From positions 1 to 56,973 of the forward strand of contig NZ_QKOE01000022.1 in assembly GCF_003226565.1 (NCBI RefSeq): a DNA stretch of 56,973 bases, written 5' to 3'. The DNA is from Parazoarcus communis SWub3 = DSM 12120 (GTDB lineage Bacteria > Pseudomonadota > Gammaproteobacteria > Burkholderiales > Rhodocyclaceae). The notes beneath the pieces are model-generated. The model worked only from the letters and a program-made list of their open reading frames with translations, was not told the origin of the DNA and made no database searches. A program made the translations under genes and the position numbers. Shown piece after piece: positions 1-56,973 of the stretch; the first letter of the stretch is position 1; every line of letters begins with the position of its first letter.

Positions 1-2
1 AT

Positions 3-121
3 AAGTCTGACGACCATAGCTGCCTGGTCCCACCCCTTCCCATCCCGAACAGGACCGTGAAACAGGTACGCGCCGATGATAGTGAGATCCGCTCTCGTGA
101 AAGTAGGTCATCGTCAGACTT
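3..121 (+). rRNA. rrf: 5S ribosomal RNA
   Basis: The sequence folds as a 5S rRNA: the 5' end AAGTCTGACGA (3-13) pairs with TCGTCAGACTT (111-121), and the interior carries the conserved 5S blocks around GGTCCCACC, CCGAAC, GTGAAAC and CGCCGATGATAGTG. Being on the plus strand at the window start, it is the last gene of an rRNA operon whose 16S and 23S lie upstream of the window. The exact ends may differ by a few bases. A strong terminator follows about 10 bases later. Confidence 0.95.
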
Positions 122-130
122 AACCCATTC

Positions 131-174
131 AAAACACCCCAGTTCGCCCAAACGCAGACTGGGGTGTTTTACGT
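131..174 (+). terminator. Rho-independent terminator of the rRNA operon
   Basis: A perfect 13-bp stem AAAACACCCCAGT (131-143) / ACTGGGGTGTTTT (158-170) with a 14-base loop directly follows the 5S gene. The T-run that ends the 3' arm makes it a classic intrinsic terminator. Confidence 0.9.
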
Positions 175-200
175 CTACCACTCAGAAATCAAACATACAC

Positions 201-236
201 GTAAGCGCCCGGCAAACCGTAAGCGCCCGGCAAACC
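201..236 (+). repeat. Tandem 18-bp repeat resembling an IS66 terminal repeat
   Basis: GTAAGCGCCCGGCAAACC occurs twice back to back (201-218 and 219-236). The GTAA start and the GTAAGCG core match what is known of IS66-family inverted-repeat ends. The duplication could be two nested left ends or slippage. It lies about 60 bases before a short transposase-like reading frame, which supports a decayed insertion end. Confidence 0.6.
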
Positions 237-267
237 CATCTGCCCCCGGCGCGGTAGTGCGCTGAAG

Positions 268-300
268 ATCGTGTCCACCAATCCCGATAGTGGACACGAT
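268..300. repeat. 11-bp inverted repeat before the transposase remnant
   Basis: ATCGTGTCCAC (268-278) and GTGGACACGAT (290-300) form a perfect 11-bp hairpin around an 11-base loop. It overlaps the ATG of the small transposase-like frame. It may be a translational or transcriptional control hairpin of the old insertion element; no function is demonstrated. Confidence 0.7.
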
Positions 301-406
301 GGACGTCGTCATCGCGCGTCGCACCCGGCGCACGCACAGCGAAACCTTCAAACACTCGCTCATCTCGGCCTGCCGCGATCCCCGGCGGTGGCGGGCGTGG
401 CGCTAG
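299..406 (+). pseudogene. Truncated IS66-type TnpA (OrfA) fragment
   Basis: A 35-codon frame from ATG 299 to TAG 404 encodes a peptide containing RRTHSETFKHSLISACRDP, which resembles the N-terminal DNA-binding start of IS66/IS3-type OrfA transposase proteins (typically RRxHSxEFKxxxxxxC). It stops after about one third of a usual TnpA, and no other transposase parts follow. Together with the GTAAGCG repeat upstream it is read as the relic of one end of an IS66-family element left between the rRNA operon and the condensin-like operon. Confidence 0.5.
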
Positions 407-412
407 ACACCC

Positions 413-450
413 GAAAAAGAAAAGCCCGAACGCTTTCGGGTTCGGGCTAA
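413..450 (-). terminator. Terminator of the condensin-like operon
   Basis: The inverted repeat AGCCCGAAC (423-431) / GTTCGGGCT (440-448) with an 8-base loop is followed, read on the minus strand, by a T-rich tract TTTTCTTTTT. It lies about 110 bases after the stop of the minus-strand SMC gene and fits as its intrinsic terminator. Confidence 0.75.
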
Positions 451-555
451 ACAATGTGTTCGTCTTGTGCTCGCTCTCGGCAATCTGCTGAACTGGTCAA
501 GGCGTGCCCACTAGTGCCGCGGGGGTGTGCTGTCCAGAAAGCCCAGACGTCCTGC

Positions 556-3345
556 CTAGATTGCGCGGGTCAGTACGCCGATAGCCGGGGCCCAGTCTTC
601 TGTGGGTGGCTTCTTCCGGGTGACGAGCGTGAGTTGCGCAGGGGCGAAGACATTCGCGTTGTGCGTGACTGGTGTGGTTATCAGGTACTGCGCGCGCGTG
701 GCTCGCAGGAACGTGCCAACGCGGTCGATGTTGGCAACGTCCAGGTGGGCAAAGGGCTCGTCGATAAAAACGAAACCGCCTGGCCGGGCGTCGTCCATCA
801 GCAGCGCAATCAGCAGTATCAGGGATTTCATGACCTGTTGGCCGCCTGAAGCCTCGCCATCGTTCAGGCCTACCGCACCCTTCCGATCGAAGTCAAAGCG
901 TACCTCGAGACCGGCGGAGCCCAGCGAAACATCGTCGTTGTCCAGATGTGGCGGGGGGCAGTCAACATTGACGTTGGCAAGGTCACCCAGCGCCTTAAGA
1001 TTCTTGCCATATTGGCGGACTGTTGCCCGAAGTTTGGCGATGTATGCGGCACGGGCGTCGTCGGTATGGCGCCGCGCGGTTGCGCAGTATGCCTGACGGT
1101 CGGCGTAGTCCCGCTCGCGGCTGGTGAGATCGGCGGATAGCCTGTCCCTTAGCGTGAGTACCGTGCTGTCGGTTACCCAGTCACCCTCGTCAAGATGGCG
1201 GTGGAGGCGGTCCAGTTGCAGTCGCGCGCCACGCGCATCGCCGTACTTGTCAGCAAGCAGGGTCAGTTCGGCGTTGTTCAGCCATTGTGCAGGCATGCCA
1301 CGACGCCGGCGACGGAGTTTCATGATGCGTTGAGCTTGGGCGTGCCGGCGCGGGGCATGGTCACGCGCAATGTCGGCCAGACGAAGTTCAAGCGATTTCT
1401 GCTCGCGCAGACGACGATCCAGCTCGATTTCGATGCCACGCAGTTTCTCGACGATCTCGTCGAGCGCCCCCCGGGTTTCGGCGCGTAAAGCAATGCAGTC
1501 GGTCAAGGTCCGTCGTGCCTGCGGCAGTTCTGCTTCGGCAGCACCGTATTTTTCAGTGTTGGCAGCGAGCAGTTGTGCCGACTGGAGTCCGAGCAGACGT
1601 TGCCGGATGCTGGCCAAGTGATCGCCCGCCTGATCGAGCTTTGGGCGTAAAGCCTGTAACTGCCTGTCGAGTTGGGCGATTTCATCTTGCAGCTCAGTCA
1701 GGCGGGACTGGCGCGCGAGTTCGCCGAAGTGAAACTCCTGTGGCCGTCCGAGGTGCCGGGCACCACGGCGTTCGCGGTGATATCCGTCACGCGTGATCCA
1801 TTCCTGCTCGCGAGGGAGGTTGCGTGCGGCCTCGGCACTCTCTACCCTGCGAATGCGGTTGAGAAGATCGCTGAGCCAGCGTGGTACCGGGGCAGAGAAA
1901 TCGACCACTTCAGCCAGGCTCATTGGTTTGGGCGGTGGTGCCGTTTCGCGCTCGGCAACGATGAAGTGCCGGAAACGCTCGCGCTCGCCCACTGCCCAGG
2001 CCGCATGACGGTCCGAGTCGCGTTCGAGCAGCAGCAGGTGGCGATAGGGGCGCAGAATGGCCTCGACGGCAGCCTGCCACGCGGGGTCGATGACTTCGAT
2101 GACTTCGGCAAGTCCGACATGGCCGATGCCTTCGGCGCCCAGGGTGACACGGAAGCGATTCACTTCGGCATCGCCCGGGGGGCCGCTCCGCAGGCGCGCG
2201 CTGCGAAGCTGCTCGGACTTGTCCTCGAACGCTGCGATCAGCTCGCGCTCCTTGCGGCGCAGGGTGACCAGCGCTGCATCTGCTTCTTCATGCGCTTTCT
2301 CGAGTGCCACCGCATCAGCGCCGTGCTCGTTGGCTAACTGAGCACGCAGGTTGTCACGTTCTGTCAGCAGCTTCTCAAGGTCGCGTACGCGGTCATGAGC
2401 TGTCAGGTGCTGCTGTTCGGCAGCCTTGTCCTGCAGCTTCAGACGTGTGCGCTCCGCCGTGGCGGCGTCCTGTTCTGCCCGGATAGCGTCAAGGCGGCTG
2501 CGGGCTTCGCGTTGTTCGATCTGCTTGTCGGCACGCTCACGGTTCAGCCGCAGCAATTCGCTACGCTCGGTCTCGATCTCCCGTGCGAGTTCGGCGCATT
2601 CCAGCCGTGGCACGATTTCCGCCTCGAGCGAGTGGATTTCGTCGCTGAGTTGCTTCCATTCCAGGAAACGGTCGGCCTCCAGGCGCTTGGTTTCGGACTG
2701 GGCGCGCAGGCGGTCGAGGTCCACGCCAAGTGACTCCAGTTCGCGCTCGGCATTCTTCTGTTCTTCGCGGGCGGCGTCGTAGTTGTCGAGCACCTCCTTG
2801 TCACCGAACACGTCGAAAACCAGTTCGAGCAGCGCTTTCGGTGAGTATTCGCACAGTTTGTCGGTGTCACCTTGCTCCAGCGACAGTACCTTGGCAATGG
2901 CCGGCGTCAGCCCACCCCAGGCAAGACGGGTCTGATAGTCGCGCAGCCCTGTCCACTCACTGGCTTTCTCCAACTCCTCGATTGGCAGGTTGCCGTCAAC
3001 GATGGCGTAATCGCGGGTCCATTCGCCACCCGCCTTGCGAATGCGGCAGGCCAGCGTGACCTCGTCCTGCAGGCAAGGGAAGAAAGGGCGACGACCATTG
3101 CTGCCCGGGATGTTTGCGACGACCGCGCGGATCCAGGCAAAGCTGCGATCGGCCCGGCGGACATAGCGACGGAAGTCGCGTTTGCCAGAGCAGCGCAGAG
3201 CGAACAGGGTGCGCATGGCGTCAAGCAATGTGGTCTTGCCGGAGCCATTCGGGCCGACGATGGTGATGATCTGCGCATCCAGCGGCAGGCTGAAGCGGCG
3301 CCAGTAGTCCCAATGAACGAGTTCGAGCGTCTTGATGTGGAACAT
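556..3345 (-). CDS. SMC-like condensin ATPase (MksB/JetC/MukB type)
   Basis: The 929-residue protein has a Walker A motif GPNGSGKTT near residue 31, a long heptad-rich coiled coil on both sides of a central hinge-like region, and a C-terminal ATPase half with the signature ASGGQQ and Walker B GGFVFIDEPFAHLD. This is the layout of SMC proteins that bridge or extrude DNA. With the two upstream genes it forms a kleisin-KITE-SMC trio of the MukFEB/MksFEB/JetABC kind, in the usual gene order. It is shorter than typical MukB or JetC proteins (about 1100-1500), so the coiled coil is reduced. The preceding gene ends only 5 bases before its ATG. No JetD/MksG topoisomerase-like nuclease is adjacent, so anti-plasmid Wadjet function is not supported; chromosome organisation is the likelier role. 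Confidence 0.8.
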   Translation of the reverse strand: MFHIKTLELVHWDYWRRFSLPLDAQIITIVGPNGSGKTTLLDAMRTLFALRCSGKRDFRRYVRRADRSFAWIRAVVANIPGSNGRRPFFPCLQDEVTLACRIRKAGGEWTRDYAIVDGNLPIEELEKASEWTGLRDYQTRLAWGGLTPAIAKVLSLEQGDTDKLCEYSPKALLELVFDVFGDKEVLDNYDAAREEQKNAERELESLGVDLDRLRAQSETKRLEADRFLEWKQLSDEIHSLEAEIVPRLECAELAREIETERSELLRLNRERADKQIEQREARSRLDAIRAEQDAATAERTRLKLQDKAAEQQHLTAHDRVRDLEKLLTERDNLRAQLANEHGADAVALEKAHEEADAALVTLRRKERELIAAFEDKSEQLRSARLRSGPPGDAEVNRFRVTLGAEGIGHVGLAEVIEVIDPAWQAAVEAILRPYRHLLLLERDSDRHAAWAVGERERFRHFIVAERETAPPPKPMSLAEVVDFSAPVPRWLSDLLNRIRRVESAEAARNLPREQEWITRDGYHRERRGARHLGRPQEFHFGELARQSRLTELQDEIAQLDRQLQALRPKLDQAGDHLASIRQRLLGLQSAQLLAANTEKYGAAEAELPQARRTLTDCIALRAETRGALDEIVEKLRGIEIELDRRLREQKSLELRLADIARDHAPRRHAQAQRIMKLRRRRRGMPAQWLNNAELTLLADKYGDARGARLQLDRLHRHLDEGDWVTDSTVLTLRDRLSADLTSRERDYADRQAYCATARRHTDDARAAYIAKLRATVRQYGKNLKALGDLANVNVDCPPPHLDNDDVSLGSAGLEVRFDFDRKGAVGLNDGEASGGQQVMKSLILLIALLMDDARPGGFVFIDEPFAHLDVANIDRVGTFLRATRAQYLITTPVTHNANVFAPAQLTLVTRKKPPTEDWAPAIGVLTRAI

Positions 3346-3350
3346 GTGGC

Positions 3351-4061
3351 TCAGCCTTCAGTGTCTTCGGGATCTTCGTCGGGCAGGTGGTCTGCCAGAT
3401 CGAATGCATTGGCGTGCGGTAGCGAGTGACCAGCTTCGGTCAGGACGTCGGCCAGTGTGCCGTGGATGATGCGGTCGGCCAGCATGCGGTAATCGAGGGC
3501 GACGTCGAGCAGCGGTCCTTCCAGGATCACGCCATTGCGTCGCTCGATGAAACCCAGGCGGGCGAGCTTGCCAAGCATGAAGTTGCGCACCTTGGTCTTG
3601 CCGCCGAGGCGTCCGCCAAAATCGGCAATCAGTGAGGCCTCTGACAGTCCGGCGGAGACACTGTCGCCATGTGCGACCGGCTTGTCGGTACCAAACAGGT
3701 CGGCCTGACCATCATCATCGAGTTCGCGGCGGGTGACCTGGCGTTCGCGTTTGGGTAACACGATCAGTGCCCAGACGATGATCAGCAGCGCGATCTCGTC
3801 ACGGGTCAGGCCTAGATTGCTGGCTGCGTATTCACGGCTGGCGCCAAAGACCGGTTCATGCATGTCGGCCGCCAGACCGACGGCGACATGCGCAGCATAA
3901 GGGTTGTCGAGCAGACGCAGGCCGACTGCGCCCAGGCGACGGTCCAGGTCCTGGCGGAAGGTCTCGTCCACCAGGGCTCGCCGCACCAGACGATCATTAC
4001 GTGGTAGCCAGCGATGGTTGATCAGGCGGGCGGTCAGGGTTTGCAGTTCGTGTTCCATCAT
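3351..4061 (-). CDS. MukE/MksE/JetB-like condensin subunit
   Basis: This 236-residue protein starts at ATG 4061, overlapping the stop of the kleisin-like gene by ATGA, and ends 5 bases before the SMC gene. It has no enzymatic motif. Its size, acidic C-terminus (LPDEDPEDTEG) and position between a kleisin-like gene and an SMC gene fit the winged-helix MukE/MksE family, which binds the kleisin and stabilises the SMC complex. The assignment rests mainly on context and length. A second start (Met at 4058) is adjacent and cannot be excluded. Confidence 0.65.
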   Translation of the reverse strand: MMEHELQTLTARLINHRWLPRNDRLVRRALVDETFRQDLDRRLGAVGLRLLDNPYAAHVAVGLAADMHEPVFGASREYAASNLGLTRDEIALLIIVWALIVLPKRERQVTRRELDDDGQADLFGTDKPVAHGDSVSAGLSEASLIADFGGRLGGKTKVRNFMLGKLARLGFIERRNGVILEGPLLDVALDYRMLADRIIHGTLADVLTEAGHSLPHANAFDLADHLPDEDPEDTEG

Positions 4062-5347
4062 TGCTCCGCGTCGGGGGCGGGAGAAGGGCTGAGGGTCGGG
4101 CAAACCTCGCCCGCCGTGATCAGCGCAATTTCGTCTTCGTTGACCTCGACCAGTCGGTCGCTGAACGACACGGTCAGAGGCAGGCGCATGAAGGCGCCGA
4201 TCGGTCCGTCGGCCGGGCTGGCATCTTCGCCGTCCGCAAGGAGGGCGAGCAGCGACAGGCGGTAGCTGGCGGGGGCGAATCCACCGCCGCCGATCATCTG
4301 TTGCAAGGGCACGGCTGTCTGCAGTTTGTCGAGGCGGGCGCCGAAGTGTTCCAGCAGGCGCAGGTCTTCGTGTTCGGGCGCGATTGACGGCGGGGTGTTC
4401 TCGGCGGCCGGCAGGCTGGTGTCCAGCGCGGTCTGTTGATTCTGCCCGGAGAGTGCCGCTTCGGCACGGTCCAGCAGTTCGTGTCCGCCTGCAAGCAGCG
4501 CGGGGGCAGGCGAGGCATCGAGTGCGCCGACGACCAGCTCGGCCAGGCGGGATGCGTCTTGCTGGCGTAGCCAGGCAGCAACGTCGGACGAGGAGATGCC
4601 GGATCCTCCCAGCGTGACCCGCTGGGTTTCGATCTTGTTGAGTGCGCGCTGGAAGGCGGCGTCCACCCGCGCCAGCCGCGACTGTGCAAGGCCGATCCGC
4701 TGAGCGACACGGGCAATCTCGAAATCGACTTCCGGGTCGGCCAGCAGTTCGCGCAGGAGGGTGGTTCCACGTTCGATCCACCGACCGTTGGCCTTCAGGC
4801 GGCTGCGTGCCGTGACGATGCGGAATTCCGAGCCGGAAGCGATGGCCTCTTCGAAATGCCAGGTCAGGTCATTGAGCTTGGACAACAGATGGCTGAGCGC
4901 CTCCGGCGTGATGTTGCCAGTGGCGGACAGCCCCGCGAGTTGAGCGGTCAGGAAACCCAGCTCGGCGTCTTCTTCTGCGCTGAACTGCAGCAACATGCCG
5001 AGTGCGGCGACTGCATTGCGGCCAAGGTCGGACAGGTGGTACAGGCCGTCGTCGGCAAAGGCCAGCAGGTCATGGTCACGAAGGCGCTTGAGCACCGTCT
5101 CGAGCTTGACCGGATCCAGGTAGGCAAAGCGGCGGCGCAGGGTTTCCGGCGTCCATCGTGGCGCTTCGGATTCCTGGCCGATCTCGCGCAGTACCAGAAG
5201 GCGTAACAGGACTTCGGCATCCGAGCCGCGGAACAGTGAAATGAAGGTGCCGACGATGCCGCGTGCGGCCATCAACGGACCGAGTTCGGGGACATCGTCG
5301 GCTGTGACGCCGTCAGCGAGGAAGGCAGTGAGATCGATGTCGGTCAT
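4058..5347 (-). CDS. MukF/MksF/JetA-like kleisin
   Basis: A 429-residue protein that is first in the three-gene condensin operon. Its N-terminal 120 residues look like winged-helix repeats (around LRDHDLLAFADDGLYHLSDL), followed by a helical middle and a C-terminal region that would contact the SMC head. Kleisins of the MukF/MksF/JetA class link the two SMC heads and recruit the MukE-like subunit. The downstream MukE-like gene overlaps its stop by four bases, implying coupled translation. No convincing promoter was seen in the 130 bases between it and prfB. Confidence 0.65.
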   Translation of the reverse strand: MTDIDLTAFLADGVTADDVPELGPLMAARGIVGTFISLFRGSDAEVLLRLLVLREIGQESEAPRWTPETLRRRFAYLDPVKLETVLKRLRDHDLLAFADDGLYHLSDLGRNAVAALGMLLQFSAEEDAELGFLTAQLAGLSATGNITPEALSHLLSKLNDLTWHFEEAIASGSEFRIVTARSRLKANGRWIERGTTLLRELLADPEVDFEIARVAQRIGLAQSRLARVDAAFQRALNKIETQRVTLGGSGISSSDVAAWLRQQDASRLAELVVGALDASPAPALLAGGHELLDRAEAALSGQNQQTALDTSLPAAENTPPSIAPEHEDLRLLEHFGARLDKLQTAVPLQQMIGGGGFAPASYRLSLLALLADGEDASPADGPIGAFMRLPLTVSFSDRLVEVNEDEIALITAGEVCPTLSPSPAPDAEQ

Positions 5348-5477
5348 GGAATGCGAGACCGGGCCTGCGCGCGGCAGGTCCGCGGCAGGGCTCGGCGCTG
5401 TTCAGTGAATCAACGGCGCGGGTCGATGACTTGGCTGGATGTCTCACCCGCGTCCGCCGCGATCCGGGCACCAGGGC

Positions 5478-6582
5478 TCAGACGCCCTGTTTGAGACTGG
5501 CTGCGATGAAGTCGTCAAGGTCGCCATCGAGCACCGCCTGGGTATTGCCAACCTCGTAGTTGGTGCGCAAGTCCTTGATGCGAGACTGGTCGAGCACATA
5601 AGAGCGGATCTGGTGCCCCCAGCCGATGTCGCTCTTGGTGTCTTCCAGCTTCTGCTGTTCAGCCTGCCGTTTGCGCAGCTCGAGTTCGTACAGCCGTGCC
5701 TTCAGCATCGACATGGCCTCGGCCTTGTTCTTGTGCTGTGAGCGGTCGTTCTGGCACTGCACCACCGTATTGGTGGGTACGTGGGTGATCCGCACCGCAG
5801 AGTCGGTCTTGTTGATGTGCTGCCCACCGGCGCCGGACGCGCGGTAGGTGTCGATGCGCAGGTCGGCCGGGTTGATCTCGATCTCGATCGAATCATCCAC
5901 TTCCGGAAACACGAACACCGAGGTGAAACTGGTGTGGCGGCGGGCGTTGGAGTCGAAGGGCGACTTGCGGACCAGCCGATGGATGCCGGTTTCGGTGCGC
6001 AGGTAGCCGTAGGCATACTCGCCGCTGACCTTGATCGTGCAGTTCTTGATGCCGGCCACTTCACCTTCGGTCTCTTCCATCAGCTCGACGGTGAAGCCTT
6101 TTTTCTCGGCGTAGCGCAGATACATGCGTTCCAGCATGCCGGCCCAATCCTGGGCTTCGGTACCACCGGCACCGGCCTGGATTTCGATGAAGCAGGCATT
6201 CGGATCCATCGGATTGCTGAACATGCGGCGGAACTCGAGTTTCTCCACCGCGCCGGCCAGCTCGCCCAGGTCGGTTTCGACCGCCTCGAAAGTGTCATCA
6301 TCTTCCTCGGCTTCAGCGAGGTCGAATAGATCCTTCAGATCGGTGGATTGCTGCTCGATGTTCTGCAGCGTCAGCACGACTTCTTCGAGCTGGCGCTTCT
6401 CCTTGCCGAGTTCCTGGGCGCGTTCGGCGTTGTTCCAGACCGACGGGTCTTCCAGGGCGAGATTGACTTCTTCGAGCTTCGATGCTTTCACATCGTAGTC
6501 AAAGATACCTCCGGAGTTCGCGACCGCGGGCGGCGAGGTCGGCGAGTTTTTCGGCGATGGCGTTCTTGCGTTCGGCTTCCAT
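5478..6582 (-). CDS. prfB: Peptide chain release factor 2 (programmed +1 frameshift)
   Basis: RF2 releases nascent protein at UGA and UAA. The frame begins at ATG 6582 ([16 protein letters not shown]), runs 27 codons to an in-frame TGA at 6501-6499, and continues in the +1 frame from GAC (6500-6498) to the stop at 5478, giving 367 residues. The codon-recognition tripeptide SPF (in [13 protein letters not shown]) and the peptidyl-hydrolysis motif GGQ (in [11 protein letters not shown]) are present. The CTT-TGA-C slip site behind an internal Shine-Dalgarno matches the known RF2 autoregulatory frameshift. It is transcribed in the same direction as the condensin genes downstream. Confidence 0.96.
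6498..6516 (-). promoter_or_regulatory. prfB programmed frameshift element
   Basis: On the minus strand the sequence reads CTCCGGAGGTATCTTTGAC. GGAGG acts as an internal Shine-Dalgarno, CTT is the slippery codon and TGA the stop that is bypassed when RF2 is scarce. Both the spacing and the CTTTGAC core match the conserved element of bacterial prfB. Confidence 0.93.
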
Positions 6583-6782
6583 GTACGGCTCCGGGGATAA
6601 TGCGGAAAACCGGGCATTATACCTGCTGGATGAGGGTCTGCCGCGTTTCCCAAACCAGGGCGAAGGCATCGCAGGCGCCCGACGGTCTCGTCGTGACGCG
6701 CACTCCGGATGGCGCATGACGCGGATGGGCGTCACGGGCGTGGCAGCGTTAAACTGATCGGGACGAAGCTCTCAATGACCCG

Positions 6783-7181
6783 ATGTCCATGGACCTCACG
6801 ACGCCCGCCCTGCTGTTCCCCGCCATTTCGCTGCTATTGCTTGCCTATACCAACCGCTTTCTGACCCTGGCGCAGGTCATCCGTCAGTTGCACGCTTCGC
6901 CGGAGCATGGCAGCGGGGTGGTGATGAGGCAGATTCCGGGTTTGAAACGGCGCATCCAGTTGATCCAGTACATGCAGAGTTTCGGCGTGCTCAGCTTCTT
7001 GCTGTGTGCCCTGTCGATGCTGGCCTTGTTCCTGCATGGCGAGGCGGCAGGTCAGGCGCTGTTCGGCGCCAGCATCATCGCGCTGGCGGTTTCCCTGGTG
7101 TTGTCGCTGGTAGAGGTGTTGATCTCCACCAACGCCTTGTCCATCGTGGTTGAGGACCTGGAGCGCACTGGCAAGTCGTAG
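6783..7181 (+). CDS. DUF2721-family membrane protein
   Basis: A 132-residue protein with three predicted membrane segments: PALLFPAISLLLLAY near residue 9, a middle segment around FGVLSFLLCALSMLALFL, and LFGASIIALAVSLVLSLVEV. The order and the C-terminal tail (VVEDLERTGKS) match the uncharacterised DUF2721 family, whose role is unknown. It is divergent from prfB and convergent with codA, 18 bases away. A second start two codons in is possible. Confidence 0.75.
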   Translation: MSMDLTTPALLFPAISLLLLAYTNRFLTLAQVIRQLHASPEHGSGVVMRQIPGLKRRIQLIQYMQSFGVLSFLLCALSMLALFLHGEAAGQALFGASIIALAVSLVLSLVEVLISTNALSIVVEDLERTGKS

Positions 7182-7199
7182 CCCTGTGTGGTGCATGGG

Positions 7200-8477
7200 T
7201 CAGCGTGCCAGCCGCCAGTCCAGCTGCGCTGGTCGGCCTGGCAGGTTCAAGGTAGCGCTTGCCGGCGGGCTGTGTGCGATCACCTTGCCCGCACGCCAGA
7301 CGCGCAGCCGGGTCGCGCCAAGGCGTATTGCCTCCACCGGATCGGTGGCCTGCAGCAGCACCAGATCGGCCTTGCATCCCGGGGCGATGCCATAACCCTC
7401 CAGGCCCAGGATGCTGGCGGGTGTGCTGGTAACGGCATCGAAGCACTGGCGCATCGCGGCCTGCCCGGTCATTTGCGCCACATGCAGACCCATGCGTGCG
7501 ACTTCGAGCATGTCGCCGCTGCCCAGCGGATACCACGGGTCCATCACGCAGTCGTGGCCGAAGGCCACCGGCACGCCGGCGGCCAGTAGTTCCGGCACCC
7601 GGGTCATGCCACGACGTTTGGGGTAGCTGTCGTGGCGGCCCTGCAGGGTGATGTTGATCAGCGGGTTGGCCACCGCGGCGACACCGGCTTCGCGGATCAG
7701 CGGGATCAGCTTCGAGACGTAATAGTTGTCCATCGAATGCATCGAGGTCAGATGCGAGCCTGTCACCCGGCCATGCAGGCCGAGACGCTGGGCGTGAAAG
7801 GCCAGCGTCTCGATATGGCGGGACAGCGGGTCGTCGCTCTCGTCGCAATGCATGTCCACCCGCAGACCACGTGCAGCGGCCAGTTCGCAGAGGATGCGCA
7901 CCGATTCTGCGCCGTCGTTCATGGTGCGCTCGAAATGAGGAATGCCGCCGACAACCTCCACACCCAGGTCGAGCGCACGTTTCAGCTTGTCGAGCGCGCC
8001 AGGGCTGCGCAGTACGCCGTCCTGGGGGAAGGCCACCAGTTGCAGCTCGAGCCAGGGGGCGACCCGTCGTTTGACTTCGAGCAGCGCCTCGACGGCGAGC
8101 AGGCGCGGATCGCACACATCCACATGCGAACGGATTGCCAGTAGACCGCGTGCAACAGCCCAGTCGCAATAGGCCATGGCACGCTCGATGACCGCCTCCT
8201 GGGTGAGGTGGGGCTTGAGTTCGCCCCACAGCGCGATACCTTCCAGCAAGGTGCCTGATTGGTTGACCCGCGGCAGGCCGTAGGACAGTGTCGAATCCAT
8301 GTGGAAATGGGCGTCGACAAAAGGCGGGCTGAGGAGTTGGCCTGCGGCGTCGAAGTCCTCGGCGGCCTCTGCCTGAAGGGCGGGTTCGACTGCAACGATG
8401 CGGCCTTCGGTGATACCGACGTCGATATTGACGCGGCCATCGGGCAGATTGGCATTGCGGACGATCAGGTCGAGCAT
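7200..8477 (-). CDS. codA: Cytosine deaminase (amidohydrolase)
   Basis: The 425-residue protein fits CodA, which deaminates cytosine to uracil and ammonia. Metal-binding motifs of the amidohydrolase barrel are visible: FVDAHFHMD near residue 60, RVDMHCDESDD in the middle, HLTSMHSM and the C-terminal FGHDCVMDPW with the catalytic aspartate. Start 8477 was chosen because it gives [14 protein letters not shown], the normal N-terminus; it overlaps the end of rutR by 13 bases. As the last gene of the urc operon it would feed uracil into the pathway encoded upstream. Confidence 0.9.
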   Translation of the reverse strand: MLDLIVRNANLPDGRVNIDVGITEGRIVAVEPALQAEAAEDFDAAGQLLSPPFVDAHFHMDSTLSYGLPRVNQSGTLLEGIALWGELKPHLTQEAVIERAMAYCDWAVARGLLAIRSHVDVCDPRLLAVEALLEVKRRVAPWLELQLVAFPQDGVLRSPGALDKLKRALDLGVEVVGGIPHFERTMNDGAESVRILCELAAARGLRVDMHCDESDDPLSRHIETLAFHAQRLGLHGRVTGSHLTSMHSMDNYYVSKLIPLIREAGVAAVANPLINITLQGRHDSYPKRRGMTRVPELLAAGVPVAFGHDCVMDPWYPLGSGDMLEVARMGLHVAQMTGQAAMRQCFDAVTSTPASILGLEGYGIAPGCKADLVLLQATDPVEAIRLGATRLRVWRAGKVIAHSPPASATLNLPGRPAQLDWRLAR

Positions 8478-9178
8478 GTGTGGCGAGCTTCCGGGAGCGT
8501 GGGTGGGACGTCTGTTCGGGGCCAGGGCAGGCCGCACGTGCGCATGACGACGGTCAGTACGTGGTCGGTGGCCCGGACATGGTCGGCCACTGTCTGGCGG
8601 GCCTTGCCGAGTACCGCACAGATCTGGCTGTCGAAGTCGGCATAGGTCTGGGTGGCCGCCCATAGGGTGAAGAACAGATGGGTGCCGTCCACCGGAGCGA
8701 TGCGGCCGTCTGCCACCCATCTGGCAATGACATCGGCGCGGTCACGGACCAACTCACGCAACTCGCTTCGCAGGAAGTAGCCGATGTGCCCCGCGCCGTG
8801 CAGGATCTCGTTGGCGAACACGCGCGACGCATCGGGTCGTTCGGCGCTGAGGCGCATCTTTGCACGCACGTAGTGTTCCAGTGCCGCCGCCGGGTCGGCA
8901 TCGACAGTCAGCGTGTCGGTTTCGGCGAGCCAAAGGGCCAGGATGTTGTCCAGAACGGCACGGTAAAGCGCCTCTTTCGAGCTGAAATAGTAATGTAGCG
9001 TGGGTTTGGGTACGCCGGCAGTCTCCGCAATTTCATTCAGGGTCGCACCTTGGTAGCCGGCCCGGGCAAAGACTTTTTCTGCCGCCTTCAGGATGGCGCC
9101 TTCCTGGCGTTGACGGATGCGGCCCTTGGCGGCAGGCCTGTCGCCAAGGGATTTATCGATGATCGCGCGCAGGCTCAT
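8465..9178 (-). CDS. rutR: TetR-family regulator, RutR-like
   Basis: A 237-residue TetR-type repressor. The helix-turn-helix lies near residues 30-70 ([19 protein letters not shown], then [19 protein letters not shown]). The N-terminal HTH and the C-terminal region resemble RutR, which in Escherichia coli senses uracil and controls pyrimidine catabolism. Its ATG overlaps the stop of upp by ATGA. It sits inside the operon it probably controls, with a RutR-like palindrome ahead of urc1. The C-terminus carries an extra tail beyond the usual RutR length. Confidence 0.8.
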
Positions 9179-9807
9179 CGTGTGCCGAACAATCGGTCGC
9201 CTGCATCGCCCAGGCCTGGCACGATGTAGCCATGATCATTCAGGTGGCTGTCCACCGCGCCCGCCAGGATGGGGACTTCAGGATGGTGTTCGGCCAGCGT
9301 CGAGATGCCCTCGGGGGCCGCCAGCAGGCAAACAAATTTCAGACTGGTGACGCCATCTTCCTTGAGTCTGGACAGCGCGGCCGATGCCGAATTGCCCGTG
9401 GCCAGCATCGGGTCGACGACGATGACCAGACGTTCGTCAATGTCCTCGGGCACCTTGTAGTAGTACTCCACCGCCTGCAGTGTGTGCGGATCGCGATACA
9501 GGCCGATGTGACCGACACGGGCGCCGGGCAGCAACTCGATCATGCCGTCGATCATGCCGTTACCCGCACGCATGATGGACACCAGGCACAGTTTCTTGCC
9601 GGCAATCACCGGCGCCTGGCATTCGGTGACGGGCGTGGTCACGGTGATCATTTCGGTGGGCAGGTCGCGGGTCACTTCGTAGGCCATCATCGCGGCGATC
9701 TCGCGCACGACGCGGCGGAAGTTGTCGGTGGTGGTCTCGGCGTTGCGCAACAGCGTGAGCTTGTGCTTCAGCAGGGGATGATCGACTTCGGTCAGGTTCA
9801 GGTGCAT
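9175..9807 (-). CDS. upp: Uracil phosphoribosyltransferase
   Basis: UPRT converts uracil and PRPP to UMP. The 210-residue protein has the expected [13 protein letters not shown] segment, the PRPP-binding motif [14 protein letters not shown] and the C-terminal uracil-binding [10 protein letters not shown]. Usual length is about 208. It is 26 bases after urc4 and overlaps rutR by four bases. In the yeast URC pathway, uracil must first be made into a nucleotide by a UPRT, so its place here supports a degradative rather than only a salvage role. Confidence 0.95.
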
Positions 9808-9833
9808 GGCGGCCTCCCTTGGTGCATGATCGA

Positions 9834-11098
9834 TCAGAAAACCGTGCCATCGCTGACGATGCGCAACGGTGGAAGTCCGCCAGAGCGCAACTGCGCGGCG
9901 ATGCGGCGACCGGCGGACCAGGTGCCACCCTGCAGTACCTTGGGCAGGCTGAAGCTGGCAGCATCGACACCCAGCACCTCGCGCACCGCGTTGGCGAGGC
10001 GGTCGAGACCGATCACCGTCAGCGCCCGCCATTCGACGATGGGCGGGGAATCCACCTGCCATTCCGTGGTGAAGAAGGCGGGGCTGCGCGGGCGGATGAC
10101 GCCGGTATCGAGCAACAGGCCGCCGTTACGATACTCGGGCAGGCCAGTCAGGCGGTCGATGCCGGCAACTTGCAGGCCGGCGTCCTCAAGGGGTTCCAGC
10201 AGCGAATAGCACAGCCACTGAGTCAGCTTGTGGAAGGGCAGCAAACCATCGTCCAGTGCAGGGTGGGGCCAGCAGTCCCCCAGCGACACCCCCTCAAGGC
10301 TGATGCGGCCGGGCCACACCGGGCCGAAGGCGCGCAGCAGGGTGTCGAGGACGAATTCGGCCTGGATCACGCCCGAGCTGGCATGGTTCACCAGATAGTC
10401 GGCCAGGTTTCCAAGCCGGGCTGGCGAGCCAAACACCCGTGGTGTGGCCGCCATCACCTCACCGAGGCGGCGCAGCAGGCTGGTGCGGCCCTGCAGCCCA
10501 ACCAGTGGATTGCGCTCACTGACCTGGAAGACCTCGGCCAACATGCTGGTCGCAAGGGCAGAAAGGGCACTCGCGTCGCTGCGTAGCGGGTGGCTCGGGT
10601 CGGCAGAAAGGGCGCCACTTTCGAACAGCGCCAGGCTGGCAAGCGCAAGGCCTTCCGAGCGGCCATGGGTCTGGCCACTGCGCTGCTCGGTATAGTGCCA
10701 GTCAGGGCCCGCGCCTGCGTCGAGCAGCACGCTGGGTACGACCAGATCAATGGCCACGCGGGCGCGTTCCAGCGGATCGCTTACATCGATGTGCGTGCTC
10801 AGTGCTTGCCAGCGGTCGATACCACCGGCTTCGAAGTGACGCCAGCGGCTGTGGTAGGGCACGTCCAGATCAGGGTAATCATGACGGATGGTTTCAGCGA
10901 CGTAGGCCGCTGCAGTGGGAAGCGCCGCGTCGTTCCACTGAAAGAAAGACGAGCGACCGTTCTCCACCGCTGCCATCACCACTGCACAGCGTTCGCGCAC
11001 TGCACGGGCGCTGAGCAAGCTGGCAGCGGGATGACCGGTTGGTACCGGGGTATGCCAGCCGGTGGCGGTTTGCATTTCGGCGGCAAATGAAGCGGGGT

Positions 11099-11102
<4 letters not shown>
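9834..11102 (-). CDS. URC4/Urg3-family protein (DUF1688), uracil catabolism
   Basis: A 422-residue protein recognised as the URC4 (DUF1688) family by the N-terminal [20 protein letters not shown] type start, the central [13 protein letters not shown] and the conserved [13 protein letters not shown] near residue 320. URC4 is required in yeast for the second uracil degradation route (via ribosylurea); its biochemical step is not firmly known. The start overlaps the urc1 stop by ATGA. Adjacency to urc1 and upp is the diagnostic arrangement. Confidence 0.85.
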
Positions 11103-12340
<1,238 letters not shown>

Positions 12341-12369
12341 GACGGACTCCTTGCGCTGTCGATCGGAAC

Positions 12370-12385
12370 CTGACTGTTTGGTCAG
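12370..12385. promoter_or_regulatory. RutR-like operator before urc1
   Basis: CTGACTGTTTGGTCAG is a 16-bp palindrome (arms CTGAC/GTCAG) placed 30 bases upstream of the urc1 start. The right half TGGTCA equals the half-site of the Escherichia coli RutR box TTGACCA-NN-TGGTCAA, while the left half matches at four of seven positions. Its position and the rutR gene in the operon make it the likely control site. Confidence 0.6.
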
Positions 12386-12543
12386 ATTCCGTCAAGCGAG
12401 TTTCATGCCATGGGTTTGAGCGCGAAATAGGGGCTTTCCCACCCCCGGGGCGCACTGCATTCGTGCTCGGTCAAGTGTTTCGGTTTCCGCAGGCCCGAAC
12501 TTGGTGCCTGCGCGGGGGCCGCCACTGCCAGGCCCGACAGGGT

Positions 12544-12903
12544 TCAGGCTGAGCCGTCGTTACGCAGCCGCTTCCGTGCCGTCAGCAGCGACATCATCAC
12601 GGTGGGGATGGAGATCACGGCAAACAGCGCCAAGCCCAGCGGCGCCAGGCTGAGGTCCGAGATCGAAACGAGCATCAGCAAGGCCTGAGCCTGCACGATG
12701 GCCAGCCCCCAGCGCCACGCACGCTGGGGTGCAAAGTGACCGACTGCACCCGCAATCAGGATGGCGAGCGGGTAGCTGATCACCCAGTAGACCTGCGCAT
12801 CCCAGGCTTCCTGGGCACCTGTCAGCACGCCGGTGATGACCCACAGCAAGGTACCGCTACCGATTGCGGCGGTGTAGGCCTGGGTATCGGACCAGGTTTT
12901 CAT
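12544..12903 (-). CDS. Small four-segment membrane protein, unknown
   Basis: This 119-residue protein has four hydrophobic segments (AIGSGTLLWVITGVL, VYWVISYPLAILIAGAV, a third around LAIVQAQALLMLVS, and LAPLGLALFAVISIPTVMM) and a basic tail. The start at 12903 is favoured over longer frames because AGGAG lies 5-9 bases upstream. No family is recognised. It stands alone between the urc1 promoter region and the motor-like operon. Confidence 0.6.
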   Translation of the reverse strand: MKTWSDTQAYTAAIGSGTLLWVITGVLTGAQEAWDAQVYWVISYPLAILIAGAVGHFAPQRAWRWGLAIVQAQALLMLVSISDLSLAPLGLALFAVISIPTVMMSLLTARKRLRNDGSA

Positions 12904-13005
12904 CGGGGGCTCCTGAATAAGGGGACAGCGCGTTGGTTTGCCACTTGAAAAATGTGGAACGGCTGCAAGTTTGACGGATTTGAGGTGTGGACCCAAGCGC
13001 GGTGC

Positions 13006-13764
13006 TCAGGCCGGTTTGCGACGGGCCGGTTTGCGTTTGCCACGGGTGGCCGGCTTCTGCGTTGCGTGAAGGTCGAGCTGGTCGAGCCAGAGCAGGGTAT
13101 CCGCGTAGCTCAGAAAGCGTTCGACGTAGGCGGGCGACAGTTGCTGCAACTGAGTCAGGGCTTGCAGCACCAGATGATGCGCATTGAGCGGGCCCGCGTT
13201 GTCGGGTGCCTGTGCCATTGCCCGGGTAAGCTGGCGATCGGTATCGAGGCGTGACCAGGTCCGGCGAAAGTAGCGTACTGCCTTCAGCTCTGTCCGTGCC
13301 GTGTCCTCATGGGCCACGTTGTCAGAGGCGTAGGGTGTGCGGACCGGTACGGCCTGACCGATATGGGCAAGCAGATCGGCAAGCGTGCGGACGGGGGCTC
13401 GTCTGTGCAGGGCATCGAGGTTGCGGTGCACAGCAGCAAAATCTCCGGTGTCGAGCAGTGCGTTCAGTTGCGCGCGGGTGGTGGTGGCAAGTTCGGCTTC
13501 GGCTGCGATGCGGGTGATGGCCTGCTGCCGGGCATGCTCCAGGCGCTCACGGTAGGCGTCGATGCGCGTCGCCAGCCGGCGGGTCAGCAGGCGCTGGCTT
13601 GCCTCGCTGCGCCCCTGGGTTCGACGCGACATCGCCTCGAGCAGGCGCAGGCCGACTGGATCGAAGCGCTCGGCGCCACGCGCGCGCAAGTCGGCAAAGG
13701 CATCGGGCTGTGGCGCTGTCTGCCCGTCCGACGTCATCGGACCGTCGCTGTCGACTTCAGCCAT
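13006..13764 (-). CDS. DUF2894-family protein
   Basis: A 252-residue soluble protein, rich in Ala, Arg and Leu. A helical core (residues about 30-210) contains VGLRLLEAMSRR and a segment ending AYVERFLSYADTLLWLDQL, and the tail is strongly basic (TRGKRKPARRKPA). It matches the uncharacterised DUF2894 family, found in Betaproteobacteria next to the DUF802/OmpA pair. The start 13764 overlaps the stop of the OmpA-like gene by eight bases. The basic tail might bind nucleic acid or membrane phosphates, but this is a guess. Confidence 0.7.
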   Translation of the reverse strand: MAEVDSDGPMTSDGQTAPQPDAFADLRARGAERFDPVGLRLLEAMSRRTQGRSEASQRLLTRRLATRIDAYRERLEHARQQAITRIAAEAELATTTRAQLNALLDTGDFAAVHRNLDALHRRAPVRTLADLLAHIGQAVPVRTPYASDNVAHEDTARTELKAVRYFRRTWSRLDTDRQLTRAMAQAPDNAGPLNAHHLVLQALTQLQQLSPAYVERFLSYADTLLWLDQLDLHATQKPATRGKRKPARRKPA

Positions 13765-14401
13765 GGGGCGCAGCTGCCTGCCTGGCGGTACGGGGAACGG
13801 GGGCCATTTCCACACGGCGGTTGCGGGCACGTCCCTCCTCGTCAGCATTGGGCGCAACGGGTTGTTCGGCCCCGAACGCGGCTGCAAAGACCGAGGCGGA
13901 AGGAATGCCGGCCTCGATCAGGGCGCGGGTCACGGTCAGCGCGCGTTGGGCGGACAGCTCCCAGTTATCGGCAAACTGACGGTTGTTGTCCCGGATCGGC
14001 CGGTCGTCGGTAAAGCCGCTGACCATCAGGATCTCGTCACGGCCTTCCAGATAAGTGGTCAGCGGCTGTGCCAGACTGTTCAGCAACTGCCGGCCCTCGG
14101 GCTGCAGGGCGTCGGAGTTCAACGCAAACAGCACGCTGCCGCTGATGCCGATGCGTCCGCCGTCCAGTGTCACCCGGCCAGCTGCCAGCGGGGCGGCAAG
14201 GGCGTCTTCGAGAGCGATGCGGCGCTGTTCCTCTGCCTGGCGCTTGTTGATTTCGGCCTCCAGGCTGGAGGCCAGCTCAAGCTGAAACCCCAGCACGCCG
14301 ACTAGAATCAGCACGAACGCACCCAGCAGGCCGGACATCAGGTCGCCGAACACCGCCCATGCCGGGGCCGAATGTTCGAGGCCGGCGTCGGTTTCTTCCA
14401 T
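13757..14401 (-). CDS. MotB/ZorB-like OmpA-domain protein
   Basis: This 214-residue protein has one N-terminal membrane segment with the motif AVFGDLMSGLLGAFVLIL, whose aspartate lies where MotB and ZorB carry the ion-binding Asp. An OmpA-type peptidoglycan-binding domain follows (VLFALNSDALQPEGRQLL to RARNRRVEMAPVP). With the upstream MotA-like protein it would form a stator-type ion-driven unit anchored to the cell wall. ATG 14401 is chosen, preceded by GAGG; an alternative TTG at 14407 would overlap the upstream stop by four bases. Confidence 0.8.
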   Translation of the reverse strand: MEETDAGLEHSAPAWAVFGDLMSGLLGAFVLILVGVLGFQLELASSLEAEINKRQAEEQRRIALEDALAAPLAAGRVTLDGGRIGISGSVLFALNSDALQPEGRQLLNSLAQPLTTYLEGRDEILMVSGFTDDRPIRDNNRQFADNWELSAQRALTVTRALIEAGIPSASVFAAAFGAEQPVAPNADEEGRARNRRVEMAPVPRTARQAAAPHG

Positions 14402-14403
14402 GA

Positions 14404-16614
14404 TCAAACCTCGTCGGCCAGCGCAGCAGGCCGGTTCTTGATTTGTTGCAGATCATCGACGATGCGTTGTTGCGACATCATGCTCAGGTCGATGATTTCA
14501 CGCGCCTGTGCAACGTAGTACGCCATCTGCTCGTCGCTGCGGTTCAGGGACTTGTCCAGCGCCTCTTCGATGCGCTGAAGGTTGCCGGCCAGCTGCGCGC
14601 TTGCCGTGCCAAACTGCTCCACCGCGGCTGACATCGCCTCGCCCAGGCTGGCGACTTCGACTGCGCTTCCGTCCAGCTGGCTGGCAAGTTCGCCCATGCG
14701 ACTGGCCTCGGCATCGACACGGGTTTGCAATGTGTTGGTGGTGCGCTCCAGCAAATCCGCCGCCGTACCCACCAGCGCGTCAATGGCGGCGCGTTGTTCG
14801 GTGGCGGCATGATTGATGGCATCGAGCAGCCCTCCCATGGTTTCCATGATGCGGCTGCGCTCGACTAGCATCTCATTGTCGCGCGCGATGCTGGCCGACA
14901 GTTCCTGTCGCAGCTGGATGATGACGTCGGCTGCGGCGCGCGGTGCCTCGGCCGCGGTCTGCATCAGTTGGGAGACCTGGGAAAGGGTGGCCGCCGTCTG
15001 GGCTTCGGTGTGGGTGGCGATGCGCTGTGCGGTTTCCTCCAGCTTGCTGCAGATGCGGTTCTGCTCTGCGCTGGCATGGCTTGCGGCATCCTGCCAGGAT
15101 TGCTGCGCGGCGGTGGTCATCGCGTCCAGCGCGGCCTGTTGGGTGGCGAGCCGGAGGTCGTCCCGGCTGGCCAGTCCGGCTTGCAGGCTCTGGGCCTGTT
15201 CATGCAGTGTGTTCGCCAGTCGTGCGCTTTGCTCGGCAAACGCGTTGGTCACGTGGGTCAGCGTCGCCTCCAGGCGTTCGCCCAGCTGGCTGTTGGTCAG
15301 CGTCTGCTGGCTGGCAGCGGCCTGCCAGGCTTGCGCGGCCTGCTGCGCGCCGGCATCGACGCGCTTGCCCAGCGCATCGAGCTGGGTCTCGATCGCCGCA
15401 ATCAGCTGTTGTTGCTGCTTGCCCGTCTCGCGCGCCAGGCCCGTGGTGCGCTCGGCAAGCTGTCTGCACAGATCGGTGTGGTTGTGACCAATGGACTCGA
15501 GGAATGTGGATGCATCCTGCTCGAGCTTCCGGGCATGGGCATCGAGGGTATGCTGCAACTGGCGGACGAGTTCCGTGCTGCCCTGGGTGTGCGCATCGAC
15601 GGCCGTCGTCCAGCGAGCGCTGACCTGGCTGATGCTGTCGTCGAAGCGGGCGCTGACCCCATTCAGGTGCCGGGTGACGGTGTCGGCAACCTGGCTCTGC
15701 AGTGCAGTGGTCTCTGCTGCAATTGCGCGCATGGTGGCCTCGACGGCCGGTTGCAGGGCTTCCCCCGCCAGGCGGGCGCTGGCTGACAGGCTGTCCTTCA
15801 GCGACTGATCCACCGCAGCCGCCAGCCCGGTGTAGCTGGCGCGTGCTTCGTCATGGAACTGTGCCTGCGCCGCGGCAAGCTGGGTGGCCGATTGCTCGCT
15901 GCGCTGGTTCAACTGGTCCATCATCGATTGCAGGGCATCCACCAGCCGCGGCAGCACCTCTGCTTGCCCCTGCAGCGCCCTGAACGTCTGTTGACGCTGG
16001 TGGGTCAGCGAGAACTCGCGCAGCGTGGTGGCGATGCGCGCCTCGAGTTGTTGCGCCGCCTGCAGGCGGGCTCGGCGGCACAGTACCGACATCAGCCCCA
16101 ACATGGCCGATGCAGCCACCCCGGCAATCGAGGTGCCAAACGCCACACCCAGCCCCTTCACCGGGGCTGCGAGTGCGCTGCGGATGGCCTGCAGATCGGT
16201 GGTGTGCTCGAGTGCCACAAAGGCACCGTTGAGCGTCAGCACCATGCCGAGAAAGGTGCCCAGCATGCCGAGCAGTACCAGCAGGCCTACCAGGTAAGGG
16301 GTCAGCACTGGCGCAGGCAGGCCAGTACGTTCGCCCTCGATGCGTAGCCGTACCGGGTTCTGCAGGCTGGGCGGTAGCTGTGCCAGCCAGCCGCCCAGTT
16401 CGGCGGGTGGCGAGGAGAGCGTATTCAGGGTCTGCCTGAGTGAGCGGGTCGCGCGATCAAAGCTCAGCAGCTCCAGCGCGCCGGCCAGATAGGCGGCGGC
16501 GATGATCAAGGTGACGCCCAGCGCGACCGGGCTGTGGCCGATGTAGCCGGCTGCGGTCCAGCACACGACGGCGAGGCCGGCGGCAAAGGCCGCCATGGTT
16601 AAAGGTCGGTTCAT
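14404..16614 (-). CDS. DUF802 protein: MotA/ZorA-like membrane core with long helical tail
   Basis: The 736-residue protein has two N-terminal membrane helices, then a MotA/ExbB-like pair (LVGLLVLLGMLGTFLGMVL and GVAFGTSIAGVAASAMLGL, about residues 110-190). About 540 residues of alanine/glutamine-rich helix and coiled coil follow. This matches the uncharacterised DUF802 family and closely resembles the architecture of ZorA, the proton-channel subunit of the Zorya defence motor, whose tail projects into the cytoplasm. Its start overlaps the DUF3348 stop by ATGA. Homology to ZorA is inferred from architecture and motifs, not from an alignment. Confidence 0.75.
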   Translation of the reverse strand: MNRPLTMAAFAAGLAVVCWTAAGYIGHSPVALGVTLIIAAAYLAGALELLSFDRATRSLRQTLNTLSSPPAELGGWLAQLPPSLQNPVRLRIEGERTGLPAPVLTPYLVGLLVLLGMLGTFLGMVLTLNGAFVALEHTTDLQAIRSALAAPVKGLGVAFGTSIAGVAASAMLGLMSVLCRRARLQAAQQLEARIATTLREFSLTHQRQQTFRALQGQAEVLPRLVDALQSMMDQLNQRSEQSATQLAAAQAQFHDEARASYTGLAAAVDQSLKDSLSASARLAGEALQPAVEATMRAIAAETTALQSQVADTVTRHLNGVSARFDDSISQVSARWTTAVDAHTQGSTELVRQLQHTLDAHARKLEQDASTFLESIGHNHTDLCRQLAERTTGLARETGKQQQQLIAAIETQLDALGKRVDAGAQQAAQAWQAAASQQTLTNSQLGERLEATLTHVTNAFAEQSARLANTLHEQAQSLQAGLASRDDLRLATQQAALDAMTTAAQQSWQDAASHASAEQNRICSKLEETAQRIATHTEAQTAATLSQVSQLMQTAAEAPRAAADVIIQLRQELSASIARDNEMLVERSRIMETMGGLLDAINHAATEQRAAIDALVGTAADLLERTTNTLQTRVDAEASRMGELASQLDGSAVEVASLGEAMSAAVEQFGTASAQLAGNLQRIEEALDKSLNRSDEQMAYYVAQAREIIDLSMMSQQRIVDDLQQIKNRPAALADEV

Positions 16615-17375
16615 TGAGTCGGGTGTTCCTCGTTTTCCAGTGTTTCGATCAGGCCTTCGACTGCTTGCAGGCGGCAGGCCAGCTCGGCGCGCAGCACGGA
16701 CTGCATGTCGCGGCAAAAACGCAGCAGCCAAGCGCCGGGTCGCATCCACTGCGCAGGCAAATCCGCCTGATCCGCCGCCAGCGCTTCGCGGTGGGTTTGA
16801 TACAGACGTTCGAAGTGCCGCGCAAGCAAGGCGGGCAGGTTGGCCAGCAGGGTGCGCTCGCGTGCTGCCAGGCCCTGCTCCAGCACCGCATCGAGCGCTG
16901 CCACTCTGGCCAGCGGGGCCGATTGCTCGCTCAGCACCAAGCGCACCTTGGCACGCAGGGTGGTGACGGCATGACTCATCTCACGTTGATGGCTCAGGTA
17001 GTAGCGGTGATAGGGGGCGAAATCGGAGGCGCTTTCCACGCTGTCGTTGGGCAATGGGCAGGGCAGGGCAATCCGCACCTTGTCCGATCCGGACAGACCA
17101 TCTGCAGCGATTGCCTGGGTCAAGCCGCCTGCGACACGTGTCAGCTCGCTACGCAAGGCGACGGCAACCGAATCTGCGGCCAAGCCTGGCAAAACCGTGG
17201 GGATGCCCGCATTGAGGGCGGAGTACAGCGCCAGCGAATCGGAAAAGTCCAGCCACTGCCCCAGCCTTTCGGCAAAGGGTTGGCGGTTCTCGACAGGATC
17301 GGCAACGGCCAGATCGGCCAGTACCCGGACCAGCGTCGAAGTGTTCAAACGCGTACGCGGCAAACTCTGCGCCAT
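16611..17375 (-). CDS. DUF3348-family protein
   Basis: A 254-residue soluble protein, first gene of the four-gene operon. It matches the uncharacterised DUF3348 family (N-terminus MAQSLPRTRLNTSTLVRVLADL; central FAPYHRYYLSHQREM; C-terminal GAWLLRFCRDMQSVLRAELACRLQ). It is mainly helical, without enzymatic motifs. In Betaproteobacteria it recurs beside DUF802, OmpA and DUF2894 genes, so it probably forms part of the same envelope machine. Its stop overlaps the next start by ATGA. Confidence 0.75.
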   Translation of the reverse strand: MAQSLPRTRLNTSTLVRVLADLAVADPVENRQPFAERLGQWLDFSDSLALYSALNAGIPTVLPGLAADSVAVALRSELTRVAGGLTQAIAADGLSGSDKVRIALPCPLPNDSVESASDFAPYHRYYLSHQREMSHAVTTLRAKVRLVLSEQSAPLARVAALDAVLEQGLAARERTLLANLPALLARHFERLYQTHREALAADQADLPAQWMRPGAWLLRFCRDMQSVLRAELACRLQAVEGLIETLENEEHPTQ

Positions 17376-17394
17376 TGTGCAACCCGACGCCCGC

Positions 17395-17424
17395 TTGGCG
17401 AAAAAGGCGCAAGGCTACTATAAA
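17395..17424 (+). promoter_or_regulatory. Candidate sigma-70 promoter
   Basis: TTGGCG (17395-17400) and TATAAA (17419-17424) are separated by 18 bases on the plus strand, a reasonable housekeeping promoter. It lies about 200 bases before the small gene at 17632 and just upstream of the divergent DUF3348 gene. Confidence 0.5.
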
Positions 17425-17631
17425 AATCGTTGTCGGTCAGTGCCATGGAGGCCAATCGGAAAGGCGGGATCGATTGTCTGTGTCGATGACACCACCCTGC
17501 GGCTACCGGAGCGCGCCTGTATACGACGTTTCCGTCTCCGCATCATCTTGAGCGGGGGCTGTGGCTCAGCTGGCACCGGTCCAGGCGTGAATTTTGCTGA
17601 CTTGCCTGGGAAAACTTCTCGGGATACTGCC

Positions 17632-17976
17632 ATGCCTGCCTATTCGCTTGCCGCCTGGGCCTTGGAGCACCTTGCCGCGCCTGTCGATGTCGACTGTACG
17701 ACAACCGTGATGCTCAAGATTCTCGATGGCAAGTGCAAGATGGGTCCGTACGACAAGGACGTCATTCCGCTGCTGTATGACGCCACCCGTCACCTGCCTG
17801 GCAAGCTGCTCGATGATGCGGCACACGCCTTGATCGAGCGGGCGCGGGCGGGCGAGCGGGAATCCCTGGTCAGCGAGATCTACGAGCACCGGGTGCTGGC
17901 GGAGACGGCCATCTCGCGTCCGGTCATGAAGGCCTATAAGGCACGGTTGCGGGCCGCCGGCGTGTTGAGTGGCTGA
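17632..17976 (+). CDS. Conserved-looking hypothetical protein
   Basis: A 114-residue acidic-to-neutral helical protein beginning MPAYSLAAWALEHLA and ending KAYKARLRAAGVLSG. No family is recognised and there are no membrane segments. The frame is open far upstream, so a GTG at 17587 (VNFADLPGK) is an alternative start. A sigma-70-like promoter lies 200 bases upstream. Codon use is like the neighbours, which supports a real gene. Confidence 0.55.
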   Translation: MPAYSLAAWALEHLAAPVDVDCTTTVMLKILDGKCKMGPYDKDVIPLLYDATRHLPGKLLDDAAHALIERARAGERESLVSEIYEHRVLAETAISRPVMKAYKARLRAAGVLSG

Positions 17977-17996
17977 TCTTGCCCCCGCAGGCAGGG

Positions 17997-18395
17997 CTAA
18001 CTGGGCGTTGCACCCACGGCAAGCCACGACCACATCAGAAGTGACACGACATACATGCCGCGTAAGGGGATATAGGTGCGTTGCACCGCTTTGTGCGGGC
18101 GTTGGCGCCAATGTCCGTCAGGTTTGAGCGCATCGGCAACCCTGCCAAAAGCTGACAGGTACTTGTCCAGGGTGATCTCCAGCCAGCCAAAGATCAACGC
18201 GGCGGCGACGCCCAGCAGTGGGGCCAGCCGGATCAGCGGTGCCGGCGCCGTGTCGCTGTACAGCACACTGAGAAGTCCGCCAGAAATGGCGACAAATACC
18301 GTCAGCATGGCAAAACGCAAGGTGCTGTAGTGGCGGATGCTGGCCATGACTTCGGCGTAGTCATCGTTGAAGCTTGGCGTGGAGCACATGGGCAT
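17997..18395 (-). CDS. Three-segment membrane protein, unknown
   Basis: This 132-residue protein has three hydrophobic segments (FAMLTVFVAISGGLLSVLY, LAPLLGVAAALIFGWLEI and MYVVSLLMWSWLAVG). The loop between segments two and three carries basic residues (HWRQRPHKAVQR). The layout is seen in small uncharacterised inner-membrane proteins. It ends 20 bases from the convergent gene at 17632. Confidence 0.6.
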   Translation of the reverse strand: MPMCSTPSFNDDYAEVMASIRHYSTLRFAMLTVFVAISGGLLSVLYSDTAPAPLIRLAPLLGVAAALIFGWLEITLDKYLSAFGRVADALKPDGHWRQRPHKAVQRTYIPLRGMYVVSLLMWSWLAVGATPS

Positions 18396-18470
18396 CCCTC
18401 AATACATGTCTGGTTTCAGCATAGAGGTCTGCAGCAGGATGCCCAAGGTCGTGTCGCCAAAGCCATGAGC

Positions 18471-19241
18471 TCAGTGCCCGGCAAGGGCCGCCTCGATCAG
18501 ACGGCGCGAGATGCTGACCGGGTCGGGCAGCAGCGGCAGCGCGTCGGCGGCAAACCAACCGGCGGCCTCGATTTCGGCCGGGTCGGGCTTGATCTCTCCG
18601 CCAGCATGTTCGGCGAGGAAGGCGACCATCAGCGAGTTGGGGAAGGGCCATGGTTGGCTGCCGAAATAGCGCAGCTGCGTGATTTCGATGCCGACCTCTT
18701 CCCGGACTTCACGAGCGGCGCATTGTTCGAGGGTTTCGCCAGGCTCGACAAAGCCGGCCAGCGCGCTGAACACACCGGGTTTGAAGTGGGGGCTGCGTGC
18801 CAGAAGAAGACGCTTGCCACTGCGCACCAACACCATGATGGCGGGCGAAACGCGCGGGTAGGCCAGCAGGCCGCAACTGGGGCATTGCATGGCCCATTCG
18901 CCGTGCTTCATCGTGTTCGGCGTACCGCAACGGCCGCAATACCGGTGTTGCTGTTGCCAGTCGAGCAATTGTACGGCACGTCCGGCCAGCGCAAAGACCT
19001 CGTCCCCCGCCTGCGGAAACAGCGCGCGCAACGGGGTGGCCTCCAGTGCCAGATGTGCCGGCAGGGTGGCGATGTCGGCCGTGCGGCACGGGTGTCCGTC
19101 GAACTGCCCGGCGGCCAGGCCTTCGTCTGCAAGGCCAAAATCGGCAGCGTGACCAAAGGGCAGGAGGGGGCCCGTCACGTCGGCGGGCAGGGTGAGGATG
19201 CGTTGTTCGTAACGCAGGATCCAGTAGGCGGGCGTGCTCAT
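18471..19241 (-). CDS. nudC: NAD(H) pyrophosphatase / NAD-capped RNA hydrolase
   Basis: The 256-residue protein carries the zinc ribbon CGRCGTPN...CPSCG (about residues 100-122), the Nudix box GFVEPGETLEQCAAREVREEVG (read as GX5EX7REVxEExG) near residue 160, and the NudC-specific SQPWPFPNSLM after it. NudC splits NADH to NMNH and AMP and can remove NAD caps from RNA. Start 19241 gives MSTPAYWI; it is 10 bases after the pirin stop, so the two genes are probably cotranscribed. Confidence 0.92.
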   Translation of the reverse strand: MSTPAYWILRYEQRILTLPADVTGPLLPFGHAADFGLADEGLAAGQFDGHPCRTADIATLPAHLALEATPLRALFPQAGDEVFALAGRAVQLLDWQQQHRYCGRCGTPNTMKHGEWAMQCPSCGLLAYPRVSPAIMVLVRSGKRLLLARSPHFKPGVFSALAGFVEPGETLEQCAAREVREEVGIEITQLRYFGSQPWPFPNSLMVAFLAEHAGGEIKPDPAEIEAAGWFAADALPLLPDPVSISRRLIEAALAGH

Positions 19242-19251
19242 GGCGGCGGGT

Positions 19252-20166
19252 TCATTCCGGCAGGGGGATGAATTCGAGCTCGTCACCGGGCACCTTCGGA
19301 AAGCGTCCTTCCTTCCAGTCCTGCCGCGCCTGTTCGATACGCGCCTTGCGGCTCGAGACAAAGTTCCAGTCGATGAAGCGCTTGCCCAACGATTCGCCAC
19401 CGATCAGGGCAATGCGGCTGTCCTCACACGCTTCGATGACGACATCCGGCAGGTCCCGCAGGACGGCCATGGCGTGTGCCGGAACGGACGTGCCTGCGAC
19501 GCTGAGGCGACCCTGCGCAACATAAACCGCGCGCTCGTCGGCCACGGGCAGTTGCAGTCGCTGACCAGGGCGCAGATGGGCCTCGAGGTAGAGCGTCCGG
19601 GCGAACACCTTTACCGGCGAGCAGACGCCGTAGGCGGCACCCATCATCACCCTGACCGGCACACCATCCACTTCAACCGCGGGAATGTCGGCAGCAGGGT
19701 AGTGGTGGAAAGCCGGGGCGGTTTCCTCATCGGCCTCGGGCAGTGCCAGCCACAATTGCAGGCCGTGCAGGCGATGCGGCACGGTGCTGACCTCCGGGCG
19801 TTCGCGTTCGGAGTGCACGATGCCGCTGCCGGCTACCATCAGGTTGATATCCCCCGGACGGATCGCCTGCAGGCTGCCGAGTGAGTCGCGGTGCAGGATC
19901 TCGCCTTCAAACAGATAGGTCACTGTGGCGATGTTGACATGGGGATGAGGTCTGACATTGATGCCTTCACCCGCGGCGAAGTCTGCCGGGCCCATGTGAT
20001 CGAAGAATATCCACGGGCCCACCATCTTGCGCTGCACCGTCGGCAAGGTGCGGCGCACCGAAAATCCCCCCAGGTCCTTGTCGCGGGGCTGGATGAGCAG
20101 CTCGACCGCGGGGCATTCCGGCGTGTTTGTACAGTCTTGTTCTGTTTGCAGATTCAGGTCACTCAT
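19252..20166 (-). CDS. Pirin-family cupin protein
   Basis: The 304-residue bicupin matches pirins: the N-terminal cupin has RPHPHVNIATVTYLFEGE with the iron-ligand histidines and SGIVHSER. A second cupin spans the C-terminal half. Pirins have quercetinase or regulatory roles; which applies here is unknown. A strong ribosome site (AAGGAGG) precedes the ATG at 20166. It is divergent from the Fe-S gene at 20359. Confidence 0.85.
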   Translation of the reverse strand: MSDLNLQTEQDCTNTPECPAVELLIQPRDKDLGGFSVRRTLPTVQRKMVGPWIFFDHMGPADFAAGEGINVRPHPHVNIATVTYLFEGEILHRDSLGSLQAIRPGDINLMVAGSGIVHSERERPEVSTVPHRLHGLQLWLALPEADEETAPAFHHYPAADIPAVEVDGVPVRVMMGAAYGVCSPVKVFARTLYLEAHLRPGQRLQLPVADERAVYVAQGRLSVAGTSVPAHAMAVLRDLPDVVIEACEDSRIALIGGESLGKRFIDWNFVSSRKARIEQARQDWKEGRFPKVPGDELEFIPLPE

Positions 20167-20358
20167 GGGGCGTCCTCCTTGGGGGGTGGAGACGGTGGTC
20201 GTGCGCGCTCGGTGGCAGAGCCAGACTTTTACCATGTGTTGTCCGCCTTGTGCATGCGCGTGAATAAGGCATCGACCTGCCCGGACTTGCTGCCAGCCAG
20301 GTACCGGCGCATGGGCATCGATCTTGCATGAATGCCGTGTCTTCTGCAGGAAACCGAC

Positions 20359-21720
20359 ATGAACTCCCACCTGGATTGGTCCGCCTACGAAGGCGGCAGC
20401 GACTTTGGCTTTGGTTTTGGCGATGCCTTTGGTGCGCCGGTCGAGCCGGGCAGCGGCTTTGGCAAGGCCGCTGCCGCGTGCAATGGCAAACTGCAGTGCC
20501 TGAGTGACGAGCACGAAGTGATGTGCCCGAGCTACCGGGCGACACAGGATCCCCGGCACAGCACACATCATCGCGCCCTGACCCTGCAAGCTGCCGCAGA
20601 GGGCCGCCTGGGCGAACACGCTTACGCCAGTGCCGAGATGATCGAGGCGCTGGCGCTGTGTGTCGGCTGCAAAGGCTGCAAGCGGGAATGCCCGAACGGT
20701 GTCGATATGGCGCTGATGGTGGCGGAGGCGCATGCGCGGCGCTGGCAGGCCGTGGGCAAGGTACCGTTGCGTGAGCGGATGTTTGCCCGCATGCCCGAGC
20801 TAGCGCCCCATCTGGCGCGTGTCAGATCCCTGCTGCGCCTGCGCGACAAGATACCGGGAGCGGCTCGCCTGCTTGAGCGTGTACTTGGCATCGCGGCGGC
20901 GCGCAGCCTGCCGCGACCTGCAGAGCAGGCCTTCCTTGACCGGGCACCGGTCGAGCATGACGGCACGGCGGGGGAGGTGGTGCTGCTGGTGGATACCTTC
21001 AGCAACCACTTTGATCCCGAACTGGCCGAGGCGGCACAGGCCGTGCTGGTCGCAGCTGGCTATCGGGTGCACCTGGCACGGCCGCAGGATGGCGGTCGTG
21101 CGCTCTGTTGCGGCCGCAGCTACCTGTCGTCAGGTTTTGTCGAACAGGCCCGGGCAGAGGCCAGCCGGATGGTCGAGGCACTGATGCCTCACGTCGAGCG
21201 CGGCCTGCCCGTGATCGGGCTGGAGCCCTCCTGTCTGCTGATGTTGCGCGACGAATATCACGCCCTGGGACTGGGGAGCGCTGTGGCGGCACTTGCACGT
21301 TCGGCGCTACTGCTGGAGGAGTTCCTGGCACGCGAACACGATGCCGGACGTCTGACGTTACGCTTCCCGGATCAAGCCGGCAGACGTGTGCTGGTGCACG
21401 GGCATTGCCACCAGAAGGCCTTTGGCGTGATGCCCGCCATGCATAAGGTGCTGGGTTTGATCCCGGGCCTGGAGGTCAGAACCGTCGACTCGAGTTGCTG
21501 CGGCATGGGCGGCAGCTTTGGCTATAAAGCCGAGCATTTCGAGGTGTCGATGGCGATGGCCGAGGCCAGCCTGTTGCCCGCGGTGCGGGGAGCAGCGCCG
21601 GATACCGCGATCGTAGCCAACGGCACCAGTTGCCGTCATCAGATCCTCGACGGCGCCGGTCGGCCTGCGCAGCACCTTGCGCATTTACTGCATGCCGCGC
21701 TGGGACACGGTCGGACCTGA
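20359..21720 (+). CDS. Fe-S/CCG-domain oxidoreductase subunit (C-terminal half of a D-lactate/2-hydroxyglutarate dehydrogenase-type protein)
   Basis: The 453-residue protein equals the C-terminal half of FAD and Fe-S dehydrogenases of the YdiJ/DLD type. It has a ferredoxin-like region with CNGKLQC, MCPSYRATQDPRHS and the 4Fe-4S motif CVGCKGCKRECP (near residue 110), then two CCG domains (ALCCGRSY and SSCCGMGGSFGY). It would pass electrons from a hydroxyacid. The N-terminal FAD-binding part is missing: the gene starts right at the usual interdomain linker (LDWSAYEGG). ATG 20359 is preferred over ATG 20332 because CAGGAAA precedes it. Confidence 0.75.
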   Translation: MNSHLDWSAYEGGSDFGFGFGDAFGAPVEPGSGFGKAAAACNGKLQCLSDEHEVMCPSYRATQDPRHSTHHRALTLQAAAEGRLGEHAYASAEMIEALALCVGCKGCKRECPNGVDMALMVAEAHARRWQAVGKVPLRERMFARMPELAPHLARVRSLLRLRDKIPGAARLLERVLGIAAARSLPRPAEQAFLDRAPVEHDGTAGEVVLLVDTFSNHFDPELAEAAQAVLVAAGYRVHLARPQDGGRALCCGRSYLSSGFVEQARAEASRMVEALMPHVERGLPVIGLEPSCLLMLRDEYHALGLGSAVAALARSALLLEEFLAREHDAGRLTLRFPDQAGRRVLVHGHCHQKAFGVMPAMHKVLGLIPGLEVRTVDSSCCGMGGSFGYKAEHFEVSMAMAEASLLPAVRGAAPDTAIVANGTSCRHQILDGAGRPAQHLAHLLHAALGHGRT

Positions 21721-22283
21721 CACACCGCACATGTTCCATGGTGTGGGTGCATGCCGGTGCAGCAAAAGTCAATCAAACACGCTGCAGGCAGGATCGAGGC
21801 GACGATGCCGGCTGAAACTGGCTTATCATACGGAACTCAGATCAGATCATCGTCCGCTTCTTCCCATCATGCCAGCCAGCCACCGCGAGTTCTCCTCCGG
21901 CGCGTTTCATGACGCGGGTGGTGCCGTGCGCCTGGCTGTGCGGGATTCGCGCCGGCCGCCCGCACTTGGCTACGGGCTGGCCTTCAAGGTCACAGGGTCT
22001 CCGGCCGTGCTTTCTCCGGCCGTGCGGAGACCCGGCCGGAACTGACTTCCGGCTTCTCCGCACGGCACCTTGCCCGGGGGCGCGTCATGTGCACCCCGTT
22101 CAAAGTGCAGTCCGCGGCGAGATGCGATTCATCAAGCAAGACTCCATTTCCGCGACCAGGGCTTCGTGCCGGCATTGATGCTGGCACATCAGGTGCCCAC
22201 CGGAACATCCATCCGCATCCGGACTGCAGACGTCATGCCGCAAGTTGTCTGCGGCGGGAAGGATGCATATGGAGGTCACACAA
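21721..22283. other. Intergenic region with a structured hairpin, no convincing gene
   Basis: Between the Fe-S gene and the repeat protein lie about 560 bases. The only clear structure is the composite hairpin at 22019-22066. Short frames on both strands lack ribosome sites and family resemblance. A direct repeat of TCTCCGGCCGTGC is present just before and within the hairpin. The far end supplies GGAGGT, the ribosome site of the next gene. Confidence 0.5.
22019..22066. repeat. Composite long hairpin
   Basis: GCCGTGCGGAGA (22019-22030) pairs perfectly with TCTCCGCACGGC (22055-22066). Within the loop GCCGGAA (22035-22041) pairs with TTCCGGC (22047-22053). The result is a 48-base stem-loop of 19 pairs with one internal bulge. 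No T-run follows, so it is not a typical terminator; it could be a REP-like element or a leader structure. Confidence 0.7.
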
Positions 22284-23168
22284 ATGCTCACCAAGCACTT
22301 CGTCAGGGTCAAGAAGCCCTGCACCGACGGATTTCGCTGGTTTGTCCGCCATTTTGACGAGGGCGGCGACTATCAGACTTTACTGGATACGATGGTCGCG
22401 GCCGGGCGGGTTGGCGATGCCTGCTGGTTGCTGGAGCAGTTTGGTCCCACTGGCGAGGTCCGGACCGTTGATTCCATTGACGCCGAGGCTATCGTGTTTG
22501 CCGGCACCTTGCAGGTACGGGGCAATGTCGAGGTCGACGATCGCCTGTACGTCGGCGGCAGCCTGCACGCCGGTGGCGGCGTGCGCGTCGGCGGTGACGT
22601 CCTGCTACGGGGCGATTTGCGAATCGAGGGGCGCTTGCGCGCGGCTGGCCGGGTTCAGGTGGATGGCGACCTGCGTGCGGGCTGGGGGGTGGAGGCACTG
22701 TCCGACCTGCGTTGTAGCGGCGAACTGCGCACCGACTGGGACGTCGTTTGCGCGGGACGCCTGCGCCTGGACGGAAGCGCCTTTGTCGGCCTGGACCTGA
22801 GTGCGGGCGGTGAATTGCGCTGCGGCAAGGGCCTGCACGTGGGCGGCGAAATCGTGGCCGGCGCCAACCTTCGTGCGGCTCAGGGGATCGCCGCTGGTGG
22901 GGATGTCCGCAGCGCAATGCATCTGGAGGCCGGATGGGGGATCAGGGCGGGCGGCAGCATCGAGGCCGAGGGGGCGATTCGTGCCGGCGAAAGTCTGCAG
23001 GCCGGCGTGCGCATCCGTGCGGGTCACGGCTATGGGGTATTCGCCGGGCTGGATGTTCAGGTTGAGGACTGGCAAAGCAGCGCCTGGGTCAGTGCGCCGC
23101 AAAGGCCTGACGCGCTGATGAGCGGGTGGTGGAGTGGCCCATCTGCCGAACAAGGCGGTGAGACGTGA
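22284..23168 (+). CDS. Repeat-rich beta-helix-like protein, unknown
   Basis: The 294-residue protein has a 60-residue head (LTKHFVRVKKPCTDGFRWFVRHF) followed by about 200 residues of short repeats built on VGG.L.AGG.VRVGGDV and RCSGELRTDW, with small residues at regular spacing. This is the pattern of parallel beta-helix or polymer-forming bactofilin-like proteins. The family is not recognised. ATG 22284 is chosen because GGAGGT precedes it. Its stop overlaps the GTG start of the next gene, so both are translated together. Confidence 0.6.
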   Translation: MLTKHFVRVKKPCTDGFRWFVRHFDEGGDYQTLLDTMVAAGRVGDACWLLEQFGPTGEVRTVDSIDAEAIVFAGTLQVRGNVEVDDRLYVGGSLHAGGGVRVGGDVLLRGDLRIEGRLRAAGRVQVDGDLRAGWGVEALSDLRCSGELRTDWDVVCAGRLRLDGSAFVGLDLSAGGELRCGKGLHVGGEIVAGANLRAAQGIAAGGDVRSAMHLEAGWGIRAGGSIEAEGAIRAGESLQAGVRIRAGHGYGVFAGLDVQVEDWQSSAWVSAPQRPDALMSGWWSGPSAEQGGET

Positions 23169-23899
23169 GTGCACCGGCCCTGTCCATGGTCCCGCAGCTG
23201 GGGTTTCCAGCCTTGTCCGACTTCACCGCGCGGTTGGGCAGCGTCCTGCCGCGATGGGCCCGATCGCCGAAGCCTGAGCCCCGGGCCGAGTTGCGCATCG
23301 ATGTCGTCATCGCGCCCGAAACCATCGAGCAGGATCTGGCCGCGCTTCACCAGCGGCTGCACCGTCCGGGTGATCCGGTCAGCCAATGTGCAACGCTGCC
23401 CTTGAACCTTCCCGGCCTGCGCGTTCATCATCGGGTGGCCGATGGCGAAGACTACATTTACGTGGAGGACGTGCTGGGCAGACGGCTGGCGGGATACACC
23501 GTCTTCAAGCGCCTGGTCGAACTCGATCGCCGCACCGATCGCCACTTTCGCGCGCCGCATTCCCGTTATGCCGCTGCCTATCAGCGCCGGGGCATCGCTA
23601 CGGCTGTATATGAGTGGGGCCTGGCAAGGGGAGATTGTTTTGTCAGCGGGGCACGACAGTCGGTTGGCGCACATGCCTTGTGGCAGGCATTGGGCCGGCG
23701 TCATCCGCTCGGCTTTGCCGAGATCCGCAGCAAGCGGCTCCATGATCTGGCCAGCCCGCCCGACGAGGCGCTCATGACTGCGTTAAGTACCCGCATGATC
23801 CTGCTCGGAAGTGGCTGGAGCGCTGCACGCCTGCGTGCCTTGGGCCTGCTGCACGACGCCGTGGGTGCTGAAGGGGAGCGTTTGCTGCGGCGGGCGTGA
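23165..23899 (+). CDS. GNAT-like acyltransferase candidate
   Basis: This 244-residue protein starts with GTG 23165, overlapping the stop of the repeat protein by four bases. Residues about 140-185 (AAAYQRRGIATAVYEWGLAR then SGARQSVGAHALWQALGRR) resemble the acetyl-CoA binding RRGIAT turn and the following helix of GNAT acetyltransferases. The rest is not assigned. It is likely a partner or modifier of the repeat protein, an inference from overlap only. Confidence 0.5.
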   Translation: MSAPALSMVPQLGFPALSDFTARLGSVLPRWARSPKPEPRAELRIDVVIAPETIEQDLAALHQRLHRPGDPVSQCATLPLNLPGLRVHHRVADGEDYIYVEDVLGRRLAGYTVFKRLVELDRRTDRHFRAPHSRYAAAYQRRGIATAVYEWGLARGDCFVSGARQSVGAHALWQALGRRHPLGFAEIRSKRLHDLASPPDEALMTALSTRMILLGSGWSAARLRALGLLHDAVGAEGERLLRRA

Positions 23900-23914
23900 G
23901 CCCGCCAAAGGGTC

Positions 23915-24472
23915 TCACAGCAAGCGCTCAATCGCCTTGCGTACCTCAGGGGCATCCGGCTTGACCTTGCTTGGGAAGGTTGCCACGACACGGCCGTTGC
24001 GATCGATCAGGTACTTGTGGAAGTTCCAGGCGGGTGCCTCGGCGCGACGTGCCAGTTCGCGGAACAGCGGATGTGCCTGGGCACCCCGGACGTGGATCGG
24101 CGCAAACATGTCGAAGGTGACGCCGAAATTCAGAAAGCAGACTTCTGCTGCCTTGGCTTCGTTGTCGGCTTCCTGATCAAAGTCGTTTGACGAGAATCCT
24201 GCCACCCGCAGCCCCCTGTCCTTGTACTGCTGATGCACGGCCTCCAGTTCTCGGAACTGGCTGGTAAAACCACAATGGCTTGCGGTGTTCACGATCAGCA
24301 CCGGCTGACCGGCAAGGCGGTCGGAAAGGCGCACGACCTCGCCCGAGTGCAGACGCCGCAACTCGTGGGCGTAAAGCGCGTTTCCAGCGCTTGTGTCTTG
24401 TGCGGATACGGTGTTAGGCAACAGCGTTGCAAACAGCGCAAACATGGCGGGGAGCAGGGCGCGAGCGAACAT
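23915..24472 (-). CDS. Glutathione peroxidase family protein, exported
   Basis: The 185-residue protein begins with a signal peptide (ARALLPAMFALFATLLPNTVSA, cleaved near residue 25). The glutathione-peroxidase core has VNTASHCGFTSQFRELE with the catalytic cysteine in place of selenocysteine, FSSNDF and the WNFHKYL motif with the catalytic Trp and Asn. It would reduce peroxides in the periplasm. Start 24472 is favoured over 24490 because it begins the signal peptide and GGAG lies upstream. Convergent with the gene at 23165. Confidence 0.88.
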   Translation of the reverse strand: MFARALLPAMFALFATLLPNTVSAQDTSAGNALYAHELRRLHSGEVVRLSDRLAGQPVLIVNTASHCGFTSQFRELEAVHQQYKDRGLRVAGFSSNDFDQEADNEAKAAEVCFLNFGVTFDMFAPIHVRGAQAHPLFRELARRAEAPAWNFHKYLIDRNGRVVATFPSKVKPDAPEVRKAIERLL

Positions 24473-24705
24473 GATCGAATCTCCGGACAAGGTGGCGGAT
24501 AGACCACGGGCTCAAGGCGGGGTTCGCGTGCAGGTATCTGTTCGACTGGCAGCAAGGATGCTGGGTGTTCCCGGCCGGTCACCTGCGTGGGCGCTTCAAT
24601 CGTGAACGCTTTGGGGGAAGCGCTGTTGTGCCTGTTGCGTTTCCAGCAGACCCTTCGTAAGGCCCCATTGTGAGGCAACAGGGTGTCTAGGAAACCCAGG
24701 GCAAT

Positions 24706-26115
24706 TCAATCCCCCGCCGCGCCATCCGGCCTGAGTACAACTACAAGCTGCCTCTCCATCCACCGCACCAGCAGCTTGTAGATGTCGAAATCAAACGCTG
24801 GCTTGCCTCTGGCGATCAGCGGTCCGGCATCTTCCTCGTTTGAAACGGCCCCGTAGTAGCACCAGTTCTCGACCACGTGCAGTGCGTCGCCTTCGCGTAT
24901 GCCGATTGCACCGCGGTAGGGCCAGGATTCGATCTTGAGGTGTGCGAGTGCGGCCTCGACGCGGGCGTGGTGATCGGCATAAGGTTCCAGCCCCATGCAG
25001 GCGCCGCGACAACGGCGCAGCTGGTGGTTGAAGCAGCGCCCCGGGGTGTGTTTTTCCAGGCCGAGCAGGGGTGGGCACAGGGCGTGTTCTGCGCTGAGGG
25101 CGCGCAGCCGCTCGACCGCGGCGCGTCGGTTGCGAAAGAATCCGTACAGCTGGCCGGGGTGGTGGAAGTCCACCTCGCCGGGGCGAACCAGGCTGATACC
25201 GGCGGGGCCGGCCAGGTCCTTGTCGAGCCGCCAGGCACACAGGTCGCGGTTGCGTCTTAGCTGGCGGTTGAGGATGGGTTGCAGGGATTTGATCAGGCGG
25301 GCTTCTTCAAGCAGGGCGCCAAGCTCGCCTGTGGTGCGGATGTGGTCGATGCGTCGCACCTGCTGGCTGAGGCTCAGTTCGCGGTCGCTCTGGTGGTCGG
25401 CGTTGAAGTGTGACAGTACCCGGCTGCGTAGCCGGGTGCTCTTGCCTATGTAGAGCGGAATATCGTTCTCGCCGTAGAACAGATACACGCCGGGTGCTTC
25501 TGGCAGGGCATCGACTGCGGTGGGGTCCAGGTAGGGTGGCAGGGCGGGGCGGGCGATCAGTTCCCGGATGTGTGTTTCGATCTGCCGTGGCGGAAAGGTA
25601 TCGTGAATGTGCTGCCAGAACTGCCATATTGCTTGAGCGTCGCTCAGTGCGCGGTGGCGGCTGCCCACCTTCAGGTCGTGGCGTGCGATCAGGTGGTCCA
25701 GGCTGTGGCGTCGCTCTTGCGGAAACAGGCGGCGCGATAGTTTGACCGTGCACAATACCCGCGGCCGGATGTTGACGCCGATGCGACGAAAGGCGGCCTT
25801 GATGTGGCCGTGATCGAAGCGTGCATTGTGGGCGACGAAGATGCGGCCCTCGAGGCGGTCGAACAGCTCGTCGGCCACGTCCTCGAAGCGCGGTGCGCTG
25901 GCCACCATGTCGTTATGGATTCCGGTAAGCCGCTCGATATGCTCGGGGATGCGCATCGCCGGCCGGATCAGGCTGGACCACTCGCGCACGCCCGAAGCGT
26001 CGACTTCGATGACCGCGATCTCGGTGATCGACGCGTGCTGTGCCGGGCCACCGGTGGTTTCGATATCCACAAAGGCAAACCCGTCGACCAGGTTAGCGCA
26101 GGTGTAGGCATTCAT
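24706..26115 (-). CDS. DnaQ-like exonuclease fused to a UvrC-type GIY-YIG endonuclease
   Basis: The 469-residue protein combines two nuclease domains. Residues 1-175 are a DEDDh exonuclease (FVDIETTGG, VAHNARFDHGHI, HRALSDAQAIWQF). Residues 205-290 form a GIY-YIG domain (GVYLFYGENDIPLYIGKS) with the UvrC-like conserved lysine/arginine helix, followed by a UvrC/Cho-like C-terminal region. Fusions of a DnaQ epsilon-type exonuclease with a UvrC/Cho endonuclease are known in repair, mainly in Actinobacteria. The likely role is excision or trimming of damaged DNA. Confidence 0.85.
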   Translation of the reverse strand: MNAYTCANLVDGFAFVDIETTGGPAQHASITEIAVIEVDASGVREWSSLIRPAMRIPEHIERLTGIHNDMVASAPRFEDVADELFDRLEGRIFVAHNARFDHGHIKAAFRRIGVNIRPRVLCTVKLSRRLFPQERRHSLDHLIARHDLKVGSRHRALSDAQAIWQFWQHIHDTFPPRQIETHIRELIARPALPPYLDPTAVDALPEAPGVYLFYGENDIPLYIGKSTRLRSRVLSHFNADHQSDRELSLSQQVRRIDHIRTTGELGALLEEARLIKSLQPILNRQLRRNRDLCAWRLDKDLAGPAGISLVRPGEVDFHHPGQLYGFFRNRRAAVERLRALSAEHALCPPLLGLEKHTPGRCFNHQLRRCRGACMGLEPYADHHARVEAALAHLKIESWPYRGAIGIREGDALHVVENWCYYGAVSNEEDAGPLIARGKPAFDFDIYKLLVRWMERQLVVVLRPDGAAGD

Positions 26116-26475
26116 GGATTGGGGCAGATCGAACAGGGTGTGGGGGGGCGTCGGATTGAGGCCACGCTTGTATCGCTGGAGTCTTTCTCTTGAGCTGTAT
26201 GAAATTATAGTTCATGGGCGTGGTAGCGGGCGAGTTCCGGCGTTGGCGGCGGGTTTGAAAGTGGATGCATCGTTGTTGCAGCGGCACGTTTCGAGGGGGT
26301 GCTCCGCTCTGGCCCGGGCGCTACTGCGTCGGGCAAGCGGCGTCGTCGGCAGCAAACCTGACAAGCGTTATGCCAGACGATACGATACAGGGCTCGTGCA
26401 GTGTCCTGGCCGTGCCCACGTTGCGTGGTCAGGCAGGGTTGTCGATGGCTTATAAGAACAGGATGGAGACAAGCG
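26116..26475. other. Intergenic region with a candidate minus-strand -10 element
   Basis: This 360-base gap separates two divergent genes. The minus strand reads TATAAT at 26209-26204, about 90 bases before the exonuclease gene, with no good -35. Nothing else (RNA gene, repeat or ORF with a ribosome site) stands out. Confidence 0.4.
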
Positions 26476-26988
26476 ATGAGTGTCATATTCGCCAAGACCC
26501 AAAGCGGTCAGGACGAACTGACTGGCAGGGCGGGGGGGCTGACGCCCCGTCAGCGCAGGGTGCTGATCATGGTCGACGGCAAGCGTACCGTGGATGAACT
26601 TCGGGACATGCTGCATGCCGACGATCTTCAGCACACGCTGGGCTTGCTGGAAGAGTCGGGTTTCATCGAGGTCATCGGAATGAGGGGTGAAGATGGGGCC
26701 GTCGGGCCGATGCCGGACGAACCGCTGCCGTCGATCACCGCTTTCCGGCCTGTGCCTCAGCCGCCTGACCCGAAGGAGATGGAACTGGCGCGCAATTTCA
26801 TCCAGAACACCCTCAAGACTTTCTGCGGTCCGTTTGCCTATCTGCACATTGTGGAGGCCGCCCATGCCGCAAAGACGCACGAAGCGCTCCGCCAGCAGTT
26901 CGATCCGTGGTTCAACGCCATTGTGCTGACGCGTGAAGGGCGCCGCCGGGCCGAGGAGTTGCGGGCGATGCTGTTGAAGGTGATTTAA
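26476..26988 (+). CDS. Conserved hypothetical protein with winged-helix-like N-terminus
   Basis: This 170-residue protein has residues 20-65 (TPRQRRVLIMVDGKRTVDEL ending LGLLEESGFIEVIG) forming a short winged-helix-like block, as in a widespread betaproteobacterial hypothetical family. The middle is Pro-rich, and the C-terminal helical part ends RRAEELRAMLLKVI. GGAGA lies eight bases before the ATG. No enzymatic motif is visible; a regulatory role is conceivable. Confidence 0.65.
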   Translation: MSVIFAKTQSGQDELTGRAGGLTPRQRRVLIMVDGKRTVDELRDMLHADDLQHTLGLLEESGFIEVIGMRGEDGAVGPMPDEPLPSITAFRPVPQPPDPKEMELARNFIQNTLKTFCGPFAYLHIVEAAHAAKTHEALRQQFDPWFNAIVLTREGRRRAEELRAMLLKVI

Positions 26989-27074
26989 GCCTGGGTGGGA
27001 CGGATCCAGGGGCCGATGCGGATGCCGCCAGCCGGGACACGGGCTTGGGAGGGCTGTCTTTGGGGACGTACAAA

Positions 27075-27108
27075 AATGCCAGGGCCCGATGCTTCGGGCC
27101 CTGGCATT
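27075..27108 (-). terminator. Rho-independent terminator of the permease gene
   Basis: A perfect 15-bp stem AATGCCAGGGCCCGA (27075-27089) / TCGGGCCCTGGCATT (27094-27108) with a 4-base loop lies about 30 bases after the permease stop. On the minus strand it continues into TTTTT, which marks termination of that gene. Confidence 0.88.
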
Positions 27109-27136
27109 GACTTGAAACGGCGTGAAGTCGCGATGT

Positions 27137-28555
27137 TCAGCGCTTCTTGCCCACCCCGTGGGTGTCGCCCGCTTCGATGTCGGCGGTGTTGTCACCGATG
27201 ATGCTGAGGTCTTCCTTGGCGCGCTGGGCGGCGTTGGGGCGTTCGATCAGCCAGTACAGGAGCAGGCCGATGGCTACCGCATACACCGTCGACTTGGGGT
27301 CGGGCATGGCGAGCGTGACGGCCACGATACCGGCCACGCCACGTTCGCTGGAGGTTTTCAGTTCCTCCATGCCCACCATGATGCAGATGTAGGCGGTCAG
27401 CACCAGCGTCAGCGACAGTGCGATCGGCAACACCGGCTTGAACACCGACACCAGTGGCAGGATGAAGATCGCGATCAGGCCGGTGATCCAGAACGTGCCG
27501 CCACCGGAATAGATCGAATCCATGGCCTTGCGGCCCAGGGCGTAGCGCTCGGCCACGGTGGCATGCGCAGCGGTCCACAGCGGGCCGGCCAGGCCGGGCC
27601 AGGGGGCGAGGAGCGCATGCAGACCGTTGCGGATGGCGGTGACCAGGTGGACGCGGGTAACGTCGAGTTCGATCTTTTCATCCGGACGCAGGTGATCAAC
27701 CCGCTTGCACAGGGTGAAGCCGACCAGGATGTCACCGAAGGCGATCACGTAAGCGATGATCGCGGTCGGAATCGCCAGCAGGAACATCTCCGGCGTGGGC
27801 ATGCCGACGTTGAACACCAAGTAGTTCATCATCAGGCCAAAATCCGGCTGGGTGATGCCCCACTGGATGTCGGGCAGCGGGTATTCGCTGACCGCCCAAC
27901 CAATGATCATGGCCACGAACATGCCGGGAATCATGCCGAAGTTCGAGATCATCTTGGCGAAACGGTTGGTTTCGACGACATGCTTGAACGACAGCGAGAA
28001 CAGGATGTAGGCCGAAACGATGGAGCCCAGCAGCAGCGAGATCGGGGTGGAGTCGATGCGGCCACCGGTTTTCAGTTCGCCCATCATTGCCGCGATACCG
28101 GCGCCGATGATGATGCCCGACTTGAGCGAGTTGGGAATGATCTTGACCAACTTGTTGCCCAGCCCGGTCAGCCCGAGGAACAGGAAGATGATGAAGACCT
28201 CGACCTGCAGCGCGAACATGGCCTTGACGGCTTCCGGCCCTGGCTCGAAGGCCTGCAGGTACAGCAGTACCACGGGAATCGCCGGGGTGATCCAGCCCGG
28301 TACCAGGGGTACGCCCATCAGGGCCGGCAGCAGATAGCCGATGCCGGCAATCACGCAGAAAGCCAGCGCGGCCTCATAGGGCATGCCCAGGTACTTCATC
28401 AACAGCGGAATCATGCCGAGGCTGACCACGAACATGAACAGCCCTTGCACCATCTCCGGGAACTCCCAGCGATAGTGGATGAACGGCAGGCGGATCTTGA
28501 ACGGGCCGAGGGCCCAGTAGGGATGTTCCGCACCATGCGGACGCTGCATTGCCAT
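27137..28555 (-). CDS. NCS2-like membrane permease
   Basis: The 472-residue protein has about 12 hydrophobic segments and resembles nucleobase/sulfate-type permeases: VQGLFMFVVSLGMIPLLM near the start, GVPLVPGWITPAIPVVLLYL, and GIIIGAGIAAMMGELKTGG. The charged cytoplasmic stretch KRVDHLRPDEKIELDVTRVH lies mid-protein. Substrate cannot be stated. AGGAGA precedes ATG 28555. It is the sole gene of its unit, with a hairpin (GGAGTCG/CGACTCC, 28588-28608) in its 5' leader and a terminator downstream. Confidence 0.65.
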   Translation of the reverse strand: MAMQRPHGAEHPYWALGPFKIRLPFIHYRWEFPEMVQGLFMFVVSLGMIPLLMKYLGMPYEAALAFCVIAGIGYLLPALMGVPLVPGWITPAIPVVLLYLQAFEPGPEAVKAMFALQVEVFIIFLFLGLTGLGNKLVKIIPNSLKSGIIIGAGIAAMMGELKTGGRIDSTPISLLLGSIVSAYILFSLSFKHVVETNRFAKMISNFGMIPGMFVAMIIGWAVSEYPLPDIQWGITQPDFGLMMNYLVFNVGMPTPEMFLLAIPTAIIAYVIAFGDILVGFTLCKRVDHLRPDEKIELDVTRVHLVTAIRNGLHALLAPWPGLAGPLWTAAHATVAERYALGRKAMDSIYSGGGTFWITGLIAIFILPLVSVFKPVLPIALSLTLVLTAYICIMVGMEELKTSSERGVAGIVAVTLAMPDPKSTVYAVAIGLLLYWLIERPNAAQRAKEDLSIIGDNTADIEAGDTHGVGKKR

Positions 28556-28587
28556 TTGCCTCTCCTTTATGTGTTTTTTGCAGCCCG

Positions 28588-28608
28588 GGAGTCGTGTTGC
28601 GCGACTCC
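28588..28608 (-). promoter_or_regulatory. Leader hairpin before the permease gene
   Basis: GGAGTCG (28588-28594) and CGACTCC (28602-28608) form a 7-bp stem, lying about 30 bases before the permease start. Its closeness to the ribosome site suggests a possible translational control structure; no riboswitch class is recognised. Confidence 0.4.
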
Positions 28609-28784
28609 GGCTGGCGCTTGCTCCACCGATGCACGGATCGCAGCCCTGCGGGCTCCATACGCATCTGCGCCCTCGCGCCGGGCGCAAGGGTCGCAAAAAA
28701 ACATGTCCGGAATAGCGCCAAAATGTACTGAATCTTGTCCGCGACGCTGTAATCCCGCAGTCGGGGAAATAGAATCGGGGCTGG

Positions 28785-30452
28785 ATGTGCACGCAGGTGG
28801 TGAGCGAAGTGGAGCGAGGCGAATCGACAGGCGAGGCCGGGCGGATGTTGCAGAGGCCGGCGGTGTGTGGTGCTGGCGAATGGATGATGGGATCGTCTGC
28901 TCGCGAGGGCGGGCCGTCGGCGGTGGATATGGCCGGGGATGTCAGCCAGGGCGAGCGTCGCCTGCGCCAGATCACTGACACGATTCCGGCACATATCGCC
29001 TATTTTGATGGGGACTGGGTCTTCCGCTACGGCAATCGCCGCTACGCAGAATGGTTTGGTACCACCAGCGATGCCATGACCGGGCGCACGGTGGCGGAGG
29101 TGATTGGTCCCGAGGTGTTTGCCAAGGTCGAGGCCAGTGTCGGCCGAGCGCTGGCAGGCGAGGAGGTGACCTATGAGTACTCGATGACCCGCAGCTGTGG
29201 TGAGGTGCTTTATGCCCGAAGCACGCTACTGCCCGATTTTGGTGTCGATGGCCGGGTGGTCGGCTGCTATGTGCATGCGGTCGATATCACCGAGCAAAGG
29301 CGCACCTACGAGGCCTTGGCGCAGGCTCAGAAGATGGAGGCCATCGGCCAGCTGACCGGCGGACTCGCCCACGATTTCAACAACATGCTCACCGTGGTCA
29401 TGGGGAGCCTCAATGGTCTGGCCGACGCTCTGGGTGAGCATCCTGCCGTGCCGACCTATGTCGAACCTGCGATCGCCGCCGCGACCGCTGGTGCAGCACT
29501 GATCAAGCGCCTGCTCGCCTTCTCCCGTCAGCAGCCCATCGATCCGCGACCGGTGGAAATCAACGAGGTCGTACATGGCATGTCGCGCCTGATCCGGCGT
29601 TCGCTACCGAGCAACATCACCATCTCTACCATCACTCACGAGGCCGAGCTGGAGGCATTGACCGATCCGTGCCAACTGGAAAGCGCATTGCTCAACCTGG
29701 CGCTTAACGCACGCGACGCCATGCCCCAGGGGGGCGAGCTGCGTATCGACTGCACCTTGCAGCCGCTGGATGCGGACGCAGCCGCCAGTCTCGAACTGGC
29801 ACCCGGCAACTATGTCCAGATTGCCGTCAGCGACAATGGTACGGGCATGGATGGCGAAACCCTGGCGCGCGTTTTCGAGCCTTTCTTTACTACCAAGGAG
29901 TTTGGTATCGGCAGTGGACTGGGCATGGCCATGGTGTATGGCTTCATCCGCCAGTCTGGCGGTGGGGTGCGTATCCGCAGCCGGCAGGCGGTAGGGACCA
30001 CGGTTGCCCTTTTGCTGCCGCAGGCTTCGGTACCCACGCGTTGCACGCCATCCAGATCGAATCCTGACGTGGCTGACGAATCCCGTCTGGTGCTGCTGGT
30101 TGAGGACGACGACAAGGTGCGGGAGGTGGTGCGCAAGCAGCTGTCTGCGCTCGGCTATGTGGTGCTCGAGGCAGAAAGTGGGCATGAGGCTGCCGACATG
30201 ATCGAGAACATTCCGGCGATCCAGCTGGTGCTGAGTGACATCGTGATGCCCGGAGGCATGGATGGTCGTGCGCTGGCCCGTTTTGTCCGCCGCTTCCGGC
30301 CTGCACTGCCGGTGGTGTTGATGAGCGGCTACGCCCACGCCAGCCGGCCGGCGCTGGAGCAACCGGCGTTTCAAGTGCTGGACAAGCCCTTCAGCCAGCA
30401 GGCGCTGGCCGATATGTTGCTGCGTGCGTTTGCCGACGGAGCGCGGACATGA
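28785..30452 (+). CDS. PAS-domain hybrid sensor histidine kinase
   Basis: The 555-residue protein has no membrane segments, so it is cytoplasmic. A PAS domain covers about residues 58-175 (HIAYFDGDWVFRYGNRRYAEW). The H-box GGLAHDFNNML places the phospho-acceptor at His196. An HATPase domain follows (LNLALNARDAMPQGG, SDNGTGM, GSGLGMAMVYGF). A C-terminal receiver domain (from about residue 434) has Asp485 in LSDIVMPGG. The stop overlaps the OmpR-type regulator start by four bases. The first 48 residues are low in conservation; ATG 28929 is an alternative start. Confidence 0.88.
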   Translation: MCTQVVSEVERGESTGEAGRMLQRPAVCGAGEWMMGSSAREGGPSAVDMAGDVSQGERRLRQITDTIPAHIAYFDGDWVFRYGNRRYAEWFGTTSDAMTGRTVAEVIGPEVFAKVEASVGRALAGEEVTYEYSMTRSCGEVLYARSTLLPDFGVDGRVVGCYVHAVDITEQRRTYEALAQAQKMEAIGQLTGGLAHDFNNMLTVVMGSLNGLADALGEHPAVPTYVEPAIAAATAGAALIKRLLAFSRQQPIDPRPVEINEVVHGMSRLIRRSLPSNITISTITHEAELEALTDPCQLESALLNLALNARDAMPQGGELRIDCTLQPLDADAAASLELAPGNYVQIAVSDNGTGMDGETLARVFEPFFTTKEFGIGSGLGMAMVYGFIRQSGGGVRIRSRQAVGTTVALLLPQASVPTRCTPSRSNPDVADESRLVLLVEDDDKVREVVRKQLSALGYVVLEAESGHEAADMIENIPAIQLVLSDIVMPGGMDGRALARFVRRFRPALPVVLMSGYAHASRPALEQPAFQVLDKPFSQQALADMLLRAFADGART

Positions 30453-31165
30453 GCCCGATGGACAAGCCCGGGGCGATGATCCACATCGTCGAGGACGATG
30501 CCCGGGTCGCCCAGCTGATTGGTGAGACCTTGCACCGGTTCGGCTATCAGTATCTGGTGTTCTCGTCCGGTGGTGATTTCCTGCGCCAGTTGCGGATATC
30601 GCCGCCCGAGCTGTGCATTCTCGATCTTGGCCTGCCCGATATGGATGGGATGGAGGTTCTGCAGCAATTGCGCAGCCGCCATCGCTTTGGCCTGTTGATC
30701 GCCAGCGGGCGGGTTGACACCCACGATCGGGTGATGGGGCTGGAGCTGGGCGCCGATGATTACGTTCTCAAGCCCTTCGAGCCGCGTGAGCTGATCGCCC
30801 GCGTGCGCAGCATCCTGCGGCGGTATCAGCCGGTGGTGCCTGCAACCGATGGGCAGCGGGTGGCGCATTTTGCGGGCTGGTGCTTCGAGTGCGGCAGCAA
30901 CGTGCTGATTTCGCCGACAGGGGAGCGGACATCGCTGAGCCTGGCCGAGGCGCAACTGCTGCTTACCTTGCTGGAGCGCCCCAATCAGATCCTGTCGCGC
31001 GAGCAGTTGCTCAATGGTCGCGATGTTTCGGCACTGGACCGCAGCATCGACCTGCGGGTTTCGCGCCTGCGCAAGCGCTTTGAACAGGGGGCGCTCGACG
31101 GCAAGTTCATCAAGACCGTGTATGGTGCGGGCTATCTGCTGGCGACCACGGTCCGGTGGGCGTGA
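30449..31165 (+). CDS. OmpR/PhoB-type response regulator
   Basis: A 238-residue regulator with a receiver domain (phospho-acceptor Asp59 in LDLGLPDMDGM) and a C-terminal winged helix (ILSREQLLNGRDV, DLRVSRLRKRFE, KTVYGAGYLLA). ATGA overlap with the kinase upstream indicates a coupled two-component pair. The kinase also has its own receiver, so phosphotransfer to this protein could be direct or act alongside it. Confidence 0.9.
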   Translation: MSPMDKPGAMIHIVEDDARVAQLIGETLHRFGYQYLVFSSGGDFLRQLRISPPELCILDLGLPDMDGMEVLQQLRSRHRFGLLIASGRVDTHDRVMGLELGADDYVLKPFEPRELIARVRSILRRYQPVVPATDGQRVAHFAGWCFECGSNVLISPTGERTSLSLAEAQLLLTLLERPNQILSREQLLNGRDVSALDRSIDLRVSRLRKRFEQGALDGKFIKTVYGAGYLLATTVRWA

Positions 31166-31263
31166 TCGAAGCGTGCGTTGAACCGGCAGCAACATCCCGA
31201 CCAGACCCTGCTTGGCGCCTAAAGCCCGGGCCCGTTCGGCCGTAAAGTACATTGTTCAATACT

Positions 31264-31269
31264 TATAAT
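31264..31269 (+). promoter_or_regulatory. Candidate -10 box of the PAS/MCP gene
   Basis: A perfect TATAAT sits 18 bases before the preferred ATG 31288. No good -35 is found at 16-18 bases, so an activator may be needed. The Shine-Dalgarno AAGGA follows at 31275-31279. Confidence 0.45.
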
Positions 31270-31287
31270 TCCACAAGGACAAGCCGG

Positions 31288-33051
31288 ATGTTCAATCCTT
31301 TCGTCAAGAGCGGGGTCCTGGATGTCCTCGAGGCAATCGAGCAGACTCAGGCCGTGATCGAATTTGATCTGCAGGGCACGATTGTCCGGGCGAATCGTAA
31401 GTTTCTTGATCTGCTGGGCTACACGCTGGAAGAGGTCCGTGGCCGCCCGCACCGGATGTTCCTGAGCCCTTCACGGGCGGACAGTCCCGATTACCATGCT
31501 TTCTGGCGTGATCTGCGGGCGGGAACGCCGCAGAGTGGGGAGTTTCTGCGCCATGCGAAGGACGGCAGGGCCGTCTGGATTCAGGCAACCTACACGCCCA
31601 TCATCCGTGGCAACAAGGTGCAACGCATCATCAAGTTTGCGACTGACGTCACGGCCCAGGTGCTTGCCCGGGCCAGGCTCGAGTCGCAGATCCAGGCGAT
31701 CAATCGAGCGCAAGCCGTCATTGAGTTCGGCATCGATGGCACCATCCTCGATGCCAACGAGAACTTCCTGAAGCTGATGGGCTACCGGCTCGACGAGATC
31801 CGGGGGCAGAAGCACCAGATCTTCGTGCCGCCCGCGCAGCGGGAGTCCAAAAGCTATGCTGAATTCTGGCAGAAACTGCGTTCAGGCCAGTTCCAGACAG
31901 CAGAGTACGAGCGGGTTGCCAAGAACGGACGTTCGGTGTGGATTCATGCCAATTACAACCCCATCCTCAACCCGGCCGGCGAGGTCGTCAAGGTGGTCAA
32001 GTTCGCCAACGACATCACCGAGGAGGTCTTGCGCAACAATGAGTTCAAGATGCTCTCCCTGGTTGCAAACGAAACCGATAACTCCATCATCATTACCGAC
32101 CCCGATGGCCTGGTTCAATACGTCAACCGCGGCTTCACCAAACTGACCGGGTACACGCTCGACGAGGTCCGTGGCAAGAAGCCGGGCCCTATCCTGCAAG
32201 GGCCTGCGACCAGCCGGGAAACGGTCGAATTGATCAAGAATGCGCTTCGGGAGCGGCGTCCGATCTACAACGAGATCCTGAACTATGCAAAGTCTGGGGA
32301 GCCCTACTGGATTTCCCTTGCAATCAACCCGGTGCTGGATGCAAATGGCAGGCTCGAGCACTTCATCTCGATTCAGGCAAACATTACCTCCACCAAAGAG
32401 CTTTCGCTGGAATCCGAAAAGCGCTTTGCTGCAGTCAGCGTATCCAACGGCGTGGCCGAGTGGGATATCAGCGGCCTGCTGGTTGAGGGCAACGAGTACA
32501 TGGTTCGCCACCTCGGTCACCAGAGCAGGGCTGAGTTACTCGCGCGCAAAAGGAATCTGCGTGACATCCTCGGTGCAGAAGACTTTTCCCGGCTGTTGCA
32601 GGGTGAGCAGATCGCCCGTCAGTTCGCCGTGCCTGACAAGGACGGCAAGCCTGTCCAGTTCAGCGGGACGCTGTGCCCGATTACCGATTCTGTAGGCACG
32701 ATCAAGCGGATCGTCAGTTACGGTGTCGACGAGCAGGCCAAGTTCGAGGCGGCGCAAGTCACCGACCGTGAGATGCGCCTGGTTCAGGAGTCGAGCAGCC
32801 AGATTGCCAACATCATCGGCAGCATCAACACGATCACCGAGAAAACCAACCTGCTCGCGCTCAATGCCGCCATCGAGGCTGCACGTGCGGGCGAATCCGG
32901 CCGGGGCTTTGCCGTCGTTGCCGACGAGGTACGCAAGCTCGCACAGCAGTCGGCGGTGTCGGCAACCGAGATCACTCAACTGGTCAAGGAGAGCACCGAG
33001 CGCATCGATCGCTTGAGCACCTCGCTCAGCGCCTTGTTGTCTTCGTCCTGA
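31288..33051 (+). CDS. Soluble multi-PAS chemoreceptor-like protein with a minimal signalling tip
   Basis: The 587-residue protein has no membrane segments. Two PAS domains share the layout [20 protein letters not shown] and [19 protein letters not shown] (about residues 18-115 and 138-237), a third follows ([19 protein letters not shown], about 255-370), and a weaker fourth is seen at 385-495. The last 80 residues contain only the hairpin tip of a methyl-accepting domain ([19 protein letters not shown] through [15 protein letters not shown]). It resembles BdlA-type energy or dispersal sensors. ATG 31288 is preceded by AAGGA; the TTG at 31252 is less likely. Confidence 0.85.
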
Positions 33052-33136
33052 GCTCGCTTGGCGCACCGGGCCGCGTGCCCGGATCGTGAAGCGGTATGAT
33101 GACTGCGTCGCCCACTCACCGCATCACGCCAGATCC

Positions 33137-33808
33137 ATGAACACCAAATTGCCCGAGTGCATCGAACTTGAAACCGCACCTCAGCCAAGCCATAGCCTGA
33201 TCTGGCTGCATGGGCTGGGGGCCGATGGCAACGACTTTGTGCCTGTCATCCCGGAGCTCGAGCTGCCGTCCACTGTCGCCTTGCGCTGCATCTTTCCTCA
33301 TGCGCCCCTGCAAGCGGTGACGTGCAATGGCGGCTACGTGATGCGCGCCTGGTACGACATCCTCAGCCTCAGCCCGAACGAGCGACGTATCGATGTTGCT
33401 GGCTTGCAGGCATCGTGCGCTGCGGTCGAAGCCTTGATCGACCGTGAGGTGGCGCGCGGCATACCGGATTCGCGCATCATCCTCGCCGGTTTTTCGCAAG
33501 GCGGCGCGGTGGCCTACAGCGTTGCGTTCGGACGGACTGCGCCGCTTGCCGGCGTGATTGCGCTCTCCACTTACATTCCCAGTCCTGAATTGCTGACCTG
33601 CCTGGATCAGCACACCCACCTGCCGGTGTTCGTGGCGCATGGGGATGAGGATGCGGTGGTTTCACCGGCCATGGGTCAGGCCGCGCGGCAGCGTCTGCTT
33701 GACGCCGGTCTGAAGCCGGAGTGGCGAACTTACCCGATGGGGCATCAGGTCTGCCGGCCGGAACTGCGCGATCTTGGGCGATGGATTGCCGGGCTGGTGT
33801 CCACCTAG
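33137..33808 (+). CDS. Carboxylesterase/phospholipase family alpha/beta hydrolase
   Basis: The 223-residue protein matches the acyl-protein thioesterase-like esterase family: IWLHGLGADGNDF with the oxyanion-hole turn, the nucleophile elbow GFSQGG (Ser about 116), and C-terminal HGDEDAVVSP (Asp) and MGHQV (His) completing the triad. It hydrolyses short-chain esters. ATG 33137 gives MNTKLPECIELE, the expected N-terminus. Confidence 0.9.
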   Translation: MNTKLPECIELETAPQPSHSLIWLHGLGADGNDFVPVIPELELPSTVALRCIFPHAPLQAVTCNGGYVMRAWYDILSLSPNERRIDVAGLQASCAAVEALIDREVARGIPDSRIILAGFSQGGAVAYSVAFGRTAPLAGVIALSTYIPSPELLTCLDQHTHLPVFVAHGDEDAVVSPAMGQAARQRLLDAGLKPEWRTYPMGHQVCRPELRDLGRWIAGLVST

Positions 33809-33823
33809 GTACGAATATGATCC

Positions 33824-34150
33824 TCAGCCTGCATACACGACCTCGGCACTGCGAACGACACTTTCCCTGAAATGGCGAGATAGGTCTGCTGCAGTGCGCA
33901 AGTCGACTTTGCATCCCATCAAGCCGGAAAGCTCGATCTCAAGCCCGGAGATGCCCAGCAAGCCGGGGATGTGTCCCTGCTCGAACTCAACCAGGAGATC
34001 GATATCGCTGTCGGGTCGGGCCGTGCCCTTCAAGCGTGAGCCGAATAGCGCAAGGCGGCGGATGTGATGCTGTCGGCAGAATCCGGCAAGCGTTTCGGCA
34101 TCGGGCGAAAGATTGCGTGCCATTGACTTTGTACCGTGAAGGGTCGTCAT
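33824..34150 (-). CDS. MNT-type nucleotidyltransferase, orphan
   Basis: This 108-residue protein has the minimal nucleotidyltransferase motif [22 protein letters not shown] (GSx9-10DxD form). Such proteins usually act as antitoxins that AMPylate a HEPN partner (MntA-HepT). No HEPN gene lies beside it: the neighbours are an esterase and a lipid-cluster gene. It is thus an orphan or has another target. A start at 34123 ([12 protein letters not shown]) is also possible. Confidence 0.8.
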
Positions 34151-34181
34151 TGCTGAATTATCGACTCAATGTTGCGGGAAG

Positions 34182-35072
34182 TCAGCCCTTTGGGAGCGGG
34201 GCGCCAGCCTGGGCCGCCTTCATCCGCATCAGCAGCGCATGCAGCATCTCGGTTGACAGCCCGTGCAGGACCAGACGGTAACCGGCGCGCAAGGTGCTCA
34301 TGGGGACCAGTGGGTGCTTGTTGTTGAGCAGGATCAGGTGCTGGGGGGCGCCCAGGATGGTGGCTGCGTAGATGCCGATGGTTTCATCGAGCTGCAATGA
34401 GTTGGTGGCGCGCCAGAAGTCGTTATCGGTGAGAAACAGCTGGTAGATCGGGGTGAAGCACTCGATTGCGGTCTGCAGGTCCATGAAGTTGAGTGCCTTG
34501 TCCGGCATGGCGTCAAGCCGGACTGCGGGCTCGGTGATCATGCTGAAGTCGGGCTCGGAGACGGTTTCCAGCTGCCGGCCGTGGTCGCGCAGTGCCTGGT
34601 TCAGGCGGATGACGAAGTTGAACAGGTTCAGATCATGTTTGAGAAACAGTTCGTCCTTCAGTTCGTCGAGTGCCACCGGGGTGATTGGGCTGGTCTCGAC
34701 CGGGATGGGCGAGTTGCGTGCGATGAATTCCAGAATCTGTGCGCCCAGCGTGAAGTGGCGCAGCACCAGCCAGTTGGCCTCCGGCGAGACAAAGCGTTTC
34801 ATGCTTTCGGCCAGTAGGTAATGCAGCGCGCGCGAGGCTGCCCAGCGTTTGGGCAGTAGCAGCTTGACGATCTGGATCAGCACGATCAGCGTGCGTGCCA
34901 GCGGGCGGACGAAAGGCAGCACAAACTGTCGTGAGCGCGAGCTGGAGTCCTTCAGCCAGGCGGCTTTCACGGTGTCGTCCAGCGGCGTGCTCTGGTCGAG
35001 GTAGAGCGCCAGCCAGGGGCTGGGGTCGCGTGGGTCGTGGGGGTGGGTCAGAAAATCGGGCGCGGGCTTCAT
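34182..35072 (-). CDS. Unknown protein, last gene of the KAS/desaturase operon
   Basis: The 296-residue protein shows no recognised family. It has a central hydrophobic stretch (ARTLIVLIQIVKLLLP, about residues 60-75), then a mostly helical remainder with charged clusters (DELKDELFLKHDLNLFNFVI) and a C-terminal block around HLILLNNKHPLVPMSTLR. It overlaps the upstream fusion gene by ATGA, so it should act in the same pathway, possibly as a membrane-associated accessory protein or a final tailoring enzyme. Confidence 0.6.
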   Translation of the reverse strand: MKPAPDFLTHPHDPRDPSPWLALYLDQSTPLDDTVKAAWLKDSSSRSRQFVLPFVRPLARTLIVLIQIVKLLLPKRWAASRALHYLLAESMKRFVSPEANWLVLRHFTLGAQILEFIARNSPIPVETSPITPVALDELKDELFLKHDLNLFNFVIRLNQALRDHGRQLETVSEPDFSMITEPAVRLDAMPDKALNFMDLQTAIECFTPIYQLFLTDNDFWRATNSLQLDETIGIYAATILGAPQHLILLNNKHPLVPMSTLRAGYRLVLHGLSTEMLHALLMRMKAAQAGAPLPKG

Positions 35073-36961
35073 GCGTCGGTGTCCAGGATGTGATGGAACT
35101 GCATCAGGTAGAGCTGGGCGGTACGGCGCGCAGTGCCCAGGATGTGGCGTACCGCGTCGGGTTCGACGGCGATGGCCAGCGTGACCGCATCAAGCCAGCG
35201 TTGCAGGTGATGCTGGTCGTTGGTGCCGTGGTACTCCAGAAAGCGGAAGGCTGTCGGTGGCAGTGCAAGCTGGCGACGCAGCAAGGGCAGCAGGGCCGGA
35301 ACGATGCGCTGACCGGTGCCTTCGATAATGTAGATTGCACCCAGCAGGCCCAGCGGGTTGGGGCCGGCGGCCAGCGCGTGCAGGTAGGCGTTGAGTGCCT
35401 CGCCGCCAGGGTTGCGGCGCAGCGCGTCCAGTGCTTCGGTGCCGCCAGCGGCCAGATAGTCTTCATACAGGATGGTGAAGTCGCGTTGTTCTTCACCGGC
35501 ATGGGTTTCGATCAGCGCACCCAAGGCGGCAAAGGGCGCATTCAGTGAGGCGACGGCTTCGCGCATCCATGTGCTGCCCTCGCGCACTTGCGGTACCCAT
35601 TGCGCGGTCCAGTTGCGGTAGTCGTCGATGGTGAAGCGGCCATCGACCAGTTTGTGGACGACCGGCGTGCGCCAGACCTCCGACCGATAGTCGTGCCAGA
35701 TGCCGGCAAGATGGGTCAGCAGGTGGCTGAGGTGTGCGGGGGCATCGTCGGCGGTATGAGGTGGCGGCGGGAGTTCGGTGTCCAGCGTGGATCGCGACGG
35801 TGAATGCACTGTGCGGGAGGGCGGCGCTCCGGGGGCATCGGCGGCTTCGACTTCCAGCAGCATGTAGGCGGCACTGATGCGGCCGGATTCGGGAATGAAG
35901 CAGAAGATCTTCTGCCCGGGGCGCAGCGTGTGGGTGTCGAGAAACTCTGCCAGCATGATGTAGATCGACGCGGCCCCGGTGTTTCCACGGGTCGCAAGAT
36001 TGCTGTACCAGCGCTCGCGCGGAATGCTCAGCCCCGCCTTGTCGAGCAGTTCCTCCACCACCGGGATGAAGCGGGCCGATGAGTAGTGGCACAGGAAGTG
36101 ATCGATGTCGGCGGAGTTTATCCAGCCCTCGCGTACCAGCTTGACGTATTCGTGGATCGAAACGTCGAATAGATGAGGCAGCAGGCGGATGTCCTGTCGG
36201 ATGGCGAGCGCCCCGTCGGCCTCGGCTGCCGAAGATGAGGGGTAATCGAGAAAGGACTGGCTGCGGTCGGCCGACAGTCCAAGCTGCATGCATACCGGAT
36301 AGTCGCCGGCAAAGCTCTGCTGATGCACCCACTTCAGCTTGAGGCGCAGGCCCTTGCTTGCACTCGGCTGGCGGGTCAGTAGCAAGGCCCCGGCGCCGTC
36401 AGACAGCATCCAGCGCAGGAAGTGGGCGTCGAAGTCGGCATCGTAGCCACGCGGGGCAAAACGGCTGCGTTTGAACATGCGCGACGGCATTTCGGCTGCC
36501 GCTGCAATGGCGTGTTGGTGCCCGCCCAGTTCGACTGCCTGCGCCGCGTGTTTGATGGCCATGACCCCGGCCGCGCAGATGCCCTGGCTGGAGAGGGTTT
36601 CCATGGGGGGCGCCCCGAGCTCGCCGTGAATCATGCTGGCAAAGCCGGGCATCAGTGCATCGCCACCAGAGGAGCCGACCGCCAGCAGACCTGCCTCATC
36701 CAGACGGATGTCGGTGCGCCCCAGGCAGTCCTCAATCGCGTTGGCGGCCAGGCGGGCGTGCGACATCGTGGTGTTGCCCTCGGTGTCGATCGCGTAGTGG
36801 CGCTGCAGGATGCCGTTCTCGGCCAGGATGCGCGCCTTGATCCGCGAAGAGAGGCGGTTGAGCGGCGCGATGTAGGCGTCCATCTCGTCGTTGCCGATCG
36901 CTGGGCCCGGCAGATGGAAGCCAGCGGCCTCGACATAGACGTGGTCGAAACGGGTAGGCAT
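35069..36961 (-). CDS. Beta-ketoacyl synthase III fused to a haem-oxygenase-like domain
   Basis: The 630-residue protein has two domains. Residues 1-365 are KAS III-like, with the triad Cys129 (SSQGICAAG), His292 (FLCHYSSARF) and Asn337 (TRGNTGAASI). A Pro-rich linker (about 367-405) leads to a helical haem-oxygenase-like (TenA/iron-containing redox) domain, residues 405-630. Candidate metal ligands there are Glu485, His487, Glu490, Glu547 (IYIIEGTGQ), Asp582 and His585. The first half would condense or transfer acyl chains and the second could oxidise or cleave the product. It is flanked in the same operon by two membrane diiron-type enzymes. A rare fusion. Confidence 0.75.
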   Translation of the reverse strand: MPTRFDHVYVEAAGFHLPGPAIGNDEMDAYIAPLNRLSSRIKARILAENGILQRHYAIDTEGNTTMSHARLAANAIEDCLGRTDIRLDEAGLLAVGSSGGDALMPGFASMIHGELGAPPMETLSSQGICAAGVMAIKHAAQAVELGGHQHAIAAAAEMPSRMFKRSRFAPRGYDADFDAHFLRWMLSDGAGALLLTRQPSASKGLRLKLKWVHQQSFAGDYPVCMQLGLSADRSQSFLDYPSSSAAEADGALAIRQDIRLLPHLFDVSIHEYVKLVREGWINSADIDHFLCHYSSARFIPVVEELLDKAGLSIPRERWYSNLATRGNTGAASIYIMLAEFLDTHTLRPGQKIFCFIPESGRISAAYMLLEVEAADAPGAPPSRTVHSPSRSTLDTELPPPPHTADDAPAHLSHLLTHLAGIWHDYRSEVWRTPVVHKLVDGRFTIDDYRNWTAQWVPQVREGSTWMREAVASLNAPFAALGALIETHAGEEQRDFTILYEDYLAAGGTEALDALRRNPGGEALNAYLHALAAGPNPLGLLGAIYIIEGTGQRIVPALLPLLRRQLALPPTAFRFLEYHGTNDQHHLQRWLDAVTLAIAVEPDAVRHILGTARRTAQLYLMQFHHILDTDA

Positions 36962-37851
36962 CAGGGGTTCTCCGAAGCGTGGACGGGGGCACGGGGCGCG
37001 CCGCTTGCCGGGCTCATCAGGCTGCGGCTACGCAAGCGCGGCACGAATGCTGCAAGCAGGAAGGTGCGGAACATGTAAGGCAACAGGCCACCCGCATTCA
37101 GGCGCGGATCAACGCGTTCGCGGTAGTGGCGATGCAGCGTGGTCAGCTTCGACCAGTGTGCTTTTGGGTGCGCATGGTGGGCGGTGTGCAGGCCGATGTT
37201 GAACAGCAGCGGATTCACCCAGCCTTCGAAATTGCGCGCATGGTTGATGGAAGAGTGGCCATCGGCATGGGCGTGCTGCAGGTAGTTGGTGGCGAGCAGC
37301 CAGTGCAGGCCATGCAACTGCGGCAACAGCACCAGCAATAGCCAGTTCTGTAGGTCGATGGCGGCCGTCAGGGCCCAGAGCATCAGCACCGCCGCGTACT
37401 GCCACAGTGCATAACGCCATGCGCCAGAACCGCGTCGGCGCTGAGCCAGCAGCCAGCGGAGGAATACGGGGTAGAGCACCGTCACCGCCTGCAGAGGATG
37501 AATCAGATAGCCCCACAGTGAATTGGTGTCGCCATTGAAACGATAGGTGCGGGCGACATCAAGCGGGCCGTGACGGTAGCGGTGGTGATTGGCGATGTGA
37601 GCCGGATAGAACACATAGGTCGGATGGCCCTGCAGCAGCGTCAGCCACAGGTCGGTCAGGCGGTTCAGCCGCTTGCTGCGCCACATCCTGCGGTGAGTGT
37701 GGTTGTGATGGATGACGCCGGTGCCCAGGGTCAGGAACAGCATCAGCGCATACAGTGGCAGCCAGATGCCGTGCATCCATTGCCAGACGACCAGTGCCGG
37801 CAAGGCCAGCATGTAGGCCAGGCTTTGCAGGTCGCGGCGTTCAAGCAACAT
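36961..37851 (-). CDS. Membrane fatty-acid desaturase
   Basis: The 296-residue protein is a membrane-bound diiron desaturase-like enzyme, with histidine boxes HHNHTH, HIANHH and HTAHHAH at about residues 48, 85 and 220, separated by membrane helices. It probably introduces double bonds, or a related oxidation, into an acyl chain. ATG 37851 overlaps the hydroxylase stop by 11 bases, and its own stop TGATG overlaps the KAS III fusion start by one base. Confidence 0.8.
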   Translation of the reverse strand: MLLERRDLQSLAYMLALPALVVWQWMHGIWLPLYALMLFLTLGTGVIHHNHTHRRMWRSKRLNRLTDLWLTLLQGHPTYVFYPAHIANHHRYRHGPLDVARTYRFNGDTNSLWGYLIHPLQAVTVLYPVFLRWLLAQRRRGSGAWRYALWQYAAVLMLWALTAAIDLQNWLLLVLLPQLHGLHWLLATNYLQHAHADGHSSINHARNFEGWVNPLLFNIGLHTAHHAHPKAHWSKLTTLHRHYRERVDPRLNAGGLLPYMFRTFLLAAFVPRLRSRSLMSPASGAPRAPVHASENP

Positions 37852-38638
37852 GGCGGCCCCGCCGGTCCGGGGTACGCGCCAGATCACGTGCAATCCGCTC
37901 GGCCGCGGCTTGAGGCGGCAGCGCGGTACCGAACAGGCGGTCCATGAACGGGAACATGAAGCCGTAGTTGCCGTGGAAGCAGGCGTGATGCAGATGATGC
38001 CGGCGGGCACCGTTCAGCCACCAGCGGTCGTGGTGGGCGTCGGGCAAAAAGTCGTAGTTGGAGTGGCCGATGCAGTTGAACAGCAGGCTGAACAAGGGCG
38101 CCGCCAGCAGTGCGGCAAAGCTGAAGTCATGAACCACCATGGGCAGCAGGATGATGTTGCCCAGCATCGCCGCCTCGACCGGATGAAAGCTGTAGGTTGC
38201 CCAGGGTGTGGTGACGATGGAGCGGTGGTGGGGCAGGTGAAAGCGGCGCAGCCATCGGGTGTGCAGCAGCCAGTGATTGGCATAGAAGTGGATCTCGTTC
38301 CAGATCACCAGCGCAAGAATCTCCAGCACGATGCGCCACCCTGGGGGATCGACCGCCAGCCGCGCCCAGCCCAACTGCAGCAAACCCCAGGGAAACACCA
38401 TGCCGGCACCGAACAGCAGCACCGACGAGGCCGATAGCAGCAATTCGCGCCGCAACTGCCCTTGTGGCACCGGACGTGGATCGAGTCGCCCGCCGTGCCC
38501 CAGGCGTGGCAGCACATGCCGCGTGAGCAGCCAGGTCAGCGCACCAAAACTCAGGTAGATGAAGCCGAAGAACAGCCATCCACCCAGGATGATCTCGTAC
38601 CAGCGGGATTCGAGCAGGAAGGCTTGCATGCGTGTCAC
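37841..38638 (-). CDS. Fatty-acid hydroxylase / sterol-desaturase superfamily protein
   Basis: This 265-residue protein has four or more membrane helices and the histidine clusters of the superfamily: HFYANHWLLH, FHLPHHRS and HHLHHACFHGNYG. These bind a diiron centre that hydroxylates or desaturates lipids. It is first of four overlapping genes. The GTG start at 38638 has AGGG six bases upstream; ATG 38629 is the alternative. A 12-bp palindrome GTCACGCGTGAC (38634-38645) overlaps the start region. Confidence 0.82.
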   Translation of the reverse strand: MTRMQAFLLESRWYEIILGGWLFFGFIYLSFGALTWLLTRHVLPRLGHGGRLDPRPVPQGQLRRELLLSASSVLLFGAGMVFPWGLLQLGWARLAVDPPGWRIVLEILALVIWNEIHFYANHWLLHTRWLRRFHLPHHRSIVTTPWATYSFHPVEAAMLGNIILLPMVVHDFSFAALLAAPLFSLLFNCIGHSNYDFLPDAHHDRWWLNGARRHHLHHACFHGNYGFMFPFMDRLFGTALPPQAAAERIARDLARTPDRRGRHVA

Positions 38639-38645
38639 GCGTGAC
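38634..38645. promoter_or_regulatory. Palindrome at the start of the lipid operon
   Basis: GTCACGCGTGAC is a perfect 12-bp palindrome covering the region of the hydroxylase start codon and its ribosome site. It could be an operator for an unidentified regulator. Its position inside the start region is unusual. Confidence 0.4.
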
Positions 38646-39013
38646 CCTGCGGTTAGGGGTGTTCAATGTATGACAGGTGTGAGAAATCTGGAAGTGTTCT
38701 TGTGACATGGCGGCGGCGCCATGTGTCAGGCGCGATTGCCACCGGACCGAGCCGACGCACGCTGCTGCCCGCCGGTGAGAAGGGGGGCGGAGTCTGATCG
38801 TCTTGAAGGCGGGGCGCGTCTGCGAGGGGGGTTTTGTTCAATACACCGCAGATCCCATTCCGGATGATGCCGTTTTCCGCTGTCTCGATTCCGGGAGTTC
38901 ATCATCATGGTTCAGTCATCCCTTCCGCGCTGCATTCTTCAGGGCCGCGGCTTGCCACCATTGTTGGCTGGCGACCTGGCATGTCCGCCAACCTGGCCAG
39001 CATGGGGGAAGCG
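38646..39013. other. Intergenic region between the lipid operon and the LysE gene
   Basis: The 370-base region holds one notable structure, the hairpin ACATGGCG (38705-38712) / CGCCATGT (38717-38724) with a 4-base loop. Frame upstream of the LysE start is open but has no ribosome site. No terminator or promoter is clear. Confidence 0.45.
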
Positions 39014-39601
39014 ATGGAAATGAGCGTGCTGGCATCGATGGCCGGTTTCGCCGTGGCCGCGTCCATTACACCGGGGCCTGTCAATCTGGTGGCGCTGGCT
39101 TCCAGTGTGCGTTTCGGCTTTCGCGCGGCGATGTGGCACGTCAGTGGTGCAACGCTGGGTTTCGTATTGTTGCTGCTGCTTGTGGGACATGGTCTGTACG
39201 CGTTGATGGAGCGGATTCCGCTGCTGGCGGTGTCGACGAAGTGGGCGGGCATCGTCTTTCTGCTCTATATGGCCTGCAGGTTGGCACTTGATGACGGCCG
39301 GCTGGGCAGCGACAACACGGTGCGGCGGCCGTCGATCTGGGCCGGTGCGGTGATGCAGTGGCTCAACCCCAAGGCCTGGTTGGCGGCTGTCGCCGGAGTG
39401 GGCGTCTATTGCGGTGAGGGTGATGGCTTGCGTCTGTGGCAGTTTGCCGCGATCTATCTGGTGGTCTGCTACTTGTCGGTGGCGAGTTGGGCGGGGGCCG
39501 GGTTGTTTCTGCGGCAGCACCTGCAGGATGCACGACGGATGCGCTATTTCAATCGCGCCATGGCTGTCGTGATTGCGCTCAGCATACTGGCGTTGCTTTA
39601 G
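39014..39601 (+). CDS. LysE/RhtB-family amino-acid exporter
   Basis: The 195-residue protein has six hydrophobic segments and the N-terminal motif FAVAASITPGPVNLVALASS that marks LysE/RhtB exporters. The usual length is 195-210. The longer open frame starts at 38834, but ATG 39014 gives the conventional N-terminus and follows GGGGAAG. Its stop overlaps the stop of the convergent AraC gene, so both ends share four bases. Confidence 0.83.
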   Translation: MEMSVLASMAGFAVAASITPGPVNLVALASSVRFGFRAAMWHVSGATLGFVLLLLLVGHGLYALMERIPLLAVSTKWAGIVFLLYMACRLALDDGRLGSDNTVRRPSIWAGAVMQWLNPKAWLAAVAGVGVYCGEGDGLRLWQFAAIYLVVCYLSVASWAGAGLFLRQHLQDARRMRYFNRAMAVVIALSILALL

Positions 39602-40464
39602 GCGCCCGTCGAGCCGGCCGTCGCGGGGGCGGTGTATTGCCCCGGTGTGGCGGCGACCCGACGTTTGAACTGGCGCTGAAAGTGCGCTTGATCGGCAAAG
39701 CCGGCCGCGAGTGCAACCTCGGCGATGGGTCGGCCACGCTTGAGCTCACGTTGAGCGTAGCGAATACGCCGGTCAGTCATCCAGGCGTGTGGGGTCATGC
39801 CGTAACGGGTCTTGAAGGCACGGATCAGATAGGAGGGCGACAGGCCGCAGGCCGCGCAAATGTCGTCCAGCCGCAACGCATCGGTACAGTGCGCATCGAT
39901 GTAGTCGGCTGCTGTCTGCAGGCGCGGATGATGCAGGTCCGGCACCATCCGGCGCGCTGAAGTGTGGCCGCCGTTGCCCAGGCGTTGCCAGAGTCCGTCG
40001 AACACCTCGATGGCACAGGTTTCCGCCTGCAGCAGGGGGCAGTCAGGGGTGGTCAGGGTGTCGAACAACAGGTTCAGGTCGCTGAACAGCGTTTCGTCGA
40101 TGCTCAAGTGAGTGGTGACCGGGCGGAAGTCTGCTGCGTCGGCGTGCTCGTCGCCCAGTTGGCGACGCGCCAGCCAGCCGGGGTCCAGATAGAACATGCT
40201 GTAGGACCAGGGCTGATCGTCGAGCGGGTTGCAGGCGTGGACTTCGTCCGGGTTCATCAGCACGATGGCCCCGGCCGCGATCTGCCATTGCTGCCCCTGG
40301 TTCCAGTAGGTCGAGCGTCCACCCGTGATGGTGCCGATCGAAAATGTCGGGTGAGAATGGCGGTCGTAGCACACCGTGCGCCCATCCTGCACCGCACGCG
40401 CTTCGATGAAGGGCAGGGCGGGATGGCGCCAGAACAGATGGGCGTCGGTGTGGCGGCGGCTCAT
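39598..40464 (-). CDS. AraC-family transcriptional regulator
   Basis: The 288-residue protein has an N-terminal cupin-like sensor (CYDRHSHPTFSIGTITGGRS) and a C-terminal AraC HTH pair (LDDICAACGLSPSYLIRAFK and IAEVALAAGFADQAHFQRQFK). It probably controls the adjacent LysE exporter, with which it is convergent, a common pairing in amino-acid efflux. Confidence 0.85.
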   Translation of the reverse strand: MSRRHTDAHLFWRHPALPFIEARAVQDGRTVCYDRHSHPTFSIGTITGGRSTYWNQGQQWQIAAGAIVLMNPDEVHACNPLDDQPWSYSMFYLDPGWLARRQLGDEHADAADFRPVTTHLSIDETLFSDLNLLFDTLTTPDCPLLQAETCAIEVFDGLWQRLGNGGHTSARRMVPDLHHPRLQTAADYIDAHCTDALRLDDICAACGLSPSYLIRAFKTRYGMTPHAWMTDRRIRYAQRELKRGRPIAEVALAAGFADQAHFQRQFKRRVAATPGQYTAPATAGSTGA

Positions 40465-40488
40465 GGTGTCAAAACCCTGCGCCGGCTT

Positions 40489-40929
40489 TTAGCCCGCCAA
40501 GGCGTCCTTGACCCAGGCATTGGCCTGCTTGGCGTCAAAGTTGGTGCCGTACTTTGCCTTCAGGGCGCCCATCACGACACCCATGGATTTGGGGCTGCGA
40601 TCGGCCAGGCCGGCGACGGTGTCGGCAATGAAGGTCTTCACTTCGGCTTCGCTGGCCATGGCCGGAAGGTAGCTGGTGAGGATGTCGGACTCGGCGCGCA
40701 AGACCGCAAGGCGGGCTTCGTCCTTGATGACTGCCAGGGCTTCCTGGTTGTTCTTCAGGAACTTGCGGATGGTCTGCTGTACTTCGTCATCGCTGCTCTC
40801 GCGGTTGCCGGCATTCTTGCCGACCATTTCGGCTTCGCCGATCAGGGTGGACAGCAAGGTGGCGCGCACGCCGTCGGCGGCCTTGCGGGCGAGCAGGGAA
40901 TCTTTTTTCAGTTGGGCCAGGAGGCTCAT
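40489..40929 (-). CDS. GatB/YqeY domain protein
   Basis: The 146-residue protein matches the YqeY family: LLAQLKKDSLLARKAAD, IGEAEMVGKNAG and the C-terminal PKSMGVVMGALKAKYG. YqeY resembles the tail of GatB, the amidotransferase subunit, and may act on charged tRNA. It is a single gene close to the thioredoxin-like gene downstream on the same strand. Start 40929 follows GGAGCC. Confidence 0.9.
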   Translation of the reverse strand: MSLLAQLKKDSLLARKAADGVRATLLSTLIGEAEMVGKNAGNRESSDDEVQQTIRKFLKNNQEALAVIKDEARLAVLRAESDILTSYLPAMASEAEVKTFIADTVAGLADRSPKSMGVVMGALKAKYGTNFDAKQANAWVKDALAG

Positions 40930-40957
40930 TGGGGGCTCCGAAATCCGGGTTGCAGGG

Positions 40958-41509
40958 TTACAGGCCAAAACCGGCCCACCACAGGCGCAGGCGCATGCCG
41001 ATTTCCGTGGTGTAGCCGATCGCGACCGAGCGGATCTGTCCGTCGGGCGCTATGGTAATCAAAGCGGGCACGCCGCGCAGTCCATACTGTGCCGCGATAC
41101 CGCCATCGGCGTCGATTGCGGTGATCCAGTCCAGTTGTTGTTCGTTCAGGTAGCGCTTGACCGCCGCCGCGTCGCCCGACTGCATCGCGACGGTCAGCAC
41201 CGGGTAGCTGCCCTGCACGGTATCGACGCTGCCTTGCTGCGCGCTGCAGACCGGGCACCATTCGGCCCAGAAATAGAGGCCAACGGCCTGTCCGGGATGC
41301 GTCCTGCGCCAGTCGTTCAGACGGGTGCTCGAGCCATCGACCATGACTGCGTCGAAGTCCGGTGCGAGACCGGCGGGTACATTGCGCGACTGCCATAGCT
41401 GAACACCGGTCACCACCAGGATGATCAGCGCGATGTCGACCAGCCAGCGCCGCCAGCGCGGCTTTGCGGGAGTGGGCTTCGGGGGCGGTGCGGCGGGGGA
41501 TACGGACAT
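40958..41509 (-). CDS. Membrane-anchored thioredoxin-like protein (ScsD/TlpA type)
   Basis: The 183-residue protein has one N-terminal membrane anchor (WLVDIALIILVVTGVQLW), then a thioredoxin fold with the active site WCPVC in YFWAEWCPVCSAQQGS and cis-Pro in RGVPALITI. It would act in the periplasm as a disulfide oxidoreductase of the ScsD type. The start is uncertain; ATG 41509 is chosen (MSVSPAAPP), with another at 41548. Confidence 0.82.
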   Translation of the reverse strand: MSVSPAAPPPKPTPAKPRWRRWLVDIALIILVVTGVQLWQSRNVPAGLAPDFDAVMVDGSSTRLNDWRRTHPGQAVGLYFWAEWCPVCSAQQGSVDTVQGSYPVLTVAMQSGDAAAVKRYLNEQQLDWITAIDADGGIAAQYGLRGVPALITIAPDGQIRSVAIGYTTEIGMRLRLWWAGFGL

Positions 41510-41570
41510 GGAACGGCGGGCGCCGGCGGACTTGCGGGTCGACAGCATAGCGGTGCAGGCCACAAATGAA

Positions 41571-41601
41571 AACGGGCGCAGCCTCGTGAGCTGCGCCCGT
41601 T
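41571..41601 (-). terminator. Rho-independent terminator of pobA
   Basis: AACGGGCGCAGC (41571-41582) pairs with GCTGCGCCCGTT (41590-41601) in a 12-bp stem. On the minus strand the stem runs into TTTTCATTT. It lies 23 bases after the pobA stop, so it is read as its intrinsic terminator. Confidence 0.88.
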
Positions 41602-41624
41602 CACCACAGGGGAGGGTGTGGTGA

Positions 41625-42967
<1,343 letters not shown>

Positions 42968-43864
42968 ATGAAAGACGTCAAGGTCCCGATCTACAAGCTT
43001 TATGGCGAGCAGGCACTGTGGCCTACGCCAGAGCCGGTTCACTACGAGACCATTGCAGCTCGTAGCGCGCTGTACGATTGGGAAATCACACCGCATAGCC
43101 ATGACAGCCTGCTGCACCTGGTTTTCCTCAACGCTGGGCAGGCCGAGATGGTGCTCGAGACGCAGGTCATGGCACTCGAGCTGCCCTGTGCGTTGATGGT
43201 GCCGCCACGGCGCATCCACGGTTTCCGCTTCTCGTCGGATGTGGTCGGAGAGATTGTGACCCTGCCGCAGAACCTGCTTGGCGAGCTGTTTGTGCTGTCC
43301 GCCGAGTTACGGGGAGCATTCGATGGCTTCCGCTATCTGCCGCTGGGCAGGCAGGCGGATGCGCTGGCGTTGATGCGCCTGCATTTCGGGCAGTTCGCGC
43401 GCGAATACGCCGGTCATCAGCCCGGTCGGCTCAGCGTGTTGATGGCCGTATTGGCGCAGGTGCTGGTGCAACTGGCGCGGGCGGGCGCCATCAGTACCGA
43501 TATGGGGCCGCGCAATCGCATGCATGGCCGGGTGGAGCGCTTCGTCGAACTGATCGAGCGCCATTTCCGCGACTGGCAGCCGCTGTCCTTCTACGCGCAG
43601 CGGCTTGGCGTCTCCACTGCGCAACTCAACAACAGCTGCCGGCGCGAGGCTGGACGCAGCGCACAGGAGATGATCCACGACCGCCTGTTGCTGGAGGCGC
43701 GTCGTTTGCTGGCCTACTCGGATCTGGATGTGACCGGTATTGGCTATGCGCTGGGGTTTCGCGATCCGGCCTACTTCTCCCGCTTCTTTGCGCGCAGACA
43801 GGGGGTGTCGCCGTCGGTGTTCCGGCTGGAGCAGGCCGAGCGACAGCGGCAGCCTGCGTCCTGA
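42968..43864 (+). CDS. pobR: AraC-family activator of pobA
   Basis: A 298-residue AraC-type activator. The N-terminal sensor half is of the PobR kind (VHYETIAARSALYDWEITPH), and the C-terminal HTH pair is FYAQRLGVSTAQLNNSCRRE and VTGIGYALGFRDPAYFSRFF. Divergent placement next to pobA is the standard PobR context. ATG 42968 is preferred over GTG 42941, because the former gives the more usual MKDVKVP start. Confidence 0.88.
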   Translation: MKDVKVPIYKLYGEQALWPTPEPVHYETIAARSALYDWEITPHSHDSLLHLVFLNAGQAEMVLETQVMALELPCALMVPPRRIHGFRFSSDVVGEIVTLPQNLLGELFVLSAELRGAFDGFRYLPLGRQADALALMRLHFGQFAREYAGHQPGRLSVLMAVLAQVLVQLARAGAISTDMGPRNRMHGRVERFVELIERHFRDWQPLSFYAQRLGVSTAQLNNSCRREAGRSAQEMIHDRLLLEARRLLAYSDLDVTGIGYALGFRDPAYFSRFFARRQGVSPSVFRLEQAERQRQPAS

Positions 43865-43922
43865 GCAAATCGGAAAAGATGGGATCACGGCCCGGGGAGA
43901 CGTACCGCAGTTGCCGTGATGT

Positions 43923-45617
43923 TCATCCGGACAATGCCGAAGCGCGTCTGGGATGGGTTTGTTTCTTCAGCCGGTAATTGAGCTGGGCGCGGGTCATGCC
44001 CAGCAGACGGGCTGCCGCGGCCAGATTGCCACGGGCGCGATGGACCGCGCGTTGCAGGATGTCCTGCTCCAGCGCCTCCAGGGATACGCCCGCGTCGAGT
44101 ACCGCGTCGGGCAGATCCAGACCGTCGCGCTTGCGTTCGCCCAGCTTGCCGCTGTTGTCGATGCATGCATGCTGGCCGGGTGAGGGGGTGGGGCCGGCAA
44201 ACAGCTGATCGACCTCCACCCACCCGTTCTGTGCTGCGAGGATGACGCCGCGTTCGATCACGTTCTCAAGTTCGCGTACATTGCCCGGCCAGCGATGGTT
44301 CTTGAGTGCGAGCATGGCCTTGTCGGTCAGTCCGGCAATCCGTTTTGCATGCAGGGAGCAGAAACGTGCCGTCATTGCCTCGACGAGTGGGGGAATGTCC
44401 GAGGCACGTTCGCGCAAGGGGGGAATCGTCACCGGATACACATTGAGCCGGTAGTACAGGTCGCGGCGGAAGCGGCCCGCCTCGACCGCGGCGTGAAGCT
44501 CGACGTTGGTCGCAGCCACCAGGCGGACGTTGATCTTGCGCGTACGTTCGTCGCCCAGGCGCTCGATCTCGCCTTCCTGCAACACCCTGAGCAGCTTGGC
44601 CTGTGCCGATAGCGGCAGTTCGCCGACCTCGTCGAGAAACAAGGTGCCGCCGTCGGCGCGTTCGAATTTGCCTGCGCGCGATGCATGCGCACCGGTGAAG
44701 GCGCCGCGCTCGACGCCGAACAGCTCGGACTCGATCAACTCGTCGGGCAATGCGGCACAGTTGACCGCGACGAAAGGGGCATCCTTGCGTGGGCTCAGTT
44801 CGTGCAGGGCGCGGGCAAAGCGCTCCTTGCCGACGCCGGTCTCGCCCAGCAGCAGTACGGTGACGTTGGTCGCCGCCGCCTTGGTGACCAGGTCGTAGGC
44901 GGCGAGAAAGCCCGAAGAGGTACCGATCAGGTTGGTGATGCGGCGGGGGCAGGCCATGCTCTGGCGCATAGCCTCAACCTCTTCCCGTAGCTCCAGCAGG
45001 CGCCCGACGATGGAATCCGGCTCGAAATATGGCGTCAGCTCGTGCGCATCAGGCCAGTCCTCTGCCGGCTTGCCAACGATACGGCAGTGATCGCCCCCCA
45101 TTGCTGCGCATTCAAGCTCGCGGTACAGGATGAAGCGTCCCATGAAGGCCGATGTGTAGCCCGAGGCATAGCCAATCATCATCCAGCACACCGGGTGGTC
45201 TACCTCGCCAAACTGCTGGACATGGACTTCCGCCTCCCATGACTGGCGCCAGATGAACTCACCGTAGAACTGCCCGGCTTCGGCATCGATGTCCAGGCGT
45301 ACCGGTTCGACTTCGACACAGCCTTCGAGCATGTGCAACTGGGGGCCGACGACAAAGGCATCGACCAGTTTGCCGGCGCCGCGAATCTTGCGTGCGAGCT
45401 CGGCATCACGCAATCCGGACGCGAAGCCCATGCGGGTCAGGATGCGGCGGGCCTGCTCGGCGCCGACGGATTCGATCAGCTCCTTGCGCAACTCGGACAG
45501 GGCGGCCGAATGCAGCAACACCATACGATGCTCACCCAGCCAGATCAGACCGTCCTTGTCTGAAAAACGGAGCAGCTGCCGCAGGTCGGCATTCTCCGGA
45601 TACAGGATTTCCTTCAC
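43923..45617 (-). CDS. dmpR: DmpR/XylR-type sigma-54 activator of phenol genes
   Basis: The 564-residue protein has the three-part layout of DmpR. An aromatic-effector (XylR-N/V4R) sensor covers residues 1-210. An AAA+ sigma-54 activation domain (about 235-470) has Walker [12 protein letters not shown] and the sigma-54 contact loop [15 protein letters not shown] Fis-type HTH lies at the C-terminus ([21 protein letters not shown]). In Pseudomonas CF600, DmpR binds phenol directly and activates the phenol operon from remote sites. Located divergently from the dmp genes it should regulate. Confidence 0.94.
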
Positions 45618-45799
45618 GTCTCCTCCTTGTGCCGGCTTGCCTGGGCAGGCATCGCGGCATTGCCTCTACGGGCGCATGGCGGGCGACCTGGGGTCGTCCG
45701 CTCGTCTCAGCCGTAACCATACCCCAGCTTGCCGCAAAGTGAGTCGGGCTCCCGTGCAGGCCGTTCGAGATGCAGAATAGAATTTTGACACGAATTGAT

Positions 45800-45811
45800 A
45801 ATCTCGAGATT
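45800..45811. promoter_or_regulatory. AATCTCGAGATT palindrome 1 (ferredoxin promoter)
   Basis: A perfect 12-bp palindrome that recurs at 51319 and 53237 and, degenerate, at 46445. Here it ends about 10 bases upstream of the sigma-54 -24 element. It is the probable operator of the GntR regulator at 52441, which would control the ferredoxin unit besides DmpR. Confidence 0.65.
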
Positions 45812-45820
45812 AAGTTAATG

Positions 45821-45837
45821 TTGGCATGGTTCTTGTA
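45821..45837 (+). promoter_or_regulatory. Sigma-54 promoter of the ferredoxin gene
   Basis: TTGGCATGGTTCTTGTA contains TGGCATG (-24) and TTGT (-12) at the correct spacing, close to the consensus TGGCACG-N4-TTGC. It lies about 95 bases before the ferredoxin ATG and is expected to need an activator such as DmpR. Confidence 0.75.
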
Positions 45838-45930
45838 AGGCATGGCAGATCGGTACAGCACCTGTACCGGATGAGCAAAACGAAGAAAACCACAACCCGC
45901 CGGCAGGTATCGGCAGAGGAGACGACCAAG

Positions 45931-46248
45931 ATGGAGAAACCGTATCGCGTCCTGATCCAGGACAGTGGTGAGCAGTTTGCCTGTGATGGCCAGGAGAGCC
46001 TGTTGCGCGCCATGGAGGCGCTGGGCAGGCGGGGTATTCCGGTGGGGTGCCGTGGTGGTGGATGTGGCGTGTGCAAGGTCAGGGTCACCGATGGTGCCTA
46101 CCACACCCGCAAGATGAGCCGGGCCTGCCTTTCCGCCGCAGAGGAAGAGGCCGGCGTGGTGCTGGCCTGCCGGGTCTTTGCGGACAGCGATTTGTCCTTG
46201 AGTGTCGTGGGCAAGATGAGCAGAGTCTTGCAGACAGGGCACGGTTGA
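45931..46248 (+). CDS. dmpQ: DmpQ/XylT-type 2Fe-2S ferredoxin
   Basis: The 105-residue ferredoxin has the plant-type cluster motif CRGGGCGVCKV and a distal Cys in VVLACRVF. DmpQ and XylT reduce and so reactivate the oxidised iron of catechol 2,3-dioxygenase. Normally dmpQ sits between dmpP and dmpB. Here it lies upstream as a separate unit with its own sigma-54 promoter and terminator, which is unusual. ATG 45931 follows AGAGGAG; an upstream ATG at 45871 is also open. Confidence 0.85.
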   Translation: MEKPYRVLIQDSGEQFACDGQESLLRAMEALGRRGIPVGCRGGGCGVCKVRVTDGAYHTRKMSRACLSAAEEEAGVVLACRVFADSDLSLSVVGKMSRVLQTGHG

Positions 46249-46293
46249 GCGTGCCTGGTCGGCCGCAGGCGTGCGGCTGGAGGAGAACTTGAG

Positions 46294-46333
46294 AAGGGCC
46301 GTTGCGGCATGTCGCAACGGCCCTTTGTGTTTG
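46294..46333 (+). terminator. Rho-independent terminator of the ferredoxin gene
   Basis: AAGGGCCGTTGCG (46294-46306) and CGCAACGGCCCTT (46313-46325) form a perfect 13-bp stem, followed by TGTGTTT. It lies 46 bases after the ferredoxin stop and isolates that unit from dmpK. Confidence 0.88.
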
Positions 46334-46369
46334 GGCGGGTACGACAGGCTGCTGCAATGCGGCAAATCG

Positions 46370-46418
46370 ACTTCACCAAATGATCAACTGAAAACGGGAT
46401 TTGATCATTTGATGAAGT
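46370..46418 (+). promoter_or_regulatory. DmpR-type upstream activating sequence pair
   Basis: ACTTCACCAAATGATCAA (46370-46387) and TTGATCATTTGATGAAGT (46401-46418) are inverted repeats of 18 bases with one mismatch, separated by 13 bases. The TTGATCA core matches the known DmpR/XylR-type UAS. It lies about 100 bases upstream of the sigma-54 promoter of dmpK, the usual distance for an enhancer. Confidence 0.8.
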
Positions 46419-46444
46419 GATAAATGGATGTGATTGATGGAAAT

Positions 46445-46456
46445 AATCTCGAGAAA
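46445..46456. promoter_or_regulatory. Degenerate copy of the GntR-type palindrome
   Basis: AATCTCGAGAAA shares the core TCTCGAGA and 10 of 12 bases with the palindrome AATCTCGAGATT. It stands between the UAS pair and the sigma-54 promoter, where binding could interfere with looping. It is weaker evidence than the three perfect copies. Confidence 0.5.
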
Positions 46457-46494
46457 GTTTGATTTTTCCAGCAATCCTGCGGTTCCTCGGGTGC

Positions 46495-46509
46495 TGGCAC
46501 GAAGCTTGA
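46495..46509 (+). promoter_or_regulatory. Sigma-54 promoter of dmpKLMNOP
   Basis: TGGCACGAAGCTTGA has the -24 TGGCACG and -12 TTGA at the exact sigma-54 spacing. It lies 54 bases before dmpK, downstream of the DmpR UAS. Confidence 0.85.
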
Positions 46510-46562
46510 TACAGGGTGCTCCGCGATGGTCTGCATTGGATCAATACGGAGGACGCTGGCAA

Positions 46563-46817
46563 ATGAACACCGACAAGGCCGCAATCGACGTCAGTCTCAA
46601 GTACGTCAGGTTGATCGAACGCCGCACCGACGGTTTCGTCGAGTTCGAGTTCGCCATTGGCGAGCCTGAGCTGTGTGCCGAAATGCTGCTGCCCGCCGAT
46701 GCCTTCGAGACCTTCTGTCGCAACAACGCGGTGATTCACCTGGCCCCCCGCGGCGAGTCCTCAGGCTCGGACTGGAGCTGGGGCCTGCATCAGGCAACAC
46801 ACCAGCGCTTTCGCTGA
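46563..46817 (+). CDS. dmpK: Phenol hydroxylase assembly protein
   Basis: This 84-residue protein matches DmpK, a small factor needed for phenol hydroxylase activity and probably for assembly or iron loading. Sequence marks are KYVRLIERRTDGFVEFEF and the aromatic end WSWGLHQATH. First gene of the hydroxylase operon, preceded by GGAGG. Position, size and neighbours support the assignment. Confidence 0.87.
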   Translation: MNTDKAAIDVSLKYVRLIERRTDGFVEFEFAIGEPELCAEMLLPADAFETFCRNNAVIHLAPRGESSGSDWSWGLHQATHQRFR

Positions 46818-46846
46818 GTGCCCATAAAACAAGGAGGAGACGTTCC

Positions 46847-47842
46847 ATGCATATCGATCTGCGTACGGTCACCATCAAGCCGTTGCGCCACACCTACGAT
46901 CATGTTGCGCGCCGCATTGGCGGTGACAAGCCGGCATCCCGCTATCAGGAAGGCACCTTCGACCTGCAGGCAACGGCCAACTTCCACTACCGCCCGACAT
47001 GGGATCCCGAGCACGAGATCTTCGATACCGGGCGCACCGCGATCCGCATGGCCGACTGGTATGCGTTCAAGGACCCGCGCCAGTTCTATTACGGCGCCTA
47101 CACCCTGGCGCGGGCGAAGCAGCAGGACACCGCCGAAGCCAACTTCGAGTTTGTCGAAAGCCGCGGTCTCGCCCAGGCGCTGCCGGTCGAGCTGAAGGAG
47201 GCCGTGCTGCGCGTGCTGGTGCCGCTGCGCCACGTGGCCTGGGGGTCGAACATGAACAATGCCTCGATCTGCGCATATGGCTACGGCACCGCCTTCACCC
47301 AGCCCTGTGTCTACCAGTCGATGGACCAGCTTGGCATTGCCCAGTACCTGACCCGCGTCGGCCTGCTGCTCGGCGACCCCGATACGCTGGACGAAGGAAA
47401 GCGCGCCTGGATGGAGGACGACGCCTGGCAGGGCCTGCGCCGCTACGTCGAGGACACTTTCGTGCTCAAGGATCCGTTCGAACTCCATGTGGCGCAGAAC
47501 GTGGCGCTGGACGGTCTGCTGTATCCACTGGTGTTCGAGACCCTGATCGACGACGTGTTGTCGAGCCGCGGCGGCACCGCGGTGGCGATGCTCACCCAGT
47601 TCATGACTGACTGGTTTGGCGAAACCCGCAAGTGGGTGGATGCAACGGTGAAGACCGCGGCTGCCGAGTCCGCCGGCAACAAGGCTTTGCTGGAGCAATG
47701 GACCCGCCACTGGCGCGACCGCGCCGCAGCCGCGCTGCTGCCGGTCGCCCGGCAGGTGCTGTCCGATAACGCCGACAGCGTCATGAGCGACGTCGTCGTC
47801 CAGTTCAACACCCGCCTGGCCAAGGCCGGCGTGGCGATCTGA
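46847..47842 (+). CDS. dmpL: Phenol hydroxylase beta subunit
   Basis: The 331-residue beta subunit of the oxygenase, with the family marks FNHYRPTWDPEHE-type segment (here ANFHYRPTWDPEHEIFD) and NVALDGLLYPLVFE. It forms the non-catalytic part of the (alpha-beta-gamma)2 oxygenase. AAGGAGG lies a few bases before ATG 46847. Confidence 0.93.
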   Translation: MHIDLRTVTIKPLRHTYDHVARRIGGDKPASRYQEGTFDLQATANFHYRPTWDPEHEIFDTGRTAIRMADWYAFKDPRQFYYGAYTLARAKQQDTAEANFEFVESRGLAQALPVELKEAVLRVLVPLRHVAWGSNMNNASICAYGYGTAFTQPCVYQSMDQLGIAQYLTRVGLLLGDPDTLDEGKRAWMEDDAWQGLRRYVEDTFVLKDPFELHVAQNVALDGLLYPLVFETLIDDVLSSRGGTAVAMLTQFMTDWFGETRKWVDATVKTAAAESAGNKALLEQWTRHWRDRAAAALLPVARQVLSDNADSVMSDVVVQFNTRLAKAGVAI

Positions 47843-47852
47843 GGAGCGTGTG

Positions 47853-48122
47853 ATGTCGACCGTATTCATTGCCCTGCAGACCAACGAAGACACCCGCCCG
47901 ATCATCGACGCAATTCTCGCCGACAACCCCCACGCCCGCCTCAACGAGCAGCCGGCGATGGTCAAGATCGACGCGGAGCGCACCCTCACCGTGCGCCGCA
48001 GTTCGATCGAATCCCTGCTCGGGCGCGACTTCGACCTGCAGGAGCTGCACATCAACCTGATCTCGCTGTCCGGCAACATCGACGAAACCGACGACGAGCT
48101 CACCCTGAGCTGGAACGCCTGA
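47853..48122 (+). CDS. dmpM: Phenol hydroxylase effector/coupling protein
   Basis: This 89-residue cofactor-free protein matches the coupling subunits DmpM/TouD (STVFIALQTNEDTRPIID and VKIDAERTLTV). It binds the oxygenase and controls electron transfer and substrate access. ATG 47853 follows GAGGAG; dmpL ends 10 bases upstream. Confidence 0.92.
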   Translation: MSTVFIALQTNEDTRPIIDAILADNPHARLNEQPAMVKIDAERTLTVRRSSIESLLGRDFDLQELHINLISLSGNIDETDDELTLSWNA

Positions 48123-48141
48123 GCGCGCGAGGAGACACCCC

Positions 48142-49695
48142 ATGGACATGCAAGCAACAAAGAAGAAGCTCGGCCTGAAGGAGCGTTATCAGGTCATGAC
48201 CCGCGGCCTGGACTGGACGCCGTCGTATCAGAAGATGGAGGACATCTACCCCTATGTCGCCTACGAGGGCATCAAGATCCACGACTGGGACAAGTGGGAA
48301 GACCCCTTCCGCCTCACCATGGATGCCTACTGGAAGTACCAGGCCGAGAAGGAGCGCAAGCTCTACGCCATCATCGACGCCTATGCGCAGAACAACGGCC
48401 ACCTCAGCGTCACCGATGCGCGTTACATCAATACGGTGAAGCTCTTTCTCACCGGCGTCAGCCCGCTCGAATACATGGCCCACCGTGGCTTTGCCCATGC
48501 CGGCCGGCAGTTCCCCGGTGCGGGGCCACGGGTAGCCTGCCTGATGCAGTCGCTTGACGAGATCCGCCACGCGCAGACCCAGATCCACGCGCTGTCGAAC
48601 TACAACAAGCACTACAACGGTCTGCATGAGTTTCGTCATATGCATGACCGTGTGTGGTACCTGTCGGTGCCCAAGAGCTTCTTTGACGACGCGGTCACTG
48701 CCGGTCCCTTCGAGTTCATGGTCGCGATCGGCTTTTCCTTCGAGTACGTGCTGACCAACCTGCTGTTCGTGCCTTTCGTCTCCGGTGCCGCCTACAACGG
48801 CGACATGAGCACGATGACCTTCGGCTTCTCGGCGCAGTCGGATGAGGCCCGTCACATGACCCTGGGGCTGGAGGTGATCAAGTTCATCCTCGAGCAGGAT
48901 CCGGCCAACCTGCCCATCGTGCAGCGCTGGATCGACAAGTGGACCTGGCGCGGCTACCGCGTGCTGACCCTGGTGGCGATGATGATGGACTACATGCTGC
49001 CCAAGCGCACGATGAGCTGGAAGGAGGCCTGGGAGGTGTACTTCGAGGAGAACGGCGGCGCGCTGTTCAAGGACCTGGCCCGCTACGGCATCACCATGCC
49101 CAAGTGCGCCGAAACCATCGCGCTGGAGAAGGACCACCTGTCGCACCAGGCCTGGGGCACCTTCTACAACTATGGCGCTGCCGCGGCGTTCCACACCTGG
49201 GTGCCGGAGAAGGACGAAATGGACTGGCTCGCGGCCAAGTACCCGGAGAGCTTCGACAAGTATTACCGGCCGCGGCTGGAGTACTGGCGCGAACAGGCGG
49301 CCAAGGGCAACCGCTTCTACAACAAGACGCTGCCCATGCTGTGCCAGACCTGCCAGATTCCGATGTTGTTCACCGAACCCGGCGACCCGACCAAGATCTG
49401 CTATCGCGAGGTCGACTACAAGGACAACAAGTACCACTTCTGCTCGGACCACTGCAAAGAGATCTTCGAGCATGAGCCGGAGAAGTACATCCAGTCCTGG
49501 CTGCCGGTGCACCAGATCTATCAGGGCAACTGCTTCCCGGAAGGTACGGACCCGACGGGCGAAGGCTTCGACCCGCTGGCCGCGGTGCTGCAGTACTACC
49601 ACCTCGAGTTCGGCCGCGACAACCTCGACTTCGAGGGCTCGGAAGACCAGAAGAATTTCGACACCTGGCGCGGCATGGCGACGAAGAACGTCTGA
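48142..49695 (+). CDS. dmpN: Phenol hydroxylase alpha (catalytic) subunit
   Basis: The 517-residue diiron catalytic subunit, exactly the length of DmpN in Pseudomonas CF600. It carries the duplicated ExxH motifs of the diiron carboxylate fold (LDEIRHAQTQ and SDEARHMTLG) and an outer Glu in each half. It hydroxylates phenol to catechol using O2 and electrons from DmpP. The C-terminal part has the metal-ligand-like CQTCQIP...HFCSDHC segment typical of this family. GAGGAGA precedes the ATG. Confidence 0.96.
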   Translation: MDMQATKKKLGLKERYQVMTRGLDWTPSYQKMEDIYPYVAYEGIKIHDWDKWEDPFRLTMDAYWKYQAEKERKLYAIIDAYAQNNGHLSVTDARYINTVKLFLTGVSPLEYMAHRGFAHAGRQFPGAGPRVACLMQSLDEIRHAQTQIHALSNYNKHYNGLHEFRHMHDRVWYLSVPKSFFDDAVTAGPFEFMVAIGFSFEYVLTNLLFVPFVSGAAYNGDMSTMTFGFSAQSDEARHMTLGLEVIKFILEQDPANLPIVQRWIDKWTWRGYRVLTLVAMMMDYMLPKRTMSWKEAWEVYFEENGGALFKDLARYGITMPKCAETIALEKDHLSHQAWGTFYNYGAAAAFHTWVPEKDEMDWLAAKYPESFDKYYRPRLEYWREQAAKGNRFYNKTLPMLCQTCQIPMLFTEPGDPTKICYREVDYKDNKYHFCSDHCKEIFEHEPEKYIQSWLPVHQIYQGNCFPEGTDPTGEGFDPLAAVLQYYHLEFGRDNLDFEGSEDQKNFDTWRGMATKNV

Positions 49696-49747
49696 TCCGT
49701 TCCTATCGCGCCGCGGTGCCACGCCTTCTCTTGAGGGGAAGGCGACC

Positions 49748-49770
49748 GGCGCACCGCGCGCCTTTTGTTT
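49748..49770 (+). promoter_or_regulatory. Terminator-like hairpin between dmpN and dmpO
   Basis: GGCGC (49748-49752) and GCGCC (49758-49762) enclose a 5-base loop and are followed by TTTTGTTTT. The short stem suggests only partial termination, which could lower expression of dmpO and dmpP relative to the catalytic subunits. Confidence 0.5.
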
Positions 49771-49820
49771 TGTCCCGATTCGACCCGCTGCCCGCGACTC
49801 AAACTGCAAGGAGACACGAC

Positions 49821-50180
49821 ATGGCTGTTGCTGCCGTCAAGACCTACGAATTCGAACCCGCCGACGCGCTTGGCAAGTTTCATGGTGCCCAGTTGCTCTA
49901 TATCGGCTGGGAAGATCACCTGTTGTTCTGTGCCCCGTTTGCCTTCCCCTTTCCGCCGACCATGCCCTTCGGCGCCATCATCGATCAGGTGCTGCCCGGT
50001 GCGTTCGGCTATCACCCCGACTTCGCGCGCATTGACTGGACCCGAGCCGAGTGGTTCAAGTCGGGCAAGCCCTGGTCGCCTGATTTTTCCCGGTCTCTGG
50101 CGGAGAACGGTTTGAAGCACAAGGACGTGATCCGCTTCCGCACCCCCGGACTGAACGGAATCGCAGGGTCGTGCAGTTGA
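49821..50180 (+). CDS. dmpO: Phenol hydroxylase subunit gamma
   Basis: The 119-residue gamma subunit, recognised by LLYIGWEDHLLFCAPFAFP and the C-terminal FRTPGLNGIAGSCS. It stabilises the oxygenase hexamer. AAGGAGA precedes ATG 49821. A 125-base gap, with a terminator-like hairpin, separates it from dmpN, larger than in the Pseudomonas operon. Confidence 0.93.
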   Translation: MAVAAVKTYEFEPADALGKFHGAQLLYIGWEDHLLFCAPFAFPFPPTMPFGAIIDQVLPGAFGYHPDFARIDWTRAEWFKSGKPWSPDFSRSLAENGLKHKDVIRFRTPGLNGIAGSCS

Positions 50181-50250
50181 GGATGCCGGTTTGCGCTCTC
50201 GCCCTTGAAAGGGGTGGGAGACAAAACTCCACCCCCTCCGGACAAAGATC

Positions 50251-51306
50251 ATGAGCTACGAACTGACCATCGAACCCCTCGGCCAGACCCTCGAAGTCGA
50301 GGACGACCAGACCATCCTCGACGCTGCTTTGCGGGCCGGCATCTGGCTGCCGCATGCCTGCTGCCATGGTCTGTGCGCCACCTGCAAAGTGCAGGTGGTG
50401 GACGGCGAAGTGGACCACGGCGAGGCCTCCAGCTTTGCATTGATGGACTTTGAGCGCGACGAAGGCAAGGCGCTGGCCTGTTGCGCCCGTTTGCAGAGTG
50501 ACCTCGTGATCGAAGCGGAGATCGAGGAGGAGCCCGATGCCGAATCGATTCCGGTGCGGGATTTTGCCGGCACCGTGCGTCGGCTGGAGGACCTGACGCC
50601 GACGATCAAGGGGGTGTTCATCGAACTCGACGAGCCGATCCATTTCCAGGCGGGGCAGTACATCAATCTGGAAATCGAGGGCGGTGCCTGCAGCCGTGCG
50701 TTCTCGCTCGCCAGTCCCCCGTCGTGCGGGCGTGAGGCGGAGCTCAACGTCCGCATCGTAGCGGGCGGGCGGGGGACGACCTGGGTGCATCAGCAGTTGC
50801 AGGTGGGCGACCGGGTGAAGCTGAGCGGACCGTACGGGCGCTTCTTCGTGCGCAAGTCCGCCCCTGAGGGACTGTTGTTCATGGCAGGAGGATCGGGGCT
50901 GTCGAGCCCACGCGCGATGATCCTCGACCTGCTCGAGGCGGGGGATGCGAGGCCGATCACGCTGGTTTACGGTCAGCGTAGCCGTGCCGAGTTGTACTAC
51001 CACGACGACTTTCTCGCACTGGCTGAACGTCATTCCAACTTCCGCTACGTGCCAGCCTTGTCGGACGAGCCCAAGCAATCGGACTGGCAGGGGTTTCGCG
51101 GCTTTGTCCATGAGGCGGCGCGCTCGCACTTCGATGGCGACTTCCGGGGGGTCAAGGCCTATCTGTGTGGGCCGCCACTGATGATCGACGCCTGCATCAC
51201 CACCCTGATGCAGGGGCGCCTGTTCGAGCGGGACATCTTTACCGAGAAGTTCTTTTCGGCAGCTGACGTGCAGCAGGTACGTAGCCCGCTGTTCAAGCGA
51301 ATCTGA
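50251..51306 (+). CDS. dmpP: Phenol hydroxylase reductase
   Basis: The 351-residue reductase moves electrons from NADH through FAD and a 2Fe-2S centre to DmpN. The N-terminal ferredoxin has CCHGLCATCKV and LACCARLQ. The FAD domain (CSRAFSLASPPS) is followed by the NAD domain (LLFMAGGSGLSSPRAMILDL). A bulged hairpin (50211-50236) lies between dmpO and this gene. Confidence 0.95.
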   Translation: MSYELTIEPLGQTLEVEDDQTILDAALRAGIWLPHACCHGLCATCKVQVVDGEVDHGEASSFALMDFERDEGKALACCARLQSDLVIEAEIEEEPDAESIPVRDFAGTVRRLEDLTPTIKGVFIELDEPIHFQAGQYINLEIEGGACSRAFSLASPPSCGREAELNVRIVAGGRGTTWVHQQLQVGDRVKLSGPYGRFFVRKSAPEGLLFMAGGSGLSSPRAMILDLLEAGDARPITLVYGQRSRAELYYHDDFLALAERHSNFRYVPALSDEPKQSDWQGFRGFVHEAARSHFDGDFRGVKAYLCGPPLMIDACITTLMQGRLFERDIFTEKFFSAADVQQVRSPLFKRI

Positions 51307-51318
51307 CCTGAACTTATA

Positions 51319-51330
51319 AATCTCGAGATT
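51319..51330. promoter_or_regulatory. AATCTCGAGATT palindrome 2 (dmpB promoter)
   Basis: A perfect copy of the palindrome lies 160 bases before dmpB, just upstream of a -10-like TACAAT (51356-51361). There is no sigma-54 box in this region. dmpB thus probably has its own promoter that the GntR protein represses. Confidence 0.6.
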
Positions 51331-51490
51331 AGTATTTAATTTCGTAGTTTGGCGTTACAATCCCTCAGCCGCATGTCCTGCGGTCGAGGCATGAGCGGAC
51401 CGTGGCAGTGGATGGCTGGCACGGTTCAAAAAACCCGTTCCGATCCAGCATGACGAAGTCTGGACGGACGCATCACTGGAGGAGATCACC

Positions 51491-52420
51491 ATGGCTATGA
51501 CTGGAGTACTGCGCCCGGGCCACGCCCAGATCCGCGTGCTGGACCTCGAAGAGGGCATCAATCACTACAAGAACGTGCTGGGTCTGATCGAGACGGCGCG
51601 TGACAAGCAGGGGCGGGTGTATTTCAAGGCTTGGGACGAACGCGACCACAACTCCGTGATCATCCGTGAGGCGGACAGCGCGGGTATCGATTTCTTTGCA
51701 TTCAAGGTCTCGGACAAGGCGACCCTCGACAAGCTTGACCGCGACCTGCAGGAATATGGTCTGAAGACCTCACGCATTCCTGCCGGAGAACTGCTGGAGA
51801 CTGGCGAGCGGGTGCGCTTCGAGATCCCGTCCGGGCACCAGATCGAGCTGTACTGGGAAAAGACCGACATCGGCACGCCCGAGACCTACACCAACCCACC
51901 GCCCTGGACCGACGCCGCCGAGCGCGGCATTGCGCCGATCCGGCTCGATCACTGCCTGCTGTACGGGCCGGACATCGAAAAGGTGCAGGACATCTTCACC
52001 AAGGTACTGGGCTTCTACCTGGTCGAACATGTGGTGATGGAAGACGGCAAGACTGATCTTGCAATCTGGTTGTCGTGCTCGATCAAGGCGCACGACATTG
52101 CCTTTGTACGGCACCCGGAGCCGGGCAAGCTGCACCATGTGTCCTTCCTGCTGGAAAGCTGGGAGAAGGTGCTGCGCGCGGCCGACATCATGTCCATGAA
52201 CAAGGTGTCGATCGACATCGGCCCGACCCGTCACGGTATCACCCGTGGCACCACGATCTATGCCTTCGACCCGTCAGGCAACCGCTTCGAGACCTTTTGC
52301 GGCGGCTACCAGTGTTATCCCGACTGGAAGCCGATCAAGTGGACCTGGGAGGAAGTTGGCACCGGCATCTTCTACCACGACCGTGCCTTGAACGAGCGCT
52401 TCCTGACCGTGGTGTCCTGA
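51491..52420 (+). CDS. dmpB: Catechol 2,3-dioxygenase
   Basis: An extradiol dioxygenase of 309 residues (usual 307) that cleaves catechol to 2-hydroxymuconic semialdehyde. The metal-binding triad is present: His in LDHCLLYGPD, His in GKLHHVSFLL and Glu in NRFETFCGGY. The ribosome site GGAGGAGA lies directly before the ATG. It sits after dmpP with a 185-base gap holding the GntR-type palindrome. It faces the gntR gene tail to tail. Confidence 0.96.
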   Translation: MAMTGVLRPGHAQIRVLDLEEGINHYKNVLGLIETARDKQGRVYFKAWDERDHNSVIIREADSAGIDFFAFKVSDKATLDKLDRDLQEYGLKTSRIPAGELLETGERVRFEIPSGHQIELYWEKTDIGTPETYTNPPPWTDAAERGIAPIRLDHCLLYGPDIEKVQDIFTKVLGFYLVEHVVMEDGKTDLAIWLSCSIKAHDIAFVRHPEPGKLHHVSFLLESWEKVLRAADIMSMNKVSIDIGPTRHGITRGTTIYAFDPSGNRFETFCGGYQCYPDWKPIKWTWEEVGTGIFYHDRALNERFLTVVS

Positions 52421-52440
52421 ACGTTGGCGGCGGGGTCGGG

Positions 52441-53160
52441 TCAGCGCCCGGCCTTGCCGCTGAAAAAGTCGGGCGGCATGCGCTTGACCGCATCCAGGGT
52501 GCGCAGGATGTGTTCGGACAGGATGGCGGTGGCGCGGGTGGCATCGCGCGCCAGCGTGGTGTCGAAGATGGCCTGATGTTCGGCGTGGATATCGCGCTGT
52601 ATCGGTTGGCGGAACAGGCTGATGCGGCGATAGCGTTCGGACTGTTGGTAGAGGATGTGCTGGAAATGGCGAATCCACCGCGAAGGGCAGGCCGCGATCA
52701 GGGCCTCGTGAAAGGCACGGTTGCGCAGCTCCCATTCCTCGGTGGTGCTCACGTCATGGTCGGCCAGCTTCTGCTCTGCCCTGGACAGGCGGTGAAAGGC
52801 CGCGACCAGGGCGGCCTCCCAGCTTTCATCACCCAGCGCAATCGACTGGCGCAGGGCTTCGGTCTCGAGCAGTACGCGGGTCCGGGTAATGTCCTCGAAG
52901 TCCGCGAGCGAGATCGGTGCCACCCTGAAGCCGCGCTGGCCCTGGCCCGTCACCAGGGCGTCGGTCACCAGCAGCAGCAGGGCCTCGCGCAAGGTGCCGG
53001 CACCGACCTCGTACTGGTCCTTCAGGTGCTCCACGCGCAGCTTTTCGCCCGGCGCATGCACGCCTTCGATGATGTCGCGGCGCAGGCGGTGATAGGCCGC
53101 CTCCACCAGGGTCTTGGGCTCGGTCGGTGCGGGGGCAGGCAGGGGCGCAGTGTCGTTCAT
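52441..53160 (-). CDS. GntR/FadR-family regulator of the catechol genes
   Basis: The 239-residue protein has an N-terminal GntR winged helix (LVEAAYHRLRRDIIEGVHAP, VGAGTLREALLLLVTDALV) and a helical FCD effector domain. The adjacent palindromes and its position between dmpB and the dmpC-side genes suggest it represses the meta-cleavage units, similar to AphS of Comamonas. ATG 53160 is chosen; the TTG at 53163 is weaker. It is divergent from the HbpS-like gene, with one palindrome in between. Confidence 0.85.
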   Translation of the reverse strand: MNDTAPLPAPAPTEPKTLVEAAYHRLRRDIIEGVHAPGEKLRVEHLKDQYEVGAGTLREALLLLVTDALVTGQGQRGFRVAPISLADFEDITRTRVLLETEALRQSIALGDESWEAALVAAFHRLSRAEQKLADHDVSTTEEWELRNRAFHEALIAACPSRWIRHFQHILYQQSERYRRISLFRQPIQRDIHAEHQAIFDTTLARDATRATAILSEHILRTLDAVKRMPPDFFSGKAGR

Positions 53161-53236
53161 CAAGAAGGTAGGGCTGTGGAATCTCGGACGCCCCGATTCT
53201 ATCCGACCCCGGAAAGCGTCGCATTGAATTTGTTAA

Positions 53237-53248
53237 AATCTCGAGATT
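53237..53248. promoter_or_regulatory. AATCTCGAGATT palindrome 3 (gntR divergent region)
   Basis: A perfect copy of the palindrome in the region between gntR and the GlcG/HbpS-like gene. It ends five bases before the -35 element TTGACG, where repressor binding would block the plus-strand promoter. It may also serve for autoregulation of gntR. Confidence 0.65.
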
Positions 53249-53253
53249 ATGTG

Positions 53254-53282
53254 TTGACGTCGATAAATTGCTGTCCTATCGT
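53254..53282 (+). promoter_or_regulatory. Sigma-70-like promoter of the dmpC unit
   Basis: TTGACG (53254-53259) and TATCGT (53277-53282) are spaced by 17 bases. It lies about 50 bases before the GlcG/HbpS-like gene and next to the GntR palindrome. Confidence 0.6.
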
Positions 53283-53333
53283 AGGCGTCATCGAATGGCC
53301 AGCACGAACGGGGCCTGAATCAGGAGCAGCGCA

Positions 53334-53771
53334 ATGAAGCTTGCAGTACCTCAGGCGACGATCTCATGGGAGGCGGCGCATGCCGCAGTAGCGGCAGCGG
53401 TCAGCCAAGCGATTGAATTGGGTGTGCGGATCAACGTCGGTGTGACCGACACGGCCGGCAACCTGGTGGCCTTCCTGCGCATGCCCGGTGCCTTTCCACA
53501 GTCGATCCGGATTGCGATCGACAAGGCCGCGACTGCCGGTGGCTTCGGCTTCCCGACCGCGAGATGGATGGCCGTGTGCGGCGAGGACGAGGGCATGAAG
53601 CTGGGCTTTGCTGCTCAGCCCGGCGTGGTCGTGTTTGGCGGCGGCCTGCCGATTCACAGCAATGGGCAACTCATTGGCGGCATCGGTGTGTCCGGTGCCT
53701 CTGCACAACAGGACGAGGCGTGCGCGCGGGCGGGTCTGCTCGCGATCGGCGCCGACGATACCGAAGCTTGA
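53334..53771 (+). CDS. GlcG/HbpS-like protein in the meta-cleavage operon
   Basis: This 145-residue protein matches the HbpS/GlcG (DUF336) family: EAAHAAVAAAVSQAIELG, VGVTDTAGNLVAFLRMPGA and GGLPIHSNGQLIGGIGVSG. HbpS binds haem; the GlcG role is unclear. Such genes often sit in catechol meta-cleavage operons. First gene of the unit, 11 bases before dmpC. Confidence 0.85.
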   Translation: MKLAVPQATISWEAAHAAVAAAVSQAIELGVRINVGVTDTAGNLVAFLRMPGAFPQSIRIAIDKAATAGGFGFPTARWMAVCGEDEGMKLGFAAQPGVVVFGGGLPIHSNGQLIGGIGVSGASAQQDEACARAGLLAIGADDTEA

Positions 53772-53782
53772 CGGAGCACTCC

Positions 53783-55237
53783 ATGAAACAGATCCATAAC
53801 TTCATCAACGGCGAGTTCGTCGCGACGGCGAAGACTTTCGACAAATTCTCGCCCCTGGACAACAGCCTGCTTGCCAAGGTTCATGAGGCCGGGCGGGTCG
53901 AGGTCGATGCCGCGGTGGCTGCCGCACAGGCCGCGCTCAAGGGGCCCTGGGGGCGGATGACGGTGGCCGAGCGGGTTGATCTGCTCAATGCGGTCGCAGA
54001 TGGCATCAACAAGCGCTTCGATGACTTTCTCGCTGCGGAATGTGCCGACACCGGCAAGCCCCGCAGTCTTGCCAGCCACATCGACATTCCGCGCGGGGCC
54101 GCCAACTTCAAGATCTTTGCCGACGTCATCAAAAGTGTGCCCACCGAGTTCTTCGAAATGGCGACGCCGGACGGTCGCGGTGCGCTCAACTATGCGCTGC
54201 GCCGACCGGTGGGTGTGGTTGGGGTGATCTGCCCGTGGAACTTGCCGCTGCTGCTGATGACCTGGAAGGTGGGTCCGGCCCTGGCCTGCGGCAACACCGT
54301 CGTGGTCAAACCGTCGGAAGAGACCCCGCAGACTGCGACGCTCCTGGGCGAGGTGATGAACGAGGTCGGCATGCCCAAGGGTGTGTACAACGTGGTACAT
54401 GGTTTCGGCCCCGGTTCCGCGGGGGAGTTCGTTACCACCCACCCGAAGGTCAACGCGATCACCTTCACCGGCGAAACCCGAACCGGCGCCGCGATCATGA
54501 AGGCCGCTGCCGATGGCGCCAGGCCAGTGTCGCTGGAGATGGGCGGCAAGAACCCGGCCATCGTGTTTGCCGACTGCGATTTCGACGCCGCGATCGAAGG
54601 CACGATGCGTTCGGTGTTCGCCAACTGCGGTCAGGTCTGCCTCGGCACCGAACGGGTCTATGTCGAGCGCCCGATCTTCGAGCGTTTCGTCGCAGCGCTG
54701 AAAGCGGGTGCCGAAGGCCTCAGGCTCGGTCGTCCGGACGACCCTGCAACCGGCCTGGGGCCGCTGATTTCGCAGGAGCACAAGAACAAGGTGCTGTCCT
54801 ACTACGCCAAGGCGAAGGCGCTGGGCGCCACCGTCGTGACCGGTGGCGGTGTGCCACCGATGCCGGGTGAATTGGCCAACGGTGCGTGGGTGCAGCCGAC
54901 GATCTGGACCGGGCTTGATGACAACTCGCCGATCGCGCGCGAGGAGATCTTCGGACCGTGCACATTGATCCAGCCCTTTGACTCGGAGGAAGAGGTGATC
55001 CACCGCGCCAACGATACCGACTACGGCCTGGCCTGCTCGGTGTGGACCCGGGACCTGGCCCGCGCTCACCGCGTTGCCGGCCAGATCGAGGCCGGTCTGG
55101 TCTGGGTGAACTCCTGGTTCCTGCGCGATTTGCGCACCCCCTTCGGCGGCGCCAAGCAGTCCGGCATCGGGCGTGAGGGCGGGGTGCATTCGCTCGAGTT
55201 CTACACCGAACAGAAGAACATCTGCATCAAGCTGTGA
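53783..55237 (+). CDS. dmpC: 2-hydroxymuconic semialdehyde dehydrogenase
   Basis: The 484-residue aldehyde dehydrogenase (usual 486) oxidises 2-hydroxymuconic semialdehyde to 4-oxalocrotonate with NAD. Catalytic Cys lies in FANCGQVCLGTERVYV and Glu in SLEMGGKNPAIVF. The NAD-binding segment is TFTGETRTGAAIMKAA. ATG 53783 follows CGGAGCA. It opens the oxalocrotonate branch; the dmpD hydrolase gene is missing from the usual place. Confidence 0.94.
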   Translation: MKQIHNFINGEFVATAKTFDKFSPLDNSLLAKVHEAGRVEVDAAVAAAQAALKGPWGRMTVAERVDLLNAVADGINKRFDDFLAAECADTGKPRSLASHIDIPRGAANFKIFADVIKSVPTEFFEMATPDGRGALNYALRRPVGVVGVICPWNLPLLLMTWKVGPALACGNTVVVKPSEETPQTATLLGEVMNEVGMPKGVYNVVHGFGPGSAGEFVTTHPKVNAITFTGETRTGAAIMKAAADGARPVSLEMGGKNPAIVFADCDFDAAIEGTMRSVFANCGQVCLGTERVYVERPIFERFVAALKAGAEGLRLGRPDDPATGLGPLISQEHKNKVLSYYAKAKALGATVVTGGGVPPMPGELANGAWVQPTIWTGLDDNSPIAREEIFGPCTLIQPFDSEEEVIHRANDTDYGLACSVWTRDLARAHRVAGQIEAGLVWVNSWFLRDLRTPFGGAKQSGIGREGGVHSLEFYTEQKNICIKL

Positions 55238-55352
55238 TGGCGGGTCAAGGGGCTGTGGTGCGCGACGCTGCACCTGTCGAATCGATCGGCTGGGCACGGC
55301 CGCTTCCTGACCGATGACCCTGCTCCGCGCAGTGAAAAACTGGAGGTCGTAA

Positions 55353-56135
55353 ATGGACAACACCTTGATCGAACAGCTGGGTGACGAGCTTTATCAGGCA
55401 CTGGTCAAGCGCGAAGTGCTGGCGCCGCTGACCGAACGCCATCCCGACATCACCATCGATGACGCCTACTGCATCCAGCAGCGCATGAACGCGCGCAGGT
55501 TGGCGGCGGGCGAGCGCGTGGTGGGCAAGAAGATCGGCGTCACCTCGAAGGCCGTCATGAACATGCTGGGCGTGTACCAGCCTGATTTCGGCATCCTGAC
55601 CGATGGCATGCTCTACAACGAGGGCGAGGCGATACCGGCGAATACCCTGATCCAGCCCAAGGCCGAGGGCGAGATTGCCTTCGTGCTGAAGAAGGACTTG
55701 AAGGGCCCCGGCGTGACGGCTGCCGATGTGCTGGCCGCGACCGAAGGGGTGATGACCTGCTTCGAAATCGTCGATTCGCGGATCCGTGACTGGAAGATCA
55801 AGATTCAGGACACCGTCGCCGACAACGCGTCCTGCGGGGTTTTCGTACTTGGCGACAGCCTGGTCGACCCGCGGCGGGTGGACCTCAACACCTGCGGCAT
55901 GATCCTGGAAAAGAATGGCGAGATCGTCGCCACCGGTGCCGGTGCCGCGGCGCTGGGCGCACCGGCCAACGCAGTCGCCTGGCTGGCCAACACGCTCGGC
56001 GGGCTCGACATCCCGCTGAAAGCGGGTGAGGTCATCCTGTCCGGATCGCTTGCGATCATGGTCCCGGTTCAGGCCGGAGACAACCTGCGGGTCAGTATTG
56101 GCGGCATCGGCGGCTGCTCGGTGCGCTTTGTCTGA
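55353..56135 (+). CDS. dmpE: 2-oxopent-4-enoate (2-hydroxypenta-2,4-dienoate) hydratase
   Basis: A 260-residue hydratase that adds water to 2-hydroxypenta-2,4-dienoate to form 4-hydroxy-2-oxovalerate. Marks are GKKIGVTSKAVMNMLGVYQP, QPKAEGEIAFVLKKDL and DNASCGVFVLG. It is much closer to DmpE than to the homologous decarboxylase DmpH. The gap to dmpC is only 115 bases and holds no dmpD gene. Confidence 0.9.
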   Translation: MDNTLIEQLGDELYQALVKREVLAPLTERHPDITIDDAYCIQQRMNARRLAAGERVVGKKIGVTSKAVMNMLGVYQPDFGILTDGMLYNEGEAIPANTLIQPKAEGEIAFVLKKDLKGPGVTAADVLAATEGVMTCFEIVDSRIRDWKIKIQDTVADNASCGVFVLGDSLVDPRRVDLNTCGMILEKNGEIVATGAGAAALGAPANAVAWLANTLGGLDIPLKAGEVILSGSLAIMVPVQAGDNLRVSIGGIGGCSVRFV

Positions 56136-56240
56136 GGCAATGGCCCGGTTCATACCTTTCAGGCGCGTGGCGGCGAGCTCCCTCTCCATCTCACTCCCCA
56201 GCCGCCGCGTTGCCTGTTCTTCTGCGACGAGGATTTCCAG

Positions 56241-56973
56241 ATGAGCAACAAGATCAAATGCGCCCTGATCGGACCGGGCAACATCGGTACCGACCTGCTG
56301 TACAAACTGCGCCGCTCGCCGGTGCTCGAACCGGTGTGGATGGTGGGCATCGACGCCGGCTCGGAAGGACTGGCGCGTGCGCGCGAACTGGGCCTCAAGA
56401 CCACCGCGGACGGCGTCGACGGCCTGCTGCCGCAGGTGCTGGCTGACGGCGTGCAGATTGCCTTCGATGCCACCAGCGCCTATGTGCATGCGGAGAACAG
56501 CCGCAAGCTCAACGAACTCGGGGTGCTGATGATCGACCTCACCCCGGCCGCGATCGGCCCGTTCTGCGTGCCGCCGGTCAACCTCAAGGAGCACGTCGGC
56601 CGTGGCGAGATGAACGTCAACATGGTCACCTGCGGCGGCCAGGCCACGATTCCGATGGTGGCCGCGGTGTCGCGGGTGCAGCCGGTGACCTACGGCGAGA
56701 TCGTCGCCACCGTGTCCTCCAAATCGGCCGGCCCGGGCACGCGCAAGAACATCGACGAATTCACCCGCACCACCGCCGGCGCGGTGGAGAAGGTCGGCGG
56801 CGCGAAAAAGGGCAAGGCCATCATCATCCTCAACCCGGCCGAGCCGCCGCTGATCATGCGCGACACGGTGCACTGCCTGACCGAGACCGAACCGGACCAG
56901 CAGAAGATCACCGAATCGATCCACGCCATGATTCACGAGGTGCAGAAATACGTGCCCGGCTACCGCCTGGTCA
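56241..56973 (+). CDS. dmpF: Acetaldehyde dehydrogenase (acylating), partial
   Basis: The window shows the first 244 codons from ATG 56241; the gene runs past the end. It has the NAD-binding start [20 protein letters not shown] and the catalytic Cys region [15 protein letters not shown]. DmpF turns acetaldehyde into acetyl-CoA, channelled from the aldolase DmpG. Codon use is very GC-rich here, like its neighbours. Confidence 0.93.

Follow-up and report, generated by a model that had tools for sequence, protein, structure and literature searches.

The window analyzed here, a 56,973-nucleotide stretch of the Parazoarcus communis SWub3 = DSM 12120 genome (contig NZ_QKOE01000022.1), contains a tightly packed run of genes in which a ketosynthase (KS) is fused to a heme-oxygenase-like (HO) domain, raising the question of what a condensing enzyme and a putative oxidase in one polypeptide might make together with their neighbors. 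An earlier note, made from the sequence alone, had proposed an oxidized or unsaturated lipid or an alkene-type product.

A conserved four-gene operon

Four minus-strand genes encode, in order, a hydroxylase, a desaturase, the KS–HO fusion and a DUF6999 protein (Table 1). Their successive overlaps of 11 bases (37841–37851), 1 base (36961) and 4 bases (35069–35072) match the 1–11 bases described in the earlier note, as do the coordinates. A promoter and terminator scan gave no operon-relevant signal above that of shuffled sequences.

Table 1. Features of the operon, in positions of the window.
Feature	Position	Strand	Details and basis
Membrane fatty-acid hydroxylase (PF04116), operon gene 1	37841..38638	-	Start GTG 38638 or ATG 38629
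Membrane fatty-acid desaturase (PF00487)	36961..37851	-	Pfam match and conserved His
KS–HO fusion, 630 aa	35069..36961	-	Pfam/profile matches, alignments, model
KS domain, residues 1–375, StlD/DarB-related	35837..36961	-	Triad C129/H292/N327
Linker, ~residues 376–405	35747..35836	-	Length varies; low-confidence in model
HO-like domain, residues 404–630	35072..35752	-	Haem_oxygenas_2 match, conserved candidate ligands
DUF6999 protein (PF22523), all-helical	34182..35072	-	Pfam match, invariant residues

A scan of 84,980 species returned 501 DUF6999 loci, and the full four-gene set occurred in the same order at 75 of the best 80 of these, a sample skewed toward Variovorax (28) and Achromobacter (27) in which genes were called by a simple ORF script. 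Among 250 genomes of the order, those with DUF6999 were the same as those with an HO of this type (13 of 13). Because of this conserved order and co-occurrence, the arrangement is far beyond chance; the four-gene operon is real, and it has been retained in many proteobacteria. The earlier proposal of one functional unit is supported. In two Variovorax genomes the operon was broken into two pairs, with all four genes still present. Alphaproteobacterial loci carried KS, HO and DUF6999 as separate genes, with no desaturase or hydroxylase nearby. Wherever an operon-type locus yielded a KS, the HO adjoined it, either fused or as the next gene. The fusions formed a single clade in the KS tree (support 100/100), and on this tree the fusion arose in one event. 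No conserved acyl carrier protein or transporter neighbors were seen at operon-type loci.

The fused ketosynthase and heme-oxygenase-like domains

The earlier note had called the N-terminal domain a KAS III enzyme. An intact KS is present. The Pfam model ACP_syn_III_C matched the fusion above its cut-off (40 bits), with the N-terminal ACP_syn_III model falling below its own (19.2 bits versus 24). However, a plain FabH-type KAS III could be rejected, since FabH models scored 59–77 bits versus 346.1 for the StlD/DarB model (NF005293). The latter score is itself under the curated cut-off of 450, so the reaction may differ from that of StlD/DarB; the canonical DarB of the same genome, encoded in a DarAB cluster on another contig, scored 609.9. 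StlD (PDB 5gk0/5gk2) was the closest relative by sequence (E 2.8e-65), by fold (E 2.7e-27 in a structure search) and among solved structures (37% identity, TMt 0.78), well ahead of OleA (224 versus 21 bits by sequence; E 5e-16 by fold). The thiolase-fold triad aligned with the Cys, His and Asn of StlD and was invariant in 23/23 fusions; the note had correctly placed Cys129 and His292 but had given Asn337 for what the StlD alignment identifies as Asn327. In the KS tree the fusion KS fell outside the canonical DarB clade, although long branches (L137, L136, L134 and L133) leave the deep order unsure, and one of them (L137, a KS with a separate HO) grouped weakly with DarB (86/58). These comparisons show the KS to be related to the ring-forming StlD/DarB enzymes and not an ordinary KAS III. 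StlD itself stands alone and differs in its partner chemistry, whereas the operon KS is fused.

The C-terminal domain matched Haem_oxygenas_2 (PF14518) with 50 bits against a cut-off of 28.9, in agreement with the fold the note had proposed, and 14/14 HO members matched this family at E ≤ 1. The predicted structure of the fusion (pLDDT 79.2, pTM 0.62) was all-helical in this region; the best 50 matches in a structure search with the fusion were all ketosynthases, with no HO fold among them, and the assignment of the HO fold draws on sequence together with this model. Among the ligands listed earlier, His487, Glu547, Asp582 and His585 were invariant in 14/14 diverse HO sequences, but two others were not family-wide: Glu485 was Glu in only 13 of 79 fusion rows, and the Glu490 position, although acidic in the fusions (Glu in 74, Asp in 5), was Ala, Thr or Asp in stand-alone HO proteins. 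Glu491, Asp494 and His578, absent from the earlier list, were also invariant in the 14 sequences, and position 461 was Glu, or Asp in 3 of the 14. In all 79 fusion rows H487, E491, E547, H578, D582 and H585 were invariant. We therefore take H487, E491, E547, H578, D582 and H585, together with D494 and possibly E461, as candidate metal ligands.

Heme-oxygenase-like dimetal oxidases (HDOs) such as UndA, SznF and CADD share with this domain PF14518, the helix-2 Glu and the helix-3 H-D-H motif. According to PMC11363339, the HDO motif comprises E-H in helix 1, a residue that is usually Glu in helix 2 and H-D/E-H in helix 3; E547 and H578-D582-H585 of the operon HO fit this pattern, whereas its helix 1 reads H487-x3-E491-x2-D494, which is non-canonical. 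Among solved structures, the HO profile matched most strongly PDB 3dde (E 2.7e-15), a TenA/THI-4 protein of unknown function that shares HxxxDxxH and the helix-2 Glu but has E-x-x-H where the operon family has E491-x-x-D494. UndA was not among the three PDB sequences that the profile matched up to E 10. The operon HO also differs from HDOs in being fused to a ketosynthase, an arrangement that a word search of the text of an HDO review did not bring up, and among the matches listed in the main text of open-licence PubMed Central articles there was no paper on a KS–HO fusion or on DUF6999. On its conserved residues, the HO-like domain is probably an oxygen-dependent, dimetal oxidase.

DUF6999 and the membrane enzymes

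The protein that the note had left as an unknown falls in DUF6999 (PF22523; 433.4 bits, over the cut-off), a Pfam family that has a name but no known function. The note had suggested an accessory role for it; because alphaproteobacteria hold KS, HO and DUF6999 as separate genes, DUF6999 is instead part of the oldest core. Fourteen of its residues were invariant, among them R105, H106, H146, D147, D198, N224, D229 and H270. The arrangement H106...H146-D147...D198/D229 could be read as HD-phosphohydrolase-like, but no fold match supports this. The DUF6999 profile found no match among PDB sequences, nor did a permissive Pfam scan. We also considered a distant HO-like protein and rejected it: fold matches to TenA, BesC and PolF had E ≥ 1.1 and TM-scores ≤ 0.2, and a profile comparison with HO (probability 0.1) argued against kinship.

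Both membrane proteins match the hydroxylase and desaturase assignments of the note. The hydroxylase matched FA_hydroxylase (79.7 bits versus a cut-off of 31), with His-box residues conserved in 97–100% of 79 rows, and the desaturase matched FA_desaturase (87 bits versus 29.7), with its His-box residues conserved in 99–100% of 67 rows; neither had a useful match among PDB sequences. Both look like later additions, made in the fused lineage.

Toward a probable oxidized ring-bearing lipid

That the operon constitutes one oxidative lipid pathway, in which the KS closes a ring that the HO then oxidizes, with the membrane enzymes acting on the chains, seems to us an even bet. The KS would join two fatty-acyl-derived thioesters and most likely close a 1,3-cyclohexanedione-type ring. 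The fused HO might then oxidize this product by aromatization, ring oxygenation or oxidative decarboxylation, taking over the role that the flavodoxin-like aromatase DarA has in canonical dialkylresorcinol (DAR) clusters. DUF6999, perhaps a metal-binding protein, would complete the three-part core and work on that product too, and in the fused lineage the added desaturase and hydroxylase would modify alkyl chains or ring substituents. The product is probably an oxidized ring-bearing lipid. As for the alkene-type product suggested earlier, a KS of the ring-forming StlD/DarB type makes an UndA-type alkene a less favored reading.

Among the known systems nearest to this scheme is the DarAB/arcuflavin cluster of Azoarcus sp. 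BH72 (azo0292-0293), in which DarB is described as the DAR cyclase and DarA as the DAR aromatase (PMC3949708) and whose KS has an identical triad within the same wider family. The operon might accordingly be read as an ordinary DAR cluster with its aromatase elsewhere or unneeded, as the antiSMASH 'resorcinol' calls in Delftia tsuruhatensis (PMC9045143) and Achromobacter mucicolens (PMC9045304) would have it. We think this the least likely of three alternatives. The operon KS lies in a separate clade, and HO, DUF6999, desaturase and hydroxylase stand in place of DarA, which was beside DarB at 17/17 canonical loci (~1.5 kb searched on each side; the contig-edge locus L023 was excluded from this count and from the KS tree) but at 0/96 operon-type loci within fetched stretches (up to 8–10 kb). 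Moreover, 7/8 operon genomes tested lacked a second DarB-like KS, and PMC9045143 describes the Delftia cluster as having no similarity to known clusters. In both genera, Delftia and Achromobacter, the 'resorcinol' call probably reflects the KS–HO operon itself.

A slightly better case, though still an improbable one, can be made for head-to-head condensation to a long beta-keto acid that the HO decarboxylates oxidatively to a ketone or alkene, with tailoring by the desaturase and hydroxylase: OleA structures are among the fold matches of the KS, and UndA, an HDO, decarboxylates fatty acids (PMC13108848). It is opposed by the much greater closeness of StlD and by UndA's absence from the HO profile's matches. 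Unlikely too, if marginally less so, is an HO that is metal-free or merely binding or structural, leaving oxidation to the membrane enzymes. TenA and PqqC share the fold without a metal (PMC11363339), and the E-H pair that HDOs carry in helix 1 occurs in the operon HO in rearranged form; however, the six residues invariant in both the diverse and the fusion sets argue for a metal site, and alphaproteobacteria pair KS with HO where no desaturase or hydroxylase is encoded locally.

Returning to the ring-forming pathway, we regard as possible but doubtful its boldest form, in which the fusion is a self-contained O2-dependent ring synthase, DUF6999 a new metalloenzyme fold and the product a new class of oxidized phenolic or quinone-like membrane lipid. 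A single polypeptide would build the cyclohexanedione ring out of two acyl chains before aromatizing or oxygenating it through a dimetal HO whose ligand set is rearranged, and DUF6999 would belong to the same pathway; many Achromobacter and Variovorax species would have retained the lipid, as would alphaproteobacteria with the unfused form. If the pathway reading is right, an oxidase acting in cis on a ketosynthase product would join the heme-oxygenase-like oxidases, DUF6999 would gain a pathway, and the common 'resorcinol' call that, in Delftia, matched no known cluster would be accounted for. In control searches, Caulobacter vibrioides matched both DUF6999 and PF14518, and the unfused core may therefore be directly testable there.

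Conservation and co-occurrence of the operon

The fatty-acid hydroxylase, the desaturase, the fusion of a ketosynthase (KS) with a haem-oxygenase-like (HO) domain and the DUF6999 protein are encoded by successive genes that overlap by 11, 1 and 4 bases, which suggests a single translationally coupled operon. In an Azoarcus MAG (L037), the closest relative among the best 80 of 501 loci, all five parts (counting KS and HO separately) are 85–91% identical to those of the window, and the His residues of the hydroxylase and desaturase are kept in 97–100% of aligned rows.

Genes of the operon and two nearby genes (window positions)
Gene	Position	Strand	Transcription order
Hydroxylase	38638-37841	minus	1st
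Desaturase	37851-36961	minus	2nd
KS-HO fusion	36961-35069	minus	3rd
DUF6999	35072-34182	minus	4th
NTP_transf_2	33824-34150	minus	
FAD_binding_3 monooxygenase	41625-43864		

A gap of 31 bases separates DUF6999 from the start of the small NTP_transf_2 gene (a minimal nucleotidyltransferase), which has the same orientation. The FAD_binding_3 monooxygenase resembles 4-hydroxybenzoate hydroxylase by eye, and an AraC-like regulator gene is divergent from it.

A DUF6999 profile search of genome contigs yielded 501 confirmed loci, of which we kept the best 80. The order hydroxylase–desaturase–KS–HO–DUF6999, on one strand and with KS and HO fused, was found at 75 of these 80. Two of the five exceptions (L078 and L113) are short contigs carrying only KS-HO and DUF6999, and at a third (L111) a search for the desaturase detected none. 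The remaining two, both from Variovorax (L077 and L082), have only the hydroxylase and DUF6999 at the locus, and the fusion lies elsewhere in each genome directly behind a desaturase; there the operon is broken into two pairs, with all four genes retained. Among 17 diverse loci, other neighbouring genes were each shared by 6 loci at most.

DUF6999 was present in 13 of 250 genomes of the order. The HO profile, built partly from sequences of three of these 13, matched 45 of the 250 at E 1e-10, and it scored at least 294 bits in exactly the same 13 genomes and below 98 bits in every other match. Ignoring relatedness, there are 1.7e21 ways of choosing 13 genomes from 250. The operon genes very probably act in one pathway, a reading with good support. 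The fusion is uncommon in the window's own family (4/150 genomes). In 32 of the 250 genomes a more distant form of HO is the only one present; in seven neighbourhoods of such relatives (L183-L189) it adjoins apparent SDR, AMP-ligase and often thermostable-hemolysin-type genes, with one HO and one T_hemolysin checked by Pfam and the others judged by eye.

The ketosynthase and its partner

The KS-HO operon varies the DarB-type pathway: a probable haem-oxygenase-like oxidase occupies the position where the flavodoxin-like aromatase, DarA, is usually found. The fusion KS, with the catalytic triad C129/H292/N327, scored 346 bits with the StlD/DarB model versus 59–77 bits with FabH models. The StlD/DarB cut-off is 450 bits; the fusion KS does not reach it, but the second DarB copy in the same genome does (610 bits). 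StlD is the nearest solved structure both by sequence (E 2.8e-65) and by fold (E 2.7e-27, TMt 0.78). A tree built from 43 KS sequences placed all 17 fused KS in one group and the 17 canonical DarB proteins in a separate one, each with support of 100/100. Seven of the eight KS with a separate HO gene grouped with the fusions at a fork that is not strong (91/81), and the eighth (L137) grouped with DarB (86/58).

In the annotation of Azoarcus BH72, DarB is the DAR cyclase and DarA the DAR aromatase (PMC3949708). A DarA relative was present at each of 17 canonical DarB loci examined from the window's family and at none of the 96 operon-type loci (80 + 16) across the stretches fetched. Three of these 96 (L077, L082 and L135) have DUF6999 without a KS; wherever an operon-type KS was found, an HO partner was fused or adjacent to it. 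We infer that HO performs the oxidation step. The specific chemistry proposed for the operon could equally well prove right or wrong.

No other DarB-like match was found in three of the four fusion-bearing genomes of the window's family or in seven of eight further fusion genomes tested; the fusion is thus independent of any canonical DarB cluster. Such a cluster accompanies the fusion in the window's own genome and in one V. paradoxus. The former (L036, G000:C220:132000-151900, positions 1280-15726) combines a canonical DarB (609.9 bits) with DarH, a flavodoxin-like DarA and, next to them, genes of the aryl-polyene type; it resembles the pigment cluster of arcuflavin type in Azoarcus BH72.

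The KS-HO lipid operon is real and widespread, and it is undescribed in the open-licence PubMed Central text that we searched, from which the term DUF6999 is also absent. Every D. tsuruhatensis genome in one published study had an antiSMASH 'resorcinol' cluster, with no resemblance to any known cluster (PMC9045143). For A. mucicolens, a 'resorcinol' cluster is reported with DarB as its core gene and 66% similarity to an unrelated-sounding spectinomycin cluster (PMC9045304). Because the fusion is the only DarB-like match in the one genome per species that we searched, from strains other than those published, these calls probably correspond to the KS-HO operon.

The HO domain and the DUF6999 protein

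PF14518 matched all 14 diverse HO members, and 3dde was the best solved-structure match. Eight of the 30 columns invariant in these 14 sequences are H, D or E (H487, E491, D494, E521, E547, H578, D582 and H585). The motif described for haem-oxygenase-like dimetal oxidases (HDOs) is E-H in helix 1, X in helix 2 and H-D/E-H in helix 3, and TenA and PqqC share the fold without metal (PMC11363339). Helices 2 and 3 of our domain agree with this motif, whereas helix 1 does not, in that the Glu follows the His; moreover, a His of 3dde corresponds to Asp494. Position 461 is Glu in 79/79 fusion-group rows and Asp in 3/14 diverse HO sequences. Some HDOs are described as having an extra Glu ligand (PMC13108848), of which E461 could, at a guess, be the counterpart. 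The structure model of the fusion (pLDDT 79.2, pTM 0.62) has a helical HO region and a low-confidence linker near 380-400. Because the top 50 matches to the whole fusion were all ketosynthases, the fold search neither supports nor excludes an HO fold.

The DUF6999 model is confident (pLDDT 83.6, pTM 0.83) and almost entirely helical, with no match among solved folds (best E 1.1) or sequences of solved structures (best E 0.24). Fourteen residues are invariant across 15 sequences with identity down to 22%, including R105, H106, H146, D147, D198, N224, D229 and H270. From this conservation they look like an active site, which is perhaps metal-binding.

Proposed order of assembly

In alphaproteobacteria (L035, L129-L133), KS, HO and DUF6999 are three neighbouring separate genes, with no local match to the desaturase or hydroxylase. 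Within the window's class, L136 and L137 have a separate HO and a divergent DUF6999. L134 has the fusion and DUF6999 with neither membrane enzyme nearby, and its KS takes a basal position in the fusion group. The simplest reading is a core trio, then one fusion event, then addition of the membrane enzymes, an order that is less sure at the deep forks of the KS tree because their branches are long.

Several loci differ in other ways. An MFS-acyltransferase-AMP-ligase fusion follows DUF6999 in L035 (5697-9098), and the related L132 has an RND-like ORF in its place. At L138 (genome G759, about 1707-2370), DUF6999 matches as three separate pieces, as if decayed or frameshifted. In L135 (8889-10912), DUF6999 occurs without KS or HO, adjoining an ORF that by eye resembles an IS transposase, and this locus is possibly a disrupted operon.
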